A stretch of 64,000 nt of DNA from Erythrobacter sp. Its GTDB lineage: Bacteria; Pseudomonadota; Alphaproteobacteria; Sphingomonadales; Sphingomonadaceae. A model generated the notes under the pieces. That model saw nothing but the letters and a program-made list of their open reading frames with translations, did no database searches and was not told the origin of the DNA. A program made the position numbers and the translations under genes. Positions 1 to 64,000 of the stretch are shown piece after piece (the stretch's first letter is position 1; every line of letters begins with the position of its first letter). Location of the stretch: assembly GCA_027311945.1 (NCBI GenBank), contig DAICXZ010000030.1, forward strand, positions 124,001 through 188,000. Reading direction: 5' to 3'.

Positions 1-410
1 CCCGCGCGTTTGACCATTTTCGCCGCTTCGACATTGGCGGCCGCATCGTTCATCGGGTCGGCGAGGGCAAAGCGACGGATGCCGTTGGTGGCCAGCGTGC
101 GGTAGGCCAGCTCCATGAATTCGGGCGTGGCGGTCTCCCACGAGATGAAGCGGAAGCCGGTGGAGAGGAACTGCAACGGCGTGGTGCGGCAGATGCGCGC
201 CATTTCGCGGATGCGCTCCCACGGGTCTTCCTGCTTGTAGCGCACGGCGACGCCCATGTGGGTCGAGGTGGTAAAGTCGATCGCCTTGTACCCGGCGCGC
301 TCCATGGCTGGGGCGATGGTGAGCGTCTTGGCGGTGTCGATCCCGGTTGCGCCCCACAGGCACTGGTTGCCGTCGCGCAGCGAGGTTTCAACGATTTCTA
401 TGTTGGCCAT
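1..410 (-). CDS. Carboxyltransferase subunit of a biotin-dependent carboxylase (partial)
   Basis: Only the first 136 residues are present; the gene runs off the left edge. From ATG 410 the protein opens with ETSLRDGNQCLWG, the start of the HMGL-like TIM barrel found in pyruvate carboxylase and oxaloacetate decarboxylase alpha subunits, where the RDxxQ residues bind metal and substrate. Its role would be to move CO2 from carboxybiotin to an acceptor. It is the last visible gene of the minus-strand operon that also encodes the biotin carrier (531-992) and a split PEP-synthase-like enzyme, so the acceptor is probably a phosphorylated aryl ketone rather than pyruvate (inference). A biotin carboxylase subunit should lie further left. 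Confidence 0.8.
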   Translation of the reverse strand, partial: MANIEIVETSLRDGNQCLWGATGIDTAKTLTIAPAMERAGYKAIDFTTSTHMGVAVRYKQEDPWERIREMARICRTTPLQFLSTGFRFISWETATPEFMELAYRTLATNGIRRFALADPMNDAAANVEAAKMVKRA

Positions 411-431
411 GCAAACCTCTCAAACCCACAT

Positions 432-521
432 CCGCTCGCCCTGAGCTTGTCGAAGGGCTGTCCTTACTTCTGGTGCCGCGCTCGGAGAAAAGCAGTCCTT
501 CGACAAGCTCAGGATGAGCGG
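432..521. repeat. Dispersed palindromic intergenic repeat (copy A)
   Basis: Two arms containing CCTGAGCTTGTCGAAGG and its reverse complement are separated by about 45 bp of less conserved sequence, in the gap between the carrier protein and carboxyltransferase genes. The same arms recur at 43230-43320 and 44955-45047. The layout is that of a mobile REP/MITE-like intergenic element; transcribed, it would fold into a long hairpin inside the operon. Confidence 0.8.
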
Positions 522-530
522 GGTCGGCTC

Positions 531-992
531 TTAATCCACCTTCACCCGAAACAGCGCCTGCCCCTCGGCCACCGCGCTGCCGTTCTCGGCCAGCACCGCT
601 GTCACCTCGCCCTCGACCCCCGCGGCGACCGAGTTCATCAGCTTCATCACCTCGATGATCGCGACCACCGTGTCCTTGCTCACCCGGTCGCCGACTTTCA
701 CGAAGTCGGGCTCGCCGGGGCGCGGGGCGGTGTAGAAGTTGCCGATCAGCGGGGCGGGAATTTCGATTTCGTCCGCTCCTGCCGCAGGGGGCGGGGGAAG
801 CGGTTCGGCCGTAGCCGCATCAGCGAGCGTGGGGCGCTCTTCCGGCTCGTCCCTGTCGTCCTCGCGCCAGCCGCCAGCGCCATCGCGGCTGATCCGCAGG
901 CGAAAGTCGCCTTGCGTCAGGTCGAGTGTCGTGAAGTGCGAGGCATCGAGTAATCGTGCGATCTCGACGATATCCTTGCCGGTCAAGCTCAC
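531..992 (-). CDS. Biotin carboxyl carrier protein
   Basis: A 153-residue AccB-like protein. The C-terminal half is a biotinyl domain with the acceptor lysine in EVMKLMN, preceded by a Pro/Ala-rich linker and an N-terminal helix (DIVEIARLLDAS) typical of AccB. The start is GTG 992, which overlaps the stop of the upstream gene (GTGA), so translation is probably coupled. Its partners are the carboxyltransferase to the left and, functionally, the phosphotransferase pair upstream. The location outside an accBC pair and inside an aromatic operon suggests a dedicated carrier for a specialised carboxylase, not fatty-acid synthesis (inference). Confidence 0.88.
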   Translation of the reverse strand: MSLTGKDIVEIARLLDASHFTTLDLTQGDFRLRISRDGAGGWREDDRDEPEERPTLADAATAEPLPPPPAAGADEIEIPAPLIGNFYTAPRPGEPDFVKVGDRVSKDTVVAIIEVMKLMNSVAAGVEGEVTAVLAENGSAVAEGQALFRVKVD

Positions 993-2044
993 TTCTTCGC
1001 CCCCGCGGTGAACAGGCCCATCACATGGGCTATCGGATTGGCTTCTTTCGCTACGACCGGCGCGGCCTTGGCATCCTTCTGCGCCCAGACCGTTTCGGGG
1101 CGCGATTGCAGCAGCAGCACCTTCCCGTCCTGATCGAGCGCCCACTCGATATCCTGCGGTTTGCCATAGTGCTTTTCCACCTTGCGCCCGATGGCGCGAA
1201 GGGCTTGCAAGTCGTCGTCCGTCAGGCAAGGGGCGGAGCGGATTTCTGCTTCGTTTTCAATTTCCTGAATGCCGCCCCCGGGTGCGGGGACCTGCCTCGC
1301 GTGCTTGTCCGAAATATCGCGTTGGCTAATCTCGCCGGTGATTTTCCCCAGCACCCATTTGTCCGGCGTAATCTCGCCCGAAACCACCGAGGAACCGAGG
1401 CCCCAAGCGCCCTCGATGGTAATCACGGACTTGTCACCTGTTGTCGGCGAGCGAGTGAACATCACGCCTGCACACTTCGCCTCGACCATGCGCTGGACCA
1501 CCACCGCCATGGCCACGCCAGCTTCGGGCAGGCCGTGCTTGCGGCGGTAGGTCATGCTCTCGACCGAGTAGAGGCTGGCCCAGCATTCGCGGACCTTTTC
1601 GATCATCGAAGCGCCATCGAGCACCCACAGGAAGGTGTCCTGCAGGCCGGCGAAGCTGGCGTCGTCGGCGTCCTCGGTGGTGGCCGAACTGCGCACCGCA
1701 ACGGGCCGTTGGTCGGCGCACAATTGATTCAATGCGTCCTTGAGCGCCGTCTCCACCTCGCCGGTCATCGGATCGCCGATCACCCGCGCGCGCAACTGCT
1801 CGGAAAGCCGTGTGGCGGCGTCCAGATCGTTCGGGTCGAGCGCCTCGACCAGAGGCCTGATCGGTTCCTTCGCTTCGAGTGCTTCAAGGAATTGTTCGAA
1901 GGCTGCGGTCGTCACCACGAAGCCATCGGGCACTGCGATTCCGGCGCGCACAAGTTCGCCCAGTGAGCCGCCTTTTCCGCCAGCCGTGGGCCGGTCGGCG
2001 ATCCCGACTTCGGAAAACCATGCGACGGATTTCATGGCGCTCAC
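989..2044 (-). CDS. ATP-grasp (PPDK/PEP-synthase N-terminal) subunit of a two-part aryl phosphotransferase
   Basis: About 350 residues matching only the N-terminal nucleotide-binding part of PEP synthase/PPDK: GGKGGSLGEL near residue 23, VRSSATTEDADDASFAGLQDT in the middle, and a C-terminal QDIEWALD...LLLQSRPE motif. The phosphohistidine domain is absent and is encoded by the adjacent gene, with which it overlaps (GTG 2044 over TGA 2041-2043; ATG 2035 is an alternative start). Phenylphosphate synthase and the acetovanillone kinases AcvAB/HpeHI have this split architecture. The expected role is ATP-driven phosphorylation of the swivelling histidine on the partner protein. Confidence 0.85.
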   Translation of the reverse strand: MSAMKSVAWFSEVGIADRPTAGGKGGSLGELVRAGIAVPDGFVVTTAAFEQFLEALEAKEPIRPLVEALDPNDLDAATRLSEQLRARVIGDPMTGEVETALKDALNQLCADQRPVAVRSSATTEDADDASFAGLQDTFLWVLDGASMIEKVRECWASLYSVESMTYRRKHGLPEAGVAMAVVVQRMVEAKCAGVMFTRSPTTGDKSVITIEGAWGLGSSVVSGEITPDKWVLGKITGEISQRDISDKHARQVPAPGGGIQEIENEAEIRSAPCLTDDDLQALRAIGRKVEKHYGKPQDIEWALDQDGKVLLLQSRPETVWAQKDAKAAPVVAKEANPIAHVMGLFTAGAKK

Positions 2045-3864
2045 GCATCCTCCAGTATCGAAACCGTGCCCTTGCCGCCGTCGACGCGGATGCGTGCGCC
2101 GTCCTTGATTTTGACCGTGGCAAGGCCGGTGCCGACCACGGCGGGCAGGTTATACTCGCGCGCCACAATCGCCATGTGGCTCATCGAGCCGCCAATGTCG
2201 GAAACGGCAGCGCTGATCTTCTGGAACAGCGGGCTCCAGGTCGGATTTGTCACCTGGCACACGAGGATATCGCCTTGCTGGATGCGGCCGATCTCGCTGA
2301 CCGACTTCACTACCCGCGCCGTGCCTTCCACCACGCCCGAACAGGCGGCAAAGCCCTTCAGCTCGTTGGGATTCTCGGTCCCGTCATCAAGCCAGCGGTC
2401 CAGGTTCTCGCGGGTAATGCCCCACAGCATGTTGATCGCCGGATCATCGATGGCGTCGGGCACATTGCCCAGCGCGGGTGGGGTGGGGTGCTTGCCCCAT
2501 TCGACAATGGCCGCCTTGCGGGTCGCAATAATGGCGGGCCAGTAGGCCGGACCGCGCGGCCCCGCGCCAACGCCCCAGGCCAGCATCAGGTCGATGATCG
2601 CGCTTTCCAGCTCGTATTGGGTGAGGTGGAACACGTCCTCCTCTACGCCGTCCGGCCCGAAGAAGCCGTGCGCCAGCAGCAGCCGGCCGAACTCGCGGAT
2701 CTTGTTGAAGAACAGGTTGGTGTACCAGTGCTCGCAATAGAACTTGTGCCCCTCGACATAGGGAAACACGCGGTGCGCCAGCTCGATCAGCTGGTCGTAG
2801 GTGGCGCGGTCCTCATCCGTGTCGAGCAGTTCGCGGTAGTCGGCGACGAGCTGTTCGCGCTCTTCAATCAGTTGCGCGGTTGGGCGCTCGATATTCTCGC
2901 CCGCCTTCACCTTGGCGATATAGCCGGGCAGCGCCGCGAAGGGCAGCGACAGATCGTCGTTCCAGCTACGGTGATAGTGGTAGAATCCGTCTCCGCTGGA
3001 GACGTTGAACCACGGGTCGCGGCTCTGCTCCAGATCGGCCAGCCATTCCTTGCCCTTGTCGCTCACCTTGTCGAGATCGGCCAGCACCTGCTCGATGCTC
3101 ATATCGTCGGTGAAATGATGGTCGACTCCCAGCTCGACCGCGCGGCGGGCGAGGCGCTTCACCTCTTCATCGGGACGGAAAATCTCGGCTTCCATCCCCG
3201 CCACCATCCGCGAAATCGCCTGATCCGAAATCTCCGGGAAGGCCTTTTTGCAGAACCCGAAGAAGGTCATGTAGGCGCCATAGCCGAGCAGCAGGAACTC
3301 GAAGTGGTGGTGCCACATCCGGTGGTAGCCCTCGATCTGCTGCTGGTAGATTTTCAGCAGATCGTGGCTGGCGGGAACGGCATCACCCTCGGTGATCGTT
3401 TCGAGCGGCTCGTAATCCGGCAAGGATGGGCTGGGCAGCGCCTGCGCCTCGGCGATCAGCGCCTTCATCTTCACCTTCCACTGGTCGTAGAGGCTTTCCC
3501 AGTTTTCGTAATAATGCCCGGCGCGCTGCTGGAACTCGGCCACGCGTTCGGCGATCTCGTCCGGGTCGGTGACCACCACGCCGCCGATATAGACCCGCCC
3601 GTTGATGATGCGGTGATCGACGCCCTTGGCCGTGGGCAGCACATGCACGCGGGTGTTGAACGCGCCCATCGCGACATAGGCGGCCTCAGCCGTGATCATA
3701 TCGAAATGGTGCATGGGTTCTGGAAAGTGCATCGAGTTGTAGAACCAGAACTTCTCGTCGTCCTCGGGCACGAACTGGGTAAAGTAGGGATAGGCCGCCT
3801 GCGCGGCCTCGGTGCCGGGGATCACGGCAATGCTGCTGGGCAGGGCAAAGCTCTTGTCGGGCAT
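2041..3864 (-). CDS. PEP-utilising, phosphohistidine-domain subunit of aryl phosphotransferase
   Basis: A 607-residue protein. The last ~90 residues are the swivelling PEP-utiliser domain with the phosphorylated histidine in IGGSMSHMAIVAREYNLPAVVG (family pattern GGxxxHxAIxARE). The N-terminal ~480 residues are mostly helical, rich in Trp/His/Tyr, and probably form the acceptor-binding part. With the ATP-grasp protein at 989-2044 it reconstitutes a phenylphosphate-synthase-like enzyme. Together with the biotin carboxylase genes downstream, the best match is the aryl-ketone activating kinase of acetovanillone catabolism. It heads the operon; the 156-bp gap upstream carries a candidate operator at 3983-4009. 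Confidence 0.82.
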   Translation of the reverse strand: MPDKSFALPSSIAVIPGTEAAQAAYPYFTQFVPEDDEKFWFYNSMHFPEPMHHFDMITAEAAYVAMGAFNTRVHVLPTAKGVDHRIINGRVYIGGVVVTDPDEIAERVAEFQQRAGHYYENWESLYDQWKVKMKALIAEAQALPSPSLPDYEPLETITEGDAVPASHDLLKIYQQQIEGYHRMWHHHFEFLLLGYGAYMTFFGFCKKAFPEISDQAISRMVAGMEAEIFRPDEEVKRLARRAVELGVDHHFTDDMSIEQVLADLDKVSDKGKEWLADLEQSRDPWFNVSSGDGFYHYHRSWNDDLSLPFAALPGYIAKVKAGENIERPTAQLIEEREQLVADYRELLDTDEDRATYDQLIELAHRVFPYVEGHKFYCEHWYTNLFFNKIREFGRLLLAHGFFGPDGVEEDVFHLTQYELESAIIDLMLAWGVGAGPRGPAYWPAIIATRKAAIVEWGKHPTPPALGNVPDAIDDPAINMLWGITRENLDRWLDDGTENPNELKGFAACSGVVEGTARVVKSVSEIGRIQQGDILVCQVTNPTWSPLFQKISAAVSDIGGSMSHMAIVAREYNLPAVVGTGLATVKIKDGARIRVDGGKGTVSILEDA

Positions 3865-3982
3865 GGTTATGGCATCCTCTCGTCTGACGCCCGCGGCCCC
3901 GTTGGCGGGGTCTCGACTGAGCGTGGACAGACGCAGAGGCTACCCCGGATCGTTAGCTGAGCGAAGGATTCGCGCGCATGGC

Positions 3983-4009
3983 CAATAGGACATTTGCGCA
4001 GCCCTATTG
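3983..4009. promoter_or_regulatory. Candidate operator (inverted repeat) upstream of the aryl-ketone operon
   Basis: CAATAGG and CCTATTG arms, perfectly inverted and 13 bp apart, lie 119-145 bp upstream of the start codon at 3864 and just past the stop of the dioxygenase gene. The position suits a regulator site for the minus-strand operon. No regulator can be assigned; AraC-type proteins usually bind direct repeats. Confidence 0.4.
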
Positions 4010-4020
4010 TCTTGATCGTA

Positions 4021-4875
4021 TCAGGCGGGCGGCTGGCCGAAGCGGAAGCTGGAGGCGGCGATGGCCCCCATGAATGCATCCTCGTGGTATGACAGCGCGG
4101 CCTTGTCGCTTTCGGCCGCGCCGAGCGCCACGTGGAGCGGCATCAGGTGATCCTCGCGCGGATGGACGGCGCGGGCGGCAGGCGCGCGCTCCCATTCGAG
4201 CAGGCGCTTCACCCGCTCCTCGCCGGTCATGCCGATCAGGCTTTCCTGTAACCAGCCATCGAAGGCGAGTGACACGTCGCGCCCCACAGGGCCGAGCGCG
4301 CGCAGATTGTGGAACGAGAGGCCGCTGCCGATGATCACCACGCCCTCATCGCGCAAGGGAGCAAGCAGGCGGCCCGCCACGACATGGGCGGCAGGATCGT
4401 AGTCGGCACGGATCGACATCTGCACGATCGGCATCTGCGCCTCGGGCCAGATCGCCTGCATCAGGCTGAAGGTGCCATGATCGAAGCCGCGCGCCGGATC
4501 GGTGGCGCTGGCCATGCCGCCATTGCTCAGCAGCGCGGCGGCCTGTTCGGCGAGCGAGGGCAGGCCGGGGGCCGGATAGGTGATCTCGTAAGTGTGCGGG
4601 GGGAAGTTGTAATAGTCGTAGATCATCCCCGGCTGCGCACCGCTGGAAAAGGTGAACACCGGCTCCTCCCAGTGTGCGGTGACGACCAGCACGGCGCGCG
4701 GACGCTCGTTCAACTCACCCCGCAGCGCCTTCAGCGAGGCGTCGAGCACGTCATAGGCATTGCCCGTCTCCATCCACGGCCACGGCCCGCCGCCATGGCT
4801 GAGGTAGTAGGTGGGCAGGGTCGCAAGAGTCTGGGCGGTGGGCATGTTCGGAAAATGGGCGCAGCACCACGACAT
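4021..4875 (-). CDS. Extradiol dioxygenase, DODA/LigB superfamily (class III)
   Basis: A 284-residue protein of the DODA-type extradiol dioxygenase family. Candidate metal ligands are His27 (LSHGGG), His68 (VTAHWEE) and the histidine in the C-terminal HPREDHLMPL motif; His133 (GFDHG) is the likely catalytic base region. These enzymes open catechol-type rings next to the two hydroxyls. ATG 4875 is preferred over ATG 4845 because GAGG sits 7 nt before it. It lies 10 bp downstream of the AraC-type gene on the same strand, so the two are probably co-transcribed. The substrate cannot be read from sequence; the aromatic neighbours support a catechol or gallate derivative. Confidence 0.8.
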   Translation of the reverse strand: MSWCCAHFPNMPTAQTLATLPTYYLSHGGGPWPWMETGNAYDVLDASLKALRGELNERPRAVLVVTAHWEEPVFTFSSGAQPGMIYDYYNFPPHTYEITYPAPGLPSLAEQAAALLSNGGMASATDPARGFDHGTFSLMQAIWPEAQMPIVQMSIRADYDPAAHVVAGRLLAPLRDEGVVIIGSGLSFHNLRALGPVGRDVSLAFDGWLQESLIGMTGEERVKRLLEWERAPAARAVHPREDHLMPLHVALGAAESDKAALSYHEDAFMGAIAASSFRFGQPPA

Positions 4876-4884
4876 ACAAGAGCC

Positions 4885-5871
4885 TCAGCTTTGTGGGGGC
4901 AGTCCGCCGCGCCACTGGCTGGGGGTGATCCCGAAGCGTTTGCGGAACAGGCGGGTGAAATAGCCCGGATCGAGAAAGCCCGTGCGATAGGCCAGCTCGG
5001 AAATCGGCAGCGAGGCGAGGCGCGGATCGGTCAGCATGACGCTGGCATGTTCGAGCCGGGTGGCGTTCAGTTCGGCGACGAAGCTGGTCCCGCGCGCGGC
5101 GAGCAGTGATTGCAGGTAGCGTTTGGAAATGCCTTCTTCCGCCGCGACTGTTTCGGGCGAGAGGCCCGCTTCGGCATAGCTCGTCTCTATCCGGCGCAGG
5201 ATGCGCGTGGCGAGCTGGCTGCGGTGGCCGCCCGCGCCCGGTAGCGCTGCCGCAACCTCGTGGGCGGAGGTGGCAAGCGCGAGCAGGCTGCCGAATTGCT
5301 CTGCGATCAGCGGTCGGGGGAGCGGGGCCTTATCCAGCCCGGTGTCGAGGATCGTTTCGATCAGCGCCCCGAGCGGCGCGCCCCAGCCGGAATGCGCGTC
5401 GTAAGGGCGGGCCAGCAGACCGGCGGGATCGGGCAGGTGCCGCTCAAGCCAGGCCTGCGGCATCATCAGGTCGATGCATTCGTGCTCGGTCGCCATTTCC
5501 ATCTGGTAATAGCGGGTGTTGTCGAGCAGCACGAACTGGCCCGGTTCCACATCGAAGCGCCGCCCGCCCATGCGCGTCTGCATCGTGCCTTCGCGCGAGT
5601 GGACCAGCTGGATCGACGGCGCCGCGCGCATCGCCAGCCGGTCGGCTCCCACATGCGTCACGCGCTGGGCCGGGGCATAGAGGTGCAGCAGCCGCAATTG
5701 CCCGATGCCGTGGCTGATCCAGCGGGCCGCAAAGGCGTTCGGGTCGAACACCTCGACCTCGATCGGGGCTATGGTGCTGGCGGCCCAGTCGCTCCACGCG
5801 CTGATCGCCTCGCGCCGGGCCAGCCCGGTCGAGCTCCAGCTTTCATCGGGCGAGGGCGGGGCCTTGGCCAT
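4885..5871 (-). CDS. AraC-family transcriptional regulator
   Basis: A 328-residue protein. Residues ~35-190 form the AraC-binding-like sensor domain of FeaR/XylS-type regulators (FDPNAFAARW, FVLLDNTRYYQMEM). The C-terminal ~100 residues are a double helix-turn-helix of AraC type ending LAYRTGFLDPGYFTRLFRKRFGITPSQWR. It is divergent from the amidohydrolase at 5977 and upstream of the dioxygenase at 4021-4875. It is therefore the natural candidate activator for one or both directions, with an aromatic inducer (inference). No clear direct-repeat binding site was recognised in the 105-bp divergent gap. Confidence 0.88.
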   Translation of the reverse strand: MAKAPPSPDESWSSTGLARREAISAWSDWAASTIAPIEVEVFDPNAFAARWISHGIGQLRLLHLYAPAQRVTHVGADRLAMRAAPSIQLVHSREGTMQTRMGGRRFDVEPGQFVLLDNTRYYQMEMATEHECIDLMMPQAWLERHLPDPAGLLARPYDAHSGWGAPLGALIETILDTGLDKAPLPRPLIAEQFGSLLALATSAHEVAAALPGAGGHRSQLATRILRRIETSYAEAGLSPETVAAEEGISKRYLQSLLAARGTSFVAELNATRLEHASVMLTDPRLASLPISELAYRTGFLDPGYFTRLFRKRFGITPSQWRGGLPPQS

Positions 5872-5976
5872 GGGGCGAGGCTAGGCCGCCCCGACGATGT
5901 CGGCAAGCGCGCTGCAATGGGGGTTGTTCCGGTCAAACTCGGCGCTAGTCTCGCGGGCAAAATGGGAGAGAGAGCT

Positions 5977-7014
5977 ATGGGAAAGAAGTGCCGCCTGATC
6001 GCCTGCGAAGAAGCCTGGTCGATCCCCGAGGTCGCCGCCGAACTGAAGAAGGTGGCGGGCAGCCCGACGCAGAGCGCTGACAAGCTGCTGGTGAAGGGCA
6101 TTTACGATGCCGAGGCCGATACCTCGGGCTATGGCAAGATGGATTTCCTCGGCGGGCTGCTTGATGTGGAAGAGCAGCGCCTGCCGCAGATGGACGAGCA
6201 TGGCGTCGACATGCACCTGCTCACGCTTACCGCTCCGGGCGTGCAGATGTTCGATGCCGATACCGCCACCGACCTTGCCGCACTGTCGAACGACAAGATG
6301 GCGGAAATCTGCGCCAAGTATCCCAAGCGCTTCGCCGGGCTAGGCAGCTTCGCCCCGCACAGCCCAAAGCGCGCGGCGAAAGAGATCGAGCGCGTGATGG
6401 GCGAGCTGAAATTGAACGGGCTGGTGGTGAACGGCCACACCAATGGCGACTACTTCGACGACTATCGCTTCTGGCCGATCTTCGAGGCCGCCGAGGCGAC
6501 CAATGCCACGATCTACATCCACCCGCGCGGGCCTTCCGATACTCTCAAGGGTCCGCTGATGGACTATGCCATGGATTCGGCCATGTGGGCCTATGGGGTC
6601 GAGGTCGGCACCAACATGCTGCGGATGATGGCGAGCGGTCTGTTCGACCGCTTCCCGAACCTGAAGATCTGCGTCGGCCACATGGGCGAGATGGTGCCGT
6701 TCTTCATCTGGCGGATCAACTTCATGAACAGCCGCGCGCAAAAGGTGGGCCGCGCGCCAAAGACCGAGCGCAGCATGGAGGAATATTTCAAGGACAACTT
6801 CGTGTTCACCACCAGCGGCGTGGAAGACCCGCTGGCGCTGCGCTATGCAATTGACCGGATGGGCGTGGAAAACGTCATCTGGGCGATCGACTATCCCTAT
6901 CAGCCAATGAAACCGGCGGTGGACTTCATCGAGAATTTCGCCTGCTCGGACGAGGAAATGCACGCGTTGTGCCACGGCAATGCTGAGCGGGTGTTCCACA
7001 TTGCGGCGGAGTGA
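5977..7014 (+). CDS. Amidohydrolase-2 family decarboxylase (LigW/gamma-resorcylate decarboxylase type)
   Basis: A 345-residue TIM-barrel protein. Metal-binding and catalytic motifs of the ACMSD/LigW family are visible: ACEEAW at residue ~11, IYIHP in the middle, VGHMGE, and the late aspartate in WAIDYPYQ. The family performs non-oxidative decarboxylation of aromatic ortho-hydroxy acids such as 5-carboxyvanillate, or of muconate-type products. ATG 5977 has a purine-rich GGGAGAGAGAG just upstream; reading frame further upstream is antisense to the AraC gene and was not used. The role in this cluster is probably removal of a ring carboxylate before LigAB cleavage. The precise substrate is unknown. 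Confidence 0.85.
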   Translation: MGKKCRLIACEEAWSIPEVAAELKKVAGSPTQSADKLLVKGIYDAEADTSGYGKMDFLGGLLDVEEQRLPQMDEHGVDMHLLTLTAPGVQMFDADTATDLAALSNDKMAEICAKYPKRFAGLGSFAPHSPKRAAKEIERVMGELKLNGLVVNGHTNGDYFDDYRFWPIFEAAEATNATIYIHPRGPSDTLKGPLMDYAMDSAMWAYGVEVGTNMLRMMASGLFDRFPNLKICVGHMGEMVPFFIWRINFMNSRAQKVGRAPKTERSMEEYFKDNFVFTTSGVEDPLALRYAIDRMGVENVIWAIDYPYQPMKPAVDFIENFACSDEEMHALCHGNAERVFHIAAE

Positions 7015-7031
7015 GCTGCATAGGCTTGTAA

Positions 7032-7120
7032 TTCGTCATTGCGAGCGTAGCGAAGTAATCCATCATCCAGCCGCTAGGCGATGGATTGCCGCGTCGCCTG
7101 CGGCTCCTCGCAATGACGAA
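7032..7120. repeat. Dispersed inverted intergenic repeat (CGTCATTGCGAG family)
   Basis: The sequence opens with TTCGTCATTGCGAGCG and closes with CTCGCAATGACGAA, with an internal CGATGGATTG/AATCCATC pair. It fills the gap between the amidohydrolase and CoA-transferase genes. This palindromic family is common between genes in many alphaproteobacteria and can form a stable hairpin. Confidence 0.8.
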
Positions 7121-7127
7121 GGATTGT

Positions 7128-8255
7128 ATGGCTGATAATCACCCTCTCGAAGGCATCAAGGTCGTCGAACTGGCGCGCATTCTCGCCGGGCCCTGGGCCG
7201 GGCAGGTGCTGGCCGACCTTGGCGCCGAGGTGATCAAGGTCGAAAGCCCGGCGGGCGACGATACGCGCCGCTGGGGGCCGCCGTTTATCGAGAACGCCGA
7301 CGGGTCGCAGGACGCAGCCTATTTCCACGCCTGCAACCGCGGGAAGGCCAGCATGGTCGCCGACTTCCGCGACGAGGGCGACCTCGCCCGCGTTAAGGAG
7401 CTGATCGCCGGCGCCGACGTGGTGATCGAGAACTTCAAGACCGGCGGTCTCGCGCAGTTCGGGCTCGACTACGCTAGCCTTGCCGCGACCAATCCCGGCC
7501 TCGTCTATTGCTCGATCACCGGCTTCGGCCAGACCGGCCCCTATGCGCAGCACGCGGGCTACGACTTTATCGTGCAGGGCATGAGCGGGATCATGGACCT
7601 GACCGGCCAGCCCGACGGCCCGCCGACCAAGATCGGCGTGGCCTATGCCGACATCCTCACCGGGCTTTACAGCGTGATCGGTATTCAGGGGGCGCTCCAC
7701 ATGCGCCAGCGGACCGGGCGCGGGCAGGCGGTCGATATGAGCCTGCTTGACGTGATGACCGGCACGCTCGCCAATCAGGCGATGAACTATCTCGCCAGCG
7801 GGATTGCGCCGCACCGGATGGGCAACGCGCATCCCAATATCGTGCCTTACGAAGCCTTTCCCTGCGCCAATGGCTGGCTCATCATCGCGGTCGGCAACGA
7901 TAGCCAGTTCGCGCGCCTCGCGGCGGTGCTGGGGCTGGAGGTCGAAGAGGGCTGGTCGACCAACCCCGGCCGCGTGGCTGATCGGGCGCGGGTCTCTCCC
8001 GCCGTTGCGGCGAAGACCGCCCTGTGGCTGCGCGACGAACTGCTCGCGCGGCTCGAAGCCGAGGGCGTGCCCGTCGGCCCGATCAATGATGTGGCGCAGG
8101 CGCTGGCCGATCCGCAGGTCGCGGCGCGCGGCATGGTGCTCGAAATGGCGCGTGAGGGGGCACACCCGGTGAAGGGCCTGCGCACCCCGATCACGTTTTC
8201 CGATGCCGAGCTGGCGCTCAATGCTGCCTCGCCCATGCTGCCAAAGAAGGACTAA
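7128..8255 (+). CDS. CaiB/BaiF (class III) CoA-transferase
   Basis: A 375-residue family III CoA-transferase. The N-terminal GIKVVELARILAGPWAGQVLADLGAEVIKVE is diagnostic, and Asp175 (AYADILTG) is the expected catalytic aspartate that forms the acyl anhydride and thioester intermediates. ATG 7128 gives the usual family length and excludes upstream codons lying in the repeat. It is followed after 2 bp by the OsmC-tandem gene, so the two form an operon. In this cluster it could pass CoA to an aromatic or beta-keto acid so that the side chain is cleaved by a CoA-dependent route (inference). Confidence 0.88.
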   Translation: MADNHPLEGIKVVELARILAGPWAGQVLADLGAEVIKVESPAGDDTRRWGPPFIENADGSQDAAYFHACNRGKASMVADFRDEGDLARVKELIAGADVVIENFKTGGLAQFGLDYASLAATNPGLVYCSITGFGQTGPYAQHAGYDFIVQGMSGIMDLTGQPDGPPTKIGVAYADILTGLYSVIGIQGALHMRQRTGRGQAVDMSLLDVMTGTLANQAMNYLASGIAPHRMGNAHPNIVPYEAFPCANGWLIIAVGNDSQFARLAAVLGLEVEEGWSTNPGRVADRARVSPAVAAKTALWLRDELLARLEAEGVPVGPINDVAQALADPQVAARGMVLEMAREGAHPVKGLRTPITFSDAELALNAASPMLPKKD

Positions 8256-8257
8256 CG

Positions 8258-9430
8258 ATGGCTGCCCATCCCAATATTCTCGGCGCCGATCCGCGCCCGC
8301 TGTTCTTCCCGGTCGAGGACGGCGCTGACCGGTTAGTGCCTCCCGAGCCGCGCCTTGGACAATCGGTGCGCTTCGCCGCGCGGTCGCTGTCGGTAATGCA
8401 GAAGGAGGGGCTCGCCGCCTCCAGCGCCAGCGGGCAGGTCTGGCGGCTGGTATCGGATGAAGGCGACTATCTCGATGGCTTCGACGAGGCTTCCTGCCCG
8501 CTGTCGTTCCTCACCGTGGGCATGGTGGCGAGCACGATGACCGAGCTGCTGGCGCTGGCCAAGGCGCGCGGGATTGCGCTGCGGAACGTGCGGCTGGTGC
8601 AGGACAACTTCTACACCATGAAGGGCAGTGCGCTCAGGGGCACGATGACGGGCGGGGCCAAGGACGTCAGCCTGCTCGCCGAGTTCGACGCCGACGCCGA
8701 TCCCGAAACACTGCGGGCGCTTGTCTGCGATGCCGCCGCCGCTTCGCCATTGAGCGGGCTGATGCGCGGCGAGAAGGAGAGCTTGTTCACCCTTTCGCTG
8801 AACGGCGAACCGGTGGCGCCGGCCAAGGCTCAGCGGGTTCCGGGCGGCGCGCTGGCCGATCCGGGCGAGGTGATCGAAGGCGTCGTGCCCACCGAGGGCA
8901 GCTGGGAAGGGCATGTGGCCAAGGGCGGCAAAAGCCCGCTGACCGAGGAGGCGACCTCCTCGCAAGGCTCTTCACTCGCTGAAGAACAGGACCGCGTGCT
9001 GCACATTCGCGGCATCTGTACCTTGCGCGAAGACGGCGTGAAGCAGGTTGAACAGCAGCTGTTCAACCCGAGCGGCTCGATCTTCACCTTCCTGTGCGAC
9101 GAGGAGGGCCGCGCGCCTGACGCGCTGAGCTACATGGCCGCCGGGATCGGGTTCTGCTTCATGACCCAGCTTGGCCGCTATGCGAAGATCGCGAAGAAGG
9201 ACCTCACCGAATATCGCATCGTGCAGGACATCCATTTTTCGCGCGGAGGGGCGAGCGGCGGCACCGGCGAGGCGGGGCGCGCCGATCCGGTGGAAACGCA
9301 CGTTTTCCTCACCAGCAATGAGGACGCCGATTTCGCCCGCGCCGCGCTCGACATGGGTGAGCAGACCTGTTTCCTGCACGCCTTCTGCCGCACCGACCTG
9401 AAGACGCGGGTAAAGATCGGGAGGCTTTAG
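8258..9430 (+). CDS. Tandem OsmC-like domain protein
   Basis: A 390-residue protein that reads as two OsmC-like domains. Domain 1 (about 75-190) has the family layout (CPLSFL..ASTMTELLALAKARGI, then ASPLSGLM) but lacks cysteines at both redox positions. Domain 2 (about 285-390) keeps both (GIGFCFMTQL and QTCFLHAFC). OsmC proteins are dimeric thiol peroxidases, so a fused pair with one active half mimics a dimer. It starts 2 bp after the CoA-transferase gene, suggesting a shared role, perhaps protecting or handling thiol/CoA intermediates. Its real reaction is unknown. Confidence 0.65.
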   Translation: MAAHPNILGADPRPLFFPVEDGADRLVPPEPRLGQSVRFAARSLSVMQKEGLAASSASGQVWRLVSDEGDYLDGFDEASCPLSFLTVGMVASTMTELLALAKARGIALRNVRLVQDNFYTMKGSALRGTMTGGAKDVSLLAEFDADADPETLRALVCDAAAASPLSGLMRGEKESLFTLSLNGEPVAPAKAQRVPGGALADPGEVIEGVVPTEGSWEGHVAKGGKSPLTEEATSSQGSSLAEEQDRVLHIRGICTLREDGVKQVEQQLFNPSGSIFTFLCDEEGRAPDALSYMAAGIGFCFMTQLGRYAKIAKKDLTEYRIVQDIHFSRGGASGGTGEAGRADPVETHVFLTSNEDADFARAALDMGEQTCFLHAFCRTDLKTRVKIGRL

Positions 9431-9996
9431 CCCAGCGCGGTATCGGCGATAACCCAGATACCGATGGCGAGGAACAGCAGCGCCGCCAGCATCCGCACCA
9501 GCTTGAGCGAGACCTTCTCGACCAGCGCATTGCCCAGCCACACGGCAGGCGCATTGGCTAGCATCATGCCCAGCGTCGTGCCCGCCGTCACCAGCAGCAC
9601 GTTCTGGAACTGCGCGCCCAGCGCAATGGTGGCGATCTGCGTCTTGTCGCCGATCTCGACGAGGAAGAAGGCCACCAGGGTGGTGAGGAACGCGCCGTGT
9701 CGCGAGGGCTTGGGCGCATCGTCGTCGTCAAATTTGTCGGGCACCAGTGTCCACAGCGCCATGCCGACAAAGCCCGCGCCCACCGCATAGCGGAACCACT
9801 CGCCCTCGAGCAGGCTGGCCACCGACATGCCCACCAGCGCCGCCAGCGCATGGTTCGCAAGCGTCGCGAACAGGATGCCCAGCACGATCGGCCAGGGCTG
9901 GCGAAACCTTGCCGCCAGCACGATGGCGAGCAGCATGGTCTTGTCGCCGATCTCGGCCAGCGCGACCACGGCGGTGGAGGTAAGGAAGGGTTCCAT
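9427..9996 (-). CDS. TMEM165/GDT1 family (UPF0016) manganese/calcium exporter
   Basis: A 189-residue membrane protein with the two signature repeats EIGDKTML (residue ~15) and EIGDKTQIAT (second half), each at the start of a three-helix bundle. Family members export Mn2+ (or exchange Ca2+/Mn2+ for H+) across the inner membrane. The annotated start is ATG 9996; reading frame upstream is leader sequence, not protein. The leader is highly structured (10023-10107), consistent with metal-responsive control. The gene is convergent with the OsmC-tandem gene, their ends overlapping by 4 bp. Confidence 0.88.
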   Translation of the reverse strand: MEPFLTSTAVVALAEIGDKTMLLAIVLAARFRQPWPIVLGILFATLANHALAALVGMSVASLLEGEWFRYAVGAGFVGMALWTLVPDKFDDDDAPKPSRHGAFLTTLVAFFLVEIGDKTQIATIALGAQFQNVLLVTAGTTLGMMLANAPAVWLGNALVEKVSLKLVRMLAALLFLAIGIWVIADTALG

Positions 9997-10022
9997 GAAA
10001 CGGGTACTCCGGGCCGGGCGTT

Positions 10023-10107
10023 CAAGACAGCAACGGCACCATGCCTTCCGCCCGGCCGGACGAAAGCAGGTGCCATTGGTCTTGCCCGGACGGATTGTGG
10101 CCCGTCC
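10023..10107 (-). promoter_or_regulatory. Structured 5' leader of the UPF0016 gene, possible Mn2+ riboswitch
   Basis: On the minus strand a small hairpin (GGACGG/CCGTCC, 10088-10107) is followed by a long one: CAAGAC/GTCTTG outer arms (10079-10084 with 10023-10028), a 10-bp middle stem (10069-10078 with 10031-10040) and a GC-rich inner stem (10046-10065). UPF0016 genes are a known target of yybP-ykoY Mn2+ riboswitches. The canonical GGGGAGUAG loop is not present as such (GGGGGACGG instead), so the class is uncertain. Confidence 0.4.
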
Positions 10108-10215
10108 CCCATGCGCCATGATCTCTCGACCAAGTGTGTTGACGCATGGATTGACGCCCGAAGGCGCGCGGGGGCTACTCCCCAGATGACGGCAGGTCGG
10201 TTAGATCAAGCTGGA

Positions 10216-10234
10216 CCCCGGATCAAGTCCGGGG
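10216..10234. terminator. Hairpin after ligB, also a common dispersed palindrome
   Basis: CCCCGGA-TCAAG-TCCGGGG forms a 7-bp stem 14 bp downstream of the ligB stop. There is no T-run. Near-identical short palindromes are scattered through many alphaproteobacterial genomes, so it may be both a repeat and an mRNA 3' end. Confidence 0.45.
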
Positions 10235-10247
10235 TGACGGTGAGGGG

Positions 10248-11494
<1,247 letters not shown>

Positions 11495-11564
11495 GGCGCG
11501 CCCCTAGCAGAGCTTCCCGAACAGCAAAAGATGGCCCTTGCGCGAAAAGCGACGGGCCTGAGCG

Positions 11565-11942
11565 TTAGCGGTTCTTGTAGCCGAGATACCAGTCGGCAGC
11601 CTGTTCGCGGGCCTCTTCATCGTGGGTCTTGTAGGCGCGGTGGTCGAACTTCTGGCGCGTGGCGAGCAGCACGGGGGCGGGCAGGGGCTCGTCGAAGGCC
11701 ATTCCCGCCAGGCCTTTTTGCATCCAGACGATCGTGCCAAAGGTCTCGAAGTCGAGCCAGGCAAGGACGCCGTCCTCGCCGGCCCTGACTTCCTCGGGCA
11801 CCATCAGCTTGGCCCCGGATTGGGAAATGTCGCGCAGGCTCACCTTGTGCGTGCCCGTAAGCGTGATGAGACGCCCGGGCACCGACAGGCGTAGACGGCT
11901 ATCGCGGCGGCGACCTACGTTAAGAGGGGTTTCAACTCCCAT
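11565..11942 (-). CDS. PilZ-domain protein
   Basis: A 125-residue single PilZ domain. The c-di-GMP-binding signature is present as RRRDSRLRL (RxxxR type) at residues ~11-20 and the DISQSGAKL (DxSxxG) motif at ~39. The protein probably senses cyclic di-GMP and acts on motility, envelope or surface polysaccharide through a partner. It stands alone between ligA and acs, both on the same strand, with no obvious link to aromatic catabolism. Confidence 0.85.
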   Translation of the reverse strand: MGVETPLNVGRRRDSRLRLSVPGRLITLTGTHKVSLRDISQSGAKLMVPEEVRAGEDGVLAWLDFETFGTIVWMQKGLAGMAFDEPLPAPVLLATRQKFDHRAYKTHDEEAREQAADWYLGYKNR

Positions 11943-12033
11943 AGCCCCGCGAGAATGACAGGTCGGCGCTTCCAGTTTGTTCTCGAGCCCCTAAGGGTTT
12001 GCCCTAGATTGTGCCTTTCCTTAACCATAGCTG

Positions 12034-12063
12034 CCAAGGCCGCACCTGGCGGCTGGGCCTTGG
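12034..12063 (-). terminator. Hairpin downstream of acs
   Basis: CCAAGGCC and GGCCTTGG arms form an 8-bp perfect stem 24 bp past the acs stop codon. No U-tract follows on the minus strand, so an intrinsic terminator is only possible, not shown. The rest of the gap 11943-12086 holds nothing recognised. Confidence 0.4.
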
Positions 12064-12086
12064 CTTTCGGGCCTTTCGGGCTGGAA

Positions 12087-14036
12087 TCAGACCTTTGCAT
12101 GCGGCGAGTTGGCGAGCAGATCGTCAACCACACCCGGATCGGCAAGGGTGGACGTGTCGCCGAGGTTGCCGGTGTCGTTCTCGGCGATCTTCCTGAGGAT
12201 GCGGCGCATGATCTTGCCCGAGCGCGTTTTCGGCAGACCGGGCGCGAATTGCACCACATCGGGCGTGGCGATCGGGCCGATTTCCTTGCGCACCCATTGC
12301 ACCAGTTCCTTGCGCAGCTCCTCGCTGTCCTCGGTACCTGCCACGGTGGTGACGAAAGCATAGATGCCCTGTCCCTTCACATCGTGCGGCATGCCCACCA
12401 CGGCTGCTTCGGCAACGCTGTGATGTTCGACCAGCGCGCTTTCGACCTCGGCGGTGCCCATGCGGTGGCCGCTTACGTTGATCACATCGTCGATGCGGCC
12501 GGTGATCCAGTAGTAGCCATCGGCGTCGCGGCGTGCGCCGTCGCCGGTGAAATACTTGCCGGGATACTGGGTGAAATAGGTCTGGATGAAGCGATCGTGA
12601 TCGCCATAGACGGTGCGCATCTGGCCGGGCCATGAATCGAGGATCACCAGTGCGCCCTCGGTCGCTCCCTCCACGATATGCCCGTCGGTCGGATCGACCA
12701 GCGCGGGCTGGACCCCGAACATCGGGAAGCTCGCCGCGCCGGGCTTGAGCGCATGGGCGCCGGGCAGGGGCGTGATCATGTGGCCGCCGGTTTCGGTCTG
12801 CCACCAGGTGTCGGCAATGGGGCAGCGGCTGTCGCCGACCACATTATAGTACCAGTCCCAGGCCTCGGGATTGATCGGTTCGCCGACCGAGCCGAGAATC
12901 CTGAGGCTCTTGCGGCTGGTCTTCTTCACCCATTCATCGCCCTCTCGCATCAGCGCGCGCAGCGCGGTGGGGGCGGTGTAGAACTGCTCGACCTTGTACT
13001 TGTCGACCACCTGCCAGAAGCGGCTGAAATCGGGATAGTTGGGCACGCCTTCGAACATCAGCGTGGTCGCGCCGTTCGCCAGCGGGCCGTAAACGACATA
13101 GGAATGGCCGGTCACCCAGCCGATGTCGGCCGCACACCAGTAAACCTCGCCGGGGCGGTAATCGAACACGTATTCGTGCGTCATGCTCGCCCAGACGCCG
13201 TAGCCGCCGGTGGTGTGGAGCACGCCCTTGGGCAGGCCCGTGCTGCCCGAGGTATAAAGGATGAAGAGCGGGTCTTCCGCGTTCATTTCCTCAGGCGGAC
13301 AGTCGGCATTGTGCGGCTCGATCGCGTCGTGCCAGTCGACATCGCGGCCTTCGACCATCGGCACATCGGCTCCGGTGTGGCGCAGCATGATGACCGTGCG
13401 CACCTTTGCTTTCTCGCAGGCCGCATCGACATTGGCCTTCAGCGGCACCTTCTTGCCTCCGCGCAGGCCTTCGTCGGCGGTGAGCACGATCTGGCTGTCG
13501 CAATCGCTGATCCGCTGCGCCAGCGCATCGGGGCTGAACCCGGCGAACACGATCGAATGGACCGCGCCGATCCGCGCGCAGGCGAGCATGGCGACTGCGG
13601 CCTCGGGCACCATCGGCAGGTAGATCGTGACCCGGTCGCCCTTCTTCACGCCATCGGCCATCAGCGCATTGGCGAAGCGGCACACGTCCTTGTAAAGCTG
13701 ATCGTAGGTGATGATGCGGTTGGGCGTATCGGGGTGATCGGGTTCCCAGATGATTGCCACATCCTGCGCACGCTTTTCGAGGTGCCGATCAAGGCAGTTG
13801 GCGGCAAGGTTCAGCGTGCCGTCCTCGAACCAGCGGATGCGGAAGTCGTCGCGGTCGAACGAGGTGTTCTTGATCTTCGTGGGCTGGCGCATCCAGTTGA
13901 GCCGCTGCGCCTCACCGAGCCAGAAACTGTCCGGATCGTCGATACTGGCGCGATATTTCAGCGCATAGGTCTCGGCGTTGATCTTGGCATTAGCGGCCCA
14001 TTCGGGGCTGACCGGATGGATGGCGTGCTCGTGCAT
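12087..14036 (-). CDS. acs: Acetyl-CoA synthetase (AMP-forming)
   Basis: A full-length 649-residue Acs. Motifs include [13 protein letters not shown] (P-loop), [17 protein letters not shown], the [23 protein letters not shown] hinge and the C-terminal [11 protein letters not shown] whose lysine is acetylated in controlled Acs enzymes. It converts acetate, ATP and CoA to acetyl-CoA. Acetate would be released by CoA-dependent cleavage of aryl beta-keto acids or by other side-chain removal, so its place between two aromatic gene sets may be functional, although acs is also ordinary central metabolism. Confidence 0.97.
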
Positions 14037-14083
14037 TCCTGGCTCCCAGCTTTTGTTGGACGTAAGCTAGGGTCTGCCAGGCC

Positions 14084-14524
14084 TCAACGCCAGAGGGCAT
14101 TGAGCGCCGGAAGCAAATGGTCGCGGTGGCGGGCCGGAATGCGGGCGAGCAATTCGTCCTCGAACTCGTGGATAATGCCGAGCGCGGCCTCCATCCGCTC
14201 ACGCCCCGCCGCGGTCAGCAGAAGCGCCTGCGATTTGCCGTCGAGCGGCTGGCGTTCGATCAGGCCTTCGTCGTCCAGCTTCTTGAGCAGCGGCACCATG
14301 TTGGCGCGCTGGATATCGAGCTGGCGGCCAAGCGCGCTGGCAGTGACGTCGGCATTTTCTGCAATCAGAATCAGCACCGAGGCATCGACCTGACGCAGGC
14401 CCAGTGTAGCCAGCCGCGCACCGAGTTCGGCGGCGGTCGCATGGGCAGCACGGCGCAGCGAATAACCGGGGAGCTGGGGCAGGGGATCGCGCATGATGAC
14501 GGTGTAGCGATTGCTGTTGCTCAT
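14084..14524 (-). CDS. ferC: MarR-family regulator of the ferBA operon (FerC-like)
   Basis: A 146-residue MarR protein with winged-helix core (DVTASALGRQLDIQRANMVPLLKKLDDEGLIERQPLDGKSQALLLTAAG split across helix, recognition helix and wing). It is divergent from ferB. In Sphingobium SYK-6 the MarR protein FerC represses ferBA and is released by hydroxycinnamoyl-CoA; the same arrangement supports that role here. The chosen start ATG 14524 sits inside the palindrome 14517-14529, implying autorepression. ATG 14494 is an alternative. The symbol is given by context and family. Confidence 0.8.
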   Translation of the reverse strand: MSNSNRYTVIMRDPLPQLPGYSLRRAAHATAAELGARLATLGLRQVDASVLILIAENADVTASALGRQLDIQRANMVPLLKKLDDEGLIERQPLDGKSQALLLTAAGRERMEAALGIIHEFEDELLARIPARHRDHLLPALNALWR

Positions 14525-14529
14525 AGCAA
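14517..14529. promoter_or_regulatory. Palindromic operator over the ferC start codon
   Basis: TTGCTCATAGCAA is a perfect 5-bp inverted repeat around the CAT that is the complement of the regulator's ATG. Looser related arms follow between 14520 and 14553 (TAGC..GCTA, ATTG..CAAT) toward ferB. It is the best candidate for the MarR-protein site in the divergent promoter. Confidence 0.55.
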
Positions 14530-14601
14530 TCCAGATAGCTATTGCCCATAACAATACCGCTGCCACGAGTCGTGGCGGTGGCCTAAGAGGAGGAAGATTT
14601 T

Positions 14602-15459
14602 ATGGCTGGTCCGTCGAAACCCGATCCGCGTCCGCAGGAAGAAACCGTCAAGGTCGATATCGTCGACGGTGTTGCCTGGGTCGCATTCAACCGCCCCGAC
14701 AAGCGCAACTGCATGAGCCCCAAGCTCAACAAGCAGATGCTGAAGGTTCTCGAAGAGCTGGAATTCCGCGACGACGTGCAGGTGCTGGTCCTTACCGGCG
14801 AGGGCACTGCCTGGTCGGCCGGCATGGACCTGCTCGAATACTTCCGCGAAGCCGAGCTGCAGGGCCTGCACAAGACCCGCGAGCATCAGCGCCAGGCCTA
14901 TGGCTGGTGGGAACGCCTGCGCTGGTATGAAAAGCCGACCGTGGCCATGATCAACGGCTGGTGCTTCGGCGGTGCCTATGGCCCGCTGTTCGGCTGCGAC
15001 CTTGCCTTCTGTTCGGACGATGCGCAGTTCGGCCTCAGCGAAATCAACTGGGCGATCCTGCCCGGCGGCGGCGCCTCGAAGGTCGCGGCTGAGCTGATGG
15101 GCTTCCGCGATGCCATGTACCACGCGATGATGGGTGAGAACCTCACCGGTCCGCAGGCTGCCGCCAAGGGCATGGTCAACGAATCGCTGCCCGCTGACAA
15201 GCTCAAGGAGCGCGTGCAGGAAGTGTGCGACGTGCTGAAGAAGAAGGACGGGCAGGCTCTGCGTGCCACCAAGTGGGCGATGCGCCGCGTGCGCGAGATG
15301 ACCTACGACAACGCCGAGGATTACCTGATCCGCGCACAGGAAGCGCTGAACGATTTCGGCGGCTGGGAAACCCGCAAGGAAGCGACCAAGCAGTTCCTTG
15401 ACGAGAAGACCTTCAAGCCGGGTCTTGGCGCTTTCGACAAGAACAAGCTGCAAGGCTGA
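14602..15459 (+). CDS. ferB: Hydroxycinnamoyl-CoA (feruloyl-CoA) hydratase/lyase
   Basis: A 285-residue crotonase-fold enzyme very close to HCHL/FerB proteins: VAFNRPDKRNCMSP near the start, GEGTAWSAGMDLLEYF (oxyanion hole), MINGWCFGGAYGPLFGCDLAF, FGLSEINWAILPGG with the catalytic glutamate, and a C-terminal KQFLDEKTFKPGL. It hydrates feruloyl-, caffeoyl- or coumaroyl-CoA and splits it to the benzaldehyde and acetyl-CoA. AGGAGG lies upstream of ATG 14602. It is followed by the CoA ligase ferA and controlled by the divergent MarR gene. Confidence 0.92.
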   Translation: MAGPSKPDPRPQEETVKVDIVDGVAWVAFNRPDKRNCMSPKLNKQMLKVLEELEFRDDVQVLVLTGEGTAWSAGMDLLEYFREAELQGLHKTREHQRQAYGWWERLRWYEKPTVAMINGWCFGGAYGPLFGCDLAFCSDDAQFGLSEINWAILPGGGASKVAAELMGFRDAMYHAMMGENLTGPQAAAKGMVNESLPADKLKERVQEVCDVLKKKDGQALRATKWAMRRVREMTYDNAEDYLIRAQEALNDFGGWETRKEATKQFLDEKTFKPGLGAFDKNKLQG

Positions 15460-15469
15460 TCCTGATCCT

Positions 15470-15566
15470 CCCCTCCCCGTTGGGGAGGGGATCGAGGGGA
15501 GGGGGCAACGGTGCAATCCTTGCTACACCCCCACCCGAACCCTCCCCCGCACGGGGGAGGGCTTTT
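15470..15566. repeat. Two GC hairpins between ferB and ferA
   Basis: A CCCCTCCCC/GGGGAGGGG hairpin (15470-15490) and a CCCTCCCCC/GGGGGAGGG hairpin followed by CTTTT (15540-15566) occupy the ferB-ferA gap. They look like the paired arms of a sphingomonad intergenic repeat. The second has the form of a weak intrinsic terminator, so ferA expression may be reduced relative to ferB. Confidence 0.65.
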
Positions 15567-15596
15567 CGTGCAACGACACGCCGGAGAGATTTCCCG

Positions 15597-17717
15597 ATGA
15601 CCACCACACGCCGTTTCACCAACGAACAGATCGACCGCCTGCTGCGCCCGAAGTCGGTCGCCGTGATCGGTGCGTCCGATCGCCATGGCGCGCTTGGCTG
15701 CACGCTGCTTAACAACCTCGTGCAGTACAAGTTCGCGGGCGAGATCTACCCGGTGAACCCCAAGCGCGACGAGCTGCAGGGCCTCAAGGTCTATCACTCG
15801 GTGAACGAACTGCCGCACGGCGTCGATTGCGCGGTGCTGGCGATCCCGCGTCCCTTCGTGCTCGATACCGTGCGCGACCTTGCCAAGAATGGCTGCGGCG
15901 CGGTGGTGATCTATGCCGCGGGCTTCTCCGAGGCGGGCGAGGAAGGCGCGAAAGACCAGGCCGAACTGGCGCGCATCGCGGCGGAATCGGGCATGATCGT
16001 CGAAGGGCCGAACTGCCTCGGCTGCACCAACTATGTCGAAGGCATTCCGCTGACCTTCGTCGAAACCAACATGAAACAGCCTGGCCCCGGCCAGCGCTCG
16101 GTCGGCATTGCCAGCCAGTCGGGAGCGCTGGCAGCGGTGCTTGCCACCACGCTGCACCCGCGCGGCTGCTATGTCTCGACCTCGGTCAGCACCGGCAACG
16201 AAGCGGCCTCGGGCGTGGAAGACTATGTCGAATGGCTGGTCGACGATCCGGCGACCAACGTGATCGCCATGTATGTCGAGAACTTCCGCCGCCCGGCCGC
16301 CTTCCTCGCCGCCGCGCGCCGCGCGCGTGAGGCGGGCAAGCCGATCGTGCTGCTGCATCCGGGCAAAAGCTCGAAGGCGCAGGAGAGCGCCGCCACCCAC
16401 ACCGGCGCGATGGCGGGCGACTATGCGCTGATGAAGGCCAAGCTCACCCGCGAGGGCGTGATCTTCGCCGATACGCTGGAAGAACTGGCCGACATTGCCT
16501 CCATCGCCGTCACCTGCCCGAGCCTGCCGGGCGCGAACATGGCTGTGCTGGGCGAAAGCGGCGCGTTGCGCGGCCTCGCCTTCGACCTTGCCGAAGATGT
16601 CGGCCTCGATCTGGTCGACCTGAACGATGAGAACAGCCCGAAAATCCGCGCCGTGCTGCCCGATTTCGTGCCGGTCTCGAACCCGACCGACATCACCGCG
16701 ATCGGCCTCAGCGAGCCCGAAATCTACACCAACCTGTTGGTCGCGCTGCTCGAAGACGACCGCATCGGTTCGGTGGTCGCCTCGATCATCCAGTCGGACC
16801 CGATCACCAGCGAGATCAAGTTCCCGCCGATCCAGAAGGCCATCGAAACCAGCTCGGGCAGCAAGCCGCTGGTCTTCGCCGGCGTGGATGAAGGCGCGAA
16901 CGTGCCGCAGGAATATATCGACGGCCTCGCCGCCGCCGGCATTCCCTATTTCCGCTCGACCGAGCGCGCCTATCGCGCCATCGCGCGGTTGGCCGATCTC
17001 GCCAAGCGCGATCTGGCAGACCGTTCGGGCGCTCCCATCGCTCTGCCGGCGCTGGCCGACGAGCATGGCGTGATCCCCGAATACAAGGCGAAGAAGCTGC
17101 TGGCCGACGCGGTGAGCTTCCCCGTCAGCCAGTTCGCACCAACTGCCGACGAAGCGGCCGCCGCCGCCGAGGCCATCGGCTTCCCGGTGGTAATGAAGGC
17201 GCAGGCCGCTGCGCTGGGTCACAAGTCCGATGCGGGCGGGGTGATCCTCAACCTGAAGACCGCTGACGAGGTGAAAGCCGCCTTCACGAAGATGTACGCC
17301 AACGTCGCGGCATACAACGCCTCGATCAAGCTCGACGGCGTGCTGGTCGAGAAGATGGGCAAGATGGGCGTCGAAATGATCGTGGGCGCCAAGTCCGATC
17401 CGGAGTGGGGGCCGGTGGTGCTGGCAGGCTTCGGCGGCGTGACTGCCGAAATCCTCAAGGACGTGAAGCTTTTCACCCCCGATCTGGGCGTGGAGCAGGT
17501 CAAGGAAGGGCTGCTCAAGCTGAAGCAGGCCCCGCTGCTGACCGGCTGGCGCGGCAGCCCCGCGCTCGATGTCGACGCGCTGGCGGCGCTGATCGTCAAG
17601 GTTGGTCAGGTGATGACGGGCAATCCGTCGATCCGCGAGATCGACCTCAACCCGGTGATCATCCACCCGGCTGGCGAAGGCGTGGTTGCGCTCGATGCGC
17701 TGATGCTGGTGGACTGA
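15597..17717 (+). CDS. ferA: Feruloyl-CoA synthetase, NDP-forming acyl-CoA synthetase family
   Basis: A 706-residue ADP-forming acyl-CoA synthetase: CoA-binding domain (PKSVAVIGASDRHGALG, residues ~18-35), succinyl-CoA-ligase-like domains with the phosphohistidine region (ATHTGAMAGDYALM), and a C-terminal ATP-grasp (EYKAKKLLADA..VVMKAQAAALGHKSDAGGV..GFGGVTAEILKDV). FerA of Sphingobium SYK-6 belongs to this family rather than to the usual AMP-forming ligases, and the ferC-ferB-ferA order agrees. It activates ferulate, p-coumarate or caffeate for FerB. Start ATG 15597 follows GGAGAGA. Confidence 0.88.
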   Translation: MTTTRRFTNEQIDRLLRPKSVAVIGASDRHGALGCTLLNNLVQYKFAGEIYPVNPKRDELQGLKVYHSVNELPHGVDCAVLAIPRPFVLDTVRDLAKNGCGAVVIYAAGFSEAGEEGAKDQAELARIAAESGMIVEGPNCLGCTNYVEGIPLTFVETNMKQPGPGQRSVGIASQSGALAAVLATTLHPRGCYVSTSVSTGNEAASGVEDYVEWLVDDPATNVIAMYVENFRRPAAFLAAARRAREAGKPIVLLHPGKSSKAQESAATHTGAMAGDYALMKAKLTREGVIFADTLEELADIASIAVTCPSLPGANMAVLGESGALRGLAFDLAEDVGLDLVDLNDENSPKIRAVLPDFVPVSNPTDITAIGLSEPEIYTNLLVALLEDDRIGSVVASIIQSDPITSEIKFPPIQKAIETSSGSKPLVFAGVDEGANVPQEYIDGLAAAGIPYFRSTERAYRAIARLADLAKRDLADRSGAPIALPALADEHGVIPEYKAKKLLADAVSFPVSQFAPTADEAAAAAEAIGFPVVMKAQAAALGHKSDAGGVILNLKTADEVKAAFTKMYANVAAYNASIKLDGVLVEKMGKMGVEMIVGAKSDPEWGPVVLAGFGGVTAEILKDVKLFTPDLGVEQVKEGLLKLKQAPLLTGWRGSPALDVDALAALIVKVGQVMTGNPSIREIDLNPVIIHPAGEGVVALDALMLVD

Positions 17718-17744
17718 TTTATCGCACGGTGGCGGGCCGCTTGG

Positions 17745-18578
17745 TTAGCGGCTCGCCACCCGCGAATAGTCGATCCGGATGCGCACCCAGGAACCGACCT
17801 GATACTCGCCGTCGATACGCGGCGGGCGCACCAGAAATTGCCACGAGGCGGCCAGCACCGAACGGCCAATGTTCGAGCCTTGCGGGCTCTCGCCGATGAT
17901 CTGGCAATCCTCCACCCGCCACTGTGGAGCTGTTTTGCAGGCTATAAGCCCCCAACCGGGCGGGCGGGCAGTCGACAGATAGCCTGACAATTCGCTCGGA
18001 TAAGGTTCGCGATACCACTGCGCGGCGTAGAGCGGCGAGCCATCGGGCGCGCGGCCCACGATTTCGCTGTCGGGCGAGCCGCGCGGCGCGCCGCCGGGCG
18101 GGCCCATGCTGCCGCCGTCATTACGGATCACCGCGCGGATACTCGATGTCGGGCGTGGGCTCGGCTGCGGCTCCGGCGCGGAGCTCTGCTGCGGCACGGG
18201 CGGGGGAACGGGAATGGTGTTCTCGCGCGGGATGACGATGGTTGGCGGGGTGAGCGGCGTAGGGAGGGCCGCCTGCTCCACGGGAACGGTGGGCGGCGTT
18301 GGCTGATCGGTGTCCGCGCTGTCCGTCTGCTCTTCGGCTTCCGGGTTGTCGCTCTGCGGCGCGCTGGTGTCGAAGGTAGAGAGGACCGAACCCTGGCTGG
18401 CGGGCTGGCTGATCCCCATGCCGAGGCTCAGCAGCACGAGCAGGATCAGCAGCTCGATCGCGGCAGTGACGATCAGCGCGATCGCCCGGTGTGAAAGATT
18501 ATCGGGCAGTCGTGCCCTCAGCCACGCGGGAAGCAATCGGGCGATCGGCAGGGAACGGGGCGAGGAGATGGTTTGCAA
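17745..18578 (-). CDS. Membrane-anchored Pro-rich periplasmic protein (TonB-like layout)
   Basis: A 277-residue protein of unknown function. It has one transmembrane helix at ~32-55 (AIALIVTAAIELLILLVLLSL), a Pro/Gln/Ser-rich periplasmic stretch to ~150, and a small C-terminal domain with three cysteines and aromatic residues (WYREPYPSELSGY, WGLIACKTAPQWRVEDC). The layout is that of TonB/TolA-type energy transducers, but the C-terminal domain is not one I can assign. It is convergent with ferA and not linked to other transport genes. Confidence 0.6.
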   Translation of the reverse strand: MQTISSPRSLPIARLLPAWLRARLPDNLSHRAIALIVTAAIELLILLVLLSLGMGISQPASQGSVLSTFDTSAPQSDNPEAEEQTDSADTDQPTPPTVPVEQAALPTPLTPPTIVIPRENTIPVPPPVPQQSSAPEPQPSPRPTSSIRAVIRNDGGSMGPPGGAPRGSPDSEIVGRAPDGSPLYAAQWYREPYPSELSGYLSTARPPGWGLIACKTAPQWRVEDCQIIGESPQGSNIGRSVLAASWQFLVRPPRIDGEYQVGSWVRIRIDYSRVASR

Positions 18579-18704
18579 TCCTATTCAGCCACTCCACCTC
18601 GCGGCGGCGCTAAGCCAGCTTTCCTGAACGGCAGCTGTCCTTCGCATCTGTCGCCGTCGCGAACAAGTCTTGCCTTCGCATCCATGCCCATTGCGCAAAC
18701 AAAA

Positions 18705-18734
18705 AGGCCCGGCAGGATCGCTCCTGCCGGGCCT
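18705..18734 (-). terminator. Intrinsic terminator of the ompA-like gene
   Basis: AGGCCCGGCAGGA and its exact complement form a 13-bp stem with a 4-nt loop; on the minus strand it is followed by TTTTTG. It lies 30 bp past the stop of the OmpA gene. This is a textbook rho-independent terminator. Confidence 0.92.
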
Positions 18735-18764
18735 CTTTATGTCTGGCCCTAAGGCCGGTCGGGC

Positions 18765-19982
18765 TTAGTTGCCCGAGCCGGGACCGTAGGTCACTTCGAC
18801 GCGACGGTTCTGCAGCTCGCGGACACCGTCGGCAGTCGGCACGCGGTTCTGCGTTTCGCCGAAGGCTTCGGTGCTGATGCGGGCGGCGGGGATGCCGCGG
18901 CCGGTCAGGTACTGCTGGACCGAAGCGTTACGACGCTCCGACAGGCCCATGTTGTACGTGGCCGAGCCCGAACGGTCGGTGTGACCGGCAAGCATGATGC
19001 GGGCAGTGCCGCAATCGCCATAGGCCGTAACCGCCGAGTTGAGCACGCTGGCAGCCTCAGCCGTGATGTCCGACTTATCCCAGTCGAAGAACACGATGTA
19101 GGCGCCGGTGTTACACGGACGCGCAACCGGAGCCGGCGGCGGCGGCGGGGGCGGCGGCGGGGGAGGCGGCGGCGGGGGCGGCGGCGGGGGCGGCGGGGGC
19201 GGCGGGGTCTGCGCGCCCATCAGGAAGCGCACGCCGACAACACCGCTGTGCTGCTCGACATGAACGTTCAGCGGATCCATCGGGAAAGCCGTCGGCTCGA
19301 TGTTCGCTGCGTCCTCGAAGGTGCGACGATACTTGTACTCGGCGAACAGCTCGGCGCTGTCCGAGAGCTTGCTCGAGATACCGGCGATGCCCTGCCAAGC
19401 GAGCGCAACGTCCGAATCGTCGGCGATCACGTCGCCACCGGCGAGGTAGTCGACATCGACAACCATCAGGCCGAGACCACCACCGAGGTAGGGGTTGAAG
19501 CTGCCGCCCGGGTTGAAGTCATACAGCGCGTTCAGGAACAGGCCGTAAGTTTCGATGTCGCTGCCCGTGTCCTCGTTGAGGTACGGACCAACAGCGCGAC
19601 CTTCGAGCGCAGCCGAGCGCGTCAGGACAGAAGCGTCCAGCGTGCGGATCTCCTGGCCGGCGAGCGTGGCGCCAAAGTGGTCGTCGACGGTGGTCGAGTT
19701 GTAGTCGCCAGCGAGCTCGAGACGGAAACCGTTGTCGAAACGGTGGCCGATCTGCACGCCAGCACCCCAACCGATGTCGCCATCGGTGTTGAAGGCAATC
19801 TCGTTGCCTGCGGGAATGGCCGGGAAGTTCGGCGTAGCCGCGATATCGGCGGTCGTCAGACCATCGTTCTCGGTGTCGGTGGTGTTCACGCCCGCGCTCA
19901 CACCGATATAGGTTTCGCCGGCGTGAGCAACGCCGGGGATTGCGAGCGCCATGACGGACGCTGTGATTAGCAACCTTTGCAT
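18765..19982 (-). CDS. OmpA-family outer membrane protein with a 24-proline linker
   Basis: A 405-residue porin-like protein. It has a signal peptide (MQRLLITASVMALAIPGVAHA), an N-terminal eight-strand beta-barrel domain to ~residue 258, an uninterrupted run of 24 prolines encoded at 19134-19205, and a C-terminal OmpA/MotB peptidoglycan-binding domain (VFFDWDKSDIT, AGHTDRSGS, LSERRNASVQQYL, GVRELQNRRVEV). It ties the outer membrane to the cell wall. ATG 19982 is chosen because the signal peptide begins there. Confidence 0.93.
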   Translation of the reverse strand: MQRLLITASVMALAIPGVAHAGETYIGVSAGVNTTDTENDGLTTADIAATPNFPAIPAGNEIAFNTDGDIGWGAGVQIGHRFDNGFRLELAGDYNSTTVDDHFGATLAGQEIRTLDASVLTRSAALEGRAVGPYLNEDTGSDIETYGLFLNALYDFNPGGSFNPYLGGGLGLMVVDVDYLAGGDVIADDSDVALAWQGIAGISSKLSDSAELFAEYKYRRTFEDAANIEPTAFPMDPLNVHVEQHSGVVGVRFLMGAQTPPPPPPPPPPPPPPPPPPPPPPPPAPVARPCNTGAYIVFFDWDKSDITAEAASVLNSAVTAYGDCGTARIMLAGHTDRSGSATYNMGLSERRNASVQQYLTGRGIPAARISTEAFGETQNRVPTADGVRELQNRRVEVTYGPGSGN

Positions 19983-20125
19983 ATGAATCCTCACTTGTTC
20001 GACAGAGCCACATGCCCTGTAACAATCCCCGAATGCCCAGATTTGCTTAGAGTTCCATAAAATTGATATTTGTTGTGCCAGTCTTTTTCGGGTGCGACAT
20101 AAATGCCACACCTGTGTTTCGGGGC

Positions 20126-21310
20126 TCAGAACGCGGCTATACCCGTGATCGCGCGGCCCAGGATCAGCGCATGGATATCGTGCGTACCCTCGTAGGTGTT
20201 GACCGTTTCGAGGTTCAGGGCATGACGAAGCACTTGATATTCTTCGGAAATTCCGTTCCCGCCATGCATGTCGCGGGCAGCCCGTGCAATGTCCAGCGCC
20301 TTGCCCACGTTGTTGCGTTTCACCATGCTGATCATCTCAGGAGCAAAGGCATCCGCTTCCATCAGCCGGCCAACACGCAGGCTCGCCTGAAGACCCAGTG
20401 TAATCTCGGTGACTATGTCAGCGAGCTTTTTCTGGAACAATTGTGTGGCCGCAAGTGGACGACCGAACTGTTTACGTTCGAGGCCATAGTTACGTGCTGC
20501 TGCGTAACAGAATTCGGCTGCGCCCATGGCGCCCCATGAAATACCGTAGCGGGCGCGATTAAGACAGCCGAATGGCCCCTTCATACCTTCGACATCCGGC
20601 AGCATGGCCGAGGCGGGAACCCTCACCTCATCCATCATGATCATGCCGGTGGTGCTGGCGCGCAACGAAAGCTTGCCCTTGATCTTGGGGGCTTCCAGCC
20701 CGGTCATGCCTTTTTCGAGCACGAAGCCCCGGACCTTGCCGCCGTGTTCCTCGCTCTTGGCCCAGACCACGAAGACGTCGGCAAAGGGCGCGTTGGAAAT
20801 CCACGTCTTGCTGCCCGAGAGCACATAGTCGTCGCCGTCTTTCCTGGCGACGGTGCGCATACCGGCAGGGTCGGAACCGGCGTCGGGTTCGGTGAGGCCG
20901 AAGCAGCCGATCAGCTCGCCCGAGGCGAGGCCGGGGAGATAGCGGGCGCGCTGTTCGTCCGAGCCATAGGCATGGATCGGGTACATTACGAGGCTCGATT
21001 GCACGCTGGCCATCGAGCGATAGCCCGAATCCACGCGCTCGATCTCGCGCGCGACGAGGCCATAGGCGACATAGCCCGCACCTGCGCCGCCGAATTCCTC
21101 GGGCACGGTGACGCCGAGCAGGCCCGCCGCGCCCATCTGCGGGAACAGCTCCTTCGCGTCGGCCTCGGCGGCAAAGTCCTCGATCACGCGCGGTTGCAGC
21201 ACGCTTTGCGCGAAGCCGTGCGCGGCATCGCGGATCATCCGCTCCTCATCGCTAAGCTGCGTATCAAGATCGAACGGGTCCGCCCAATCGAACTGTACCA
21301 TTGCCGCCAT
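20126..21310 (-). CDS. gcdH: Glutaryl-CoA dehydrogenase
   Basis: A 394-residue acyl-CoA dehydrogenase of the GCDH type: [16 protein letters not shown] (FAD and substrate binding), [22 protein letters not shown], and the catalytic glutamate in [20 protein letters not shown]. It oxidises and decarboxylates glutaryl-CoA to crotonyl-CoA with transfer of electrons to ETF, in lysine/tryptophan or aromatic breakdown. ATG 21310 has AAAGGAG 9 nt upstream. It is a single gene. Confidence 0.92.
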
Positions 21311-21379
21311 CAGACTAGTCTCCTTTGAAACCACACTAGCGAACTGGGCGAAGTTGGCCAAGCCATCGGGCGGGGAGGG

Positions 21380-21946
21380 TCAGCCCTTCCCGAAGCGGCT
21401 TTCGTAGGCAGCAGTGTCGCCACTTTCTATCAGGCGCGCCTGATCGACCCACGCGTCACGGCGAATGCGCCCGGAAAAGCGGCCGAGCTGGGCGTCGATG
21501 CGGTCGATCTCGGCATCGTCCCAAGCGGCGATCTGCGCCACGCTGGTCACGCCGAGCTCGGCCAGTTGCGCCACCAGCTTCGGGCCTACCCCCTTGAGCC
21601 GCGCAACGTCGCTGGAGGCGGTTGGCGCAGGCGCGGGAGTCGGGGCCTGTTCAGCTGCTGCCGTGGGGGCTGGGGCCGGACCGGCTTCGGCGTCGGCAAT
21701 GGCAGGCGCTGCTGCCACGGTATCGGAATTGGCGGCCTGCGACAGGGGGCCCGGTGCAGCGGCGCTCGCGGCGGGCGGGGCGTCGATCAGCGCCTGATTG
21801 CGCTTGGCCGGGGCCGGTTCCTCGCTCGTCTCGATCCGTTCCACCGTTGTGCGGCGGCTGGCCAGCACCAGCCAGCCGATAATCAGCACCAGCACGGCAA
21901 CACCGATTGCCACCAGCATCCAGTTGGCTGCGATCCATTCGTTCAT
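21380..21946 (-). CDS. Membrane-anchored helix-hairpin-helix protein
   Basis: A 188-residue protein of unknown function with one N-terminal transmembrane helix (residues ~8-27), an Ala/Pro-rich spacer, and a C-terminal helix-hairpin-helix domain of the type DVARLKGVGPKLVAQLAELGVTSVAQIAAW, followed by IDRIDAQLGRFSGRIRRDAWVDQA. This domain is common in small proteins linked to ribosomal or NADH-dehydrogenase genes. The start overlaps the flippase stop (ATGA at 21943-21946), so it belongs to the tsaD-gpsA-flippase operon. Confidence 0.7.
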   Translation of the reverse strand: MNEWIAANWMLVAIGVAVLVLIIGWLVLASRRTTVERIETSEEPAPAKRNQALIDAPPAASAAAPGPLSQAANSDTVAAAPAIADAEAGPAPAPTAAAEQAPTPAPAPTASSDVARLKGVGPKLVAQLAELGVTSVAQIAAWDDAEIDRIDAQLGRFSGRIRRDAWVDQARLIESGDTAAYESRFGKG

Positions 21947-23484
21947 GACTTCAGCTCCTCTTGTTGCTGTTCGGCCTCATGGGCCAGCTTGCGGCTGAAC
22001 AGGATGCGGTCTTCCGGGCCGAAGCCGCGGGTCCAGATCACCCAGCCATAAATGCCGAGGATCGCGGGGATACCGACTGCCAGTTCCAGCCATTCGGGCA
22101 GCAAGATCACCAGCTGCCCCACGATCACGGCGGCACCGGCGGCCCAGACCAACGCCCAGCGCCAGTTGTTGATCGGCTCGCGCAGGATACGCGACAGCAT
22201 GAAGGCCTTGACCAGCGAGGCCGCGCCCAGCGTCAGCATCAGCGCGCCTGCGGCGGCCGCGGCGCGATAGTAGTTGGCGCGTTCGGGATCGGCGAGGTTC
22301 ATCCCCTCGATCGCTTCCATCGCCAGCACCGTGATCAGCGCCTGCACGGCGATCGTGCCGATCGATACCCACAGGTTGCGCACCCGCGCCACATATATCA
22401 GCGCCGCTTCCGACACCACTGCCGTGGCCGCCACCACCTCGGCGGCGAGCAGGAAGGCGAGCGCGCCCGTACCACCGACGAAGTTCGGGCCGACCAGCCC
22501 CATGATCGCCTCGCCGGGAATGCCGAGCGCCAGCGCGATGCCCGCCTGCGCGGCGGTGATCCAGAAGCCGACCTGGCACACCTGCCGGGCAATGGCGGCA
22601 TAGTCGCGCTCGCGCAGCTTGCGGGTGATGACCGGGCCGAGGATCGGCTCGAAACTGGTCTTGAGCTTCTGCGGCAGGCTCGCCACCTGCTGCGCGACAT
22701 AATAGATGCCGACCGCTGCGGGCGCGGCAAACAGGCCGAGGATGAAGATATCGACCCGGCGCGTGCCCCATTCAATGGCGTCGGCCAGCGCCAGCGGCAG
22801 CGCGCGCCAGGTGAAGCGCAGCATTAGCTTGGGGCGCGGGTGCCAGTTATGCGGCAGGCCATAGGTGCGCAGGAACGGAATGAGGGCCACCGCGAGACCG
22901 GCATAGATCGAGAGCAGGTAGGCCATCGACAGGCCCGATGTCTTGACCCCCGGAACGAACCACAGGACACCCGCGAGGATCGAGATCGTCCACGGTTCGA
23001 CCACCGCGCGGGCACGCACCGTGGTCGCGATATCATACTTATAGGCCTGCGCGGCGAGCACGATCTCGGTCAGCGCGTAGCCGGGGATGGCCAGCACGAT
23101 CAGCCGATCGAGCGCTGTATATTCGCCCGAGGGAAACAGCGGCGCGGGCACGAAATAGAACCCGAGCGCGGCCACACCGGACAGAATTACCGCGATCAGG
23201 ATGCCATCGAACACGAGGTTCGCGCGGTGTTCTTCGCTCTCGGCCAGCCGCTGCGCGAGGCCGCGTTTCTCGCCCATCGAACACAGCAGCGCCGCCAGCT
23301 CCACCACCACCAGCGCCGAGGCGAAGCGCCCGAGTGCGTCGGCACCGTAGAGCCGTCCGGCGATGAACAGGAACGGCAGCCGCGCGGCCAGCCGCAGCAG
23401 GAAGCCGAAGAAATTGGTCCGCCCGCCCTTGGCGAGCGCGGCCATATCGTCGCTGCGCGGTTCGGTCGCAGGGGAAGTGGTCAA
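21943..23484 (-). CDS. Polysaccharide/lipid flippase (MOP superfamily)
   Basis: About 500-513 residues with 12-14 hydrophobic helices, resembling oligosaccharide flippases of the MOP (Wzx/MurJ) superfamily: GRLYGADALGRFASALVVVELAALL at the first helices and LADAIEWGTRRVDIFILGLFAAPAAVGIYYVAQQ in the middle. It probably flips a lipid-linked glycan. The start is uncertain: TTG 23484 overlaps the gpsA stop (TTGA) and has GAGGGAG 7 nt upstream, while ATG 23445 has no clear ribosome site. TTG is preferred. It shares an operon with gpsA and tsaD. Confidence 0.78.
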   Translation of the reverse strand: MTTSPATEPRSDDMAALAKGGRTNFFGFLLRLAARLPFLFIAGRLYGADALGRFASALVVVELAALLCSMGEKRGLAQRLAESEEHRANLVFDGILIAVILSGVAALGFYFVPAPLFPSGEYTALDRLIVLAIPGYALTEIVLAAQAYKYDIATTVRARAVVEPWTISILAGVLWFVPGVKTSGLSMAYLLSIYAGLAVALIPFLRTYGLPHNWHPRPKLMLRFTWRALPLALADAIEWGTRRVDIFILGLFAAPAAVGIYYVAQQVASLPQKLKTSFEPILGPVITRKLRERDYAAIARQVCQVGFWITAAQAGIALALGIPGEAIMGLVGPNFVGGTGALAFLLAAEVVAATAVVSEAALIYVARVRNLWVSIGTIAVQALITVLAMEAIEGMNLADPERANYYRAAAAAGALMLTLGAASLVKAFMLSRILREPINNWRWALVWAAGAAVIVGQLVILLPEWLELAVGIPAILGIYGWVIWTRGFGPEDRILFSRKLAHEAEQQQEELKS

Positions 23485-24473
23485 GCCTGCGCTCCCTCGG
23501 CGCGCAGCGGGCGGGCGAGCAGTTCGCGCACGATTTCCTGCGCCTCGGCCCCTTGGAGCAGCCGCGCGACCGCATCGACAATTGGCATGGCGACGCCCTT
23601 TTGCGCCGCGAGTTCGCGCAGCACGGGCGCGGTGTGCGCGCCCTCGGCAACCGTGCGGCGGTCGGCCAGCAGGCCCGCCGGGTCCGCCCCTTCGCCCAGC
23701 GCCATGCCGAGCGAGAAGTTGCGGCTGGAGGTGGACGAGCAGGTCAGCACCAGATCGCCAAGCCCGCACAGGCCGGAGAGCGTTTCGGCCCGGGCGCCCA
23801 AAGCCTCACCGAAGCGCAGCATCTCGGCAAAGCCGCGGGTGATGATCGCGGCGCGGGCATTCTGGCCCAGCCGCAATCCGTCGACCACGCCGCAGGCGAT
23901 GGCGAGCACGTTCTTTACCGCCCCGCCGATTTCCGCGCCGACCAGATCGTCGGAATAATAAGGCCGGAACGTATCGCGGGCGACGGCGGGGGCAAGCCGT
24001 TGCCACTGCTCCTCGCCCCCGCCGCAAGCGAGCGTGACAGCGGTGGGCAGACCGGCAGCAACCTCGTGCGCGAAGGTGGGGCCGGACAGGACCGCGATTT
24101 CGCTGTTTGGCGCGGCCTTGTGCGCGACTTCGTGCATCATCGCGCCGCTGCCCTGTTCGATCCCCTTCGAGCACAGGATCAGATCACGCGGCAGGGCGGG
24201 CATCTGCGCCATCACGCTGGCCAGATGTTGCGCCGGGGTGACCAGCAGCAGCACGTCGCAGGCGGACAGCTCGGCCATGGCGCTGGTGGCGCGGATCGAT
24301 GCCGCCAGCTGCGCCGAGGGCAGGTAAGGCCCATTGATGCGCTTGGTATTGATCTCGTCGGCGAGGCCTTCTTCGCGCGCCCACAGCAGCACCGGTTCGC
24401 CGCTGCTGGCGAGCATCTGCGCCAGCGCCGTGCCCCATGCGCCTGCGCCTACCACGCCAATGGTGCGGTTCAT
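23481..24473 (-). CDS. gpsA: Glycerol-3-phosphate dehydrogenase [NAD(P)+]
   Basis: A 330-residue GpsA: Rossmann motif GVVGAGAWGTALAQMLA at the N-terminus, LCSKGIEQGSG, VLSGPTFAHEVAAGLPTA with the active-site region, the catalytic lysine in GGAVKNVLAIACG, and LCGLGDLVLTC. It reduces dihydroxyacetone phosphate to glycerol-3-phosphate for phospholipid synthesis. ATG 24473 overlaps the tsaD stop (ATGA), so translation is coupled. Confidence 0.96.
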   Translation of the reverse strand: MNRTIGVVGAGAWGTALAQMLASSGEPVLLWAREEGLADEINTKRINGPYLPSAQLAASIRATSAMAELSACDVLLLVTPAQHLASVMAQMPALPRDLILCSKGIEQGSGAMMHEVAHKAAPNSEIAVLSGPTFAHEVAAGLPTAVTLACGGGEEQWQRLAPAVARDTFRPYYSDDLVGAEIGGAVKNVLAIACGVVDGLRLGQNARAAIITRGFAEMLRFGEALGARAETLSGLCGLGDLVLTCSSTSSRNFSLGMALGEGADPAGLLADRRTVAEGAHTAPVLRELAAQKGVAMPIVDAVARLLQGAEAQEIVRELLARPLRAEGAQA

Positions 24474-25522
24474 GCTTTCACTCCTGCCCCGCGAGCGGGT
24501 TCGGCCTCGGGATCGAGCGGCCAGCGCGGCCGCGCCACGAAATCGAGCGGATCGCCTGCATGGCCGAGCGCGAGACGCTCCAGCCCAGCCCAGGCGATCA
24601 TCGCCGCATTGTCGGTGCACAGCGCCATAGGCGGTGCAATGAAGGGCAGGCCGCGCGCCTGTGCAAGCGATTCGAGTGCCGAACGCACCACGGTGTTCGC
24701 CGCGACCCCGCCAGCGACGACCAGCGCAGTGACCTCGGGCATTCGGGCAAGGGCACGGGTGAGCCGGTCGTGGATGCAGTCGACCGCTGCTTGCTGGAAG
24801 CTCGCGGCGATGTCGCAATCCTTATAGGTGCCGCTCTCGTGCGCACGCAGAACCGCGCTCTTGAGCCCGGCGAAGGAGAAATGCGGTTCCGGCTTCCCCA
24901 GCAGCGGCCGGGGCAGGGGAACCGCCTGCGGATCGCCCGCCAGCGCCAGCCGTTCGAGCGCAGGGCCGCCCGGATAGCCGAGCCCGAGCACCTTGGCGCT
25001 CTTGTCGAAAGCTTCTCCCAGCGCATCGTCGATGGTGGTGGCGAGGCGGCGGTATTGGCCCGGCCCGGACACTTCGAGAATCTGGCAATGCCCGCCCGAA
25101 ACCAGCAGCAGCGCATAGGGAAAGCGTAAGCTGGCATCGGCAAGCCGCGGTGACAGCGCATGGCCTTCGAGGTGGTTGATTGCAATCAGCGGCCTGTCGC
25201 TCGCCATGGCCAGCGCCTTGGCCGAAACCAACCCCACCATCACCCCGCCGATCAGGCCCGGGCCTGCGGTGGCGGCAATCGCGTCGCAATCGGCCAAGCT
25301 TACCTTCGCCTCGCGCAGCACCTGCTCGATCAGCGGGGCGATCCGCTCGGCATGGGCACGCGCGGCGATTTCGGGCACCACGCCGCCATAGGGCGCGTGT
25401 TCGGCCTCCTGGCTGGCGATGGCCTGCGCGAGGATCACGCGCTCGCTCGTGACCAGCGCGGCGGCAGTCTCGTCGCACGAACTCTCGATCCCGAGGACAA
25501 CTTTGGCGGGCTTGGCGGTCAT
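24470..25522 (-). CDS. tsaD: tRNA N6-adenosine threonylcarbamoyltransferase
   Basis: A 350-residue TsaD/Kae1/YgjD protein: VLGIESSCDETAAALV at the start, metal-binding HAERIAPLI (HxxxH-type), INHLEGHALSPRL, LLVSGGHCQI and FSFAGLKSAVLR. It transfers threonylcarbamoyl to A37 of ANN-decoding tRNAs. ATG 25522 is preferred to an earlier codon because the family begins about ten residues before VLGIESSCDE. It is divergent from hemC with a 47-bp gap, so promoters of the two operons must lie close together. Confidence 0.96.
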   Translation of the reverse strand: MTAKPAKVVLGIESSCDETAAALVTSERVILAQAIASQEAEHAPYGGVVPEIAARAHAERIAPLIEQVLREAKVSLADCDAIAATAGPGLIGGVMVGLVSAKALAMASDRPLIAINHLEGHALSPRLADASLRFPYALLLVSGGHCQILEVSGPGQYRRLATTIDDALGEAFDKSAKVLGLGYPGGPALERLALAGDPQAVPLPRPLLGKPEPHFSFAGLKSAVLRAHESGTYKDCDIAASFQQAAVDCIHDRLTRALARMPEVTALVVAGGVAANTVVRSALESLAQARGLPFIAPPMALCTDNAAMIAWAGLERLALGHAGDPLDFVARPRWPLDPEAEPARGAGVKA

Positions 25523-25569
25523 GGGCGGGTTCCACTGGACGCATTCACGCATTAGGGCAAGTCGGGCTT

Positions 25570-26511
25570 ATGACAGACACACTCACCAATGGCCCCATCC
25601 TGCGCCTGGGCACGCGCAATTCCCCGCTGGCGATGGCGCAGGCGCACGAGACCCGCGCGCGCCTCTGCGCCGCGCATGGCTGGGACGAAAGCGCGATTGA
25701 GCTGGTCCCCGTGGTGGCGAGCGGCGACAAGGTGCTCGACCGCCCGCTGGCCGAGATCGGCGGCAAGGCGCTGTGGACCAAGGAGCTGGACCAGTGGCTC
25801 TTTGAGGGCAAGATCGACGCCTCGGTGCACTCGCTGAAGGACGTCGAAACCTTGCGGCCCGCCGAACTGGTGATTGCCGCCGTGCTGCCGCGCGCCGACA
25901 AGCGCGACCGTTTGGTGGGTGCAAAATCGCTGGCCGATCTTCCGGCGGGCGCGGTGATCGGCACCAGCGCCCCGCGCCGCGCCGCGCAGGCGCTCTCGCT
26001 GCGGCCCGATTGCACGGTCGTGACCTTTCGCGGCAATGTCGCCACCCGGCTCGGCAAGCTTGCAGCGGGCGAGGCTGATGTGACCTTCCTTGCCGCCGCC
26101 GGTCTGCTGCGGCTGGGGCAGGACGAGGTGGGCACGCCGCTCGAGCCCGCCGCTTGGCTGCCCGCCCCGGCGCAGGGCGCGATTGCGCTCGAATGCCGGG
26201 CCGACGATACGGAGACCTGCAAGCTGCTTGCCGCCATCGACCACGCGCCGAGCCGCGCCGAGGTTATGGCCGAGCGGGCCTTGCTGACCGGACTTGGCGG
26301 CACCTGCCATTCGCCGATCGCCGTGCTGTGCGAAGGCGATGGCGACACTTTAACGATGCGCGCAATGCTGTTCAGCCCCGATGGTTCGGAAAAGGTTGAG
26401 GGCAGAGCGCAGTTCGCCGCAGGTGATCTCGAGGCTCCCGAAAAGCTGGCCCGCGAGCTGCTCGCCAAGGCCCCGCCCGCGATTGCGGCGGTGTTCAACG
26501 GGGCGTCGTGA
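25570..26511 (+). CDS. hemC: Porphobilinogen deaminase
   Basis: A 313-residue HemC: LRLGTRNSPLAMAQA at the start, DASVHSLKDVET with the catalytic aspartate region, GTSAPRRAAQ, and the dipyrromethane-cofactor cysteine in GGTCHSPIAV near residue 245. It polymerises four porphobilinogens into hydroxymethylbilane. hemD follows with a GTGA overlap, and a mitofilin gene after that, a conserved alphaproteobacterial cluster. Confidence 0.97.
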   Translation: MTDTLTNGPILRLGTRNSPLAMAQAHETRARLCAAHGWDESAIELVPVVASGDKVLDRPLAEIGGKALWTKELDQWLFEGKIDASVHSLKDVETLRPAELVIAAVLPRADKRDRLVGAKSLADLPAGAVIGTSAPRRAAQALSLRPDCTVVTFRGNVATRLGKLAAGEADVTFLAAAGLLRLGQDEVGTPLEPAAWLPAPAQGAIALECRADDTETCKLLAAIDHAPSRAEVMAERALLTGLGGTCHSPIAVLCEGDGDTLTMRAMLFSPDGSEKVEGRAQFAAGDLEAPEKLARELLAKAPPAIAAVFNGAS

Positions 26512-27182
26512 GCCTGATCGTCATCCGTCCCGAGCCCGGCGCCACCAGCACGGCGGCGGCAGCGCGCGCGCGGGGGCTTGATATGGAGGTCTTTCCCCTA
26601 TCCGAAGCGCAGGCGACCCAATGGTCCGCGCCTGATCCGCAAAACTTCGACGCGCTGCTGGTGGGCAGCGCCAACGTGTTCCGTCTCGGCGGCGCGTGGA
26701 TGGACGCTTTTCGCAAGCTTCCCGTCCATGCAGTCGGCCAGACCACCGCCGAGGCCGCGCGGTCCGCAGGCTTTCAGGTGGACCTCATCGGCAAGGGCGG
26801 CTTGCAATCGATCCTCGATGCCCAGGCAGGCCAGACGATCCGCTATCTGCGATTGGGCGGGGCAGAGCGCGTCGCTGTCAATCCCGCTCCGGGCACGGTG
26901 ATCGAGGCGCGCACGGTCTATGAAATTGTGCACCTGCCGATGCCGCAAGCGCTTGCGGACCGATTGCGCGAGGGCAAAGCCTTGGTTTTGCTTCATTCGG
27001 CAGGCGCCGCGCGCCATTTCGCCGCCGAGTGCGACGGCCTCGGCATTGCGCGCGGCGGAATAGGTCTTGCCTGCCTCGGCCCGCGCATTGCAGAAGCGGC
27101 AGGCGAGGGCTGGGCCACCATCGCCAGTGCGCCGCAGCCGGGCGACGCGGCATTGTTGGCCTTGGCCGCCGAATTGGTTTAA
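26508..27182 (+). CDS. hemD: Uroporphyrinogen-III synthase
   Basis: A 224-residue HemD, weakly conserved as usual for the family but clear from position directly after hemC and from motifs such as DALLVGSANVFRLGG, AVGQTTAEAARSAGF and VLLHSAGAARHFA. It closes and inverts ring D of hydroxymethylbilane. Start GTG 26508 overlaps the hemC stop. Confidence 0.9.
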   Translation: MSLIVIRPEPGATSTAAAARARGLDMEVFPLSEAQATQWSAPDPQNFDALLVGSANVFRLGGAWMDAFRKLPVHAVGQTTAEAARSAGFQVDLIGKGGLQSILDAQAGQTIRYLRLGGAERVAVNPAPGTVIEARTVYEIVHLPMPQALADRLREGKALVLLHSAGAARHFAAECDGLGIARGGIGLACLGPRIAEAAGEGWATIASAPQPGDAALLALAAELV

Positions 27183-27245
27183 CAGTAAGGCAAGACGAAA
27201 TCGGGGCGCAGCAGCCCATCAGAGGAAGGCTGCACGAAGGAACCT

Positions 27246-28154
27246 ATGGATTCAATTTCCCATCAACAGGTCGGCCAGACGCCAGCGCGCGGAATCGGCC
27301 TGCGAACGCTCCTCATCGTGGTCTTGCTGGCCTTGCTGGCCGGTGCGGGCGCTGCCTACTATTTCCTGCGCGATGGCGAGATCGCCGCCGAGGCCACGCC
27401 GATCTTCTCGGTGCGTCGCGAGGAAGCGAGTGCACCCGCCACGCCCGAACCCAGCCCCAGCGCAAAAGAAGAGGTCGATGTCGCCCAGGCGCGGCAGGCG
27501 GTCGAGCGGGTCGAGCGGGTGGTCGAACAGCAAGGCGGCCTCGACGCGCGCGTCGCCGCGATGGAGCAGCGACTGACGCGGCTCGATCTGCAATCGCAGG
27601 CGGCGGCGGGCAATGCGGCGCGGGCCGAGGGGCTGCTGATCGCCTTTGCCGCGCGCCGTGCGCTCGAACGCGGGGCGCCGCTCGGCTATCTTGAAGACCA
27701 GCTGCGGCTGCGCTTCGGCGATGCCCAGCCCAATGCGGTCGACACCGTGATTGCCGCCGGGCACAATCCGGTCACGCTCGACAGCCTGCTGGCTCGGCTC
27801 GATGCGCTGTCGGAGAGCATCACCGAAAGCCCGAGCGACGAAGGATTCTTCGACTGGCTTGGCCGCGAAACGTCCGAACTGTTCGTGGTTCGCCGCGAGG
27901 GCACGCCTTCGCCGGTTGCCGAACGCCGGCTCGAACGCGCGCGGCTGTTCCTGCAGAGCGGCCGGGCCAATGCGGCGCTGGCTGAAGTCCGCAACCTGCC
28001 CAATGCGCAGAGCGCGGCGCGCTGGATCCGCGATGCCGAGCGCTATGCGCGGGCGCGGCAGGCGATCGAGTTGCTCGAAACCACGGCGGTGCTCGAGCGG
28101 CGGAACCTGCGCGATGGATCGGGCGCCCGCGTCACCGAAACAGACGCGAACTAG
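27246..28154 (+). CDS. Alphaproteobacterial mitofilin/Mic60-type inner membrane protein
   Basis: A 302-residue protein with an N-terminal transmembrane helix (GLRTLLIVVLLALLAGAGAAYYFL, ~18-41), a Pro/Ser linker, a coiled-coil (~75-125, VERVERVVEQQGGLDARVAAMEQRL) and a C-terminal helical mitofilin-like signature (LERARLFLQSGRANAALAEVRNLP). Bacterial Mic60 homologues follow hemC-hemD in alphaproteobacteria and shape inner-membrane invaginations. The stop codon shares CTAG with the convergent UbiH-type gene. Confidence 0.75.
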   Translation: MDSISHQQVGQTPARGIGLRTLLIVVLLALLAGAGAAYYFLRDGEIAAEATPIFSVRREEASAPATPEPSPSAKEEVDVAQARQAVERVERVVEQQGGLDARVAAMEQRLTRLDLQSQAAAGNAARAEGLLIAFAARRALERGAPLGYLEDQLRLRFGDAQPNAVDTVIAAGHNPVTLDSLLARLDALSESITESPSDEGFFDWLGRETSELFVVRREGTPSPVAERRLERARLFLQSGRANAALAEVRNLPNAQSAARWIRDAERYARARQAIELLETTAVLERRNLRDGSGARVTETDAN

Positions 28155-29365
28155 GCTTTCAGCAATTCCGGCAGGTCGCCGCTCATGCCGCGCGCCTCGT
28201 CCATGAAGAAGCGCTTGAGCGGAGGCGTGCGCTGCACTGCAGCCATGCCGATCCGGCGTGCGAGGCTGGGCAGCTTGCCGGGAATGCCGAACAGTCGGGT
28301 CAGCGAATCGCAGGCAAAAGCGACCGAGAACGAATCGAGCGCGCGCCACTTCTCGTAACGCGCCAGCATCTGAGCCTCGCCCGGTTCGAGCCCCAGTCGC
28401 ATGCCTTCGACCAGAACTTCCACCAGCGCGCCCACGTCGCGCAGGCCGAGGTTCAGGCCTTGGCCCGCAATCGGATGAATGCCGTGCGCGGCATCGCCCA
28501 CCAGCGCCAGCCGCTCGCCCACGATGCGCGCGGTGTGCTGGAAGCCAAGCGGGTAGGACGAACGCGGGCCATCGGCCTTGATCGCACCATAAATGCCGTG
28601 CATCTTGCCCATCACCTCGCCGAGAAACGCCTTCTCGGGCAGGGCGAGCAGGCCGGGAGCGTCCTTCTCGTTCACGCTCCACACCATGGCGCTGCGGTGG
28701 CGGCCCTGTGCGTCATCGCGCAAGGGGAGCAGCGCGAAGGGGCCTGCCGGGTAGAAGATTTCCCAGGCCACGCCCTCGTGCGGCTTTTCGTGAAACAGCC
28801 CGGCGATGATGGCGCGGTGGTGATAGTTCCAGTGCGCAAGGTTCAGCCCCGCCTCCTCGCGCGTGGGCGAGCGGCGGCCCTCGGCTGCGACCATCAGGCG
28901 CGCCTCTAGCACCGTGCCGTCGCCCAGCGTGGCCGAGACGCCATGCGGCCCGCGCTCGCGTCTGCTGACCTCGACCGGGGCGTGCCAGGCAATCAGGCTT
29001 TCCTTGCGCGCGGCCTCGAACAGGGCGAGGCGCAGGTCGCGGTTGCGGTACATCAGGCCGAGGCTGCCATCTTCGGGCGCAGGCTCGAAGTCGATCCGGC
29101 CCGGCTTCATCCCGTCGGTGACGGCGATGTTGGTGATCGCGCAGCCCAGCGGCGCGAGCGCATCGGCGAGGCCAATGTTGGTGAACAGGTTCCAGCTCGC
29201 GGTGGAAATGGCCGAGGCGCGGCCGTCAAAACCCTCCGCCGTCAACTCGGCCGGGTCGGCCCGGTCGATCACGTGGCTGGAAATGCCCTTCTTCGCCGCA
29301 GCGAGGGCCAGCGTCATGCCTACGAGGCCGCCGCCAAGAATGAGGAGATCGCGCTTGTCCGCCAT
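28151..29365 (-). CDS. UbiH/UbiF-family FAD-dependent hydroxylase
   Basis: A 404-residue flavoprotein monooxygenase: dinucleotide motif DLLILGGGLVGMTLALAAAKKG, and the second FAD motif LALVGDAAHGIHPIAGQGLNLGLRDVGAL with the UbiH-type sequence. These enzymes hydroxylate the ubiquinone ring. Alphaproteobacteria use UbiH, UbiF, UbiL or UbiM in various combinations, so the ring position is not assignable from this sequence alone. It is divergent from dsbD by about 30 bp. Confidence 0.9.
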   Translation of the reverse strand: MADKRDLLILGGGLVGMTLALAAAKKGISSHVIDRADPAELTAEGFDGRASAISTASWNLFTNIGLADALAPLGCAITNIAVTDGMKPGRIDFEPAPEDGSLGLMYRNRDLRLALFEAARKESLIAWHAPVEVSRRERGPHGVSATLGDGTVLEARLMVAAEGRRSPTREEAGLNLAHWNYHHRAIIAGLFHEKPHEGVAWEIFYPAGPFALLPLRDDAQGRHRSAMVWSVNEKDAPGLLALPEKAFLGEVMGKMHGIYGAIKADGPRSSYPLGFQHTARIVGERLALVGDAAHGIHPIAGQGLNLGLRDVGALVEVLVEGMRLGLEPGEAQMLARYEKWRALDSFSVAFACDSLTRLFGIPGKLPSLARRIGMAAVQRTPPLKRFFMDEARGMSGDLPELLKA

Positions 29366-29394
29366 AGTGTCGTGCTCCTAAAGGTGCGCGCGTG

Positions 29395-31473
29395 ATGCGT
29401 GCAAGTGAAATGGACCTTCGGCGGTGGATGGCAAGCCTGTTCTGGCTGCTGATGGCCATGTTTGTGGCTTTTCCCGCAGCGGCGCAGGAAAACAATATTG
29501 CGCTTGCCGCCTATGCCGACAAGGCGCCCGAGCCGGGCGCCGAGGTCGACGTGGCGCTGGTGTTCACGCCTGCGCCGGGCTGGCATGGCTACTGGTCCAA
29601 TCCGGGCGATGCCGGCGTCGGCTTGCGAATCGACTGGGATCTGCCCGAGGGCTGGCAGGCGGGCGAACCCGAGTTTCCGGTGCCCGAGACCCTGGTGATC
29701 TCCGGCCTGATGAACCACGTTTACGAGAGCCCGCATGCGGTGATCGTGTCGCTGCGCGTGCCCACCGGTGCCGATCTGACGACACCTCCGGTGGTGAGCG
29801 CAAAGCTCGAATGGCTCGCCTGCACCGACCGCATCTGCGTGCCCGAGCGCGGCGAGATCCGGCTCGATTTTGCGGGACCGTCGGCGCTCGCGCCCGAGGC
29901 CCGGTTCGAACAATGGCGCGCCGATCTGCCACCGCTGATTGACCAGCACGCTACCTATGACGTGGTGGGCGACGAGCTGCGGCTGGCGATCCCGCTGCCC
30001 GCAGCCATGGACCTGGGCGAGCCGCATCTCTTCATTGAGCAGCGGCAGGTCGCTGCTGGCCAGTCGGTCGCCTATGCCGCGCCGCAGGTGTTCCGCCGCA
30101 CGGGCGATATGCTGGTGGCGCAGGTGCCGCTCAAGGGGAGCGCTGCGGGCGAGACTGGGCCGGATGTGCTCGAAGGCATCCTGTCGTTCGGCAAGGACGG
30201 ACGCGGGGTGCGCTTCACCGGCGAACCGGGCGCCGTGACGGGCCTCGATGCACCAGTGATCGCGGGTGCCGCGCGAGAGGTGCCTTCGCTGGTCTTCCTG
30301 CTCGGCGCGGCGCTGCTCGGCGGGCTGATCCTCAACCTGATGCCCTGCGTATTCCCGATCCTCAGCCTCAAGGCGCTGACGCTGGCCCGCGCAGGCGGCG
30401 ATGAGCGCGCGGCGCGGGCCGAAGCGCTGGCCTATAGCGGCGGTGTCGTGCTCGCCTGCCTTGCACTCGGCGGGCTGATGCTGGCCTTGCGCGCAGGCGG
30501 CACGCAGGTGGGCTGGGCGTTCCAGTTGCAGGAGCCGGGCGTGGTCGTGGCGCTGCTGGTGCTGGCGGCGCTGCTGACCGCGAACTTTGCCGGTCTGTTT
30601 GAGCTGCCGGGCCTGCCGATCCGGGGCGGCGGCAAGCCTGCTTCGGCCTTCGGCACGGGCTTGCTGGCGGCCTTCGTCGCGACCCCGTGCACCGGCCCCT
30701 TCATGGCGGCGGCGATGGGCGCGGCCCTGCTGCTGCCGGTGCCACAGGCGCTGGGGCTGTTCGCCGCGCTTGGGCTGGGGCTGGCGCTGCCGTTCCTGCT
30801 GCTGGGCTTCCTGCCCGCGCTGCGGCGGATGTTGCCGAAGCCGGGTGCATGGATGGAGCGGTTTCGCAAGCTGATGGCGATCCCGATGGGCCTAACGGCG
30901 CTGGCGCTGGTCTGGTTGAGCGTGCGCATTGGCGGCAAGCCTTTCGCCTTGCTGGCGCTGCTGCTGGTGGCGGGGCTGCTGATGGGGCTGGCGGTGACGG
31001 GCCTGCTGCAACGGCGCGGCAAGCTCGCCTGGCCCGCCTTCGGCCTGATCGCTGCACCGTTTCTGGTCTTCGCCGCCTTCGCGCTGCCTGCCGCTTATGA
31101 TCCGGGCAGCGCGGGCGCGGAAGAGAGTATCCACGATCCGGTCGCCTTCGACGAATTCGTTTTGAACGACACCGTATTCTCACAAGGCAAGCCGGTGTTC
31201 CTGTGGTTCACCGCCGACTGGTGCCTGACCTGCAAGGTCAACGAGCGCGTGGCGATCGAGCGCGACGAGGTGCGCAAGGCCTTCGAAGCGGGCGACGTGG
31301 TGGCCATGCGGGGCGACTGGACGCAGGCCGACCCGGAGATCACCAAGTTCCTCGAAGAGCAGGGCGCGGCGGGTGTGCCGCTATACCTGTGGTACGTACC
31401 GAACCAGCAGCCCGAGAAGCTGCCACAGGTACTGACACCCGAAATGCTGATCGAGCGCGCTAACCGGCGCTGA
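29395..31473 (+). CDS. DsbD/ScsB-like protein-disulfide reductase
   Basis: About 692 residues in the DsbD three-part layout: signal peptide and periplasmic N-domain (with the conserved CTDRICVPE cysteine pair), a central membrane domain with the two redox cysteines in LNLMPCVFPIL and VATPCTGPF, and a C-terminal periplasmic thioredoxin domain with WCLTCK. It carries electrons from cytosolic thioredoxin to periplasmic thiols and cytochrome-c maturation. The start could be GTG 29392, ATG 29395 or ATG 29410; AAAGG is upstream. The 3' end overlaps the convergent lipoprotein gene by 14 bp. Confidence 0.92.
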   Translation: MRASEMDLRRWMASLFWLLMAMFVAFPAAAQENNIALAAYADKAPEPGAEVDVALVFTPAPGWHGYWSNPGDAGVGLRIDWDLPEGWQAGEPEFPVPETLVISGLMNHVYESPHAVIVSLRVPTGADLTTPPVVSAKLEWLACTDRICVPERGEIRLDFAGPSALAPEARFEQWRADLPPLIDQHATYDVVGDELRLAIPLPAAMDLGEPHLFIEQRQVAAGQSVAYAAPQVFRRTGDMLVAQVPLKGSAAGETGPDVLEGILSFGKDGRGVRFTGEPGAVTGLDAPVIAGAAREVPSLVFLLGAALLGGLILNLMPCVFPILSLKALTLARAGGDERAARAEALAYSGGVVLACLALGGLMLALRAGGTQVGWAFQLQEPGVVVALLVLAALLTANFAGLFELPGLPIRGGGKPASAFGTGLLAAFVATPCTGPFMAAAMGAALLLPVPQALGLFAALGLGLALPFLLLGFLPALRRMLPKPGAWMERFRKLMAIPMGLTALALVWLSVRIGGKPFALLALLLVAGLLMGLAVTGLLQRRGKLAWPAFGLIAAPFLVFAAFALPAAYDPGSAGAEESIHDPVAFDEFVLNDTVFSQGKPVFLWFTADWCLTCKVNERVAIERDEVRKAFEAGDVVAMRGDWTQADPEITKFLEEQGAAGVPLYLWYVPNQQPEKLPQVLTPEMLIERANRR

Positions 31474-32056
31474 GTTCGGGTTCAGTTTCCGGCTTCTCTA
31501 CCGGCGCATTCACAGTCTCACCGCCCGCGCGGCACCATTCGACGAATTCGCCGGGAATGCGGCTCGGCTGCATGGCAATCGCGCCCCGGCCGGGCAGCGT
31601 GGCGCGCATGTCGCCGGGGCCGATGAACAGGTCGAGCCCCTCGTCGTCGGCTGGCAGGTTGGCTTCCCAGCGCCACTCGTTGTCTTTCACCACCGGCTCG
31701 GCGGGCAGGCGGCTGACGTGGCCGTTGCCCATCACCGCGAATAGCGCGCTCTGCCCCGGCAGCGCAGGCGCATGGCGGATGATCGCCATGGTGATCGGCT
31801 CGGCATCGAGGTCGCAATCGAGTGTGAGCAACGGGGGCTGGCCGGGATTGGCGAAGTGAATGGCATGGCCGCTTTGGCCCACGGACCAGGTGGCGAACTG
31901 CGTTTCAGGCGATTCCATCACCAGTTCACTCGGCGCGGCGGCAACGGCCTCGGCGAGGTTGACGGTCTCGTCGGTGGTTGCGCCATTGGCCTGCCCGCAG
32001 GCGGCGAGGGGGAGGGCGAGGAGGATAAGGGGCAGGCGTTTCATCGGAGTGGTCAT
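31460..32056 (-). CDS. Hypothetical lipoprotein
   Basis: A 198-residue predicted lipoprotein with lipobox LPLAACG after a short signal peptide. The mature part is not a family I recognise; it contains one late cysteine (FVEWCRAGG) and an acidic tail. ATG 32056 and ATG 32044 are both possible starts, neither with a clear ribosome site. It is convergent with dsbD. Confidence 0.65.
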   Translation of the reverse strand: MTTPMKRLPLILLALPLAACGQANGATTDETVNLAEAVAAAPSELVMESPETQFATWSVGQSGHAIHFANPGQPPLLTLDCDLDAEPITMAIIRHAPALPGQSALFAVMGNGHVSRLPAEPVVKDNEWRWEANLPADDEGLDLFIGPGDMRATLPGRGAIAMQPSRIPGEFVEWCRAGGETVNAPVEKPETEPELSAG

Positions 32057-32114
32057 ATTATCTAACCGCGCTGCTTTCGTCACCCTGAACTTGATTCAGC
32101 ATGAGGGTGGGGCG

Positions 32115-32222
32115 TCATTTCTTTTTCTCGATCCACATGCCGATCTGAATGCCAGCGAAGCCGGCGCCGCCAGCGATGCCGAGAATAAGAATGATCTGAG
32201 AGGTAATTTCGAAGGGTGTCAT
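32115..32222 (-). CDS. 35-residue single-pass membrane protein
   Basis: A small ORF running from ATG 32222 to TGA 32115, encoding 35 residues: a short polar N-terminus (MTPFEITSQ), one strongly hydrophobic Gly/Ile/Leu-rich helix with a GxxxG-like pattern, and a WIEKKK C-terminal anchor. GAGG lies 5 nt before the ATG, a good -10 (TATAGA) and -35 (TTGACC) lie upstream, and a hairpin follows (32086-32109). All of this supports a real expressed gene. Function unknown; the size and shape fit small regulators or stabilisers of membrane complexes. Confidence 0.65.
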   Translation of the reverse strand: MTPFEITSQIILILGIAGGAGFAGIQIGMWIEKKK

Positions 32223-32248
32223 GGCTGCCTCGTTTTGCGTGCAGCAAT

Positions 32249-32278
32249 CTATAGAAAGGCAATGATCTGTCGGGTCAA
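32249..32278 (-). promoter_or_regulatory. Sigma-70 type promoter of the 35-residue protein
   Basis: On the minus strand TTGACC (32273-32278) is followed after 18-19 bp by TATAGA (32249-32254), placing the start of transcription about 20 nt before the ATG at 32222. The surrounding region 32262-32374, up to uvrB, is AT-rich and contains GTGGAT/ATCCAC inverted arms but no gene. Confidence 0.5.
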
Positions 32279-32374
32279 CAAGTCCTCTAACTGCGTTTCC
32301 ATATCGAAGTGGATCTAAGCATCTAATTTATAATAATAAAATAATCCACAGATATCGCTCCTGTGCGACGGGAA

Positions 32375-34564
32375 TCACTTCCCCCACTTCTTCTGCACCT
32401 TCCCATACCGCGTCTTGCGCGTCCCCGGACGACCCTCGTTGGAACGCCCCACCATCGGCGCCTTCTTCTCGCCGTCAGGCAAGCCCAACTCGTCCGCCTC
32501 CAGCCGCCTGATCTCGTCGCGTAACCTTCCGGCTTCCTCGAACTCGAGGTTCGCCGCCGCGTCGCGCATCTTCTTCTCAAGCTCACCAATGTAAGCCCGC
32601 AGGTTGTGGCCCACGAGGTTGTTGCGTCCGTCCTCGGCCTCGATCTCGACCAGCACGCCGTCCTTCGCCGCCGTATGCGCCACAATGTCGGCGATCTCGC
32701 GCTTGATCGTCTGCGGGGTGATCCCATGCTTCTCGTTGTATTCGCGCTGCTTCTCGCGGCGGCGGTCGGTTTCCGCCATTGCGCGTTCCATGGAGCCGGT
32801 GACGCGGTCGGCATAGAGGATTACCTTGCCGTCCACGTTGCGCGCGGCACGGCCGATCGTCTGGATCAGGCTGGTCTCGCTGCGCAGGAACCCTTCCTTG
32901 TCGGCATCGAGGATGCAGACGAGGCCGCACTCTGGAATATCAAGCCCTTCGCGCAGCAGGTTGATGCCGATCAGCACATCATAGACCCCCATGCGCAGGT
33001 CGCGGATCAGCTCGATGCGTTCGAGCGTCTCGACGTCCGAATGCATGTAGCGCACGCGCACGCCCTGTTCGTGCATGAACTCGGTGAGGTCTTCGGCCAT
33101 GCGCTTGGTCAGCGTGGTGACGAGCGTGCGGTAGCCGTGGCTGGCCGCGTCCTTGGCTTCGGCGATGCAGTCCTGCACCTGATCCTCGGTCGGGCGGATT
33201 TCCACCGGCGGGTCGATCAGGCCGGTGGGGCGGATCACCTGTTCGGCGAACACGCCGCCGGTGGCCTCCATCTCCCAGTTGCCCGGTGTGGCAGAGACGG
33301 CGACAGTCTGCGGGCGCATCGCATCCCACTCGTTGAAGCGCAAAGGGCGGTTGTCGATGCAGCTCGGCAGGCGAAAGCCATATTCGGCCAGCGTCAGCTT
33401 GCGGCGGTGGTCGCCCTTGGCCATCGCGCCGATCTGGGGGATGGTCTGGTGGCTCTCATCGACGAACAGCAGCGCGTTTTCAGGCAGATATTCGAACAGC
33501 GTTGGCGGCGGCTCACCCGGCAGGCGGCCGGTGAGGAAGCGGCTGTAGTTCTCGATCCCCGCGCAGGAACCGGTGGCCGCGATCATCTCGAGATCGAAGT
33601 TGGTGCGCTGCTCAAGCCGCTGGGCTTCCAGCAATTTGCCCTCGGCGTTCAGTTCTTCCAGCCGGTGCGCCAGCTCGAACTTGATGGCCTCGGCGGCCTG
33701 CTTCATCGTCGGCCCCGGCGTCACATAGTGGCTGTTGGCATAGACCCGCACCTTGTCGAGCGCCGCGCCCTTCTTGCCCGTGAGCGGGTCGAACTCGGCG
33801 ATCTCCTCGATCTCGTCACCGAAGAAGCTGATCCGCCAGGCGGTGTCTTCGAGGTGGCTCGGGTGCAGTTCGAGATTGTCGCCGCGCACGCGAAAATTGC
33901 CGCGCGCGAAGGCGGCGTCGTTGCGCTTGTATTGCAGGGCGACCAGCTTGCGGATCAGCTCGCGCTGGTCGACGCTGTCGCCCTGCTTGAGGTCGAAGAT
34001 CATGGCCGAATAGGTCTCGACCGATCCGATGCCGTAAAGGCACGATACCGAGGCCACGATCAGCACGTCGTCGCGTTCGAGCAAGCTGCGGGTGGCGGAG
34101 TGGCGCATCCGGTCGATCGCCTCGTTCACCGAGCTTTCCTTCTCGATGTAGGTATCCGAGCGCGGCACATACGCCTCGGGCTGGTAGTAGTCGTAGTAGG
34201 AGACGAAATACTCGACCGCGTTCTCGGGAAAGAAGCTCTTGAACTCGCCATAGAGCTGCGCGGCGAGGATCTTGTTGGGGGCCAGGATCAGGGCCGGACG
34301 CTGCAGGGTCTCGATCACCTTGGCCATGGTGAAGGTCTTGCCCGAGCCGGTGACGCCGAGCAGCACCTGCGTCTGTTCATTGTCCTCGGCGGCGGCAACC
34401 AGATCGGCGATGGCGGTGGGCTGATCGCCCGCCGGCTCGTATTCCGACACCAGCTTGAACGGCCTGCCGCCCGCCATCTTCTCCGGGCGCGCGGGCCGGT
34501 GGGGCACGAAAGCGCCGGAGGTGTCGGGCTCTTCCAGCCCTCTGCGGATTACCAGTTCTGCCAT
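32375..34564 (-). CDS. uvrB: Excinuclease ABC subunit B
   Basis: A full-length 729-residue UvrB: Walker [15 protein letters not shown] near residue 70, the beta-hairpin [29 protein letters not shown] helicase motif II, the [16 protein letters not shown] region, helicase motif [11 protein letters not shown], and a C-terminal UVR domain ([23 protein letters not shown]). It loads onto damaged DNA and recruits UvrC. The N-terminus is about 25 residues longer than usual and starts at ATG 34564. No GTTC-N7-GTTC LexA box is visible in its upstream gap. Confidence 0.97.
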
Positions 34565-34728
34565 TGCATCGATATGGGACGTGCGCCGGTTTGGCGCAAC
34601 GCTGCTGAAAGAGCCGATTGGCAGTGCGGCATGGGGCTGTTAGGCTCGGTGCAACTAGGGGCCGATTGTAAGCGTCTGTCTTGTTGCGCTTTTGCACCCC
34701 TTGCGTTTTTTGGGAAGGAACCCGCCGA

Positions 34729-35262
34729 ATGAAAGCTCGCCTGATCCTGTCTGCCGCCGCCGCCGTGCTCACGCTTGCCGCCTGCGGCAGCTCGAACGAC
34801 GAGGACTTGCAGGACGAGGCGCTGTCGGCCGACGATGTTTCGCCCGGCGCGGGCGATCTCAAGCTGGCCGCCGGGCAATACAGCTCCAAGGTCGAGCTGG
34901 TAGAGTTCGAGCTGCCCGGCCTTCCGGCCGATGTGAAGCGAATGGCCGAGCGTGCCTTTGCCGATGGCGCATCGGAACCTTCGCTCAGCTGCGTGACGGC
35001 GGATTCCACCCCCGAGCAGTGGATCAGCGAGATGAACGAGAGCGACTGCACGGCGACCGATTTTTCGCAGTCGGGCAACAGCTTCTCGGCCACAATGCAA
35101 TGCCAGGACGCCGAGGGCCTGAACGGCACGGTGAACTTCGAAGGCACCGTGGGCGAGGACAACGTGCAGATGGAAGCGCGGTTCGAGCAGGCCATCCCCG
35201 AAATGGGCACCGCCAGGATGCATATGCGCGTAACCGGCACGCGCGTTGGTGAGTGCAGCTAG
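34729..35262 (+). CDS. DUF3617-type lipoprotein
   Basis: A 177-residue lipoprotein with lipobox LTLAACGSS. The mature part (AGQYSSKVELVEFELPGLP, two Cys pairs, FSATMQCQDAEGLNGTVNFEGT) matches the DUF3617 family, small exported proteins of unknown function in alpha- and betaproteobacteria. GGGAAGGAA precedes ATG 34729. It is divergent from uvrB. Confidence 0.8.
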   Translation: MKARLILSAAAAVLTLAACGSSNDEDLQDEALSADDVSPGAGDLKLAAGQYSSKVELVEFELPGLPADVKRMAERAFADGASEPSLSCVTADSTPEQWISEMNESDCTATDFSQSGNSFSATMQCQDAEGLNGTVNFEGTVGEDNVQMEARFEQAIPEMGTARMHMRVTGTRVGECS

Positions 35263-35330
35263 GGCGGGATACAATGCGCCCACCATGCGTTTCTTTTTCT
35301 AATCGAGAAAACAACGCCAAGCGGGGGTGA

Positions 35331-36119
35331 ATGTTTGAATTGCTGCCACGGTCCGGGTTCGATCTGACCCGTTTGCGCGAAAGCGCGGCGGCTCTCCTCG
35401 ATGCCGTCCGGCGTAGGCTCGCCCTGCTCACCGCGCCGCAGCCCAAGGGGGCGCACACCCCGCCGCTCAAGCTGCTGCCCGGCGAGCTTGCCTATTATCT
35501 GCGCTGGCTGGCGGGGCGGGCGTTCCGCCCCTGCGCCTTGGCCAAGTCCGACGACCCCAAGGTGGTTATCCTGCTGCCCGGCTTCGGCGCCGATGCACGG
35601 CGGATGGCGCGGATGGCGCACGAACTGGAACATGCCGGCCACAAGGTGAAGCGCTGGAAGCTCGGCTATAATTTAGGCCCCAGCGAAGAGCGTTTTCACC
35701 AGTTGTCCGAACGTATCGTCGAGGTGCACGAGCGCTACGGCAAACCGGTTTACCTCGTCGGCTGGAGCTTGGGCGGAGTGTTCGCCCGCGAGATGGCCAA
35801 GCTGCACCCTGAACGCGTAGCCAAGGTCATCACCATGGGCTCGCCGTTCAGCCACACGCCTTGGTCCAATCACCTCTGGCGCACCTATCAGGCGGTCACC
35901 GGCCACCCGGTCAACGAACCGCCGATTGCCTGTGATGTGCGGGCCAAGCCGCCGGTCGAAACGGTGGCGCTGTGGAGCCCATGCGATGCGGTGATCTCGC
36001 CGCGTGCGGCCCGCGGTTTGCCGGGAGAACGCGACCGCGCGATTGCGGTCCGTTGCACCCATCTGGGCTTTGCCGATTCGACCGAAGCCATCCTGGCCGT
36101 GGGGCGTGAACTTGCCTGA
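35331..36119 (+). CDS. Alpha/beta hydrolase
   Basis: A 262-residue alpha/beta-hydrolase: oxyanion-side motif VVILLPGFGADARRM, nucleophile elbow GWSLGG with the catalytic serine near residue 150, an aspartate in SPCDAVISP, and a histidine in THLGFADS. An N-terminal ~45-residue helical extension precedes the fold. Substrate unknown. The Anbu peptide-ligase cluster begins 80 bp downstream on the same strand, but no functional link is evident. Confidence 0.78.
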   Translation: MFELLPRSGFDLTRLRESAAALLDAVRRRLALLTAPQPKGAHTPPLKLLPGELAYYLRWLAGRAFRPCALAKSDDPKVVILLPGFGADARRMARMAHELEHAGHKVKRWKLGYNLGPSEERFHQLSERIVEVHERYGKPVYLVGWSLGGVFAREMAKLHPERVAKVITMGSPFSHTPWSNHLWRTYQAVTGHPVNEPPIACDVRAKPPVETVALWSPCDAVISPRAARGLPGERDRAIAVRCTHLGFADSTEAILAVGRELA

Positions 36120-36200
36120 TGCGCCCAGCAAAAAAACTGTCGCGAGGGCACTTGGCGCGGGGCAAAGTTCCTGTCATGCTGCATCGCACAAAGGAGTTGC

Positions 36201-37625
36201 ATGAACAGCGAAATCTGCTTTGACGAGATGCACGCACCCGACGGATCGGTGCGCCCGGCCTATGCCGGATATCAGGAATGGCTCTCGCAGCAGGATGAAC
36301 GCTGGATGCACTCGAAAAGCTTCGAGGCCGAGACCTTCTTCCGCAAGACCGGGATCACCTTCAACGTTTATGGCGAGGATGACGCCGAGGAACGGCTGAT
36401 CCCTTTCGACATGGTGCCGCGCATCATTACCGGCCGCGAATGGCGCCGCCTGTCGCGCGGTATCGAGCAGCGGGTGCGGGCGCTGAACGCCTTCATGCAC
36501 GACCTTTATCACCGGCAGGAGATCATCCGCGCGGGCCGCCTGCCGGAGCGATTGTTCCGCAACAACGATGCCTGGCTGCCGCAGATGGTCGGCTTCACTC
36601 CGCCGGGCGGCGTTTACACCCATATCGTCGGCATCGACCTGGTGCGCACCGGGCCTGACGACTTCATGGTGCTCGAGGATAATGCACGCACGCCTTCAGG
36701 CGTCTCGTACATGCTCGAAAACCGCGAGACGATGATGGCGATGTTCCCCGAGCTGTTCAGCCATGTCTCGGTGCGGTCGGTGTCGGACTATCCGGCGCGG
36801 CTGGCCGCCAGCCTTGCCGCCTGCGCGCCGCATGGGGCAGGGCCGAAACCCTCGATTGCGGTGCTGACGCCGGGCATCTACAATTCGGCCTATTTCGAGC
36901 ACGCCTTCCTCGCTGACCAGATGGGCGCCGAACTGGTTGAGGGCAGCGACCTGCGCGTGGTGGATGGCAAGGTGCAGATGCGCACTACCGGCGGCTATCA
37001 GCCGGTCGATGTGATCTATCGCCGGGTTGACGATGAATTCCTCGATCCGCTCACCTTCAATCCGGATTCGGTGCTGGGCGTGCCGGGGATCATGGATGTC
37101 TATCGCGCCGGCAACGTAACGATCGCCAATGCGCCGGGCACGGGCGTGGCGGACGACAAGGCGATCTATTCGTTCATGCCCGAGATTGTGGAGTTCTACA
37201 CTGGCGAAAAGCCGCTGCTCCCGAATGTGGAAACCTGGCGCTGCGCCGATCCCGATGCGCTGAAATATGTGCTCGATAATCTGGCAGAACTGGTGGTGAA
37301 GGAGGTCCATGGCTCGGGCGGCTATGGCATGCTGATCGGCCCGACCTCATCGAAGAAGGAGATTGCCGCCTTCCGCCACAAGCTCGAAGCCAAGCCGGAA
37401 AATTACATCGCCCAGCCGACACTGTCGCTGTCGACCTGCCCGATCCTCACCCGCAAGGGGCTCGCGCCGCGCCATGTCGATCTGCGCCCCTTCGTGCTGT
37501 GCTCGCCATCGGGGGTCGACATCACGCCGGGTGGGCTGACCCGCGTGGCGATCAAGAAGGGATCGCTGGTGGTCAATTCGAGCCAGGGCGGCGGCACCAA
37601 GGATAGCTGGGTGCTGGACGACTGA
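36201..37625 (+). CDS. Circularly permuted ATP-grasp peptide ligase
   Basis: A 474-residue circularly permuted ATP-grasp protein (CP_ATPgrasp/DUF404-407): RLIPFDMVPRIITGREW at residue ~65, FMVLEDNARTPSGVSYMLENR, ANAPGTGVADDKAIYSFMPEIV and KEVHGSGGYGMLIGP. It is the first gene of the ATP-grasp/alpha-E/transglutaminase/Anbu cluster predicted by comparative genomics to make and break an unusual peptide. AAAGGAG precedes ATG 36201, and the stop overlaps the next start (TGATG). Confidence 0.9.
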   Translation: MNSEICFDEMHAPDGSVRPAYAGYQEWLSQQDERWMHSKSFEAETFFRKTGITFNVYGEDDAEERLIPFDMVPRIITGREWRRLSRGIEQRVRALNAFMHDLYHRQEIIRAGRLPERLFRNNDAWLPQMVGFTPPGGVYTHIVGIDLVRTGPDDFMVLEDNARTPSGVSYMLENRETMMAMFPELFSHVSVRSVSDYPARLAASLAACAPHGAGPKPSIAVLTPGIYNSAYFEHAFLADQMGAELVEGSDLRVVDGKVQMRTTGGYQPVDVIYRRVDDEFLDPLTFNPDSVLGVPGIMDVYRAGNVTIANAPGTGVADDKAIYSFMPEIVEFYTGEKPLLPNVETWRCADPDALKYVLDNLAELVVKEVHGSGGYGMLIGPTSSKKEIAAFRHKLEAKPENYIAQPTLSLSTCPILTRKGLAPRHVDLRPFVLCSPSGVDITPGGLTRVAIKKGSLVVNSSQGGGTKDSWVLDD

Positions 37626-38587
37626 TGGCGAACAGAACGCATATCCTTGGCCGGACGGCCAACGCCACCTTCTGGATGTATCGCTATCTGGAGCGGGCGG
37701 AGAACACCGCGCGCCTGCTTGCGGCGGGGCAGCGCATGGCGCTCACCCGCGGGGCCGAGATGGCGAGCCAGGAATGGGCCTCGGTGCTGACCACGCTGGG
37801 CCTGAAGGATTCTTACCTCACTCAGTATGACGAATATACTGGCTCGCACGTCTGCGATTTCGTGCTGCGGTCGAAGAACAATCCGGAAAGCGTGCTCTCG
37901 ATGATGGAGCGGGCTCGGCTGAATGCGCGCATGTGCCGCTCGGCGATCACCGCCGAGGTGTGGGAATCGGTCAACGAGGGCTGGATGAGCCTGCGCGAGC
38001 TGCTTTCCAAGCAGGTGCGCTCGGCCAATCTGCACGAGGTGCTGATGGCGATCCGGCGCGAAAGCGCGGTCGTGCGCGGGGCCACGCACGGCTCGATGCT
38101 GCGCAACGAGATTTACAGCTTCGCCCGCGCCGGCACCTTCCTCGAACGCGCCGACAACACCGCGCGTATCCTCGACGTGAAGTACTATCTGCTGTTGCCG
38201 TCGCTGTCTTATGTCGGCACTCCGCTCGACGCGGGGCAGTGGGATAATGTGCTGCGCTCGCTCTCGGCCGAGCGGGCCTATCGCTGGCTCAACGCCGGGC
38301 GCAGCGACATTCGCTCTATCGCCGATTTCCTGATCCTCGACGACCGGTTCCCGCGCAGCCTGATCTTCTGCTATCATGCGATGCGCGAAAACCTGTTTCA
38401 TCTCGCCCAGTTTCACGGCCGCGAGGGCAAGGTTCACGAGACCATGCGCGAGGCGGATGTCAAACTAAGCGAAATCACCGTCGAGGCGATTTTCGAACAG
38501 GGCCTGCACGAGTTCCTGCTTGGTTTCATCGCCGACAACAACAAGCTCGCGAGCGCGATTGCGGAGGATTACCGCTTCATCGCCTGA
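37625..38587 (+). CDS. Alpha-E domain protein (DUF403)
   Basis: A 320-residue all-helical alpha-E protein: LGRTANATFWMYRYLERAENTARLL at the start is diagnostic, with FARAGTFLERADNTARILDVKYY in the middle. It always accompanies the circularly permuted ATP-grasp gene, here by a one-base stop/start overlap, and is thought to be its partner or a helper domain. Biochemical activity is not established. Confidence 0.9.
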   Translation: MANRTHILGRTANATFWMYRYLERAENTARLLAAGQRMALTRGAEMASQEWASVLTTLGLKDSYLTQYDEYTGSHVCDFVLRSKNNPESVLSMMERARLNARMCRSAITAEVWESVNEGWMSLRELLSKQVRSANLHEVLMAIRRESAVVRGATHGSMLRNEIYSFARAGTFLERADNTARILDVKYYLLLPSLSYVGTPLDAGQWDNVLRSLSAERAYRWLNAGRSDIRSIADFLILDDRFPRSLIFCYHAMRENLFHLAQFHGREGKVHETMREADVKLSEITVEAIFEQGLHEFLLGFIADNNKLASAIAEDYRFIA

Positions 38588-38607
38588 GCCAGCGGAGCAA
38601 GCCCACC

Positions 38608-39423
38608 ATGCGACTGACTATCCGCCACACCACCCGTTACCGGTTCGCTCAGGAAGTGGGCTATGCGATCCAGCGCCTGCGGCTGACGCCCAAGGAAACG
38701 CAGGGGCAGAAGATCATCGATTGGCAGATGGTCTACGAGAACGCGCGGGAAGAGGTGGTCTACGACGATCAGAACCACAACCACGTCACCCTGATCACGG
38801 TGGAAGAGGGCGCGCGTGAGGTCGTGGTCGGGTGCAGCGGCACGGTCGAGACGCAGGACCAGGCGGGGGTGGTCGGGCATCATGCAGGCCATTTGCCGCT
38901 GTGGTCTTTCCTCTCGTACACCGACCTGACGCGGCCCGGCCCGAAGATCCGCCAGATCATCGCCAAGGTGGAGCGCAGCGAGGAGGGCATGGTCGATACC
39001 TTGCACAACCTTTCCGCCGCCATCCTCGAAACGGTGGAATATGTGGCGGGCGAAACCAATTCGACCACCACTGCCGAAGCAGCCGCCGCGGCGGGCAAGG
39101 GCGTGTGCCAGGACCATGCGCATATCTTCATCGCCGCAGCCCGCGCGATCGACATTCCGGCGCGCTATGTCAGCGGCTATCTGATGATGGACGACCGCAT
39201 CGAACAGGAGGCGACCCATGCCTGGGCCGAGGCCTGGGTGCCCTCGCTTGGCTGGGTCGGGTTCGACGTTTCCAACGGGATCAGCCCCGATCCGCGCTAT
39301 GTTCGCGTGGCTACTGGCCGCGACTATCGCGATGCCGCGCCGGTCACCGGGATCAGCTTCGATGCCGTGACCGAGGACTTCCATGTCGAACTCGCGGTTG
39401 AACAGCGCAGCGCCGAGCAATAG
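38608..39423 (+). CDS. Transglutaminase-like protease
   Basis: A 271-residue transglutaminase-like protein with an N-terminal beta-rich domain (MRLTIRHTTRYRFAQEV, typical of the family) and the papain-like triad: cysteine in AAAGKGVCQDHAHIFIA (~residue 169), histidine in EATHAWAEAWVPSLGW and the aspartate in GFDVSNGI. In Anbu clusters it is predicted to process or cross-link the peptide product of the ATP-grasp ligase. It follows the alpha-E gene by 20 bp. Confidence 0.9.
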   Translation: MRLTIRHTTRYRFAQEVGYAIQRLRLTPKETQGQKIIDWQMVYENAREEVVYDDQNHNHVTLITVEEGAREVVVGCSGTVETQDQAGVVGHHAGHLPLWSFLSYTDLTRPGPKIRQIIAKVERSEEGMVDTLHNLSAAILETVEYVAGETNSTTTAEAAAAAGKGVCQDHAHIFIAAARAIDIPARYVSGYLMMDDRIEQEATHAWAEAWVPSLGWVGFDVSNGISPDPRYVRVATGRDYRDAAPVTGISFDAVTEDFHVELAVEQRSAEQ

Positions 39424-39488
39424 AGGCGCGGGGATGAGGAACGCGGCCTGACCCTCACACGGGCTGGCCGCCATAGGAAGATCGATCG

Positions 39489-40244
39489 ATGACATATTGT
39501 GTTGGCATGGTGCTCGATAAGGGCCTTGTCCTGATGAGCGACACGCGTACCAATTCGGGCGTCGACAACATTTCGGTGTTTCGCAAGATGCACAGCTGGT
39601 CGGTGCCGGGCGAACGGGTCCTCTCGATCATGACCGCGGGCAATCTCGCCACCACCCAGGCGGTGATTTCGCAGCTGGAGGAACGCTCGAAAGCGCCCGA
39701 AGACCGCTCGAACAGCCTGCTGGAACTGCCCACCATGTTCCAGGTCGCGATCGAGCTGGGCAACCTGCTGCGCGAAACGATCGGCGATACGCAGAAGAAC
39801 AATGGCGCGAACGGCGGCAGCCGGTTTACCGCCTCGCTGATCCTTGCAGGGCAGATCAAGGGCATGGAGCCGCGCCTGTTCATGATCTATCCCGAAGGCA
39901 ACTTCATTGAGGCCAGCTTCGACACCCCGTTCTTCCAGATCGGCGAGACCAAGTACGGCCGCCCGATCCTGCTGCGCGCCTACGAGCGGACGATGAGCTT
40001 CGAGGATGCGGTGAAGCTGCTGATGGTGAGCATGGACTCCACCCTCAAGGCAAACCTCTCGGTCGGCCTTCCGCTCGACTTGATGGTGCTGGAGCGTGAC
40101 CTGTTCGAGCCGCGGCATGAGCGCCGTATCGAGGCGGGCGACCCGTTCTTCGAAGAGATTTCTTCAAGCTGGGGAGATGCATTGAAGAGCGCGTTCCACT
40201 CGCTGCCCGATTACTCGATGGAAGAGCCAAGCAAAATCCCGTGA
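39489..40244 (+). CDS. Anbu-type proteasome-like peptidase
   Basis: A 251-residue N-terminal-nucleophile hydrolase of the Anbu/BPH family: MTYCVGMVLDKGLVLMSDTRTNSG, with the candidate nucleophile Thr2 exposed after removal of Met, the conserved Asp (SDTRTN) and Lys (FRKMHSW) of proteasome beta subunits, and MTAGNLATTQAV. Anbu assembles into open helical rings. It ends the four-gene cluster; a LuxR-type regulator follows 187 bp later. Confidence 0.92.
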   Translation: MTYCVGMVLDKGLVLMSDTRTNSGVDNISVFRKMHSWSVPGERVLSIMTAGNLATTQAVISQLEERSKAPEDRSNSLLELPTMFQVAIELGNLLRETIGDTQKNNGANGGSRFTASLILAGQIKGMEPRLFMIYPEGNFIEASFDTPFFQIGETKYGRPILLRAYERTMSFEDAVKLLMVSMDSTLKANLSVGLPLDLMVLERDLFEPRHERRIEAGDPFFEEISSSWGDALKSAFHSLPDYSMEEPSKIP

Positions 40245-40431
40245 TCTGAGTCGTTTCCAACCTCGCCAAAGTGCTTAAGCATTGTTGCAGGAAAAATGCC
40301 GATTTATCTCCAGTTTGGGGACTTATTAACCACGCAGGTCTGCGGAATTTGGGCAAATAGCCCGCCCTATCTCACTGTTTCCGTAGCAATACGAAGTGCG
40401 CTTAGTGAAATTTACGGGCTATTTCTTGGTC

Positions 40432-41124
40432 ATGGCAAACAGGATCGCACTTCACATCGTTGGCGGCAGCAGCCGCACCAGGGCAGAACAGGCGCGGCTG
40501 GCGTTTTCGCTAGGGCACCATGCAGAGGTCTATGCTGATCTCGATGAAATGTTCGACCGACCACCACGACACGGGGTCATCGTCGCCTGCGACGATGTTC
40601 TTGAAGGCGGGGTAGAAACCCTGCTCGACAGGCTGGGAGAGCAGGGCATATGTGTGCCGCTCGTGGCCGCGAAAGAAACCCCTGACGTGGAAGAAGTTGT
40701 CAGCGCAATTCAGGCGGGCGCCCTCGATTACATGGAACTGCCGCTGACGGCAGAAGAACTCAAGCGTATGATTGCTCATCTTGAATCCGATGCTGGCCGC
40801 CATGCAGAGGCACGCCGTCGACTGATCGACGCCCGCCGCCGCATTGGCACACTATCCAAGCGCGAACGCGAAGTGCTCGAATGGCTATCCGAAGGATGCT
40901 CGAACAAGGCAATCGCACGCGAATTGGAGATCAGTCCGCGCACGGTGGAAATTCATCGCGCCAACATGATGGACAAGCTTGGGGCAGGTCATGCCGCCGA
41001 GGCGGTGAGAATGCGGCTCGATGCCGGGTTGGACGCCATTCAGAACGAGGCCGCCAGTAGTCAGAGGCATGGCGATGTTCGCGACGAGCACCTGCGAATG
41101 CCGCTTGAAAGGCGCATTGGTTAG
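40432..41124 (+). CDS. LuxR/FixJ-type response regulator with degenerate receiver
   Basis: A 230-residue protein. The N-terminal ~120 residues have the receiver fold pattern, but the acidic pocket is poor and the conserved lysine before the last helix is replaced (DYMELPLT instead of the usual xKPF), so phosphorylation is doubtful. The C-terminal LuxR helix-turn-helix is clear: LSKREREVLEWLSEGCSNKAIARELEISPRTVEIHRANMMDKL, split over the core. ATG 40432 is chosen at the onset of similarity. The gap 40245-40431 is its promoter region, with no other feature recognised. Confidence 0.85.
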   Translation: MANRIALHIVGGSSRTRAEQARLAFSLGHHAEVYADLDEMFDRPPRHGVIVACDDVLEGGVETLLDRLGEQGICVPLVAAKETPDVEEVVSAIQAGALDYMELPLTAEELKRMIAHLESDAGRHAEARRRLIDARRRIGTLSKREREVLEWLSEGCSNKAIARELEISPRTVEIHRANMMDKLGAGHAAEAVRMRLDAGLDAIQNEAASSQRHGDVRDEHLRMPLERRIG

Positions 41125-41161
41125 GTTCGCGAGGGTCGGCGGGTCCGTCTTCGCAACGGGC

Positions 41162-41842
41162 CTAACGGCAGAAACTCTTGCCCTCGGCGATGCCTTCGAG
41201 GTGAAAATGATTGCGGTGGGCGGAATCGTATTCGGGTCCAAGCACGGTGCCAAAGCGGCGGCAGGCAGACGTCTGCACTGTGCGAAGGAACTGGCGCTCG
41301 GCGGCTGACCCACCGTTCCAGTCGTCGAGCACCGAAACCCGGCGTCCATCGGATAGCACGAAGGCCGAGATGTCGATGGCCGAGGCCGTGGCATGGGCGC
41401 TGCGGCGTGAGGTTCCCGCCACGTTGCGGCAGTTGTAGCTGCCGAAGGTCTCGATCCGCACCAGTTTCGCGCCAAGGATCTGGCGTGCCGCCCGGTCGAC
41501 GCCAAAGCGTGCCCAGCTGGCAAAGGCCTGGCTGACCGGGCAGGTCAACGCTCCGATATTGCTCAGTGCCAGTTCGCCGTCGTCGCTGCTAAGGGCAAGC
41601 AATTGGACCGTGCCGAGATTGGTGCAGCCATTTCCGTCATAGCGGTCGGGCAGGGGGGTGAAGCGCGCGCCGCTGCCGCCCAGATCTGCCATGCAGACCC
41701 GATCCGCGGCGCGGGTGGGCGTAGCGATAGTGCGTGAATCGGCGGTGCGCGGGGTGCTCGCCTGCCTGCCGGAGCGATCCGGCACCATCGAGCAGCCAGC
41801 AAGGGCCGAAGCGAGAATCAGCAGGGCAGGCAGTCTTCGCAT
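41162..41842 (-). CDS. Extensin-like family lipoprotein
   Basis: A 226-residue lipoprotein (lipobox ALAGCS) with a C-terminal extensin-like domain. Metal-peptidase-like residues are seen in SAHATASAIDISAF and HRNHFHLEG, the pattern of the D-Ala-D-Ala carboxypeptidase (M15-type) fold, and four cysteines probably form disulfides in the periplasm. A cell-wall hydrolase role is likely but unproved. ATG 41842 begins the signal peptide. Confidence 0.8.
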   Translation of the reverse strand: MRRLPALLILASALAGCSMVPDRSGRQASTPRTADSRTIATPTRAADRVCMADLGGSGARFTPLPDRYDGNGCTNLGTVQLLALSSDDGELALSNIGALTCPVSQAFASWARFGVDRAARQILGAKLVRIETFGSYNCRNVAGTSRRSAHATASAIDISAFVLSDGRRVSVLDDWNGGSAAERQFLRTVQTSACRRFGTVLGPEYDSAHRNHFHLEGIAEGKSFCR

Positions 41843-41961
41843 AAGGCCTATATTGGCGCAGCTATGCTTAAGCCAACCTTGCCAGCCGTAGAAAATTGCC
41901 CCCTGCGCCATCCGTAAGCGGGCCTTTCGTGGGCACGGGGCGGCGATCTGTGATTGACATT

Positions 41962-42032
41962 AGACAGTGCGTCTTTAGGTGCGGCGCCGGGCCACGCGGT
42001 CCCAACGCCGCGCGAGCTCTCTGAAAGGAGAG
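41962..42032 (+). promoter_or_regulatory. Structured serC leader
   Basis: Three stems precede serC: AGAC/GTCT (41962-41974), GCGGCG/CGCCGC (41981-42011) with an inner GGGCC/GGTCC pair, and CTCTC/GAGAG (42017-42032), which contains the ribosome-binding AAAGGAG. Alphaproteobacterial serC genes are known to carry a conserved leader motif (the serC RNA motif). A TTGACA at 41954-41959 lies too close to be a proven promoter. Confidence 0.55.
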
Positions 42033-42037
42033 AATAT

Positions 42038-43198
42038 ATGACTGCACAACCTACGCTCAAGCCTGAGCGCCCCTTCTTTTCATCCGGACCCACCTGCAAG
42101 CCTCCCGGCTGGTCTGTCGACAAGCTCGACACCCGCTCGCTCGGTCGCTCGCACCGCGGCAAATATGCCAAGGGCCGGTTGAAATATGCCATCGACCTCA
42201 CCCGTGAGCTGCTCGGCGTTCCCGACGACTATCTGGTCGGCATCATGCCCGGCTCCGACACCGGCGCGCTGGAATGCGCGATGTGGACGATGCTCGGCGC
42301 GCGCCCGGCCACGATTGCGGCGTGGGAAAGCTTCGGCAACGTGTGGATTCAGGATGCGGCCAAGCAGCTGAAGCTGAAGGACCTGCAGATCCTTGACGCC
42401 GGTTACGGCGAAATTCCCGATCTGACGCAAGTCCCGCAGGAAAACGACGTGGTGTTCACCTGGAACGGCACGACCTCGGGCGCGAAGATCCCCAACACCG
42501 ACTGGCTCGCTCCGGGCCGTGCGGGTCTTGCGATCAACGATGCCACCAGCGCCGTCTTCGCGATGGAGATGGACTGGGCCAAGCTCGATGTGACCACCTA
42601 TTCGTGGCAGAAGGTGCTGGGCGGCGAAGCGCAGCACGGCATGATGATCCTTTCACCCAAGGCGGTGGAGCGGATCAACAGCTACGACCCCGAGTGGCCG
42701 CTGCCCAAGCTGTTCCGCATCAAGAAGAAGGGTGCCATCGACACCTCGATCTTCGAAGGCGCAACGATCAACACCCCCTCGATGCTGGCGACCGAAGACT
42801 ATATCGCCGCGCTTGAATGGGTGAAGGAAATCGGCGGCCGCGAGGCGATGTTTGCCCGCGCCGATGCCAATGCCAAGATCGTCAAGGACTGGATCGAGGC
42901 GACCCCGTGGCTGCGCAACATGGTTGCCGACCCGGCGCAGCAGACCAACACCGGCGTGTGCATGGTGTTCCAGGGCGAGTGGATCGACAGCCTCTCCGAC
43001 GAGGACAAGGCCGCCGTTCCCGGCAAGATCGCCAAGAAGCTCGAAGAGCTTGAGGTCGGCTTCGACTTCAATGGATACCGCGATGCGCCTCCGGGCCTCA
43101 GGATCTGGTGTGGTGGATCGCTCGAGAGCGAAGACATCGCGCGCCTGCTGCCGTGGATCGAGTGGGCTTACGAAGAGCTCAAGGCCGGCAACCTCTAA
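42038..43198 (+). CDS. serC: Phosphoserine aminotransferase
   Basis: A 386-residue class V aminotransferase of the alphaproteobacterial SerC type: FFSSGPTCKPPGWS at the start, GIMPGSDTGALECAMW, TWNGTTSGAKIPNTDWL, and the PLP lysine in TTYSWQKVLGGEAQHG. It makes 3-phosphoserine. ATG 42038 follows AAAGGAG at a good distance inside the structured leader. serA is the next gene, so serine synthesis steps 1 and 2 are paired. Confidence 0.96.
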   Translation: MTAQPTLKPERPFFSSGPTCKPPGWSVDKLDTRSLGRSHRGKYAKGRLKYAIDLTRELLGVPDDYLVGIMPGSDTGALECAMWTMLGARPATIAAWESFGNVWIQDAAKQLKLKDLQILDAGYGEIPDLTQVPQENDVVFTWNGTTSGAKIPNTDWLAPGRAGLAINDATSAVFAMEMDWAKLDVTTYSWQKVLGGEAQHGMMILSPKAVERINSYDPEWPLPKLFRIKKKGAIDTSIFEGATINTPSMLATEDYIAALEWVKEIGGREAMFARADANAKIVKDWIEATPWLRNMVADPAQQTNTGVCMVFQGEWIDSLSDEDKAAVPGKIAKKLEELEVGFDFNGYRDAPPGLRIWCGGSLESEDIARLLPWIEWAYEELKAGNL

Positions 43199-43229
43199 AG
43201 GTTGCCTCCAGCACAATTCTCCTGATCCC

Positions 43230-43320
43230 GTTCGTCCTGAGCTTGTCGAAGGACTGTTTTGACCTTCCGGCCTAGCGCTGGAAAACAAGGACAGCCCTTC
43301 GACAAGCTCAGGGCGAACGG
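43230..43320. repeat. Dispersed palindromic intergenic repeat (copy B)
   Basis: CGTCCTGAGCTTGTCGAAGG and the inverse CCTTCGACAAGCTCAGGG arms bracket ~45 bp, between serC and serA. Same family as 432-521 and 44955-45047; in the mRNA it would form a large hairpin between the two serine genes. Confidence 0.8.
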
Positions 43321-43347
43321 TCGATTTCCAGTTTCAAGGAATTCCCC

Positions 43348-44931
43348 ATGACCAAGCCCAAAGTCCTTATTTCCGACAAGATGGACCCCAACGCCGCCAA
43401 GATTTTCGAAGAGCGCGGCTGCGACGTCGATGTCATCACCGGCAAGACGCCTGAAGAGCTGAAGGCCATCATCGGCCAGTACGATGGCCTCGCCATCCGC
43501 AGCTCGACCAAGGTGACGCCGGAAATCCTTGCCGCCGCGCCCAACCTGAAGGTGATCGGCCGCGCCGGCATCGGTGTCGACAACGTCGATATTCCGGCCG
43601 CTTCGGCGCAGGGCGTGGTGGTGATGAACACCCCGTTCGGCAACTCGATCACCACCGCCGAACACGCCATTGCGCTGATGTTCGCCGTGGCGCGCCAGAT
43701 CCCGGCGGCTAACGAGCGCACCCAGGCTGGCGAATGGCCGAAGAACGACTTCATGGGCGTCGAGCTGACCGGCAAGACGCTCGGCCTGATCGGCGCGGGC
43801 AACATCGGCTCGATCGTCGCCAGCCGCGCGCTGGGCCTGAAGATGAAGGTCGTCGCCTACGACCCGTTCCTGACGCCCGAACGCGCCATCGAGATGGGCG
43901 TCGAGAAGGCTGATCTGGGCACGCTGCTGGAGAAGGCCGACTTCATCACGCTGCACACCCCGCTCACCGACGAGACCCGCAACATCCTCAACCGCGAGCG
44001 GCTGGAGCAGTGCAAGAAGGGCGTGCGGATCGTGAACTGCGCGCGCGGCGGCCTGATCGACGAAGCGGCGCTGAAGGATATGCTCGACAGCGGCCACGTC
44101 GCCGGTGCCGCGCTTGACGTGTTCGCCAGCGAACCCGCCAAGGAGCACCCGCTGTTCGGCACCCCGAACTTCATCTGCACACCGCATCTCGGCGCCTCGA
44201 CCACCGAAGCGCAGGTCAACGTGGCACTGCAGGTGGCCGAGCAGATGGCCGACTATCTGGTCAACGGCGGCGTCACCAACGCGCTCAACATGCCATCGCT
44301 GAGCGCCGAGGAAGCCCCGAAGCTGCGCCCCTATATGGCGCTGGCCGAGAAGCTGGGCTCGCTGGTCAGCCAGCTCGCCCACGGCAACCTCACCGAAATC
44401 AGCATCGAGCGTTCGGGCGCTGCTGCCGAACTCAACGGCAAGCCGATCGAGGGCGCGGTGCTGGCGGGCTTCATGCGCCGCTATTCCGACACGGTGAACA
44501 TGGTCAACGCGCCTTACCTCGCGAAGGAGCGCGGTCTTCAGGTCCGTTCGGTCCGCTACGAGGGCGAGGGCGTCTACAACACGCTGCTGCGCGTCACCGT
44601 GGCGACCAGCGCCGGGCCTCGCTCGGTGGCGGGCACGCTGTTCGCCGATAAGGCCGCGCGTCTGGTGGAGATTTTCGGCATCGGCATCGAGGCCGATCTT
44701 GATGGCCACATGCTCTATGTCGTCAACGAGGATGCGCCGGGCTTCATCGGCCGTGTCGGCTCGCTGATGGGCGAGCATGGCATCAACATCGGCACCTTCC
44801 ACCTCGGCCGCCGCGAGACCGGCGGCGAGGCTGTCGTGTTGCTGAGCGTCGATGCTCCGATCCCGGCCGAAGTGATCACTGCGGCCGAGAAGCTGCAGGG
44901 CGTGAAGCTGGTGAAGGCCCTCAGCTTCTAA
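43348..44931 (+). CDS. serA: D-3-phosphoglycerate dehydrogenase
   Basis: A 527-residue long-form SerA: N-terminal substrate domain, Rossmann motif LGLIGAGNIGSIVASRA (~residue 145), catalytic Arg/Glu/His in VNCARGGLIDE, ALDVFASEP and CTPHLGASTTEAQ, an intervening domain, and a C-terminal ACT domain (LYVVNEDAPGFIGRVGSLMGEHGINIGTFHLGR) that usually binds serine for feedback control. It oxidises 3-phosphoglycerate, feeding SerC. It is flanked on both sides by copies of the same palindromic repeat. Confidence 0.97.
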   Translation: MTKPKVLISDKMDPNAAKIFEERGCDVDVITGKTPEELKAIIGQYDGLAIRSSTKVTPEILAAAPNLKVIGRAGIGVDNVDIPAASAQGVVVMNTPFGNSITTAEHAIALMFAVARQIPAANERTQAGEWPKNDFMGVELTGKTLGLIGAGNIGSIVASRALGLKMKVVAYDPFLTPERAIEMGVEKADLGTLLEKADFITLHTPLTDETRNILNRERLEQCKKGVRIVNCARGGLIDEAALKDMLDSGHVAGAALDVFASEPAKEHPLFGTPNFICTPHLGASTTEAQVNVALQVAEQMADYLVNGGVTNALNMPSLSAEEAPKLRPYMALAEKLGSLVSQLAHGNLTEISIERSGAAAELNGKPIEGAVLAGFMRRYSDTVNMVNAPYLAKERGLQVRSVRYEGEGVYNTLLRVTVATSAGPRSVAGTLFADKAARLVEIFGIGIEADLDGHMLYVVNEDAPGFIGRVGSLMGEHGINIGTFHLGRRETGGEAVVLLSVDAPIPAEVITAAEKLQGVKLVKALSF

Positions 44932-44954
44932 GCCCGGTTCCCCTAACCAGAACC

Positions 44955-45047
44955 CGCTCAGCCTGAGCTTGTCGAAGGCTCGCCCTTTCTTTCTGCGACT
45001 GAGGTTGCCAAAGGGAGGGCAGTGCTTCGACAAGCTCAGCACGAGCG
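44955..45047. repeat. Dispersed palindromic intergenic repeat (copy C)
   Basis: CAGCCTGAGCTTGTCGAAGG and the inverse GCTTCGACAAGCTCAGCACG arms bracket ~45 bp between serA and hisZ. This is the second copy within 2 kb and the third in the window. Confidence 0.78.
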
Positions 45048-45073
45048 GAATTAACGGGGATCAGCACAATATA

Positions 45074-46180
45074 ATGACCGATCGCACCACCGACCTCCTG
45101 CCCGAAGGCCTTGAAGACCGCCTGATCCAGAGCGCCGCTGCGGCCACGCGGATCGAACGGTCCATCCTCGATACCCTGATCGCGCACGGCTATGACCGCG
45201 TGCGCCCGCCGCTGATCGAGTTCGAACGCTCGCTCGCAGCGCGGATGGACGGCGTGAGCCGCAACCACATGTTCCGCTTCGTCGATCCCAAGAGCCTGCG
45301 CACGCTGGCCTTGCGCAGCGACATGACGGTGCAGGTCGGGCGCATCGCCGCCACCTCGCTGGTCGAGGCGCCGCGCCCGCTGCGGCTCGCCTATGCCGGG
45401 CAGGTGGTTAAGATCGCTGGAACCGCGCTCGAACCGCGCCGCGAGAACCTGCAACTGGGGGCCGAGCTGATCGGCACCGATTCGGTCGCCGCCGCGAGCG
45501 AGATCGTCGAACTGGCGATTGCCGCGCTCGAAGCTGCCGGGGCCACCGGCATTTCGGTCGATTTCACCATGCCCGATCTGGTCGACGTGCTGGCCGACGG
45601 TCCGCTGCCGCTGGCCGACCGCGAGGCGGTGCGCCGCGAGCTGGATATGAAGGACGCGGGCGCGCTCACCGAAGCGGGCGGCAAGGCCTATCTGCCGCTG
45701 CTGTTTGCCACCGGTGCGCTGCCCGAGGCGCTGGCCGGGCTTGAGGCGCTGAACAAGGATGGCGTGCTCGACAGCCGGATCGAGGCGATTTCGCAGATCG
45801 CTGCGCGGGTCGAAGGGCGCGCGCGCCTCACGCTCGATCCGACCGAGCGGCACGGCTTCGAATATCAGAGCTGGTTCGGCTTCACGCTGTATGCGCAGGG
45901 CGTGCGCGGCGAGCTGGGCCGGGGCGGCACCTACCGCATCGGCGGCAGCGGCGAAGTCGCGACCGGGTTCTCGCTCTATCCCGAAGAGCTGGTCGACGCG
46001 GTGAAGGCAGGCGAGAGCATTGGCGAGAAGGTGTTCCTGCCGCTTGGCCATGACGCCGACACAGCCGCCAAGCTGCGCGCAGAGGGCAGGCGGACACTGG
46101 CTGCGCTGTCCGATGCGGACGATGCCGCCGCGCTGGGCTGTTCGCACCGGCTTGAAGGTGGCGAGGTCAAGCCGCTCTAA
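45074..46180 (+). CDS. hisZ: ATP phosphoribosyltransferase regulatory subunit HisZ
   Basis: A 368-residue HisS-like protein without tRNA-synthetase function: DLLPEGLEDRLIQSAAAATRIERSILDTLIAHGYDRVRPPLIE, RSDMTVQVGRIAAT, AGQVVKI and GRGGTYRIGG. HisZ pairs with the short-form HisG in the first step of histidine synthesis. The length and the absence of an anticodon-binding domain separate it from HisS. ATG 45074 is chosen since upstream reading frame lies in the repeat. It overlaps by 4 bp the convergent hydrolase gene. Confidence 0.9.
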   Translation: MTDRTTDLLPEGLEDRLIQSAAAATRIERSILDTLIAHGYDRVRPPLIEFERSLAARMDGVSRNHMFRFVDPKSLRTLALRSDMTVQVGRIAATSLVEAPRPLRLAYAGQVVKIAGTALEPRRENLQLGAELIGTDSVAAASEIVELAIAALEAAGATGISVDFTMPDLVDVLADGPLPLADREAVRRELDMKDAGALTEAGGKAYLPLLFATGALPEALAGLEALNKDGVLDSRIEAISQIAARVEGRARLTLDPTERHGFEYQSWFGFTLYAQGVRGELGRGGTYRIGGSGEVATGFSLYPEELVDAVKAGESIGEKVFLPLGHDADTAAKLRAEGRRTLAALSDADDAAALGCSHRLEGGEVKPL

Positions 46181-47037
46181 TCGCGGAGGATTTCCTTGAT
46201 CCAGCTGCGCGCGACTTCGGTCGGGCCGAAGCCTGCGCGCCCGAACCAACGGCTCAGCCGCATATGCGCGAGCGGGCTGGTGCCGGGAAAGGCGTGGCGC
46301 GTAACCTGGCCACCTGCGTTTTTCAGCGCTTGTTCCAGCAGCTGCGCCTGCGCGCCGGAAAAGCCGCTCGTGGTGTGCAGGATCAGGAAGGGCGGGGCAT
46401 CCGCGCCATTCGCCTCCAGCTGCGCGACGGGTGACAGCGCGGCAAGGTCCGCCCGAGTAAAGGCCGGATCGATCAGCCGCTTCCTGAGCAGGTCAGAACC
46501 GGTGCTCGGTTTGCTCGGATCATAGGCCGCGCCGTCGATGGCGATCACGCCCGCCAGATCGCCCGTCGCAAGGCCATGGGCGCCCAGCAGGTTCGGATCG
46601 CTCGCCACCAGCGCGGCCAGGTGCGCGCCCGAGGAATGGCCGATCAAAACGACCTTGCGACGGTCGAGCGAGAGCTCATCGGACTGCTTGAACAGCAGTG
46701 CCAGCCCCGCCGCCACGTCCTCGGCCATCGTCCGCAGCGCCACCTCGGGCACCATGCGGAAATTGAGCGCGGCGAAGTGCCAGCCATGGTCATGCGCGAA
46801 GGGGACCTTGGCGTCTTTCAACCGCCGGGTCTTGTCGCCGAACTGCCAGGCTCCGCCGTGCACGAATACCAGCAGCGGGCGCGGGCTGTCCGCCGCATTG
46901 TAGACATCGAGCGCCTGCAACGGGTGTTCGCCATAGGCCAGCGTCACGCTCGGCCGGCGAAAGCGCGGGCCGGAACGGTCTTCCGCCCTGCGGCCGTAGC
47001 CCAGCAGGACATTGGCGATGGTGCGCAGGCTCGGCAT
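46177..47037 (-). CDS. Alpha/beta hydrolase (HGG esterase type), copy 1
   Basis: A 286-residue alpha/beta-hydrolase-3-like protein: LLVFVHGGAWQFGDKTRR (oxyanion hole HGG), catalytic serine in LIGHSSGAHLAALVASDP, VIAIDGAAYD and a late histidine in PLAHMRLSRWFG. It lacks a clear signal peptide, unlike its neighbour. TTG 47073 is an alternative start. It is adjacent to, and homologous along its length with, the next gene, so the pair looks like a tandem duplication. Substrate unknown. Confidence 0.8.
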   Translation of the reverse strand: MPSLRTIANVLLGYGRRAEDRSGPRFRRPSVTLAYGEHPLQALDVYNAADSPRPLLVFVHGGAWQFGDKTRRLKDAKVPFAHDHGWHFAALNFRMVPEVALRTMAEDVAAGLALLFKQSDELSLDRRKVVLIGHSSGAHLAALVASDPNLLGAHGLATGDLAGVIAIDGAAYDPSKPSTGSDLLRKRLIDPAFTRADLAALSPVAQLEANGADAPPFLILHTTSGFSGAQAQLLEQALKNAGGQVTRHAFPGTSPLAHMRLSRWFGRAGFGPTEVARSWIKEILRD

Positions 47038-47076
47038 CGCAGGCTCGCTGCCTGCACGCCTTGGTGCTGGCAAGAC

Positions 47077-47940
47077 CTAACTTGCGAAAATGCGCGCAAG
47101 GAAGGCTGCCACCACCGGCGTCGCCGGATAGCCTGCTTCCCCAAGCTTGCGATTGATCTGCATATGTCCGCGCAAGCCTCGCCCGCGGAACTCCTGCACG
47201 GTGGCGGGCGTACCGGCGCGGGTGAGGGCAGCGGCCAACTCGCGCGATTGCCGCCGCCCGTCGTCGCGCTGGACATGGAGGATGAGGAACTCCGGCGCAT
47301 TGGGTGTGCCTGCGTGAAGGGTGGGGGAGAGGCTGCGCTGGCGTGCCGGATCGGTGCCAAAGGCCTCTTCGTAGGTATCGCCCATGAGGCGGGCATTCTC
47401 ACCCATCTGGTCAGGCACGTTATAGGCCGCACCATCGAGCGTGACCACGCCCGCGACATCGTCCATCGAGAGGCCCGCAGCCCGGAAATAGGCCGGATCG
47501 GTGCCAACCAGCGCGACGAGGTGCGCGCCTGCGCTATGGCCCACCAGCGCGATCCGCTCGCCATCGAAGCCGAGCCGGGCGGCATTCTCCTTAAGCCAGG
47601 CGACCGCGCTTGCCACGTCGGCAGCCTCTTGTTCGACCGTGGCCGCAGGCACCAGCCGGTAGTTCACCGAGGCGACGGCATAGCCCGCCGCCTGCCAGGC
47701 CGAGAGCTTGTCCGAGCCGCGCATCATGGTCTTGTCGCCGCGCTTCCATCCGCCGCCGTGCACGAACACAACCAGCGGGGCCTTAGCATCGCTGCCGGGC
47801 CAGTAGTCGAGCCGCTGCAACGGGTCGGCGCCGAACGAAAGGTCGTATTGCGCCTCGCCACGGCGCTGGCCGAGCGCGGGGGATGCGGCAGAAAGAACCA
47901 GACTGAAGGCGGCAAGAAAGGCAAGGACAATGCGGTGCAT
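47077..47940 (-). CDS. Secreted alpha/beta hydrolase (HGG esterase type), copy 2
   Basis: A 287-residue homologue of the adjacent 46177-47037 product with the same motifs: VVFVHGGGWKRGDKTMM, ALVGHSAGAHLVALVGTDP, VVTLDGAAYNVPDQMG and GHMQINRKLG. It additionally has a signal peptide (MHRIVLAFLAAFSLVLSAASPALG), so it is periplasmic or secreted. One duplicate is thus cytosolic and the other exported. ATG 47940 begins the signal peptide. Confidence 0.82.
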   Translation of the reverse strand: MHRIVLAFLAAFSLVLSAASPALGQRRGEAQYDLSFGADPLQRLDYWPGSDAKAPLVVFVHGGGWKRGDKTMMRGSDKLSAWQAAGYAVASVNYRLVPAATVEQEAADVASAVAWLKENAARLGFDGERIALVGHSAGAHLVALVGTDPAYFRAAGLSMDDVAGVVTLDGAAYNVPDQMGENARLMGDTYEEAFGTDPARQRSLSPTLHAGTPNAPEFLILHVQRDDGRRQSRELAAALTRAGTPATVQEFRGRGLRGHMQINRKLGEAGYPATPVVAAFLARIFAS

Positions 47941-48327
47941 GGCAATGACTCCGGCTGGTCCACGCATGATGCATTCGCGATGGTTGCCGTTCGGTGAACC
48001 GTGCACTTTCCTACAGGGTGGCTATCGGTGCATGGCTGCCCTAAGCTCACATGGCCCGCCGTCCGGATGCGCGCGCGCCGAAACCGCGTTAAGTGTCAAG
48101 TTTATAAAACTGGATCAAACAATTGATAAATAACATGAATACCCTGATATTGCGCGCTGGTGGACTGTCAACTTTGTCAAGTTCGCTGACATCGGTTGAC
48201 TTGGCAAATGGCCCGGCTAAAGACGCCCCCGCATTCGGGGAGCCGTGCTCCCTTCTGGTCCAATCCGTTCGCCGAGTCCTGTCGAAGGGCGTCCCGGATT
48301 TCCCTGGCAGGGTGGAGGACTCTATCC
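47941..48327. other. 387-bp intergenic region before purA with repeated GTCAA motifs
   Basis: No gene is seen. Four related sites occur: TGTCAAGTTT (48094), TGTCAACTTT (48166), TGTCAAGTTC (48175) and the inverted GTTGACTTGG (48195). They could be regulator sites for purA. A partial copy of the GTCGAAGGGC repeat arm lies near 48280. GGAGG at 48314-48318 serves purA. Confidence 0.4.
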
Positions 48328-49617
48328 ATGCCTAACGTAACCGTGATTGGCGCCCAGTGGGGCGACGAAGGCAAAGGCAAGATTGTCGACTGGCTGGCCA
48401 CCCGCGCCGATGTGGTGGTGCGCTTCCAGGGCGGCCACAATGCTGGCCACACGCTGGTGGTGGGCGAGAAGGTCTACAAGCTCTCGCTGCTGCCTTCGGG
48501 CATCGTCACCGGCACGCTTAGCCTCGTCGGCAACGGCGTGGTGCTCGATCCGTGGGCGTTGAAGAGCGAGATCGAGCGGCTGGAAGGGCAGGGCGTTGCG
48601 ATCACGCCCGATAATTTCGGCATCGCTGATAACTGCCCGCTGATCCTGCCCGTCCACGGCGAGCTTGACGTGATGCGCGAGGCTGCGGCGGGCAAGGGCA
48701 AGATCGGCACCACCGGTCGCGGCATCGGCCCGGCCTATGAAGACAAGGTCGGCCGCCGCGCGATCCGCGTGTGCGACCTGTCGCACCTCGACGAACTCGA
48801 ACCGCAGCTCGACCGCCTGTGCGCGCATCACGACGCGCTGCGCGCCGGGTTTGGCGAACCGCCGATCGACCGGGCCGATCTGCTGGCCAAGCTGCGCGAG
48901 ATCGCGCCCTTCGTGCTGCAATATGCGCAGCCGGTGTGGAAGCGGCTGAACGAGGTGAAGAAGGCGGGCGCGAAGATCCTGTTCGAGGGCGCGCAGGGCG
49001 TGTTGCTCGATGTCGATCACGGCACCTATCCCTTCGTGACCAGCTCGAACACCGTTTCGGGCACGGTCGCCAGCGGCTCGGGCATGGGGCCGGGCGCGGC
49101 GGGCTTCGTGCTCGGGATCGTCAAGGCTTACACCACGCGCGTGGGCTCCGGCCCGTTCCCGACCGAGCTGGAAGACGAGACCGGGCAGCGGCTGGGCGAA
49201 CGCGGCCACGAGTTCGGCACCGTCACCGCGCGCAAGCGCCGCTGCGGCTGGTTCGATGCCGCGCTGGTGAAGCAGACCTGCGCCATCTCGGGCGTCACCG
49301 GCATTGCGCTGACGAAGATCGACGTGCTCGACGGGTTCGAGACGATCAAGATTTGCACCGGCTACATGCTCGATGGCGAGAAGATCGACTACTTGCCCGC
49401 CAATGCGCAGGAGCAGGCGCGGCTGGAGCCGGTCTACGAGGAGATCGACGGCTGGGAAGGCACCACCGTGGGCGCGCGCAGCTGGGCCGATCTTCCCGCA
49501 CAGGCGATCAAGTATATCCGCCGGATCGAGGAGCTGATCGAGTGCCCGGTGGCGAGCGTTTCGACCAGCCCCGAGCGCGAGGACACGATTCTGGTGCGCG
49601 ATCCGTTCGCCGACTGA
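48328..49617 (+). CDS. purA: Adenylosuccinate synthetase
   Basis: A 429-residue Pur[18 protein letters not shown] phosphate-binding loop with the catalytic aspartate, [14 protein letters not shown] with the catalytic histidine, [35 protein letters not shown] and GPFPTELED. It joins IMP and aspartate with GTP. ATG 48328 is supported by GGAGG 10 nt upstream; 44 upstream in-frame codons are not conserved sequence. Confidence 0.97.
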
Positions 49618-49668
49618 GCCTTGGCCTCGGGGTATATGCTTAACGTATTCTTGACAAGATCCCGTTTT

Positions 49669-49683
49669 GTTCTCATTGTGTTC
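49669..49683 (+). promoter_or_regulatory. LexA (SOS) box
   Basis: GTTCTCATTGTGTTC is an exact GTTC-N7-GTTC, the alphaproteobacterial LexA site. It lies 27 bp before the start codon and over the expected -10 of a promoter with a perfect TTGACA -35 at 49651-49656, the right place for repression. Confidence 0.7.
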
Positions 49684-49706
49684 GCACTCACTTCGGGGAG
49701 TGCGAA
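49681..49706 (+). promoter_or_regulatory. Leader hairpin before the winged-helix gene
   Basis: TTCGCACTC pairs perfectly with GAGTGCGAA around an 8-nt loop. The likely ribosome-binding GGGGAG straddles the loop and 3' arm, so the stem could hide it. It starts inside the LexA box. Confidence 0.5.
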
Positions 49707-49709
49707 AAC

Positions 49710-50690
49710 ATGGGTCAAGCTGCCTTAATCGATTTTACCTATGAAATGGCCGCTGACAGCGCCGGTATGAAGCTGGCGCTGTCGGTTTTCTCGGACCGGG
49801 CGCAGTTTCGCGACGAACTGCGCGAGGATGCGGAGATTGCGGGATTTGGCGTGCGCGATTGCGGCGTCCTGGCGGAGCTGCTCGAACTTGACGAGCGGCC
49901 CCTGGGCGAACTGGTGTTTCTCGATTGCCCCGATCTGGACGGGGCGGGCTATGCGGCGCTCAGTCGGCTCGATGAACGGGCGGCGCAGACGGGGGCGCGG
50001 CTGATCGTGGCGACCACGGTCGATGCGCTCGATGCGGTTTACGGTTGCTGCTCGGCGAGCGATCCGCAGATCCTCGTCAACCCGCGCCGCGCCGATCGGG
50101 TGATTGCGCTGGGCCGGATGCTGGCGGAACTGTCGGGGCTGCGCGTTCGCGAGCTGTCGGAAGAGGATCGGCACAATCTGGTGCGGATCACAGAGCAGGT
50201 CACGCATATTGCCGAGCGGCTCGATCAGCTGACGCCTGACCATGTTGCAAAGCGATCCAGCGACAGCATATTCCGGTTCGAACCGGCGGAACCCTCGCGC
50301 GCCCGCAATGGCGAGGGGCTGGTGCGTACCACGCGTGCGCCGCTGCCAGATCCGCGGCTGGTGCGGCGGATCATCCAGCAGCGGCAGCTGCGTGCACGGT
50401 TCTTCGATGGCGACCTGTTCGCCGATCCCGCGTGGGACATGCTGCTTGATCTCACCGCCGCGAGGGCGGAACATGTGCGGGTGTCGGTCACTTCGCTGTG
50501 CATCGCCTCGGGTGTGCCGCCTACCACGGCGCTCAGGTGGATTTCGCAGATGACCGAGGCCGGATTGCTGGAGCGGATCGAGGACGATGCTGACCGCCGC
50601 CGCGCCTTCATCCAGCTGACCGAGAAATCGTCCGACGCGATGGCGCGCTATTTCCAGGAACTGGGCCAGGCTGCGGCGCAAATGGTGTGA
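49710..50690 (+). CDS. Winged-helix (MarR-like) regulator with receiver-like N-terminus
   Basis: A 326-residue protein I cannot place in a named family. The N-terminal ~140 residues have an alpha/beta pattern like a receiver or P-loop-less sensor (LVFLDCPDLDGAGYAAL, RLIVATTVDALDAVYG). The C-terminal ~110 form a winged helix of MarR type (VSVTSLCIASGVPPTTALRWISQMTEAGLLERIEDDADRRRAFIQLTEKS, split across recognition helix and wing). The LexA box and leader hairpin suggest induction by DNA damage. It is the last chromosomal gene before the integrated element. Confidence 0.75.
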   Translation: MGQAALIDFTYEMAADSAGMKLALSVFSDRAQFRDELREDAEIAGFGVRDCGVLAELLELDERPLGELVFLDCPDLDGAGYAALSRLDERAAQTGARLIVATTVDALDAVYGCCSASDPQILVNPRRADRVIALGRMLAELSGLRVRELSEEDRHNLVRITEQVTHIAERLDQLTPDHVAKRSSDSIFRFEPAEPSRARNGEGLVRTTRAPLPDPRLVRRIIQQRQLRARFFDGDLFADPAWDMLLDLTAARAEHVRVSVTSLCIASGVPPTTALRWISQMTEAGLLERIEDDADRRRAFIQLTEKSSDAMARYFQELGQAAAQMV

Positions 50691-50725
50691 TCGGGGAGGG
50701 GCTTTTGTGCCGTTCACGTCAAAAC

Positions 50726-50742
50726 TGGTCGGTGACGGGCTC
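50726..50742 (+). repeat. Left attachment repeat (attL/attR)
   Basis: TGGTCGGTGACGGGCTC differs at one base from TGGGCGGTGACGGGCTC inside the tRNA-Val gene (56594-56610); the last 13 bases are identical. It lies 36 bp past the stop of the last chromosomal gene, where an integration junction is expected. Confidence 0.75.
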
Positions 50743-50793
50743 ACATAAGTGCCCACAATTGGCTGTTTTTAGGCGATCCATGGCGATATGAAT

Positions 50794-50821
50794 TTCGAGA
50801 GGCCCCCAATCAGGCCCCCAA
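50794..50821 (+). repeat. Putative integrase arm-type sites, left end
   Basis: TTCGAGA is followed by two direct GGCCCCCAA units separated by 3 bp. The same arrangement occurs at 56451-56478 next to the integrase gene. Paired 9-bp direct repeats near both ends of an integrating element are the usual form of arm-type integrase sites. Confidence 0.5.
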
Positions 50822-50979
50822 ATTCTCCGCCTGCGCTGAGGTAAGCGGTGGCGCGTCGATAGATTCTCCGGGCTTACGTGTGCTGCCGCGCTTGGCCACA
50901 GATACCCACGGCTACGCAAATTCGTGGATTTGCCGATCATTCAATCGCATAAATGAAGAACTGATTGGGGGACGAAACG

Positions 50980-51519
50980 ATGGCGATGATTCGATGCGGG
51001 GAGTGCGGGCGCGAGGTTTCCGACAAGGCAGCTACGTGCCCTAGTTGTGGCGCGCCGGTTGACGCAGCAACTGCCGTGCGCGCACCGGAAGCTCTCTCAT
51101 TTGAGGACGGCCACTTCGTTGGCACCTCAGCCATGATTGCCGAACTGGCAAAGCGCGCGATCACCAGTGCGAATTACCGTGTCGACAACGTGGATGCGTC
51201 GGCGGGAACGGCGACATTCACGACTGGCGTCACCATGGGCTCTTGGTCTGGTGTCTCCGGCACGATCAGCTGGAACGAAGTTGCCCCCTATCGCTACAAG
51301 GTGACGGGCCATGGCAAGCAGAACGTGCAGGGCGGCCAGGTTGTAGCAATGAACCTGTTCGACGAAGCCAATGCCAAGGCGAACAATGTGATCCGAGAGA
51401 TGGTGAGATTTGCAGGCGGGCCAGCCGATGCAGTTCCTCAGGGCTCTTGTGCGGTCGTCATCTTGGCCATCGGTGTTTCAACGCTGATGATTGTCGGAGC
51501 AGCTGCCACCCTCATCTAG
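50980..51519 (+). CDS. Zinc-ribbon membrane protein
   Basis: A 179-residue protein opening with a two-Cys-pair zinc ribbon (CGECGREVSDKAATCPSCG, residues ~5-23), then a ~110-residue soluble domain with beta-strand pattern (NYRVDNVDASAGTATFTTGVTMGSWSGVSG split over strands), and a C-terminal transmembrane helix (CAVVILAIGVSTLMIVGAAATL). Function unknown. It lies inside the element, transcribed opposite to the integrase, and its stop shares CTAG with the convergent remnant. Confidence 0.75.
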   Translation: MAMIRCGECGREVSDKAATCPSCGAPVDAATAVRAPEALSFEDGHFVGTSAMIAELAKRAITSANYRVDNVDASAGTATFTTGVTMGSWSGVSGTISWNEVAPYRYKVTGHGKQNVQGGQVVAMNLFDEANAKANNVIREMVRFAGGPADAVPQGSCAVVILAIGVSTLMIVGAAATLI

Positions 51520-51818
51520 GTTGCAGGCTCGGCGCGGCACGTGACGCCGGGGTCGGATACTTCGGCATCGCGCAGTTGGCGGGCTTCGTGGATTTGCTTG
51601 CGGGTGAGACCTGCGTCGGCGGTGGTTGGAATAAAGTCGTTCTCGTTGGGAACGTCTTTCGGGCGACCAGTTCGCTGCCCAATCTCGCCCCGTTCCTGAG
51701 CCGCGTCATATTCAACCGCAAGCCGCCGCTTCGCCATGCTCTCGATCTCGAGCGCATCGGCTTGGGCGCGGTAGACGGCGGAATATCGCTCTCCCTCTCG
51801 GCGTTCCGATTGCCAGGG
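51516..51818 (-). pseudogene. Remnant of a plasmid/phage ParB-like or accessory gene
   Basis: An open frame, closed upstream by TAA near 51819, encodes ~100 residues including ADALEIESMAKRRLAVEYDAAQERGE and DAGLTRKQIHEARQLRDAE. This region is familiar from longer proteins in alphaproteobacterial prophages and plasmids, where it sits in the middle of the protein. Both ends of the usual protein are missing, so it looks like a decayed fragment. The gap 51819-51976 holds no other gene. Confidence 0.5.
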
Positions 51819-51976
51819 TTAGCGTCAGAGCTTGCCCCCTGAGCCGAAGGAAATCGCGGGTCCTCCCTGCGGATTCGGCGGGAGGTAAGCGCTTCTGGAC
51901 CGCATTTTTTCCAACTGATCCCGCCCCTGAGCATGGGTTCAGTTAGAAGTTACCCTCTCGGAAGGCGGGCACGAAA

Positions 51977-52008
51977 AAGGGGTGAGGCCAAGGAAAGCCT
52001 CACCCCTT
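51977..52008 (-). terminator. Intrinsic terminator of the element's operon
   Basis: AAGGGGTGAGGC and its exact complement form a 12-bp stem with an 8-nt loop; on the minus strand the stem is followed by TTTTTCG. It lies 43 bp past the stop at 52051. Confidence 0.9.
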
Positions 52009-52050
52009 CCAGCGCGGGGGACCGAATAAACCCCGCTCTGTCTGTGCTCG

Positions 52051-52707
52051 CTAGTAGAGCGGAATTTCCCCGAGTTTGGCCGGCTGGAAGGCCTCGCCCT
52101 TGCCATCCAGCGCGTCGATGACCTCTCGAAGCTCTTCGGGCACTTCGGCAGCGCGAACGTAACCGAGTAACCCATCACGGCCATGCAGGCCGCTAATCGC
52201 TTCGTGCAGGAGGCTTCGCTCGCTCTGGAAACCGCCCGTTGCCATAGTGAGGCCGCTGAGGGCAGCATAGGCGCTCATGACACTCTGGGCTGTTTTCAGC
52301 TGCTCGGCCATGAGGTGCTCGACCAGAGGCTTTGCAACCACCGCTGCTTTGCCCCTCGCCTCAAGTTGGATCGTATCCCGTTCGGCCCGCAAGTCCTCGG
52401 CGCGGTGCCGCAGCCTGCGCAGGCCTTCGATGAGCGAAGCCTTTTCCTCCTTGAGCTGCTCGCCGGTTCTGGAGGCGCTCGCCGCCAGTGCTGCATCGCC
52501 GTGTGCGAGCAGGGCATCGGCCACCGCGTCACCATCCGGCCCGCGAGCCTCGGCAATGGTTCGGTGGATTTCCTGCATCCGCGATTCGCCGGCCTCTATC
52601 GCCCGCGTCGTATCATCGAGCCGGGTCTTGATCTCGGCCAGGCGCGCGTTCTCGTCGCTGAAGTCGAGCGAAGAGAAGGCGGCGGCCGTTTGAGCGTAGA
52701 TGTCCAT
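52051..52707 (-). CDS. Coiled-coil protein of the integrated element
   Basis: A 218-residue protein of unknown function. Residues ~18-125 are strongly charged and heptad-like (ARLAEIKTRLDDTTRAIEAGE, then EEKASLIEGLRRLRHRAEDLRAERD) and should form a coiled coil; the C-terminal third is globular, ending GKGEAFQPAKLGEIPLY. ATG 52707 lies 1-4 bp from the stop of the preceding frame-shifted gene, so it is the last gene of the four-gene minus-strand operon. The shape recalls small phage structural or scaffolding-related proteins, but no assignment is made. Confidence 0.7.
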   Translation of the reverse strand: MDIYAQTAAAFSSLDFSDENARLAEIKTRLDDTTRAIEAGESRMQEIHRTIAEARGPDGDAVADALLAHGDAALAASASRTGEQLKEEKASLIEGLRRLRHRAEDLRAERDTIQLEARGKAAVVAKPLVEHLMAEQLKTAQSVMSAYAALSGLTMATGGFQSERSLLHEAISGLHGRDGLLGYVRAAEVPEELREVIDALDGKGEAFQPAKLGEIPLY

Positions 52708-52708
52708 C

Positions 52709-53013
52709 TCAGTTTCCTTTCATATTGGCGAGCGCGCGATCCCACACGGCTCCTGCGTCCGTCTGACGGCTGGCTTTGGCCTCGCGCTCGCGCTCGCCAT
52801 CGGTGCCCATCTTCGCGAGCATCGAGACAATCTCGCCCGCGCCGAGCCCCTCAGTGGCGAGCAGCTTGGCGGCCATGCGCTCGCGGCCCTGCGATGCGCT
52901 GTGAGCGAAGACGGTGGCAATGCGTTGCCGCTCACCTGTTCGGACTCGCGGCGGAACGCGTCGATGAAGGGGCCTGTCGGGCCGTGACTGAGGGTGGTGC
53001 GCATGTCAGCCAT
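52709..53013 (-). pseudogene. Frame-shifted gene of the integrated element
   Basis: Translation starts at ATG 53013, overlapping the stop of the upstream gene by 8 bases, with MADMRTTLSHGPTGPFIDAF. After about 26 codons, near 52925-52935, the coding signal moves to another frame that reads ERQRIATVFAHSASQGRERM and continues without stops to TGA 52709. The span is 305 bp, not a multiple of three. The second part resembles C-terminal tails of phage S49/ClpP-like peptidases (RIAxxFAxxxxxGRExxAxxLL). It is either a real inactivating indel or a sequencing error. Confidence 0.65.
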
Positions 53014-53485
53014 CCATCTCTTCGAGGAGACGTTGGGCGCGGTAGCCGTCCTGTTCGCCACCGAAGGCTTCGCAGACCTCCGTGAGCCAACATTCCATCT
53101 CGTAGCGCTCGCCCGGTTCCATCGCGGCCGGATCACGATCGACCTTTGCGAATGCCTTCTCGAAATGGACCAGCTGTGACGAGGTTGGCAGCGCTTCCCA
53201 GCTTGGCGGCAGTAGTGCTCGGAATGCCGAATGGCGCACGCCGCTAAGCCGCGCTTCTTCGTCGAGAAAGCCCTTCATGGCCGTCTCGACGACGATCTCA
53301 CCGCGCTCGACCTGCTCGGCCATCGCGCGACAGGGGCCGACCACGCGCATGAGCATGTCGTAGTTCGGGTCTTTTACGTATTCCGGGTTGCGAAAGTTGC
53401 GGCGCGTTGACCTAAGACCTTGGCGGGCCGCTTCTATCACCGCCTCTCGAAGCCGGAGCACTTCAGGGGATGCTTTGCAGGCCAT
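53006..53485 (-). CDS. Hypothetical protein of the integrated element
   Basis: A 159-residue mostly helical protein with no family I recognise (EVLRLREAVIEAARQGLRSTRRN near the start, VVETAMKGFLDEEARLSGVRHSAFRALLPPSW in the middle). ATG 53485 overlaps the stop of the AlpA-like gene (TGATG; GTG 53488 is an alternative), and its own stop overlaps the next start, so the operon is translationally coupled. Likely a small accessory protein of the element. Confidence 0.7.
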   Translation of the reverse strand: MACKASPEVLRLREAVIEAARQGLRSTRRNFRNPEYVKDPNYDMLMRVVGPCRAMAEQVERGEIVVETAMKGFLDEEARLSGVRHSAFRALLPPSWEALPTSSQLVHFEKAFAKVDRDPAAMEPGERYEMECWLTEVCEAFGGEQDGYRAQRLLEEMDG

Positions 53486-53676
53486 CACGCTGCCTCGCCC
53501 GTGATCAGCGCGTGCAGAGCGTCGGCTGGGATCAGTGTGCGACCGCCGATCTTATGGGCAGTGAGACGGCCAGCGGCGATGTGGTTGTAGATTGTGCCTC
53601 TCGACAGGCTGGTGGCCTGCACGGCCTCGCGGATGCTGTAGGCAATCTTCGGCGGGTCGAAATTTCGGGACGGCAT
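53485..53676 (-). CDS. AlpA/excisionase-like helix-turn-helix protein
   Basis: A 63-residue MerR-like excisionase (HTH_17) protein: IAYSIREAVQATSLSRGTIYNHIAAGRLTAHKIGGRTLI, given here as recognition helix plus wing, and PADALHALI. Such proteins act as excisionase or as AlpA-type activators of integrase in P4-like elements. ATG 53676 has GAGG 8 nt upstream; the longer upstream frame lacks a better start. First gene of the minus-strand operon. Confidence 0.85.
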   Translation of the reverse strand: MPSRNFDPPKIAYSIREAVQATSLSRGTIYNHIAAGRLTAHKIGGRTLIPADALHALITGEAA

Positions 53677-53772
53677 TGGCGCACCTCGTTTGCTGTTGAA
53701 CGGGTGCGGATACTTCGGCGTTACTAGCAAACGTGTCTTGGGGGAAAAGATTGGAGTTGCAGAGGCGACGTC

Positions 53773-54558
53773 TTAGGGAGGTGGTTCGTCCTCGGCCCAA
53801 AGCCATGAGAAGTGACGCACGAATGCATCAACATCCTTACGATCGGGAATCTGTTCGTAGTGTCGCTGGCGCATCTCATAGTTAATGAACTGAACGATTG
53901 GGCCAGCTCCGCCATTTAGGATTTCAGGGTTTTGCGCAGCTTCTATTGTGAGGGCAGCTTTCACCTCATCCCATTTCCATGCAGGTGGCCGCCCGCGTCT
54001 GCCTCGATTTTGTAGGGCTAACGCAACATCGCCCCATGCTTGCCATTGTGGATCTTCGGCGAGCGCCATCAAACTGTTCTTTGGGAAATGCACTCCCCAT
54101 GCGAACTGCGTCAGATTGACCCTTTCATTTTGCAAGTCGCCATAGGCCTTGTCGCGCATCCGATATGGTAGCTCGCTCGCGGTCACTTCGGTGATATGGC
54201 CAAGATTGTTGGCTTCGAAACTGCTCCTTGCATCATTGTTGATCGCCATGCCGATGCGCCAGAAGTCAGAAGGAATTGCGACGAAGACGTCCGGCGGCGC
54301 GCGAAACGGTGAAGTGTCCGGTCGATCAATGCGGACGTAGGATTCTTCGAAGCGCGCAGCATAACCACAAATGCCACTTTCGTTGTCGTGGACAGCGATG
54401 CCGATAAGGAACTTTCTGACCGTGAGTGGCTTGGCTGAAGGATGCATGTGCATCACCACATCGACTGCTTGCGAAAGCGAAATGTCGTGTTCAGGATCAA
54501 AGCCTTTCGGCTTTCCATCTTCGGTATATTCCACACCCGCCTCCCAAGCGGTTCCCAA
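53773..54558 (-). CDS. Hypothetical cargo protein of the integrated element
   Basis: A ~261-residue protein of unknown function, visibly lower in GC than the flanking chromosome. It has an N-terminal mixed region (DISLSQAVDVVMHMHPSAK), a middle with aromatic patches (PSDFWRIGMAINNDARSSFEANNLG) and a C-terminal basic stretch (QNRGRRGRPPAWKWDEVKAAL) that could contact DNA. No good ATG start exists: TTG 54558 is used and an upstream open stretch reaches about 54620, so the 5' end may be truncated. It sits alone between the operon and the acidic-protein gene, a usual place for cargo. Confidence 0.6.
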   Translation of the reverse strand: MGTAWEAGVEYTEDGKPKGFDPEHDISLSQAVDVVMHMHPSAKPLTVRKFLIGIAVHDNESGICGYAARFEESYVRIDRPDTSPFRAPPDVFVAIPSDFWRIGMAINNDARSSFEANNLGHITEVTASELPYRMRDKAYGDLQNERVNLTQFAWGVHFPKNSLMALAEDPQWQAWGDVALALQNRGRRGRPPAWKWDEVKAALTIEAAQNPEILNGGAGPIVQFINYEMRQRHYEQIPDRKDVDAFVRHFSWLWAEDEPPP

Positions 54559-54659
54559 AATGGATGCGGGGAAGCACGTGGGAATCGTGCTTGTCGGCTG
54601 GCCGGCCTATCCCCGCAAATCGGTATGCTCAAATTCGGCCGGGAAGGCCAGTCGAGCAG

Positions 54660-55100
54660 CTAGATTCCAGTCGGCTCCTTGGTCTGATCGATCCCATAGC
54701 GACCGCAAAGCCCGCTACCGTCAGGACGGTCGTCATCCGAGGCTAGGCAACCTGGCCCTTTCGATCCGTGAAACAGGGCGGCCGGCGATAGCCAAAAATC
54801 GTCCTCGGCATCGCTGCAATCGCCAACATCGTCGGCACCGCGGTCGGGATCGGCCTCTATGCAGCCGGGCCCGCTGCGCATGGTCGCGAACTTGGCGGCG
54901 CCTTCGTCCTCGGCGAAGGTGCCATCCTCCTCGTCGCCATTCGGCTCGATGTCCGGGTCACCATCCATTGCGTCAACCAGCTCGATGCCGACCGCGATGA
55001 ACGCGCTCAACTCATCGCGCCTGAATCCGCTCATGATGCGAGCGATTTTCGGGTGGATAGTGACGGGCGTTGCAATCGCCCGTAGTGCATTCTCAGCCAT
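54660..55100 (-). CDS. Hypothetical acidic protein of the integrated element
   Basis: A 146-residue protein beginning MAENALRAIATPVTIHPKI, with a very acidic second half (DGDPDIEPNGDEEDGTFAEDEG, DRGADDVGDCSDAEDDF, in separate runs) and a Gly/Asp-rich tail. Similar acidic proteins are frequent beside integrases in alphaproteobacterial islands, of unknown role; a nucleic-acid mimic is one guess. AGGAG lies 10 nt before ATG 55100. Confidence 0.65.
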   Translation of the reverse strand: MAENALRAIATPVTIHPKIARIMSGFRRDELSAFIAVGIELVDAMDGDPDIEPNGDEEDGTFAEDEGAAKFATMRSGPGCIEADPDRGADDVGDCSDAEDDFWLSPAALFHGSKGPGCLASDDDRPDGSGLCGRYGIDQTKEPTGI

Positions 55101-55133
55101 AGATTCGACTCCTGTTAAGTCGGTTGATGGTGA

Positions 55134-55169
55134 GGGCCAGCCGGGAAGGTACGAGCTTCCGGCTGGCCC
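55134..55169 (-). terminator. Hairpin terminator after the integrase gene
   Basis: GGGCCAGCCGG and its complement form an 11-bp stem, extended by AAG/CTT inside the loop, 31 bp past the integrase stop. No T-run is evident on the minus strand, so it may be a stabilising hairpin or a weak terminator. Confidence 0.6.
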
Positions 55170-55200
55170 GCTTCCATCGGGCACCGCGCCCGGTGAAACT

Positions 55201-56424
55201 TTAGCCCGCCTCCCTTTCGGGAAACGGCACAATGTCGGCGCCCTTGCGAAGTTGGTCGAGGTAATCGCTCCACCATTGGGCCATCTCGACGCGCTCCTTC
55301 CAATGCGCGCCGCGATGGTAGGCCGCGCGCACGCGGTCCTCATCGCCGTGGGCCAGAGCGCGCTCGATAGCATCAGGGTTCCACCTGCCGCTTTCGTTCA
55401 ACAGCGTCGATGCCATCGCCCGAAAGCCGTGCGCGGTCATTTCGTCGCCGCCGAATCCCAGCCGCCGCAGCCCTGCGTTAATCGTGTTCTCGCTCATTGG
55501 CCGCGTGCGTGTTCGGATCGAGGGGAAAACGTAGCCGATTGGGCCGGTGATCTCCTGGACCTGCTTCAGCAGTTCGACGGACTGACGGGACAGCGGCACC
55601 TGATGCGGCCGACGCATCTTCATTTTCTCGGCTGGGATGATCCACAGGCCCCCGTCCAGATCGATTTCGCCCCACTCCGCATGACGCAGTTCGCCGGGCC
55701 GGACGAACACGTTAGCCGACAACTGCATGGCGATCTTGGTGATTGCCTGCCCCTCATAGCCGTCGATCGCGCGCAGTAGTTCCCCCGCGCGCTTGGGCTC
55801 GATGATCGCCCCGTAATGCTTCGGCTGGGGAGCAGTGAGCGCGCCGCGCAGATCGCGGCTGGGGTCCGATGGCAGTCGCGCGGTTGCCACGGCATAGCGG
55901 AAGATACGCCCGGCCAGTTGAAGCACCCGCCGCGCCGTCTCGTAATTCCCCTTGGCCTCGATGCGGCGAAGCACGGCCAAAAGGTCGGGTGCAGTGATCT
56001 CGGATATTGGCAGGCGGGCAACCGCCGGTCCCATGCGCGAGATGTAATACTCGCTCTTGTCGGCGGTGGAGGTGGAGAGCCCTTCGCGTCGGCGCTTATC
56101 GATGAACTCTCGCGCAATCTCGCCAAAGGTATTGGCCGCAGTCACCTTGGCTCGATGCTTCGCTTGCTGCTTCTCGCGGGAGGGATCAACGCCAGCGGCG
56201 ATCAGTTCGCGTGCTTCATCGCGCCGCTTGCGGGCATCCGCCAGGCTGATCTCGGGATAGCTGCCGATCGCCAGCTTCTTTTCGCGGCCATCGACACGAT
56301 ACTTGAGACGCCAGAGCCGTCCACCAGCCGGGGTGACGAGAAGGTAGAGCCCGCCGTTATCGGCTAGCTTATACTCCTTCTCGCGACCTTTGGCCTTCCT
56401 GATCCCTGTGTCCGTAAGCGCCAT
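55201..56424 (-). CDS. P4-type tyrosine integrase
   Basis: A 407-residue integrase: N-terminal DUF4102 arm-binding domain (MALTDTGIRKAKGREKEYKLADNGGLYLLV), central SAM-like core-binding domain, and a C-terminal catalytic domain with the first arginine in FVRPGELRHAEW, HGFRAM (H-x-x-R) and the nucleophile tyrosine in VRAAYHRGAHW. It recombines the element with the 3' end of tRNA-Val(TAC), 167 bp upstream of its start. The 5' flank holds one pair of the GGCCCCCAA repeats. Confidence 0.95.
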   Translation of the reverse strand: MALTDTGIRKAKGREKEYKLADNGGLYLLVTPAGGRLWRLKYRVDGREKKLAIGSYPEISLADARKRRDEARELIAAGVDPSREKQQAKHRAKVTAANTFGEIAREFIDKRRREGLSTSTADKSEYYISRMGPAVARLPISEITAPDLLAVLRRIEAKGNYETARRVLQLAGRIFRYAVATARLPSDPSRDLRGALTAPQPKHYGAIIEPKRAGELLRAIDGYEGQAITKIAMQLSANVFVRPGELRHAEWGEIDLDGGLWIIPAEKMKMRRPHQVPLSRQSVELLKQVQEITGPIGYVFPSIRTRTRPMSENTINAGLRRLGFGGDEMTAHGFRAMASTLLNESGRWNPDAIERALAHGDEDRVRAAYHRGAHWKERVEMAQWWSDYLDQLRKGADIVPFPEREAG

Positions 56425-56450
56425 TCTGGGGGCCTTTCAAAAGCCCCGGA

Positions 56451-56478
56451 TTCGAGAAGGCCCCAATCAGGCCCCCAA
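56451..56478 (+). repeat. Putative integrase arm-type sites, right end
   Basis: TTCGAGA followed by GGCCCCAA and GGCCCCCAA separated by 3 bp, about 27 bp upstream of the integrase ATG. It matches 50794-50821 and may also let the integrase control its own promoter. Confidence 0.5.
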
Positions 56479-56590
56479 TCCGGAGTGGCTTCCAGCGAAC
56501 AAGCTTGGACGCTATTGGCCAATGAAAGGCAAGATACGGCGGTTTTCCTGCCGTTGTAAAGACGGATTTGGACATTGCTGGATAGGAATA

Positions 56591-56666
56591 TGGTGGGCGG
56601 TGACGGGCTCGAACCGCCGACCCTCTCGGTGTAAACGAGATGCTCTACCAACTGAGCTAACCGCCC
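56591..56666 (-). tRNA. tRNA-Val(TAC)
   Basis: A 76-nt cloverleaf: acceptor GGGCGGT/ACCGCCC, D-arm TAGCTCAGTTGGTAGAGC, anticodon loop TTTACAC (anticodon TAC, reading GTA), T-arm GGTTCGAACC and an encoded CCA end. It is the integration site of the neighbouring element, whose repeat overlaps the T-arm and acceptor 3' strand; the gene is left intact. Confidence 0.95.
56594..56610 (+). repeat. Right attachment repeat within tRNA-Val
   Basis: TGGGCGGTGACGGGCTC, covering part of the acceptor and T-arm 3' strand of the tRNA gene, matches 50726-50742 at 16 of 17 positions. Confidence 0.75.
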
Positions 56667-56768
56667 CAGAGGCCATAAGCCTCATAGAGCAGCGCCGCTT
56701 AGCGGAAGGTTTGGCGGCTGAAAAGAGGGGACTTGCCGATGCTGCGATTAATGCGACTGGCCCTCATG

Positions 56769-57344
56769 TCAGCTGGCCGCTTCCAGCACCGCTTCGCGCG
56801 CTTCGGCGCTGGACCAGTCATAGGCGCCGATCACCCGCCAGACTTCCTTGCCCTCGCCATCGTAAAGGATGGTGAGCGGCAGCACCGCGCCCCCGCCATA
56901 GGCAAAGGCGAGCGCGTTGTCGGGGTCCATCCACGGTTCGAGCGCAGCGAAATCGTGCTCGGCGAAGAACGGCTTCACCGCGTCGGCACCGCGCAGGTCT
57001 TCGCTCACCGTCACCACCCGCACCTTGCCGCTCAGCTCGTCCGCCATGTCATCAAGCAGCGGCATTTCGACCACGCAGGGCGCGCACCATGTCGCCCAGA
57101 GGTTGAGGAGGAAGGGTTGCCCGTCCATCTCGTTCAGCGCCAGTTCGGTGCCATCGGGCTGCCGCACCACCACTTCGGGCACCCCGTCGCCCGCCAGAGA
57201 GCGGTCGAGCGTGCCGGTGAGGGTACTGTTCTGCGCTTCGGTGCTCGCAGCTTGCGTGTCCGGCTCTGCGCCGGTATCGCACCCGGCCAGCAGCGCCGCG
57301 AGGCAAACAACCAGCAACTCCGGGGATTTTCGCAGTTTGACCAA
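56769..57344 (-). CDS. TlpA-like thioredoxin lipoprotein
   Basis: A 191-residue membrane-anchored thioredoxin. The signal and lipobox are [14 protein letters not shown], and the active site is [15 protein letters not shown], with the cis-proline in [15 protein letters not shown]. It reduces periplasmic disulfides, for instance in cytochrome-c maturation. TTG 57344 is chosen because GGAGGA sits 7 nt before it; ATG 57365 would overlap the argH start codon and make an over-long signal sequence. Confidence 0.87.
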
Positions 57345-57363
57345 GGATAGTTCCTCCAACGCC

Positions 57364-58740
57364 ATGTGGGGCGGACGGTTCGCCGAAGGCCCTTCGGCGA
57401 TCATGCGCGAAATCAATGCCTCGATTCCGTTCGATAAAGCCCTTTGGCGACAGGATATTGCCGCAAGCAAGGCTCATGTCACCATGCTTGGTGCACGGAA
57501 TATCGTTTCTGCCGCCGATACCGAGACGATCCTGGGCGGGCTCGACAAGGTTGCAGGCGAATACGAAGCGAACGGCGTCCCCGAAAACTGGGACCTCGAA
57601 GACATCCACATGACGACGGAGAGCCGCCTTGCCGAGCTGATCGGCCCGGTGGCAGGCCGCCTCCACACTGCGCGCAGCCGCAACGATCAGGTGGCGACCG
57701 ACTTCCGCCTCTGGGTTCGCGATGCCATCGACGAGACGCTGGCCGGGCTCGATGCCCTGCGCCGCGCACTGGTCGAGCAGGCGGGGAACCACGCGGAATC
57801 GATCATGCCCGGCTTTACCCACCTGCAGACCGCGCAGCCGGTCACGCTCGGCCATCACCTCATGGCTTACTACGAGATGGCCAGCCGTGACGTATCGCGC
57901 TTTGAGGATGCGCGTGTGCGTCTCAATCGATCGCCGCTCGGCAGCGCGGCGCTCGCAGGCACAGGTTTCCCGATCGACCGCGACATGACCGCGCAGGCGC
58001 TCGGCTTCGATAGCCCCACCGACAACAGCCTCGATGCCGTCTCCGACCGCGACTTCGCGCTCGACTATCTCTCCGCTGCCACCCAGTGCAGCCTGCACCT
58101 GTCGCGGCTGGCGGAGGAATTCGTGATCTGGGCCAGCCAGCCCTTCGGCTTCGTGCGCATGGCGGATAGTCTTTCGACCGGCTCCTCGATCATGCCGCAG
58201 AAGAAGAACCCCGACGCTGCCGAGCTGGTGCGCGGGCACGCGGGCCGCATCATGGGTTGCTTCACCTCGTTGATGGTGACGATGAAGGGCCTGCCGCTCG
58301 CCTATTCGAAGGACATGCAGGACGACAAGCCGCCGGTGTTCGAGGCGCATGGCCTGTTGCGCCTGTCGATCGCGGCGATGGTCGGCATGATCGCCGACAG
58401 CACCTTCAAGACCGAGCGGATGCGGCAGGCGGCCGAGCTGGGTTATGCCACGGCCACCGATCTGGCCGACTGGCTGGTGCGCGAGGCGGACATTCCGTTC
58501 CGCGAGGCGCATCACATCACCGGCGCGGCCGTGAAGCTTGCCGAAAGCAAGGGCTGCGCGCTTGACGAGCTGTCGCTCGACGAATTGCAGGCCATCGATG
58601 GCCGGGTGGACGAGCGCGTCTACAAGGCGCTCTCGGTCGAGGCATCGGTGGCCGCGCGCTGCTCGCACGGCGGCACCGCGCCGGTCGAGGTGCGAAAACG
58701 GGTGGTCGAGGCGCGATTGGCATTGGGGATGGGCGCGTGA
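57364..58740 (+). CDS. argH: Argininosuccinate lyase
   Basis: A 458-residue ArgH of the fumarase/aspartase superfamily: [21 protein letters not shown] at the start, [35 protein letters not shown] with a catalytic histidine, and the signature [12 protein letters not shown] with the catalytic serine. It releases arginine and fumarate. It is followed by the lipoprotein and lysA genes with a GTGA overlap. Confidence 0.97.
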
Positions 58741-58979
58741 GACGCGTTGCACTCCTCCTTGCCGGTTCGCTTGCGCTTGCGGCTTGCGGCCAGCGCAACG
58801 AGCTTGAGCCCGCGCCCGGCCGTGCCTTGCCGCCCGCGCCTTATGGTGTGAGCGAGCCGCTCACCTCCAGTCAGTTGCTGGCAGTAGATCCGCAAGCTGT
58901 GCCCGAGCGCAGCGTGGAACTGCGCAGCGAATCCGAAGAACGGGAGGACGATCCGTTCGACCTCCCACCCGAAGGGTAA
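58737..58979 (+). CDS. Small LptM-like lipoprotein
   Basis: An 80-residue lipoprotein (lipobox LALAACG) starting at GTG 58737 over the argH stop. It sits between argH and lysA, where proteobacteria often carry LptM (YifL), the small lipoprotein that helps LptD mature. The usual CGxKGPL motif is degenerate here ([12 protein letters not shown]), and the tail is acidic. Assignment is by position and size. Confidence 0.65.
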
Positions 58980-58985
58980 GATACA

Positions 58986-60254
58986 TTGGATCATTTTCAG
59001 TTTCGTAACGGCGAGATGTTCGCCGAGGACGTTCCGCTCGCCCGCATCGCGGACGAAGTGGGCACGCCCGTCTATGTCTATTCGCGCGCCACGTTCGAGC
59101 GCCATGCGCGGGTGTTCCGCGAGGGGCTTTCGGGGCTTCAGCGCAAGCCGCACATTGCCTTTGCAGTGAAGTCGAACCCGAACCTTGCCGTGCTGAGCCT
59201 GCTTGGCCGCGAAGGCTATGGCGCCGACGTCGTCTCGGGCGGTGAGATGGCGCGCGCCATCGCGGCAGGGATTCCGGCGGCGGACATCGTGTTCTCGGGC
59301 GTCGGCAAAACCGCGCGCGAACTGGCCGCAGGGCTCGACGAGCGGATCGGCCAGTTCAATATCGAGAGCGAGGAAGAGGGCGTCGAACTGGCGCAGATCG
59401 CGGCGGAGAAGGGGCTCAAGGCTCCCTGCGCGCTGCGGGTGAACCCCGATATCGACGCCGGAACTCACGAGAAGATCTCGACCGGCAAGAAGGACAACAA
59501 GTTCGGCGTGCCGATCGACCGTGCAGGCGAAATCTACGCACGCCTTGCGGCCTTGCCGGGATTGGAGATGCGCGGCCTTGCAGTCCACATCGGGAGCCAG
59601 CTGTCGGAACTGGCTCCGCTTGAAGCGGCCTTCCTGCGGCTGGGAGAGCTGCTTAGCGACATTCGCGCGGGCGGCGAGAGCGTCACCCACATGGACCTCG
59701 GTGGCGGGCTCGGCGTGCCCTACAAGAAGGGCGAAGTTTATCCGAGCCCGGCTGATTATGGGGCGATGGTAGCCCGCGTCACCAAGGGCTGGGACGCTAC
59801 GCTGATGTTCGAGCCGGGCCGCGTGATCGCGGGCAATGCCGGGGTACTGCTCACCCGGGTCATCCGCGTGAAGCGCAATGCCAACCGCGATCCGTTCGTG
59901 ATCGTCGATGCGGCGATGAACGATCTGGCGCGTCCCTCGCTATATGGCGCGTGGCACGATTTCGACGCTGTGCGGCCCAGCGGCGCGCGGATGGTGGCGA
60001 ACATCGTCGGCCCGATCTGCGAGACTGGCGACACCTTCGCCACCGGTCGCGAGATCGACGCGGTGGGGCCGGGTGATCTTGCCGTATTCCGCACCGCTGG
60101 AGCTTATGGCGCGACCATGGCGAGTTCCTACAATTCGCGCGGCTTCGTGGCTGAGGTGATGGTCGACGGCGAGGAGTTTGCCGTGGTGGCCGACCGCATC
60201 CTGCCCGAAGCGATCACCGCCGCCGAGCGCGTGCCCGATTTCCTGAAGCGCTAG
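58986..60254 (+). CDS. lysA: Diaminopimelate decarboxylase
   Basis: A 422-residue LysA, fold III PLP enzyme: AFAVKSNPNLAVLSLLG with the PLP lysine, GLAVHIGSQL, LDLGGGLGVPY (within HMDLGGGLG), and FEPGRVIAG; active-site cysteine in GPICETGDTFATGRE. It makes lysine from meso-diaminopimelate. The start is TTG 58986, 7 bp after the lipoprotein stop; the later ATG would remove conserved residues. Confidence 0.96.
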   Translation: MDHFQFRNGEMFAEDVPLARIADEVGTPVYVYSRATFERHARVFREGLSGLQRKPHIAFAVKSNPNLAVLSLLGREGYGADVVSGGEMARAIAAGIPAADIVFSGVGKTARELAAGLDERIGQFNIESEEEGVELAQIAAEKGLKAPCALRVNPDIDAGTHEKISTGKKDNKFGVPIDRAGEIYARLAALPGLEMRGLAVHIGSQLSELAPLEAAFLRLGELLSDIRAGGESVTHMDLGGGLGVPYKKGEVYPSPADYGAMVARVTKGWDATLMFEPGRVIAGNAGVLLTRVIRVKRNANRDPFVIVDAAMNDLARPSLYGAWHDFDAVRPSGARMVANIVGPICETGDTFATGREIDAVGPGDLAVFRTAGAYGATMASSYNSRGFVAEVMVDGEEFAVVADRILPEAITAAERVPDFLKR

Positions 60255-60262
60255 GACCGCTG

Positions 60263-61042
60263 GTGCGCTCGCTCCCGCTCTTCCACCGTATTGCCGGTCA
60301 GCCGGTGATCGTGCTGGGCGAGGGCGAGGCCGCCTCGGCCAAGGCGCGGCTGGTGGAGCGTGCTGGCGGCAAAGTTGTCGCCGAGATCCAGCGCGGGATC
60401 GACGAGGGCGCACGGCTGGCCTTTGTCGCGCACGACGATGAGGCGCGCTGCGAGGCCGATGCCCTGCGGCTGCGCGGGACGGGGCTGCTGGTCAATGTGG
60501 TGGACAAGCCCGACTGGTGCGATTTTACCACCCCGAGCCTGCTTGAGCGCGATCCAGTGCTGATCGCTGTCGGCACTTCGGGGGCCTCGGCAGGGCTGGC
60601 CAAACATCTGCGCTTGCGGCTTGAGGCCTTGTTGCCGCCGTCGCTGGGCAAGCTGGCGCAGGGCTTGTCCGAGGCGCGCGGTGCCTTGCGCAAGGTCTTT
60701 CCCGAGCCGGCCGAGCGCCGCCGTGCGCTCGATGCAGCACTGGGCGAGGGTGGGGCGCTCGATCCGCTTGATACGGGAAGCGCTGGGCGGCTGGCCGCGT
60801 GGCTTGAAACAGGAGGTGAAGCCGCTGCCCCCGCTGTCCACGAGTTTGTGGTGACGAGCGACGATCCCGACGATCTCACGCTGCGGCAGGCGCGCCTGCT
60901 CGGCATGGCCGATGCGGTGGTTGCCGACCCGCAGGTCAGCGAAGCGGTGTTGGTACGCGCGCGGGCCGATGCCGTGCGGCTGATGCTGCCGCATGAGGGC
61001 GATATGCCTGCAGGCCTCGTCGTGATTCTGCGCCGGGGTTAG
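60263..61042 (+). CDS. Siroheme-synthase-type precorrin-2 dehydrogenase with truncated methyltransferase domain
   Basis: A 259-residue protein starting at GTG 60263. Residues 1-~190 are the CysG N-terminal dehydrogenase/ferrochelatase: LPLFHRIAGQPVIVLGEGEAASAKARLVERAG and VNVVDKPDWCDFTTPSLLERDPVLIAVGTSGASAGLAKHLR, in separate runs. The last ~65 residues (VTSDDPDDLTLRQARLLGMADAVVAD) match only the first fragment of the uroporphyrinogen-III methyltransferase domain. The methyltransferase step must therefore come from another gene. It probably serves siroheme for sulfite or nitrite reductase. Confidence 0.85.
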   Translation: MRSLPLFHRIAGQPVIVLGEGEAASAKARLVERAGGKVVAEIQRGIDEGARLAFVAHDDEARCEADALRLRGTGLLVNVVDKPDWCDFTTPSLLERDPVLIAVGTSGASAGLAKHLRLRLEALLPPSLGKLAQGLSEARGALRKVFPEPAERRRALDAALGEGGALDPLDTGSAGRLAAWLETGGEAAAPAVHEFVVTSDDPDDLTLRQARLLGMADAVVADPQVSEAVLVRARADAVRLMLPHEGDMPAGLVVILRRG

Positions 61043-61536
61043 AAAATCCCGCCGGCCAGCCGGTCGATCGCGGCTTGCAGGATGATCGCTGCGGCGTGGC
61101 TATCGATCCGTTCGGCGCGCTTGGCGCGGCTGAAATCCTGGTCGATCATCGCCCGTTCGGCGCTGGTGGTGGACCAGCGTTCGTCCCACAGCAGCACCGG
61201 CAAGCCGAGCCCCTGCTCAGGCATCTGCGCAAGGTTGCGGGCAAAGGCGCGGCTCGCCTGTACGCGCGGCCCTGCGCTGCCATCCATGTTGAGCGGGAGG
61301 CCGATCACCACGCCCACCACCGAGCGGGCCGCGCAGAGTTCGGCCAGCGCGGCGCGGTCGCGGCCATATTTGCCCTTAGGCAGGGTTTTTCCCGCCGTCG
61401 CGAAGGTCCAGCGGGCGTCGCACAGCGCTGTGCCAATGGTCTTGGTTCCGAGATCGAGCCCCAGCAGCACCCCGCCATCGCCCAGCGCATCGCGGAAGAC
61501 CGGAGCCTGTTCGGTTACGAGCGCGCTTGTTGCCAT
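61039..61536 (-). CDS. ruvX: Holliday-junction resolvase-like RuvX/YqgF
   Basis: A 165-residue YqgF protein: VLLGLDLGTKTIGTALCD (first acidic residue of the RNase-H fold), VVIGLPLNMDGSAGPR, LLWDERWSTTSAERAM and the last acidic residue in RIDSHAAAIILQAAIDR. Its established role in several bacteria is 5' processing of pre-16S rRNA. Its start overlaps the end of the upstream DUF3089 gene by 22 bp, and its end overlaps the convergent dehydrogenase gene. Confidence 0.94.
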   Translation of the reverse strand: MATSALVTEQAPVFRDALGDGGVLLGLDLGTKTIGTALCDARWTFATAGKTLPKGKYGRDRAALAELCAARSVVGVVIGLPLNMDGSAGPRVQASRAFARNLAQMPEQGLGLPVLLWDERWSTTSAERAMIDQDFSRAKRAERIDSHAAAIILQAAIDRLAGGIF

Positions 61537-62702
61537 GCCGTCACCCGCCGCACCACGTCGGCCTTGAGGTTCGCCCAGAACAGCGGGATGTCGTAGACGT
61601 GGTAGTTGTTGCCCGGAAGCACGTACTGCCCCATGTCGACGGCTTCGCCGATCAGCAGCAGGCCGTTCGCATCACACCGTGCGCCAACCGCTGCGGGCAC
61701 CAGTTCGCCATCGGAAAGATCGGAATTGGGGACGAGTGTGCCGGTATTTACGCTTGCTGCCGCTTCGCCGCCCACGCTGCCGGTGAGCGGGTTCACGCAG
61801 AGGATCGGGCTGCCGACGCGGCTTTGCCCGTCGAGCCCCGGCGTGCCTTCGTAACGGGTCAGCAAGAGGCCCGGCTCGGCCGGTTCGGCAAAGCTCACCC
61901 AATCGCTGATGCAGGCGGGCTGATCGGGGTTGGTGCAGGCGGGCAGGCCAAGTGCGGGGAGGTCATGCTCCAGCGAAATCGGCCAGCCGACCGGATAGGC
62001 CGCAGCGATTCGTTGCTGTAGCGGCGTGCCGACCACGCGCTCCTGCAACAGGCGGGCGACGTGGTAGCCGCCCTGGCTGTGCCCCGCGAGCACGATCGGC
62101 ATGTCGGCATCGACGCTTTCAAGGAAGAAGTCGAAGGCCTGGCTCACGTCGATATAGGCCGCATCGAGTGCCTGTTGCGCTTCGGGAGCGTCGGTGAGGA
62201 AGGCGCCGAAGGTGGCTTGCCGGTAGCGCGGGGCCCAGATCTCGCTGGCGTCGTTGAAGGCGCTGGCCATGCCGCGCACCATCAGCCGCGCGCGCCACTG
62301 CGATTCCTCGTGGTCGAGCGGGGCGTTCCAGCTCGTGCGTTCGAGATAGCTGGTGGGATGGACAAAAAACACCGCGAAGGCCGGGGCGCTATCCTCGGCG
62401 CTTTCGTCAGCTGCATCGGCCGGAGTCGCGACGGGCGATGGCACATCCTCCGGGTCGCTGTCGGATACGGCGGCCTCGGCGGGTTGCCAGCGCGCGACGT
62501 CATCCTCGGCGGCGAGGCCGGGGCGGCTGAACCACATCGCAGGATCGTGATAGGCGACCTGCTCCAGCGGGGCCTGTGTCACGAACTCGCTATCGGGCAC
62601 GAGCGCTATCTTCGTCACGTCATCGGCATAGAGCCGCAAGGCAAACAGCACCGCAGCTACGAAAACGATTCCAAATACGATAAAATAGAGAAACTTACGC
62701 AG
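61515..62702 (-). CDS. DUF3089 alpha/beta-hydrolase-like membrane protein
   Basis: About 395 residues: an N-terminal transmembrane helix (KFLYFIVFGIVFVAAVLFAL), a short acidic spacer, then a DUF3089 domain (AVFFVHPTSYLERTSWNAPL, catalytic-type serine in IVLAGHSQGGYHVARLL, and a histidine in NNYHVYDIPLFW). Family activity is unknown; the fold is lipase-like. The start is doubtful: CTG 62702 has GGGGAG 7 nt upstream, while TTG 62762 would overlap the preceding gene by ~68 bp and lacks a ribosome site. No ATG fits. Confidence 0.8.
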   Translation of the reverse strand: MRKFLYFIVFGIVFVAAVLFALRLYADDVTKIALVPDSEFVTQAPLEQVAYHDPAMWFSRPGLAAEDDVARWQPAEAAVSDSDPEDVPSPVATPADAADESAEDSAPAFAVFFVHPTSYLERTSWNAPLDHEESQWRARLMVRGMASAFNDASEIWAPRYRQATFGAFLTDAPEAQQALDAAYIDVSQAFDFFLESVDADMPIVLAGHSQGGYHVARLLQERVVGTPLQQRIAAAYPVGWPISLEHDLPALGLPACTNPDQPACISDWVSFAEPAEPGLLLTRYEGTPGLDGQSRVGSPILCVNPLTGSVGGEAAASVNTGTLVPNSDLSDGELVPAAVGARCDANGLLLIGEAVDMGQYVLPGNNYHVYDIPLFWANLKADVVRRVTAWQQARS

Positions 62703-63801
62703 GGTTGCTCTCCCCAGAGGCCGCAGCTTCGTCGCGCGCGTTCTGCTCGCTGCGCCGTTCAAGCGCGACCTTGATCATGGCCAGCAGCGGATCGGCAAGG
62801 AACAGGCCAAGGATGCCGAACAGGATGCCCATGATCAGCTGCATGCCCAGCACCAGTGCCGGGGCAAGGTCCACGGTCTTCTTCGCGATCATCGGGATCA
62901 CGATATAGCCGTCGATGTTTTGGACCAGCAGATAGACCACGATGGTGTAAATCCCCATCTCGGTCCCGCCCGAAAAGCCCACCAGCACCATCAGCACACC
63001 CGATACGAAAGCGCCGATATTGGGGATGAACGCCAGCAGGCCGGTGAGGATGGCGAGGAGGGCAGGCATCGGGATCGCGTCGCCGGTCACCAACCCGTAA
63101 AGCATCAGCATTATGTAGGTGAAGATACCTTCTACCACCATGCCGACGATGCGACCGAACATCAGCCGGCGCATGGTGAAGCCCATGCGTCTGGCGGTGA
63201 TGTGAAAGTCCGCGCGGCGGTGGCGTGGCAGAATCCAGGCAACACCGCGTTCGTAAAGCCGTGGCTCAATGGCGACATAGATGCCGATGATCAGGATCAG
63301 CAGAAGCGTTGTCAGCCCGCCGAACAAGCCGCCCAGCGCGCGGGTGACCGTGCCCACGCCGTCCATTGCCTGGCCCATCATGCCTTTGATATCGTCGAGA
63401 GCGATTTCGAAGCCTTGCGCGCGCCCCCAGACGAACAGCTCACGCGCCTGCTGCTCTACGATGGCAGGCAATTCGGCTGCCTCGCTGGAGATTTGCGACC
63501 CGGCATAGATCGTGAGCCAGAGCAGGAAGGCCACTGCCCCCACCAGCACAATAACCACACGCCAAGCACGCGCAATCGGCAGCACGCGCCCCAGCAGACG
63601 GGCTCCGCCGTCGATCATCGAGGCGAAGACCATGGCGCCGAAGATCACCAGCAGGCTTTGCGAAATGTAGATCGCGAGCACGAGCAGGCCGACAATGGTT
63701 GTCCATATCAGCGCGCGCGCCGCCTCGAATCGCAATTCGGGGCTGGTTATGCTCGCCGGGCTGGCGCCCATCTCCCGATCGTCGTTGTCGCTGTCGGCCA
63801 T
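62695..63801 (-). CDS. AI-2E family transporter
   Basis: A 368-residue membrane protein with ~7-8 helices of the AI-2E/PerM family: GLLVLAIYISQSLLVIFGAMVFASMIDGG, the soluble central part, and the C-terminal signature IPNIGAFVSG...IYTIVVYLLVQNIDGYIVIPMIAKKTVDLAPALVLG. Members export varied small molecules, and quorum-signal export is shown for only some. It starts 4 bp after the signal peptidase gene and overlaps the DUF3089 gene, so the three form an operon with ruvX. Confidence 0.9.
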   Translation of the reverse strand: MADSDNDDREMGASPASITSPELRFEAARALIWTTIVGLLVLAIYISQSLLVIFGAMVFASMIDGGARLLGRVLPIARAWRVVIVLVGAVAFLLWLTIYAGSQISSEAAELPAIVEQQARELFVWGRAQGFEIALDDIKGMMGQAMDGVGTVTRALGGLFGGLTTLLLILIIGIYVAIEPRLYERGVAWILPRHRRADFHITARRMGFTMRRLMFGRIVGMVVEGIFTYIMLMLYGLVTGDAIPMPALLAILTGLLAFIPNIGAFVSGVLMVLVGFSGGTEMGIYTIVVYLLVQNIDGYIVIPMIAKKTVDLAPALVLGMQLIMGILFGILGLFLADPLLAMIKVALERRSEQNARDEAAASGESNPA

Positions 63802-63804
63802 GGT

Positions 63805-64000
63805 CTAGTCGCCGTCCTTTTGTGGGCGCAGGCTGGTCCAGGCGCGGTCGGGCCGCAAGGCTGAGAACCAGGTCAGCGGATTAAAGGTCGCGCTGCCGTC
63901 CAGCGAGAAGGTGATGAATTCGGCGCGTCCACCGACATTGGCGAGCGGCACCGGCCCGCCAAGCCCGCTCGCCTCGATTGGGGCGCGGCTGTCGGCAGAA
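63805..64000 (-). CDS. lepB: Signal peptidase I, C-terminal part
   Basis: Only the last 64 residues are in the window; the gene enters from the right edge. The frame begins SADSR, the end of the SPase I GDNRxxSxDSR box, and goes on with VPLANVGGRAEFITFSLDGS, the conserved (V)GRA block, ending in a short basic tail. The enzyme removes signal peptides from exported proteins. It is the first gene of the lepB - AI-2E - DUF3089 - ruvX operon. Confidence 0.8.
   Translation of the reverse strand, partial: SADSRAPIEASGLGGPVPLANVGGRAEFITFSLDGSATFNPLTWFSALRPDRAWTSLRPQKDGD

Follow-up and report, generated by a model that had tools for sequence, protein, structure and literature searches.

The closest described systems are acvABCDEF of Sphingobium lignivorans SYK-6 and hpeHICBADEF of Rhodococcus rhodochrous GD02, and the reactions of the latter have been measured (PMC9618137, PMC12167813). 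In pathways of this kind, lignin-derived aromatic ketones are first phosphorylated and afterwards carboxylated. Both combine a two-component kinase with a biotin-dependent carboxylase that has its own biotin carboxylase (BC), and both include a HAD phosphatase. The MarK pathway of Novosphingobium aromaticivorans is called very similar in PMC13101465, but its kinase is a single-component enzyme, in contrast to the two-component kinase of the locus analysed here. The phenylphosphate synthase of Azoarcus KH32C (L063) is likewise a two-component phenolic dikinase; its neighbours, however, are UbiD-type phenylphosphate carboxylase genes and no biotin enzymes.

We analysed a window of 64,000 nucleotides, meaning the whole stretch of DNA, from Erythrobacter sp., a bacterium close to Aurantiacibacter. 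An operon of this kind lies on its minus strand, with genes for a 607-aa kinase subunit (2041..3864), a 351-aa ATP-grasp subunit (989..2044) and a biotin carboxyl carrier (531..992), followed by the first 136 codons of a 486-aa HMGL-type carboxyltransferase (1..410). The carboxyltransferase gene is cut by the window edge and continues to the left as far as C10:122950. A search of the flank found a HAD-IIA phosphatase gene (C10:122099-122929) and then bioB (C10:121016-122050), the genome's only bioB above the cut-off. The sequence-only reading had described all junctions as GTGA overlaps. This holds between kinase and ATP-grasp genes (2041-2044) and between ATP-grasp and carrier genes (989-992), where the GTG start of the carrier overlaps the preceding stop codon, but not between carrier and carboxyltransferase, which are separated by 120 bp (411..530) containing an inverted repeat (arms 438-456 and 497-515) and no BC gene.

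Pfam matches bore out the proposal that a PEP-synthase-like enzyme is encoded as two proteins, followed by a biotin carrier and a carboxyltransferase. The only match in the 607-aa protein was the PEP-utiliser swivel domain (residues 528-599, 79.6 bits), which carries the catalytic His563 (codon at 2176..2178) in the motif S-D-I-G-G-x-M-S-H, invariant in our alignments and corresponding to His581 of HpeH (PMC12167813). The 351-aa protein matched PPDK_N (338.9 bits) and the solved structure 9goj (E=2e-80). Neither subunit had a Pfam match to a PEP/pyruvate-binding domain, and ATP-grasp and swivel domains lie on separate proteins with one Pfam family each, which led us to reject a PEP synthase or PPDK. 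Phenylphosphate synthase was rejected as well: in the kinase-subunit tree the 607-aa protein fell into a clade with AcvA of SYK-6 (support 98/97), while the Azoarcus enzyme, 45% identical, and two cre-type kinases fell outside it, and the genes next to our kinase encode biotin enzymes. Monophyly of the HPE/Acv rows including the Rhodococcus protein was neither rejected nor demonstrated (AU p 0.124 for H and 0.107 for I). The N-terminal part of the kinase subunit, which the earlier reading took for a specificity domain, is a candidate for that role from the published analysis of HpeH (PMC12167813); our fold model of the protein (mean pLDDT 53.8) was too low in confidence for use.

Judged by sequence, the operon is orthologous to acvABCDEF. 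The genes for the kinase pair, carrier, carboxyltransferase and phosphatase follow in the same order, with identities to the SYK-6 proteins of 78% (kinase), 68% (ATP-grasp), 43% (carrier), 71% (carboxyltransferase) and 62% (phosphatase). Membership of the AcvA clade together with five of six acv genes in order supports the Acv/Hpe assignment well. The SYK-6 operon differs in having its own BC gene between carrier and carboxyltransferase (L058:4809-6173). The plasmid cluster of Rhodococcus strain JS3073 (L061), used as a stand-in for GD02, encodes the same kinds of enzymes at identities of 32-47%; that cluster also has its own BC, a CoA ligase and an HpeF-type hydrolase, none of which occurs in the window operon.

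The carrier matched Biotin_lipoyl (62.3 bits). With TIGR00531, the model for carriers of acetyl-CoA carboxylase, it scored 97.7 bits, below the cut-off of 115.2; an AccB-AccC pair lies elsewhere in the genome, and we rejected an acetyl-CoA carboxylase. Its biotinyl lysine (codon at 642..644) stands in EVMKLMN, a motif found in all 42 carriers of BC-less loci, 38 times in this form and four times as EVMKLMH. Among solved structures, the carboxyltransferase matched transcarboxylase 5S and oxaloacetate decarboxylase alpha. At least 97% of the 77 rows kept the catalytic His, the biotin Lys and, in the carboxyltransferase, D13, K177, H207 and H209, residues with functional roles in enzymes of that kind. 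The phosphatase, of the HpeD/AcvF type, is 276 aa long; its HAD-IIA match scored under the subfamily cut-off.

A BC gene had been expected to the left of the window. None was present in the operon or in the left flank through phosphatase and bioB; the remainder of the carboxyltransferase gene and these two genes occupy the place. Two BC domains are encoded in the genome (99.95% complete). One is that of AccC; the other belongs to a urea-carboxylase-like protein that includes a fused carrier, leaving AccC as the only stand-alone BC found. By elimination, AccC would be the partner of the carrier, and the AccC of fatty acid synthesis is probably the source of the missing subunit function. Sharing of biotin carboxylases between carboxylases is a known arrangement. 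Convergence of the carrier on AccB proved weak as evidence for use of AccC. Of 13 differing carrier sites, five matched AccB and one matched BC-plus carriers; carriers of BC-less sphingomonads averaged 33% identity to AccB, and the carrier/AccB pair of this genome, at 33% in the biotinyl domain, was the lowest of 20 pairs.

The BC-less state recurs. Of 77 distinct loci that could be typed, drawn from the best 80 of 277 relatives together with family genomes and plasmids, 42 showed it. In this set thirteen duplicate pairs had been merged; 16 of 80 contig loci and three of 27 family genomes were untypable, since the carrier or carboxyltransferase did not turn up in the examined stretch. Of ten plasmid matches seven were examined and two typed (L060 and L061), and the Thermomicrobium locus L062, which has neither carrier nor carboxyltransferase, stood outside the set. 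BC status changed at least five times on the tree, and three of these changes are forced by well supported branches. On one branch, 31 Erythrobacteraceae-type loci are BC-less. The other BC-less family genomes contained one AccC-size frame in 15 of 15 cases, and the typed BC-plus family genomes contained AccC and the operon's own copy in eight of eight; the BC-less genome G301 showed zero AccC-size frames, where drafts and MAGs can miss genes. Kinases of BC-plus and BC-less relatives alike were 77-87% identical to ours. Carrier identity to ours was 54-62% in 15 BC-less and 37-47% in eight BC-plus genomes, a larger drop between the groups than for neighbouring genes. Among those BC-less genomes for which additional copies were compared, we identified no displaced acv-type BC; in the tree, every compared copy from four Acidobacteriota and two gammaproteobacterial genomes fell on the AccC side. 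Two Aurantiacibacter species (A. xanthus and A. rhizosphaerae) have separate carboxylase clusters with other stand-alone biotin carboxylases, which could serve the carrier there. The sequence-only reading had counted the lack of a BC partner against an Acv/Hpe assignment. In our view it does not refute the assignment, given that operons lacking BC recur, are conserved and evolve under constraint.

We therefore regard it as likely that the operon is a BC-less Acv/Hpe form, in which the reactions are assigned by orthology to characterised enzymes. The substrate would be a 4-hydroxyaryl methyl ketone, with 4-hydroxyacetophenone, acetovanillone and related compounds as candidates. The 351-aa protein would bind ATP and phosphorylate His563 of the 607-aa protein, which would in turn phosphorylate the ring hydroxyl of the ketone. 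AccC would carboxylate the carrier biotin in trans, the carboxyltransferase would carboxylate the ketone at its methyl carbon, and dephosphorylation by the HAD enzyme would give an aroylacetate. Further enzymes, a step that belongs to HpeE/HpeF or VceA/VceB in the known pathways, would then cleave this to 4-hydroxybenzoate or vanillate. The operon contains no HpeE- or HpeF-type gene; a CoA transferase gene at 7128-8255 and a BKACE gene elsewhere are candidates for this cleavage. An amidohydrolase at 5977-7014 was rejected as HpeF, its best solved match being the 5-carboxyvanillate decarboxylase 4icm (E=3.6e-111).

Other explanations carry less weight. The substrate might be a phenolic compound other than 4-hydroxyacetophenone and acetovanillone, given that characterised homologues vary in substrate preference (PMC12167813, PMC13101465) and that a LigW-like decarboxylase and hydroxycinnamate genes are among the neighbours; with full-length identity of 78% to AcvA of SYK-6 and the same gene set, however, we consider this improbable. 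A shade less probable is a transcarboxylase working without any BC, its carrier charged from a carboxylated metabolite such as malonyl-CoA through another carboxyltransferase. The resemblance to transcarboxylase 5S, which likewise joins a carrier and an HMGL-type carboxyltransferase without a dedicated BC, and to oxaloacetate decarboxylase alpha speaks for it. Both families function without a BC subunit. Recurrent BC loss would then mark a change of mechanism, to an aryl-ketone transcarboxylase with a central-metabolite donor and no ATP of its own for carboxylation, which we find equally doubtful. The acceptor would differ from that of transcarboxylase in being a phosphorylated aryl ketone. 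Against this reading, the operon has no second carboxyltransferase gene, its neighbourhood suggests no donor, and HpeCBA, an orthologue, consumed ATP and bicarbonate (PMC9618137).

Charging of the carrier by another BC domain is very unlikely. The urea-carboxylase-like protein holds the only such domain besides AccC, but it has its own fused carrier, and the BC-less genomes G300 and G305 each have a single BC frame, of AccC size, and nothing else. Least credible is a decaying remnant left after loss of one subunit, even though a subunit present in other members is missing here. Purifying selection acts on the five genes that remain, with dN/dS of 0.04-0.20 in comparisons with two close species, which makes decay unlikely; against three more distant species the window operon genes gave 0.13-0.34, compared with 0.05-0.26 in three BC-plus pairs. 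The frames are open, catalytic residues are retained, and 31 Erythrobacteraceae-type loci on one branch have the state in common.

Our literature search found no description of a BC-less Acv/Hpe form, and we read the operon best as a variant of the known pathway, previously undescribed as far as we found. PMC9618137 reports that diverse bacteria have hpe homologues clustered in varying sets, so its SI Fig. S5 may already draw BC-less clusters. In PMC13101465 the pathway is reported with a three-component carboxylase; genome searches demanding all six genes would therefore miss BC-less lineages. Joint use of AccC by acetyl-CoA carboxylase and an aromatic-ketone carboxylase would, if real, put lignin catabolism in competition with fatty acid synthesis for one subunit. 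The close relationship of BC-plus and BC-less kinases makes such borrowing testable.

Upstream of the operon, on the same strand, lie genes for a LigB-family extradiol dioxygenase (4021..4875; Pfam LigB, 95.9 bits) and, by Pfam, an AraC-family protein (4885..5871), a candidate regulator of the operon. Among sphingomonad loci, homologues more than 50% identical to the latter occur in 30 of the 31 other BC-less ones and in all 12 BC-plus ones, and in SYK-6 an AraC-type gene adjoins the kinase gene.

The locus at the left end of the window is an operon of the Acv/Hpe type with an unusual, repeated omission, that of the biotin carboxylase (BC) gene. Its source genome has 3.04 Mb and a completeness of 99.95%, with the window at C10 124001-188000. 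Judged by the kinase subunit H within the best 80 of 277 loci, it is nearest among named relatives to Aurantiacibacter xanthus (97%) and A. suaedae (96%). The minus strand carries H (607 aa, with a PEP-utiliser swivel domain at the C-terminus), the ATP-grasp protein I (351 aa), a biotin carrier and an HMGL-type carboxyltransferase, which has its first 136 codons inside the window and is completed to 486 aa in the left flank (L002; C10 106001-126000). The sequence-only reading had all these genes coupled by GTGA overlaps; this holds for H/I and I/carrier but not for carrier and carboxyltransferase, which are separated by 120 bp containing an inverted repeat. It had also proposed leftward extension to find a BC gene. 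On the operon's strand, L002 contains the rest of the carboxyltransferase gene, a HAD-IIA phosphatase (276 aa) 20 bp beyond it, the biotin synthase BioB a further 48 bp on (L002:15016-16050, left of the window; 389 bits, the genome's only match above cut-off) and an O-acetylhomoserine sulfhydrylase, but no BC gene.

Identities to the acv locus of Sphingobium SYK-6 (L058) were 78% for H, 68% for I, 43% for the carrier, 71% for the carboxyltransferase and 62% for the HAD protein, so that five acv genes are matched. The H tree groups the window protein with SYK-6 AcvA (support 98/97) and leaves two cre-type Rhodococcus kinases and the Azoarcus phenylphosphate synthase outside this clade, bearing out the Acv-type assignment made earlier; it neither joins the window protein to the Rhodococcus Hpe-type protein nor separates the two. 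The catalytic His, the biotin Lys and the carboxyltransferase residues are conserved. The gene order in L058 is H, I, carrier, BC, carboxyltransferase, HAD; the window operon, which lacks BC between carrier and carboxyltransferase, is therefore the acv operon minus its fourth gene. Because this defining subunit was tested for and not found, we file the locus as a BC-less variant and not as a full Acv/Hpe member. Our literature searches found no published description of this omission in acv/hpe-type operons, with the reservation that PMC9618137 mentions partial clusters in its supplement, among which BC-less ones may figure.

The same source describes acvABCDEF as homologous and syntenous to hpeHICBAD. 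Its Table 1 assigns carboxyltransferase to the fourth hpe gene and BC to the fifth, opposite to the order in L058 and in L061, a Rhodococcus sp. JS3073 plasmid of 1.39 Mb, in both of which BC precedes the carboxyltransferase; the masses it gives (HpeB 49.3 and HpeA 57.4 kDa) likewise fit reversed naming. L061 carries a complete hpe-type cluster including CoA ligase and HpeF-type hydrolase genes. Similar kinase pairs without carboxylase genes occur in a haloarchaeon, Haladaptatus salinisoli, and in Thermomicrobium roseum, where accC lies beside them on the opposite strand.

An H orthologue was present in 27 of 298 family genomes, the window genome included. The 26 others are 77-87% identical to the window H, one being cut by a contig end, and all other family matches span the C-terminal swivel region only. 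Twenty-four of the 27 loci could be typed, 16 as BC-less (no BC between carrier and carboxyltransferase) and eight as BC-plus; the named-genome scan gave 35 and 29, respectively, for the 64 loci that could be typed among the best 80 of 277. With duplicates merged and two plasmid loci included, the combined set comprised 77 loci (42 BC-less, 35 BC-plus). A quick tree was built from H, I and carboxyltransferase; its only support values are SH-aLRT, and its outgroups drew long-branch warnings. On it the BC state changed at least five times, three changes being forced by the starred branches alone. Loss is the natural direction, since the deepest branches are BC-plus. A single branch (support 98) holds 31 BC-less loci, its named members mostly Erythrobacteraceae. 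The others all come from MAGs: one alphaproteobacterial and of unsure placement (L097), two gammaproteobacterial (L131, L132) and eight from Acidobacteriota (L129, L130, L135, L137-L139, L144, L146), among which L135 may represent a separate event.

A PF02785 search of the window genome returned two BC C-terminal domains. One belongs to AccC, the BC of acetyl-CoA carboxylase, directly downstream of its carrier gene AccB; the other lies in a protein of ~1,200 residues with a BC domain at the start and a biotinyl motif at the end, a layout that we read as urea carboxylase. A PF02785 search also covered 26 family genomes. In each of the 15 other BC-less ones, exactly one frame is of AccC size (450-606 aa), lying beside AccB in 11 of 15 (all those fetched); the remaining frames are at least 627 aa, save one of 529 aa in a fragmented genome. 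The eight typed BC-plus genomes have AccC and the operon's own BC, with one further copy in G115. Named loci led to 17 genomes, 14 of them BC-less. A. suaedae resembles the window genome (AccC and one large BC protein), the only frame in each of G300 and G305 is of AccC size, and G302 and G304 each have one full frame of that size, their others being longer or cut. No frame of AccC size was found in G301, whose assembly is therefore incomplete. Extra short BCs occur in A. xanthus (L172-L174) and A. rhizosphaerae (L176). L172 adjoins a carrier gene; L173, L174 and L176 each form a cluster with a carrier and a carboxyltransferase of their own, which share 38-51% identity with the acv proteins; these clusters possibly serve other ketones. 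In the BC tree these extra copies branch on the acv side with low support, and thus could serve the operon in these two species. All stand-alone copies fetched from six other BC-less genomes, four of Acidobacteriota and two gammaproteobacterial, fall on the AccC side.

Comparison with A. xanthus and A. suaedae gave dN/dS values of 0.05 for H, 0.07 for I, 0.18-0.20 for the carrier, 0.06 for the carboxyltransferase and 0.04-0.07 for HAD; three more distant BC-less comparisons gave 0.13-0.34 and three BC-plus pairs 0.05-0.26. Carriers of the 15 BC-less family genomes are 54-62% identical to that of the window, versus 37-47% in the eight BC-plus genomes; for H, I, carboxyltransferase and HAD the drop is smaller. 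The carrier's larger step is as expected if its partner changed, although the carrier is also the fastest-evolving protein of the operon. Site analysis gave weak support for carrier convergence on AccB, which the window genome's own carrier/AccB pair does not show.

By orthology to HpeHI, the dikinase H + I would phosphorylate the ring hydroxyl; the methyl ketone would then undergo ATP-dependent carboxylation, as with HpeCBA, followed by dephosphorylation by the HAD phosphatase, as with HpeD. These Hpe reactions are described in PMC12167813 and PMC9618137; HpeCBA is reported to carboxylate phosphorylated ketones only. The operon has no gene for charging the carrier's biotin with a carboxyl group, a step that by elimination would fall to AccC. 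The genome encodes PobA (617.6 bits, against a cut-off of 538.7) and a LigM-like demethylase (match to 5tl4, E=2.9e-146), with no match to VanA; PobA, the demethylase and the window's aromatic genes make growth on both 4-hydroxyacetophenone and acetovanillone plausible. A BKACE gene and the CoA transferase next to the operon are no more than candidates for aroylacetate cleavage. A gap at this cleavage step is also noted for N. aromaticivorans, in which, according to PMC11837543, VceA and VceB homologues are lacking.

Genes for a LigW-like decarboxylase (5977-7014; match to 5-carboxyvanillate decarboxylase 4icm, E=3.6e-111) and a class III CoA transferase (7128-8255) diverge from an AraC-family gene (4885-5871, minus strand). 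Within the fetched stretches, homologues >50% identical to the LigW-like protein occur at 23/31 other BC-less and 7/12 BC-plus sphingomonad loci, those of the CoA transferase at 15/31 and 1/12, and bioB at 9/31 versus 0/12. Further aromatic catabolism genes (10248-17717) encode a class III extradiol dioxygenase beta subunit, an acetate-CoA ligase, a p-hydroxycinnamoyl-CoA hydratase/lyase and an ADP-forming-type CoA ligase; a 134-aa ORF at 11090-11494 may be the dioxygenase alpha subunit. The REP-like repeat CCTTCGACAAGCTCAGG occurs at 438-456, 497-515, 43234-43252, 43296-43314 and 44960-44978 (five matches, versus none in shuffles). Two inverted pairs are among these, one within the operon, where it separates carrier from carboxyltransferase. 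A cluster at 36201-40244, unrelated to the acv-type operon, encodes circularly permuted ATP-grasp, alpha-E, transglutaminase-like and proteasome-like proteins.
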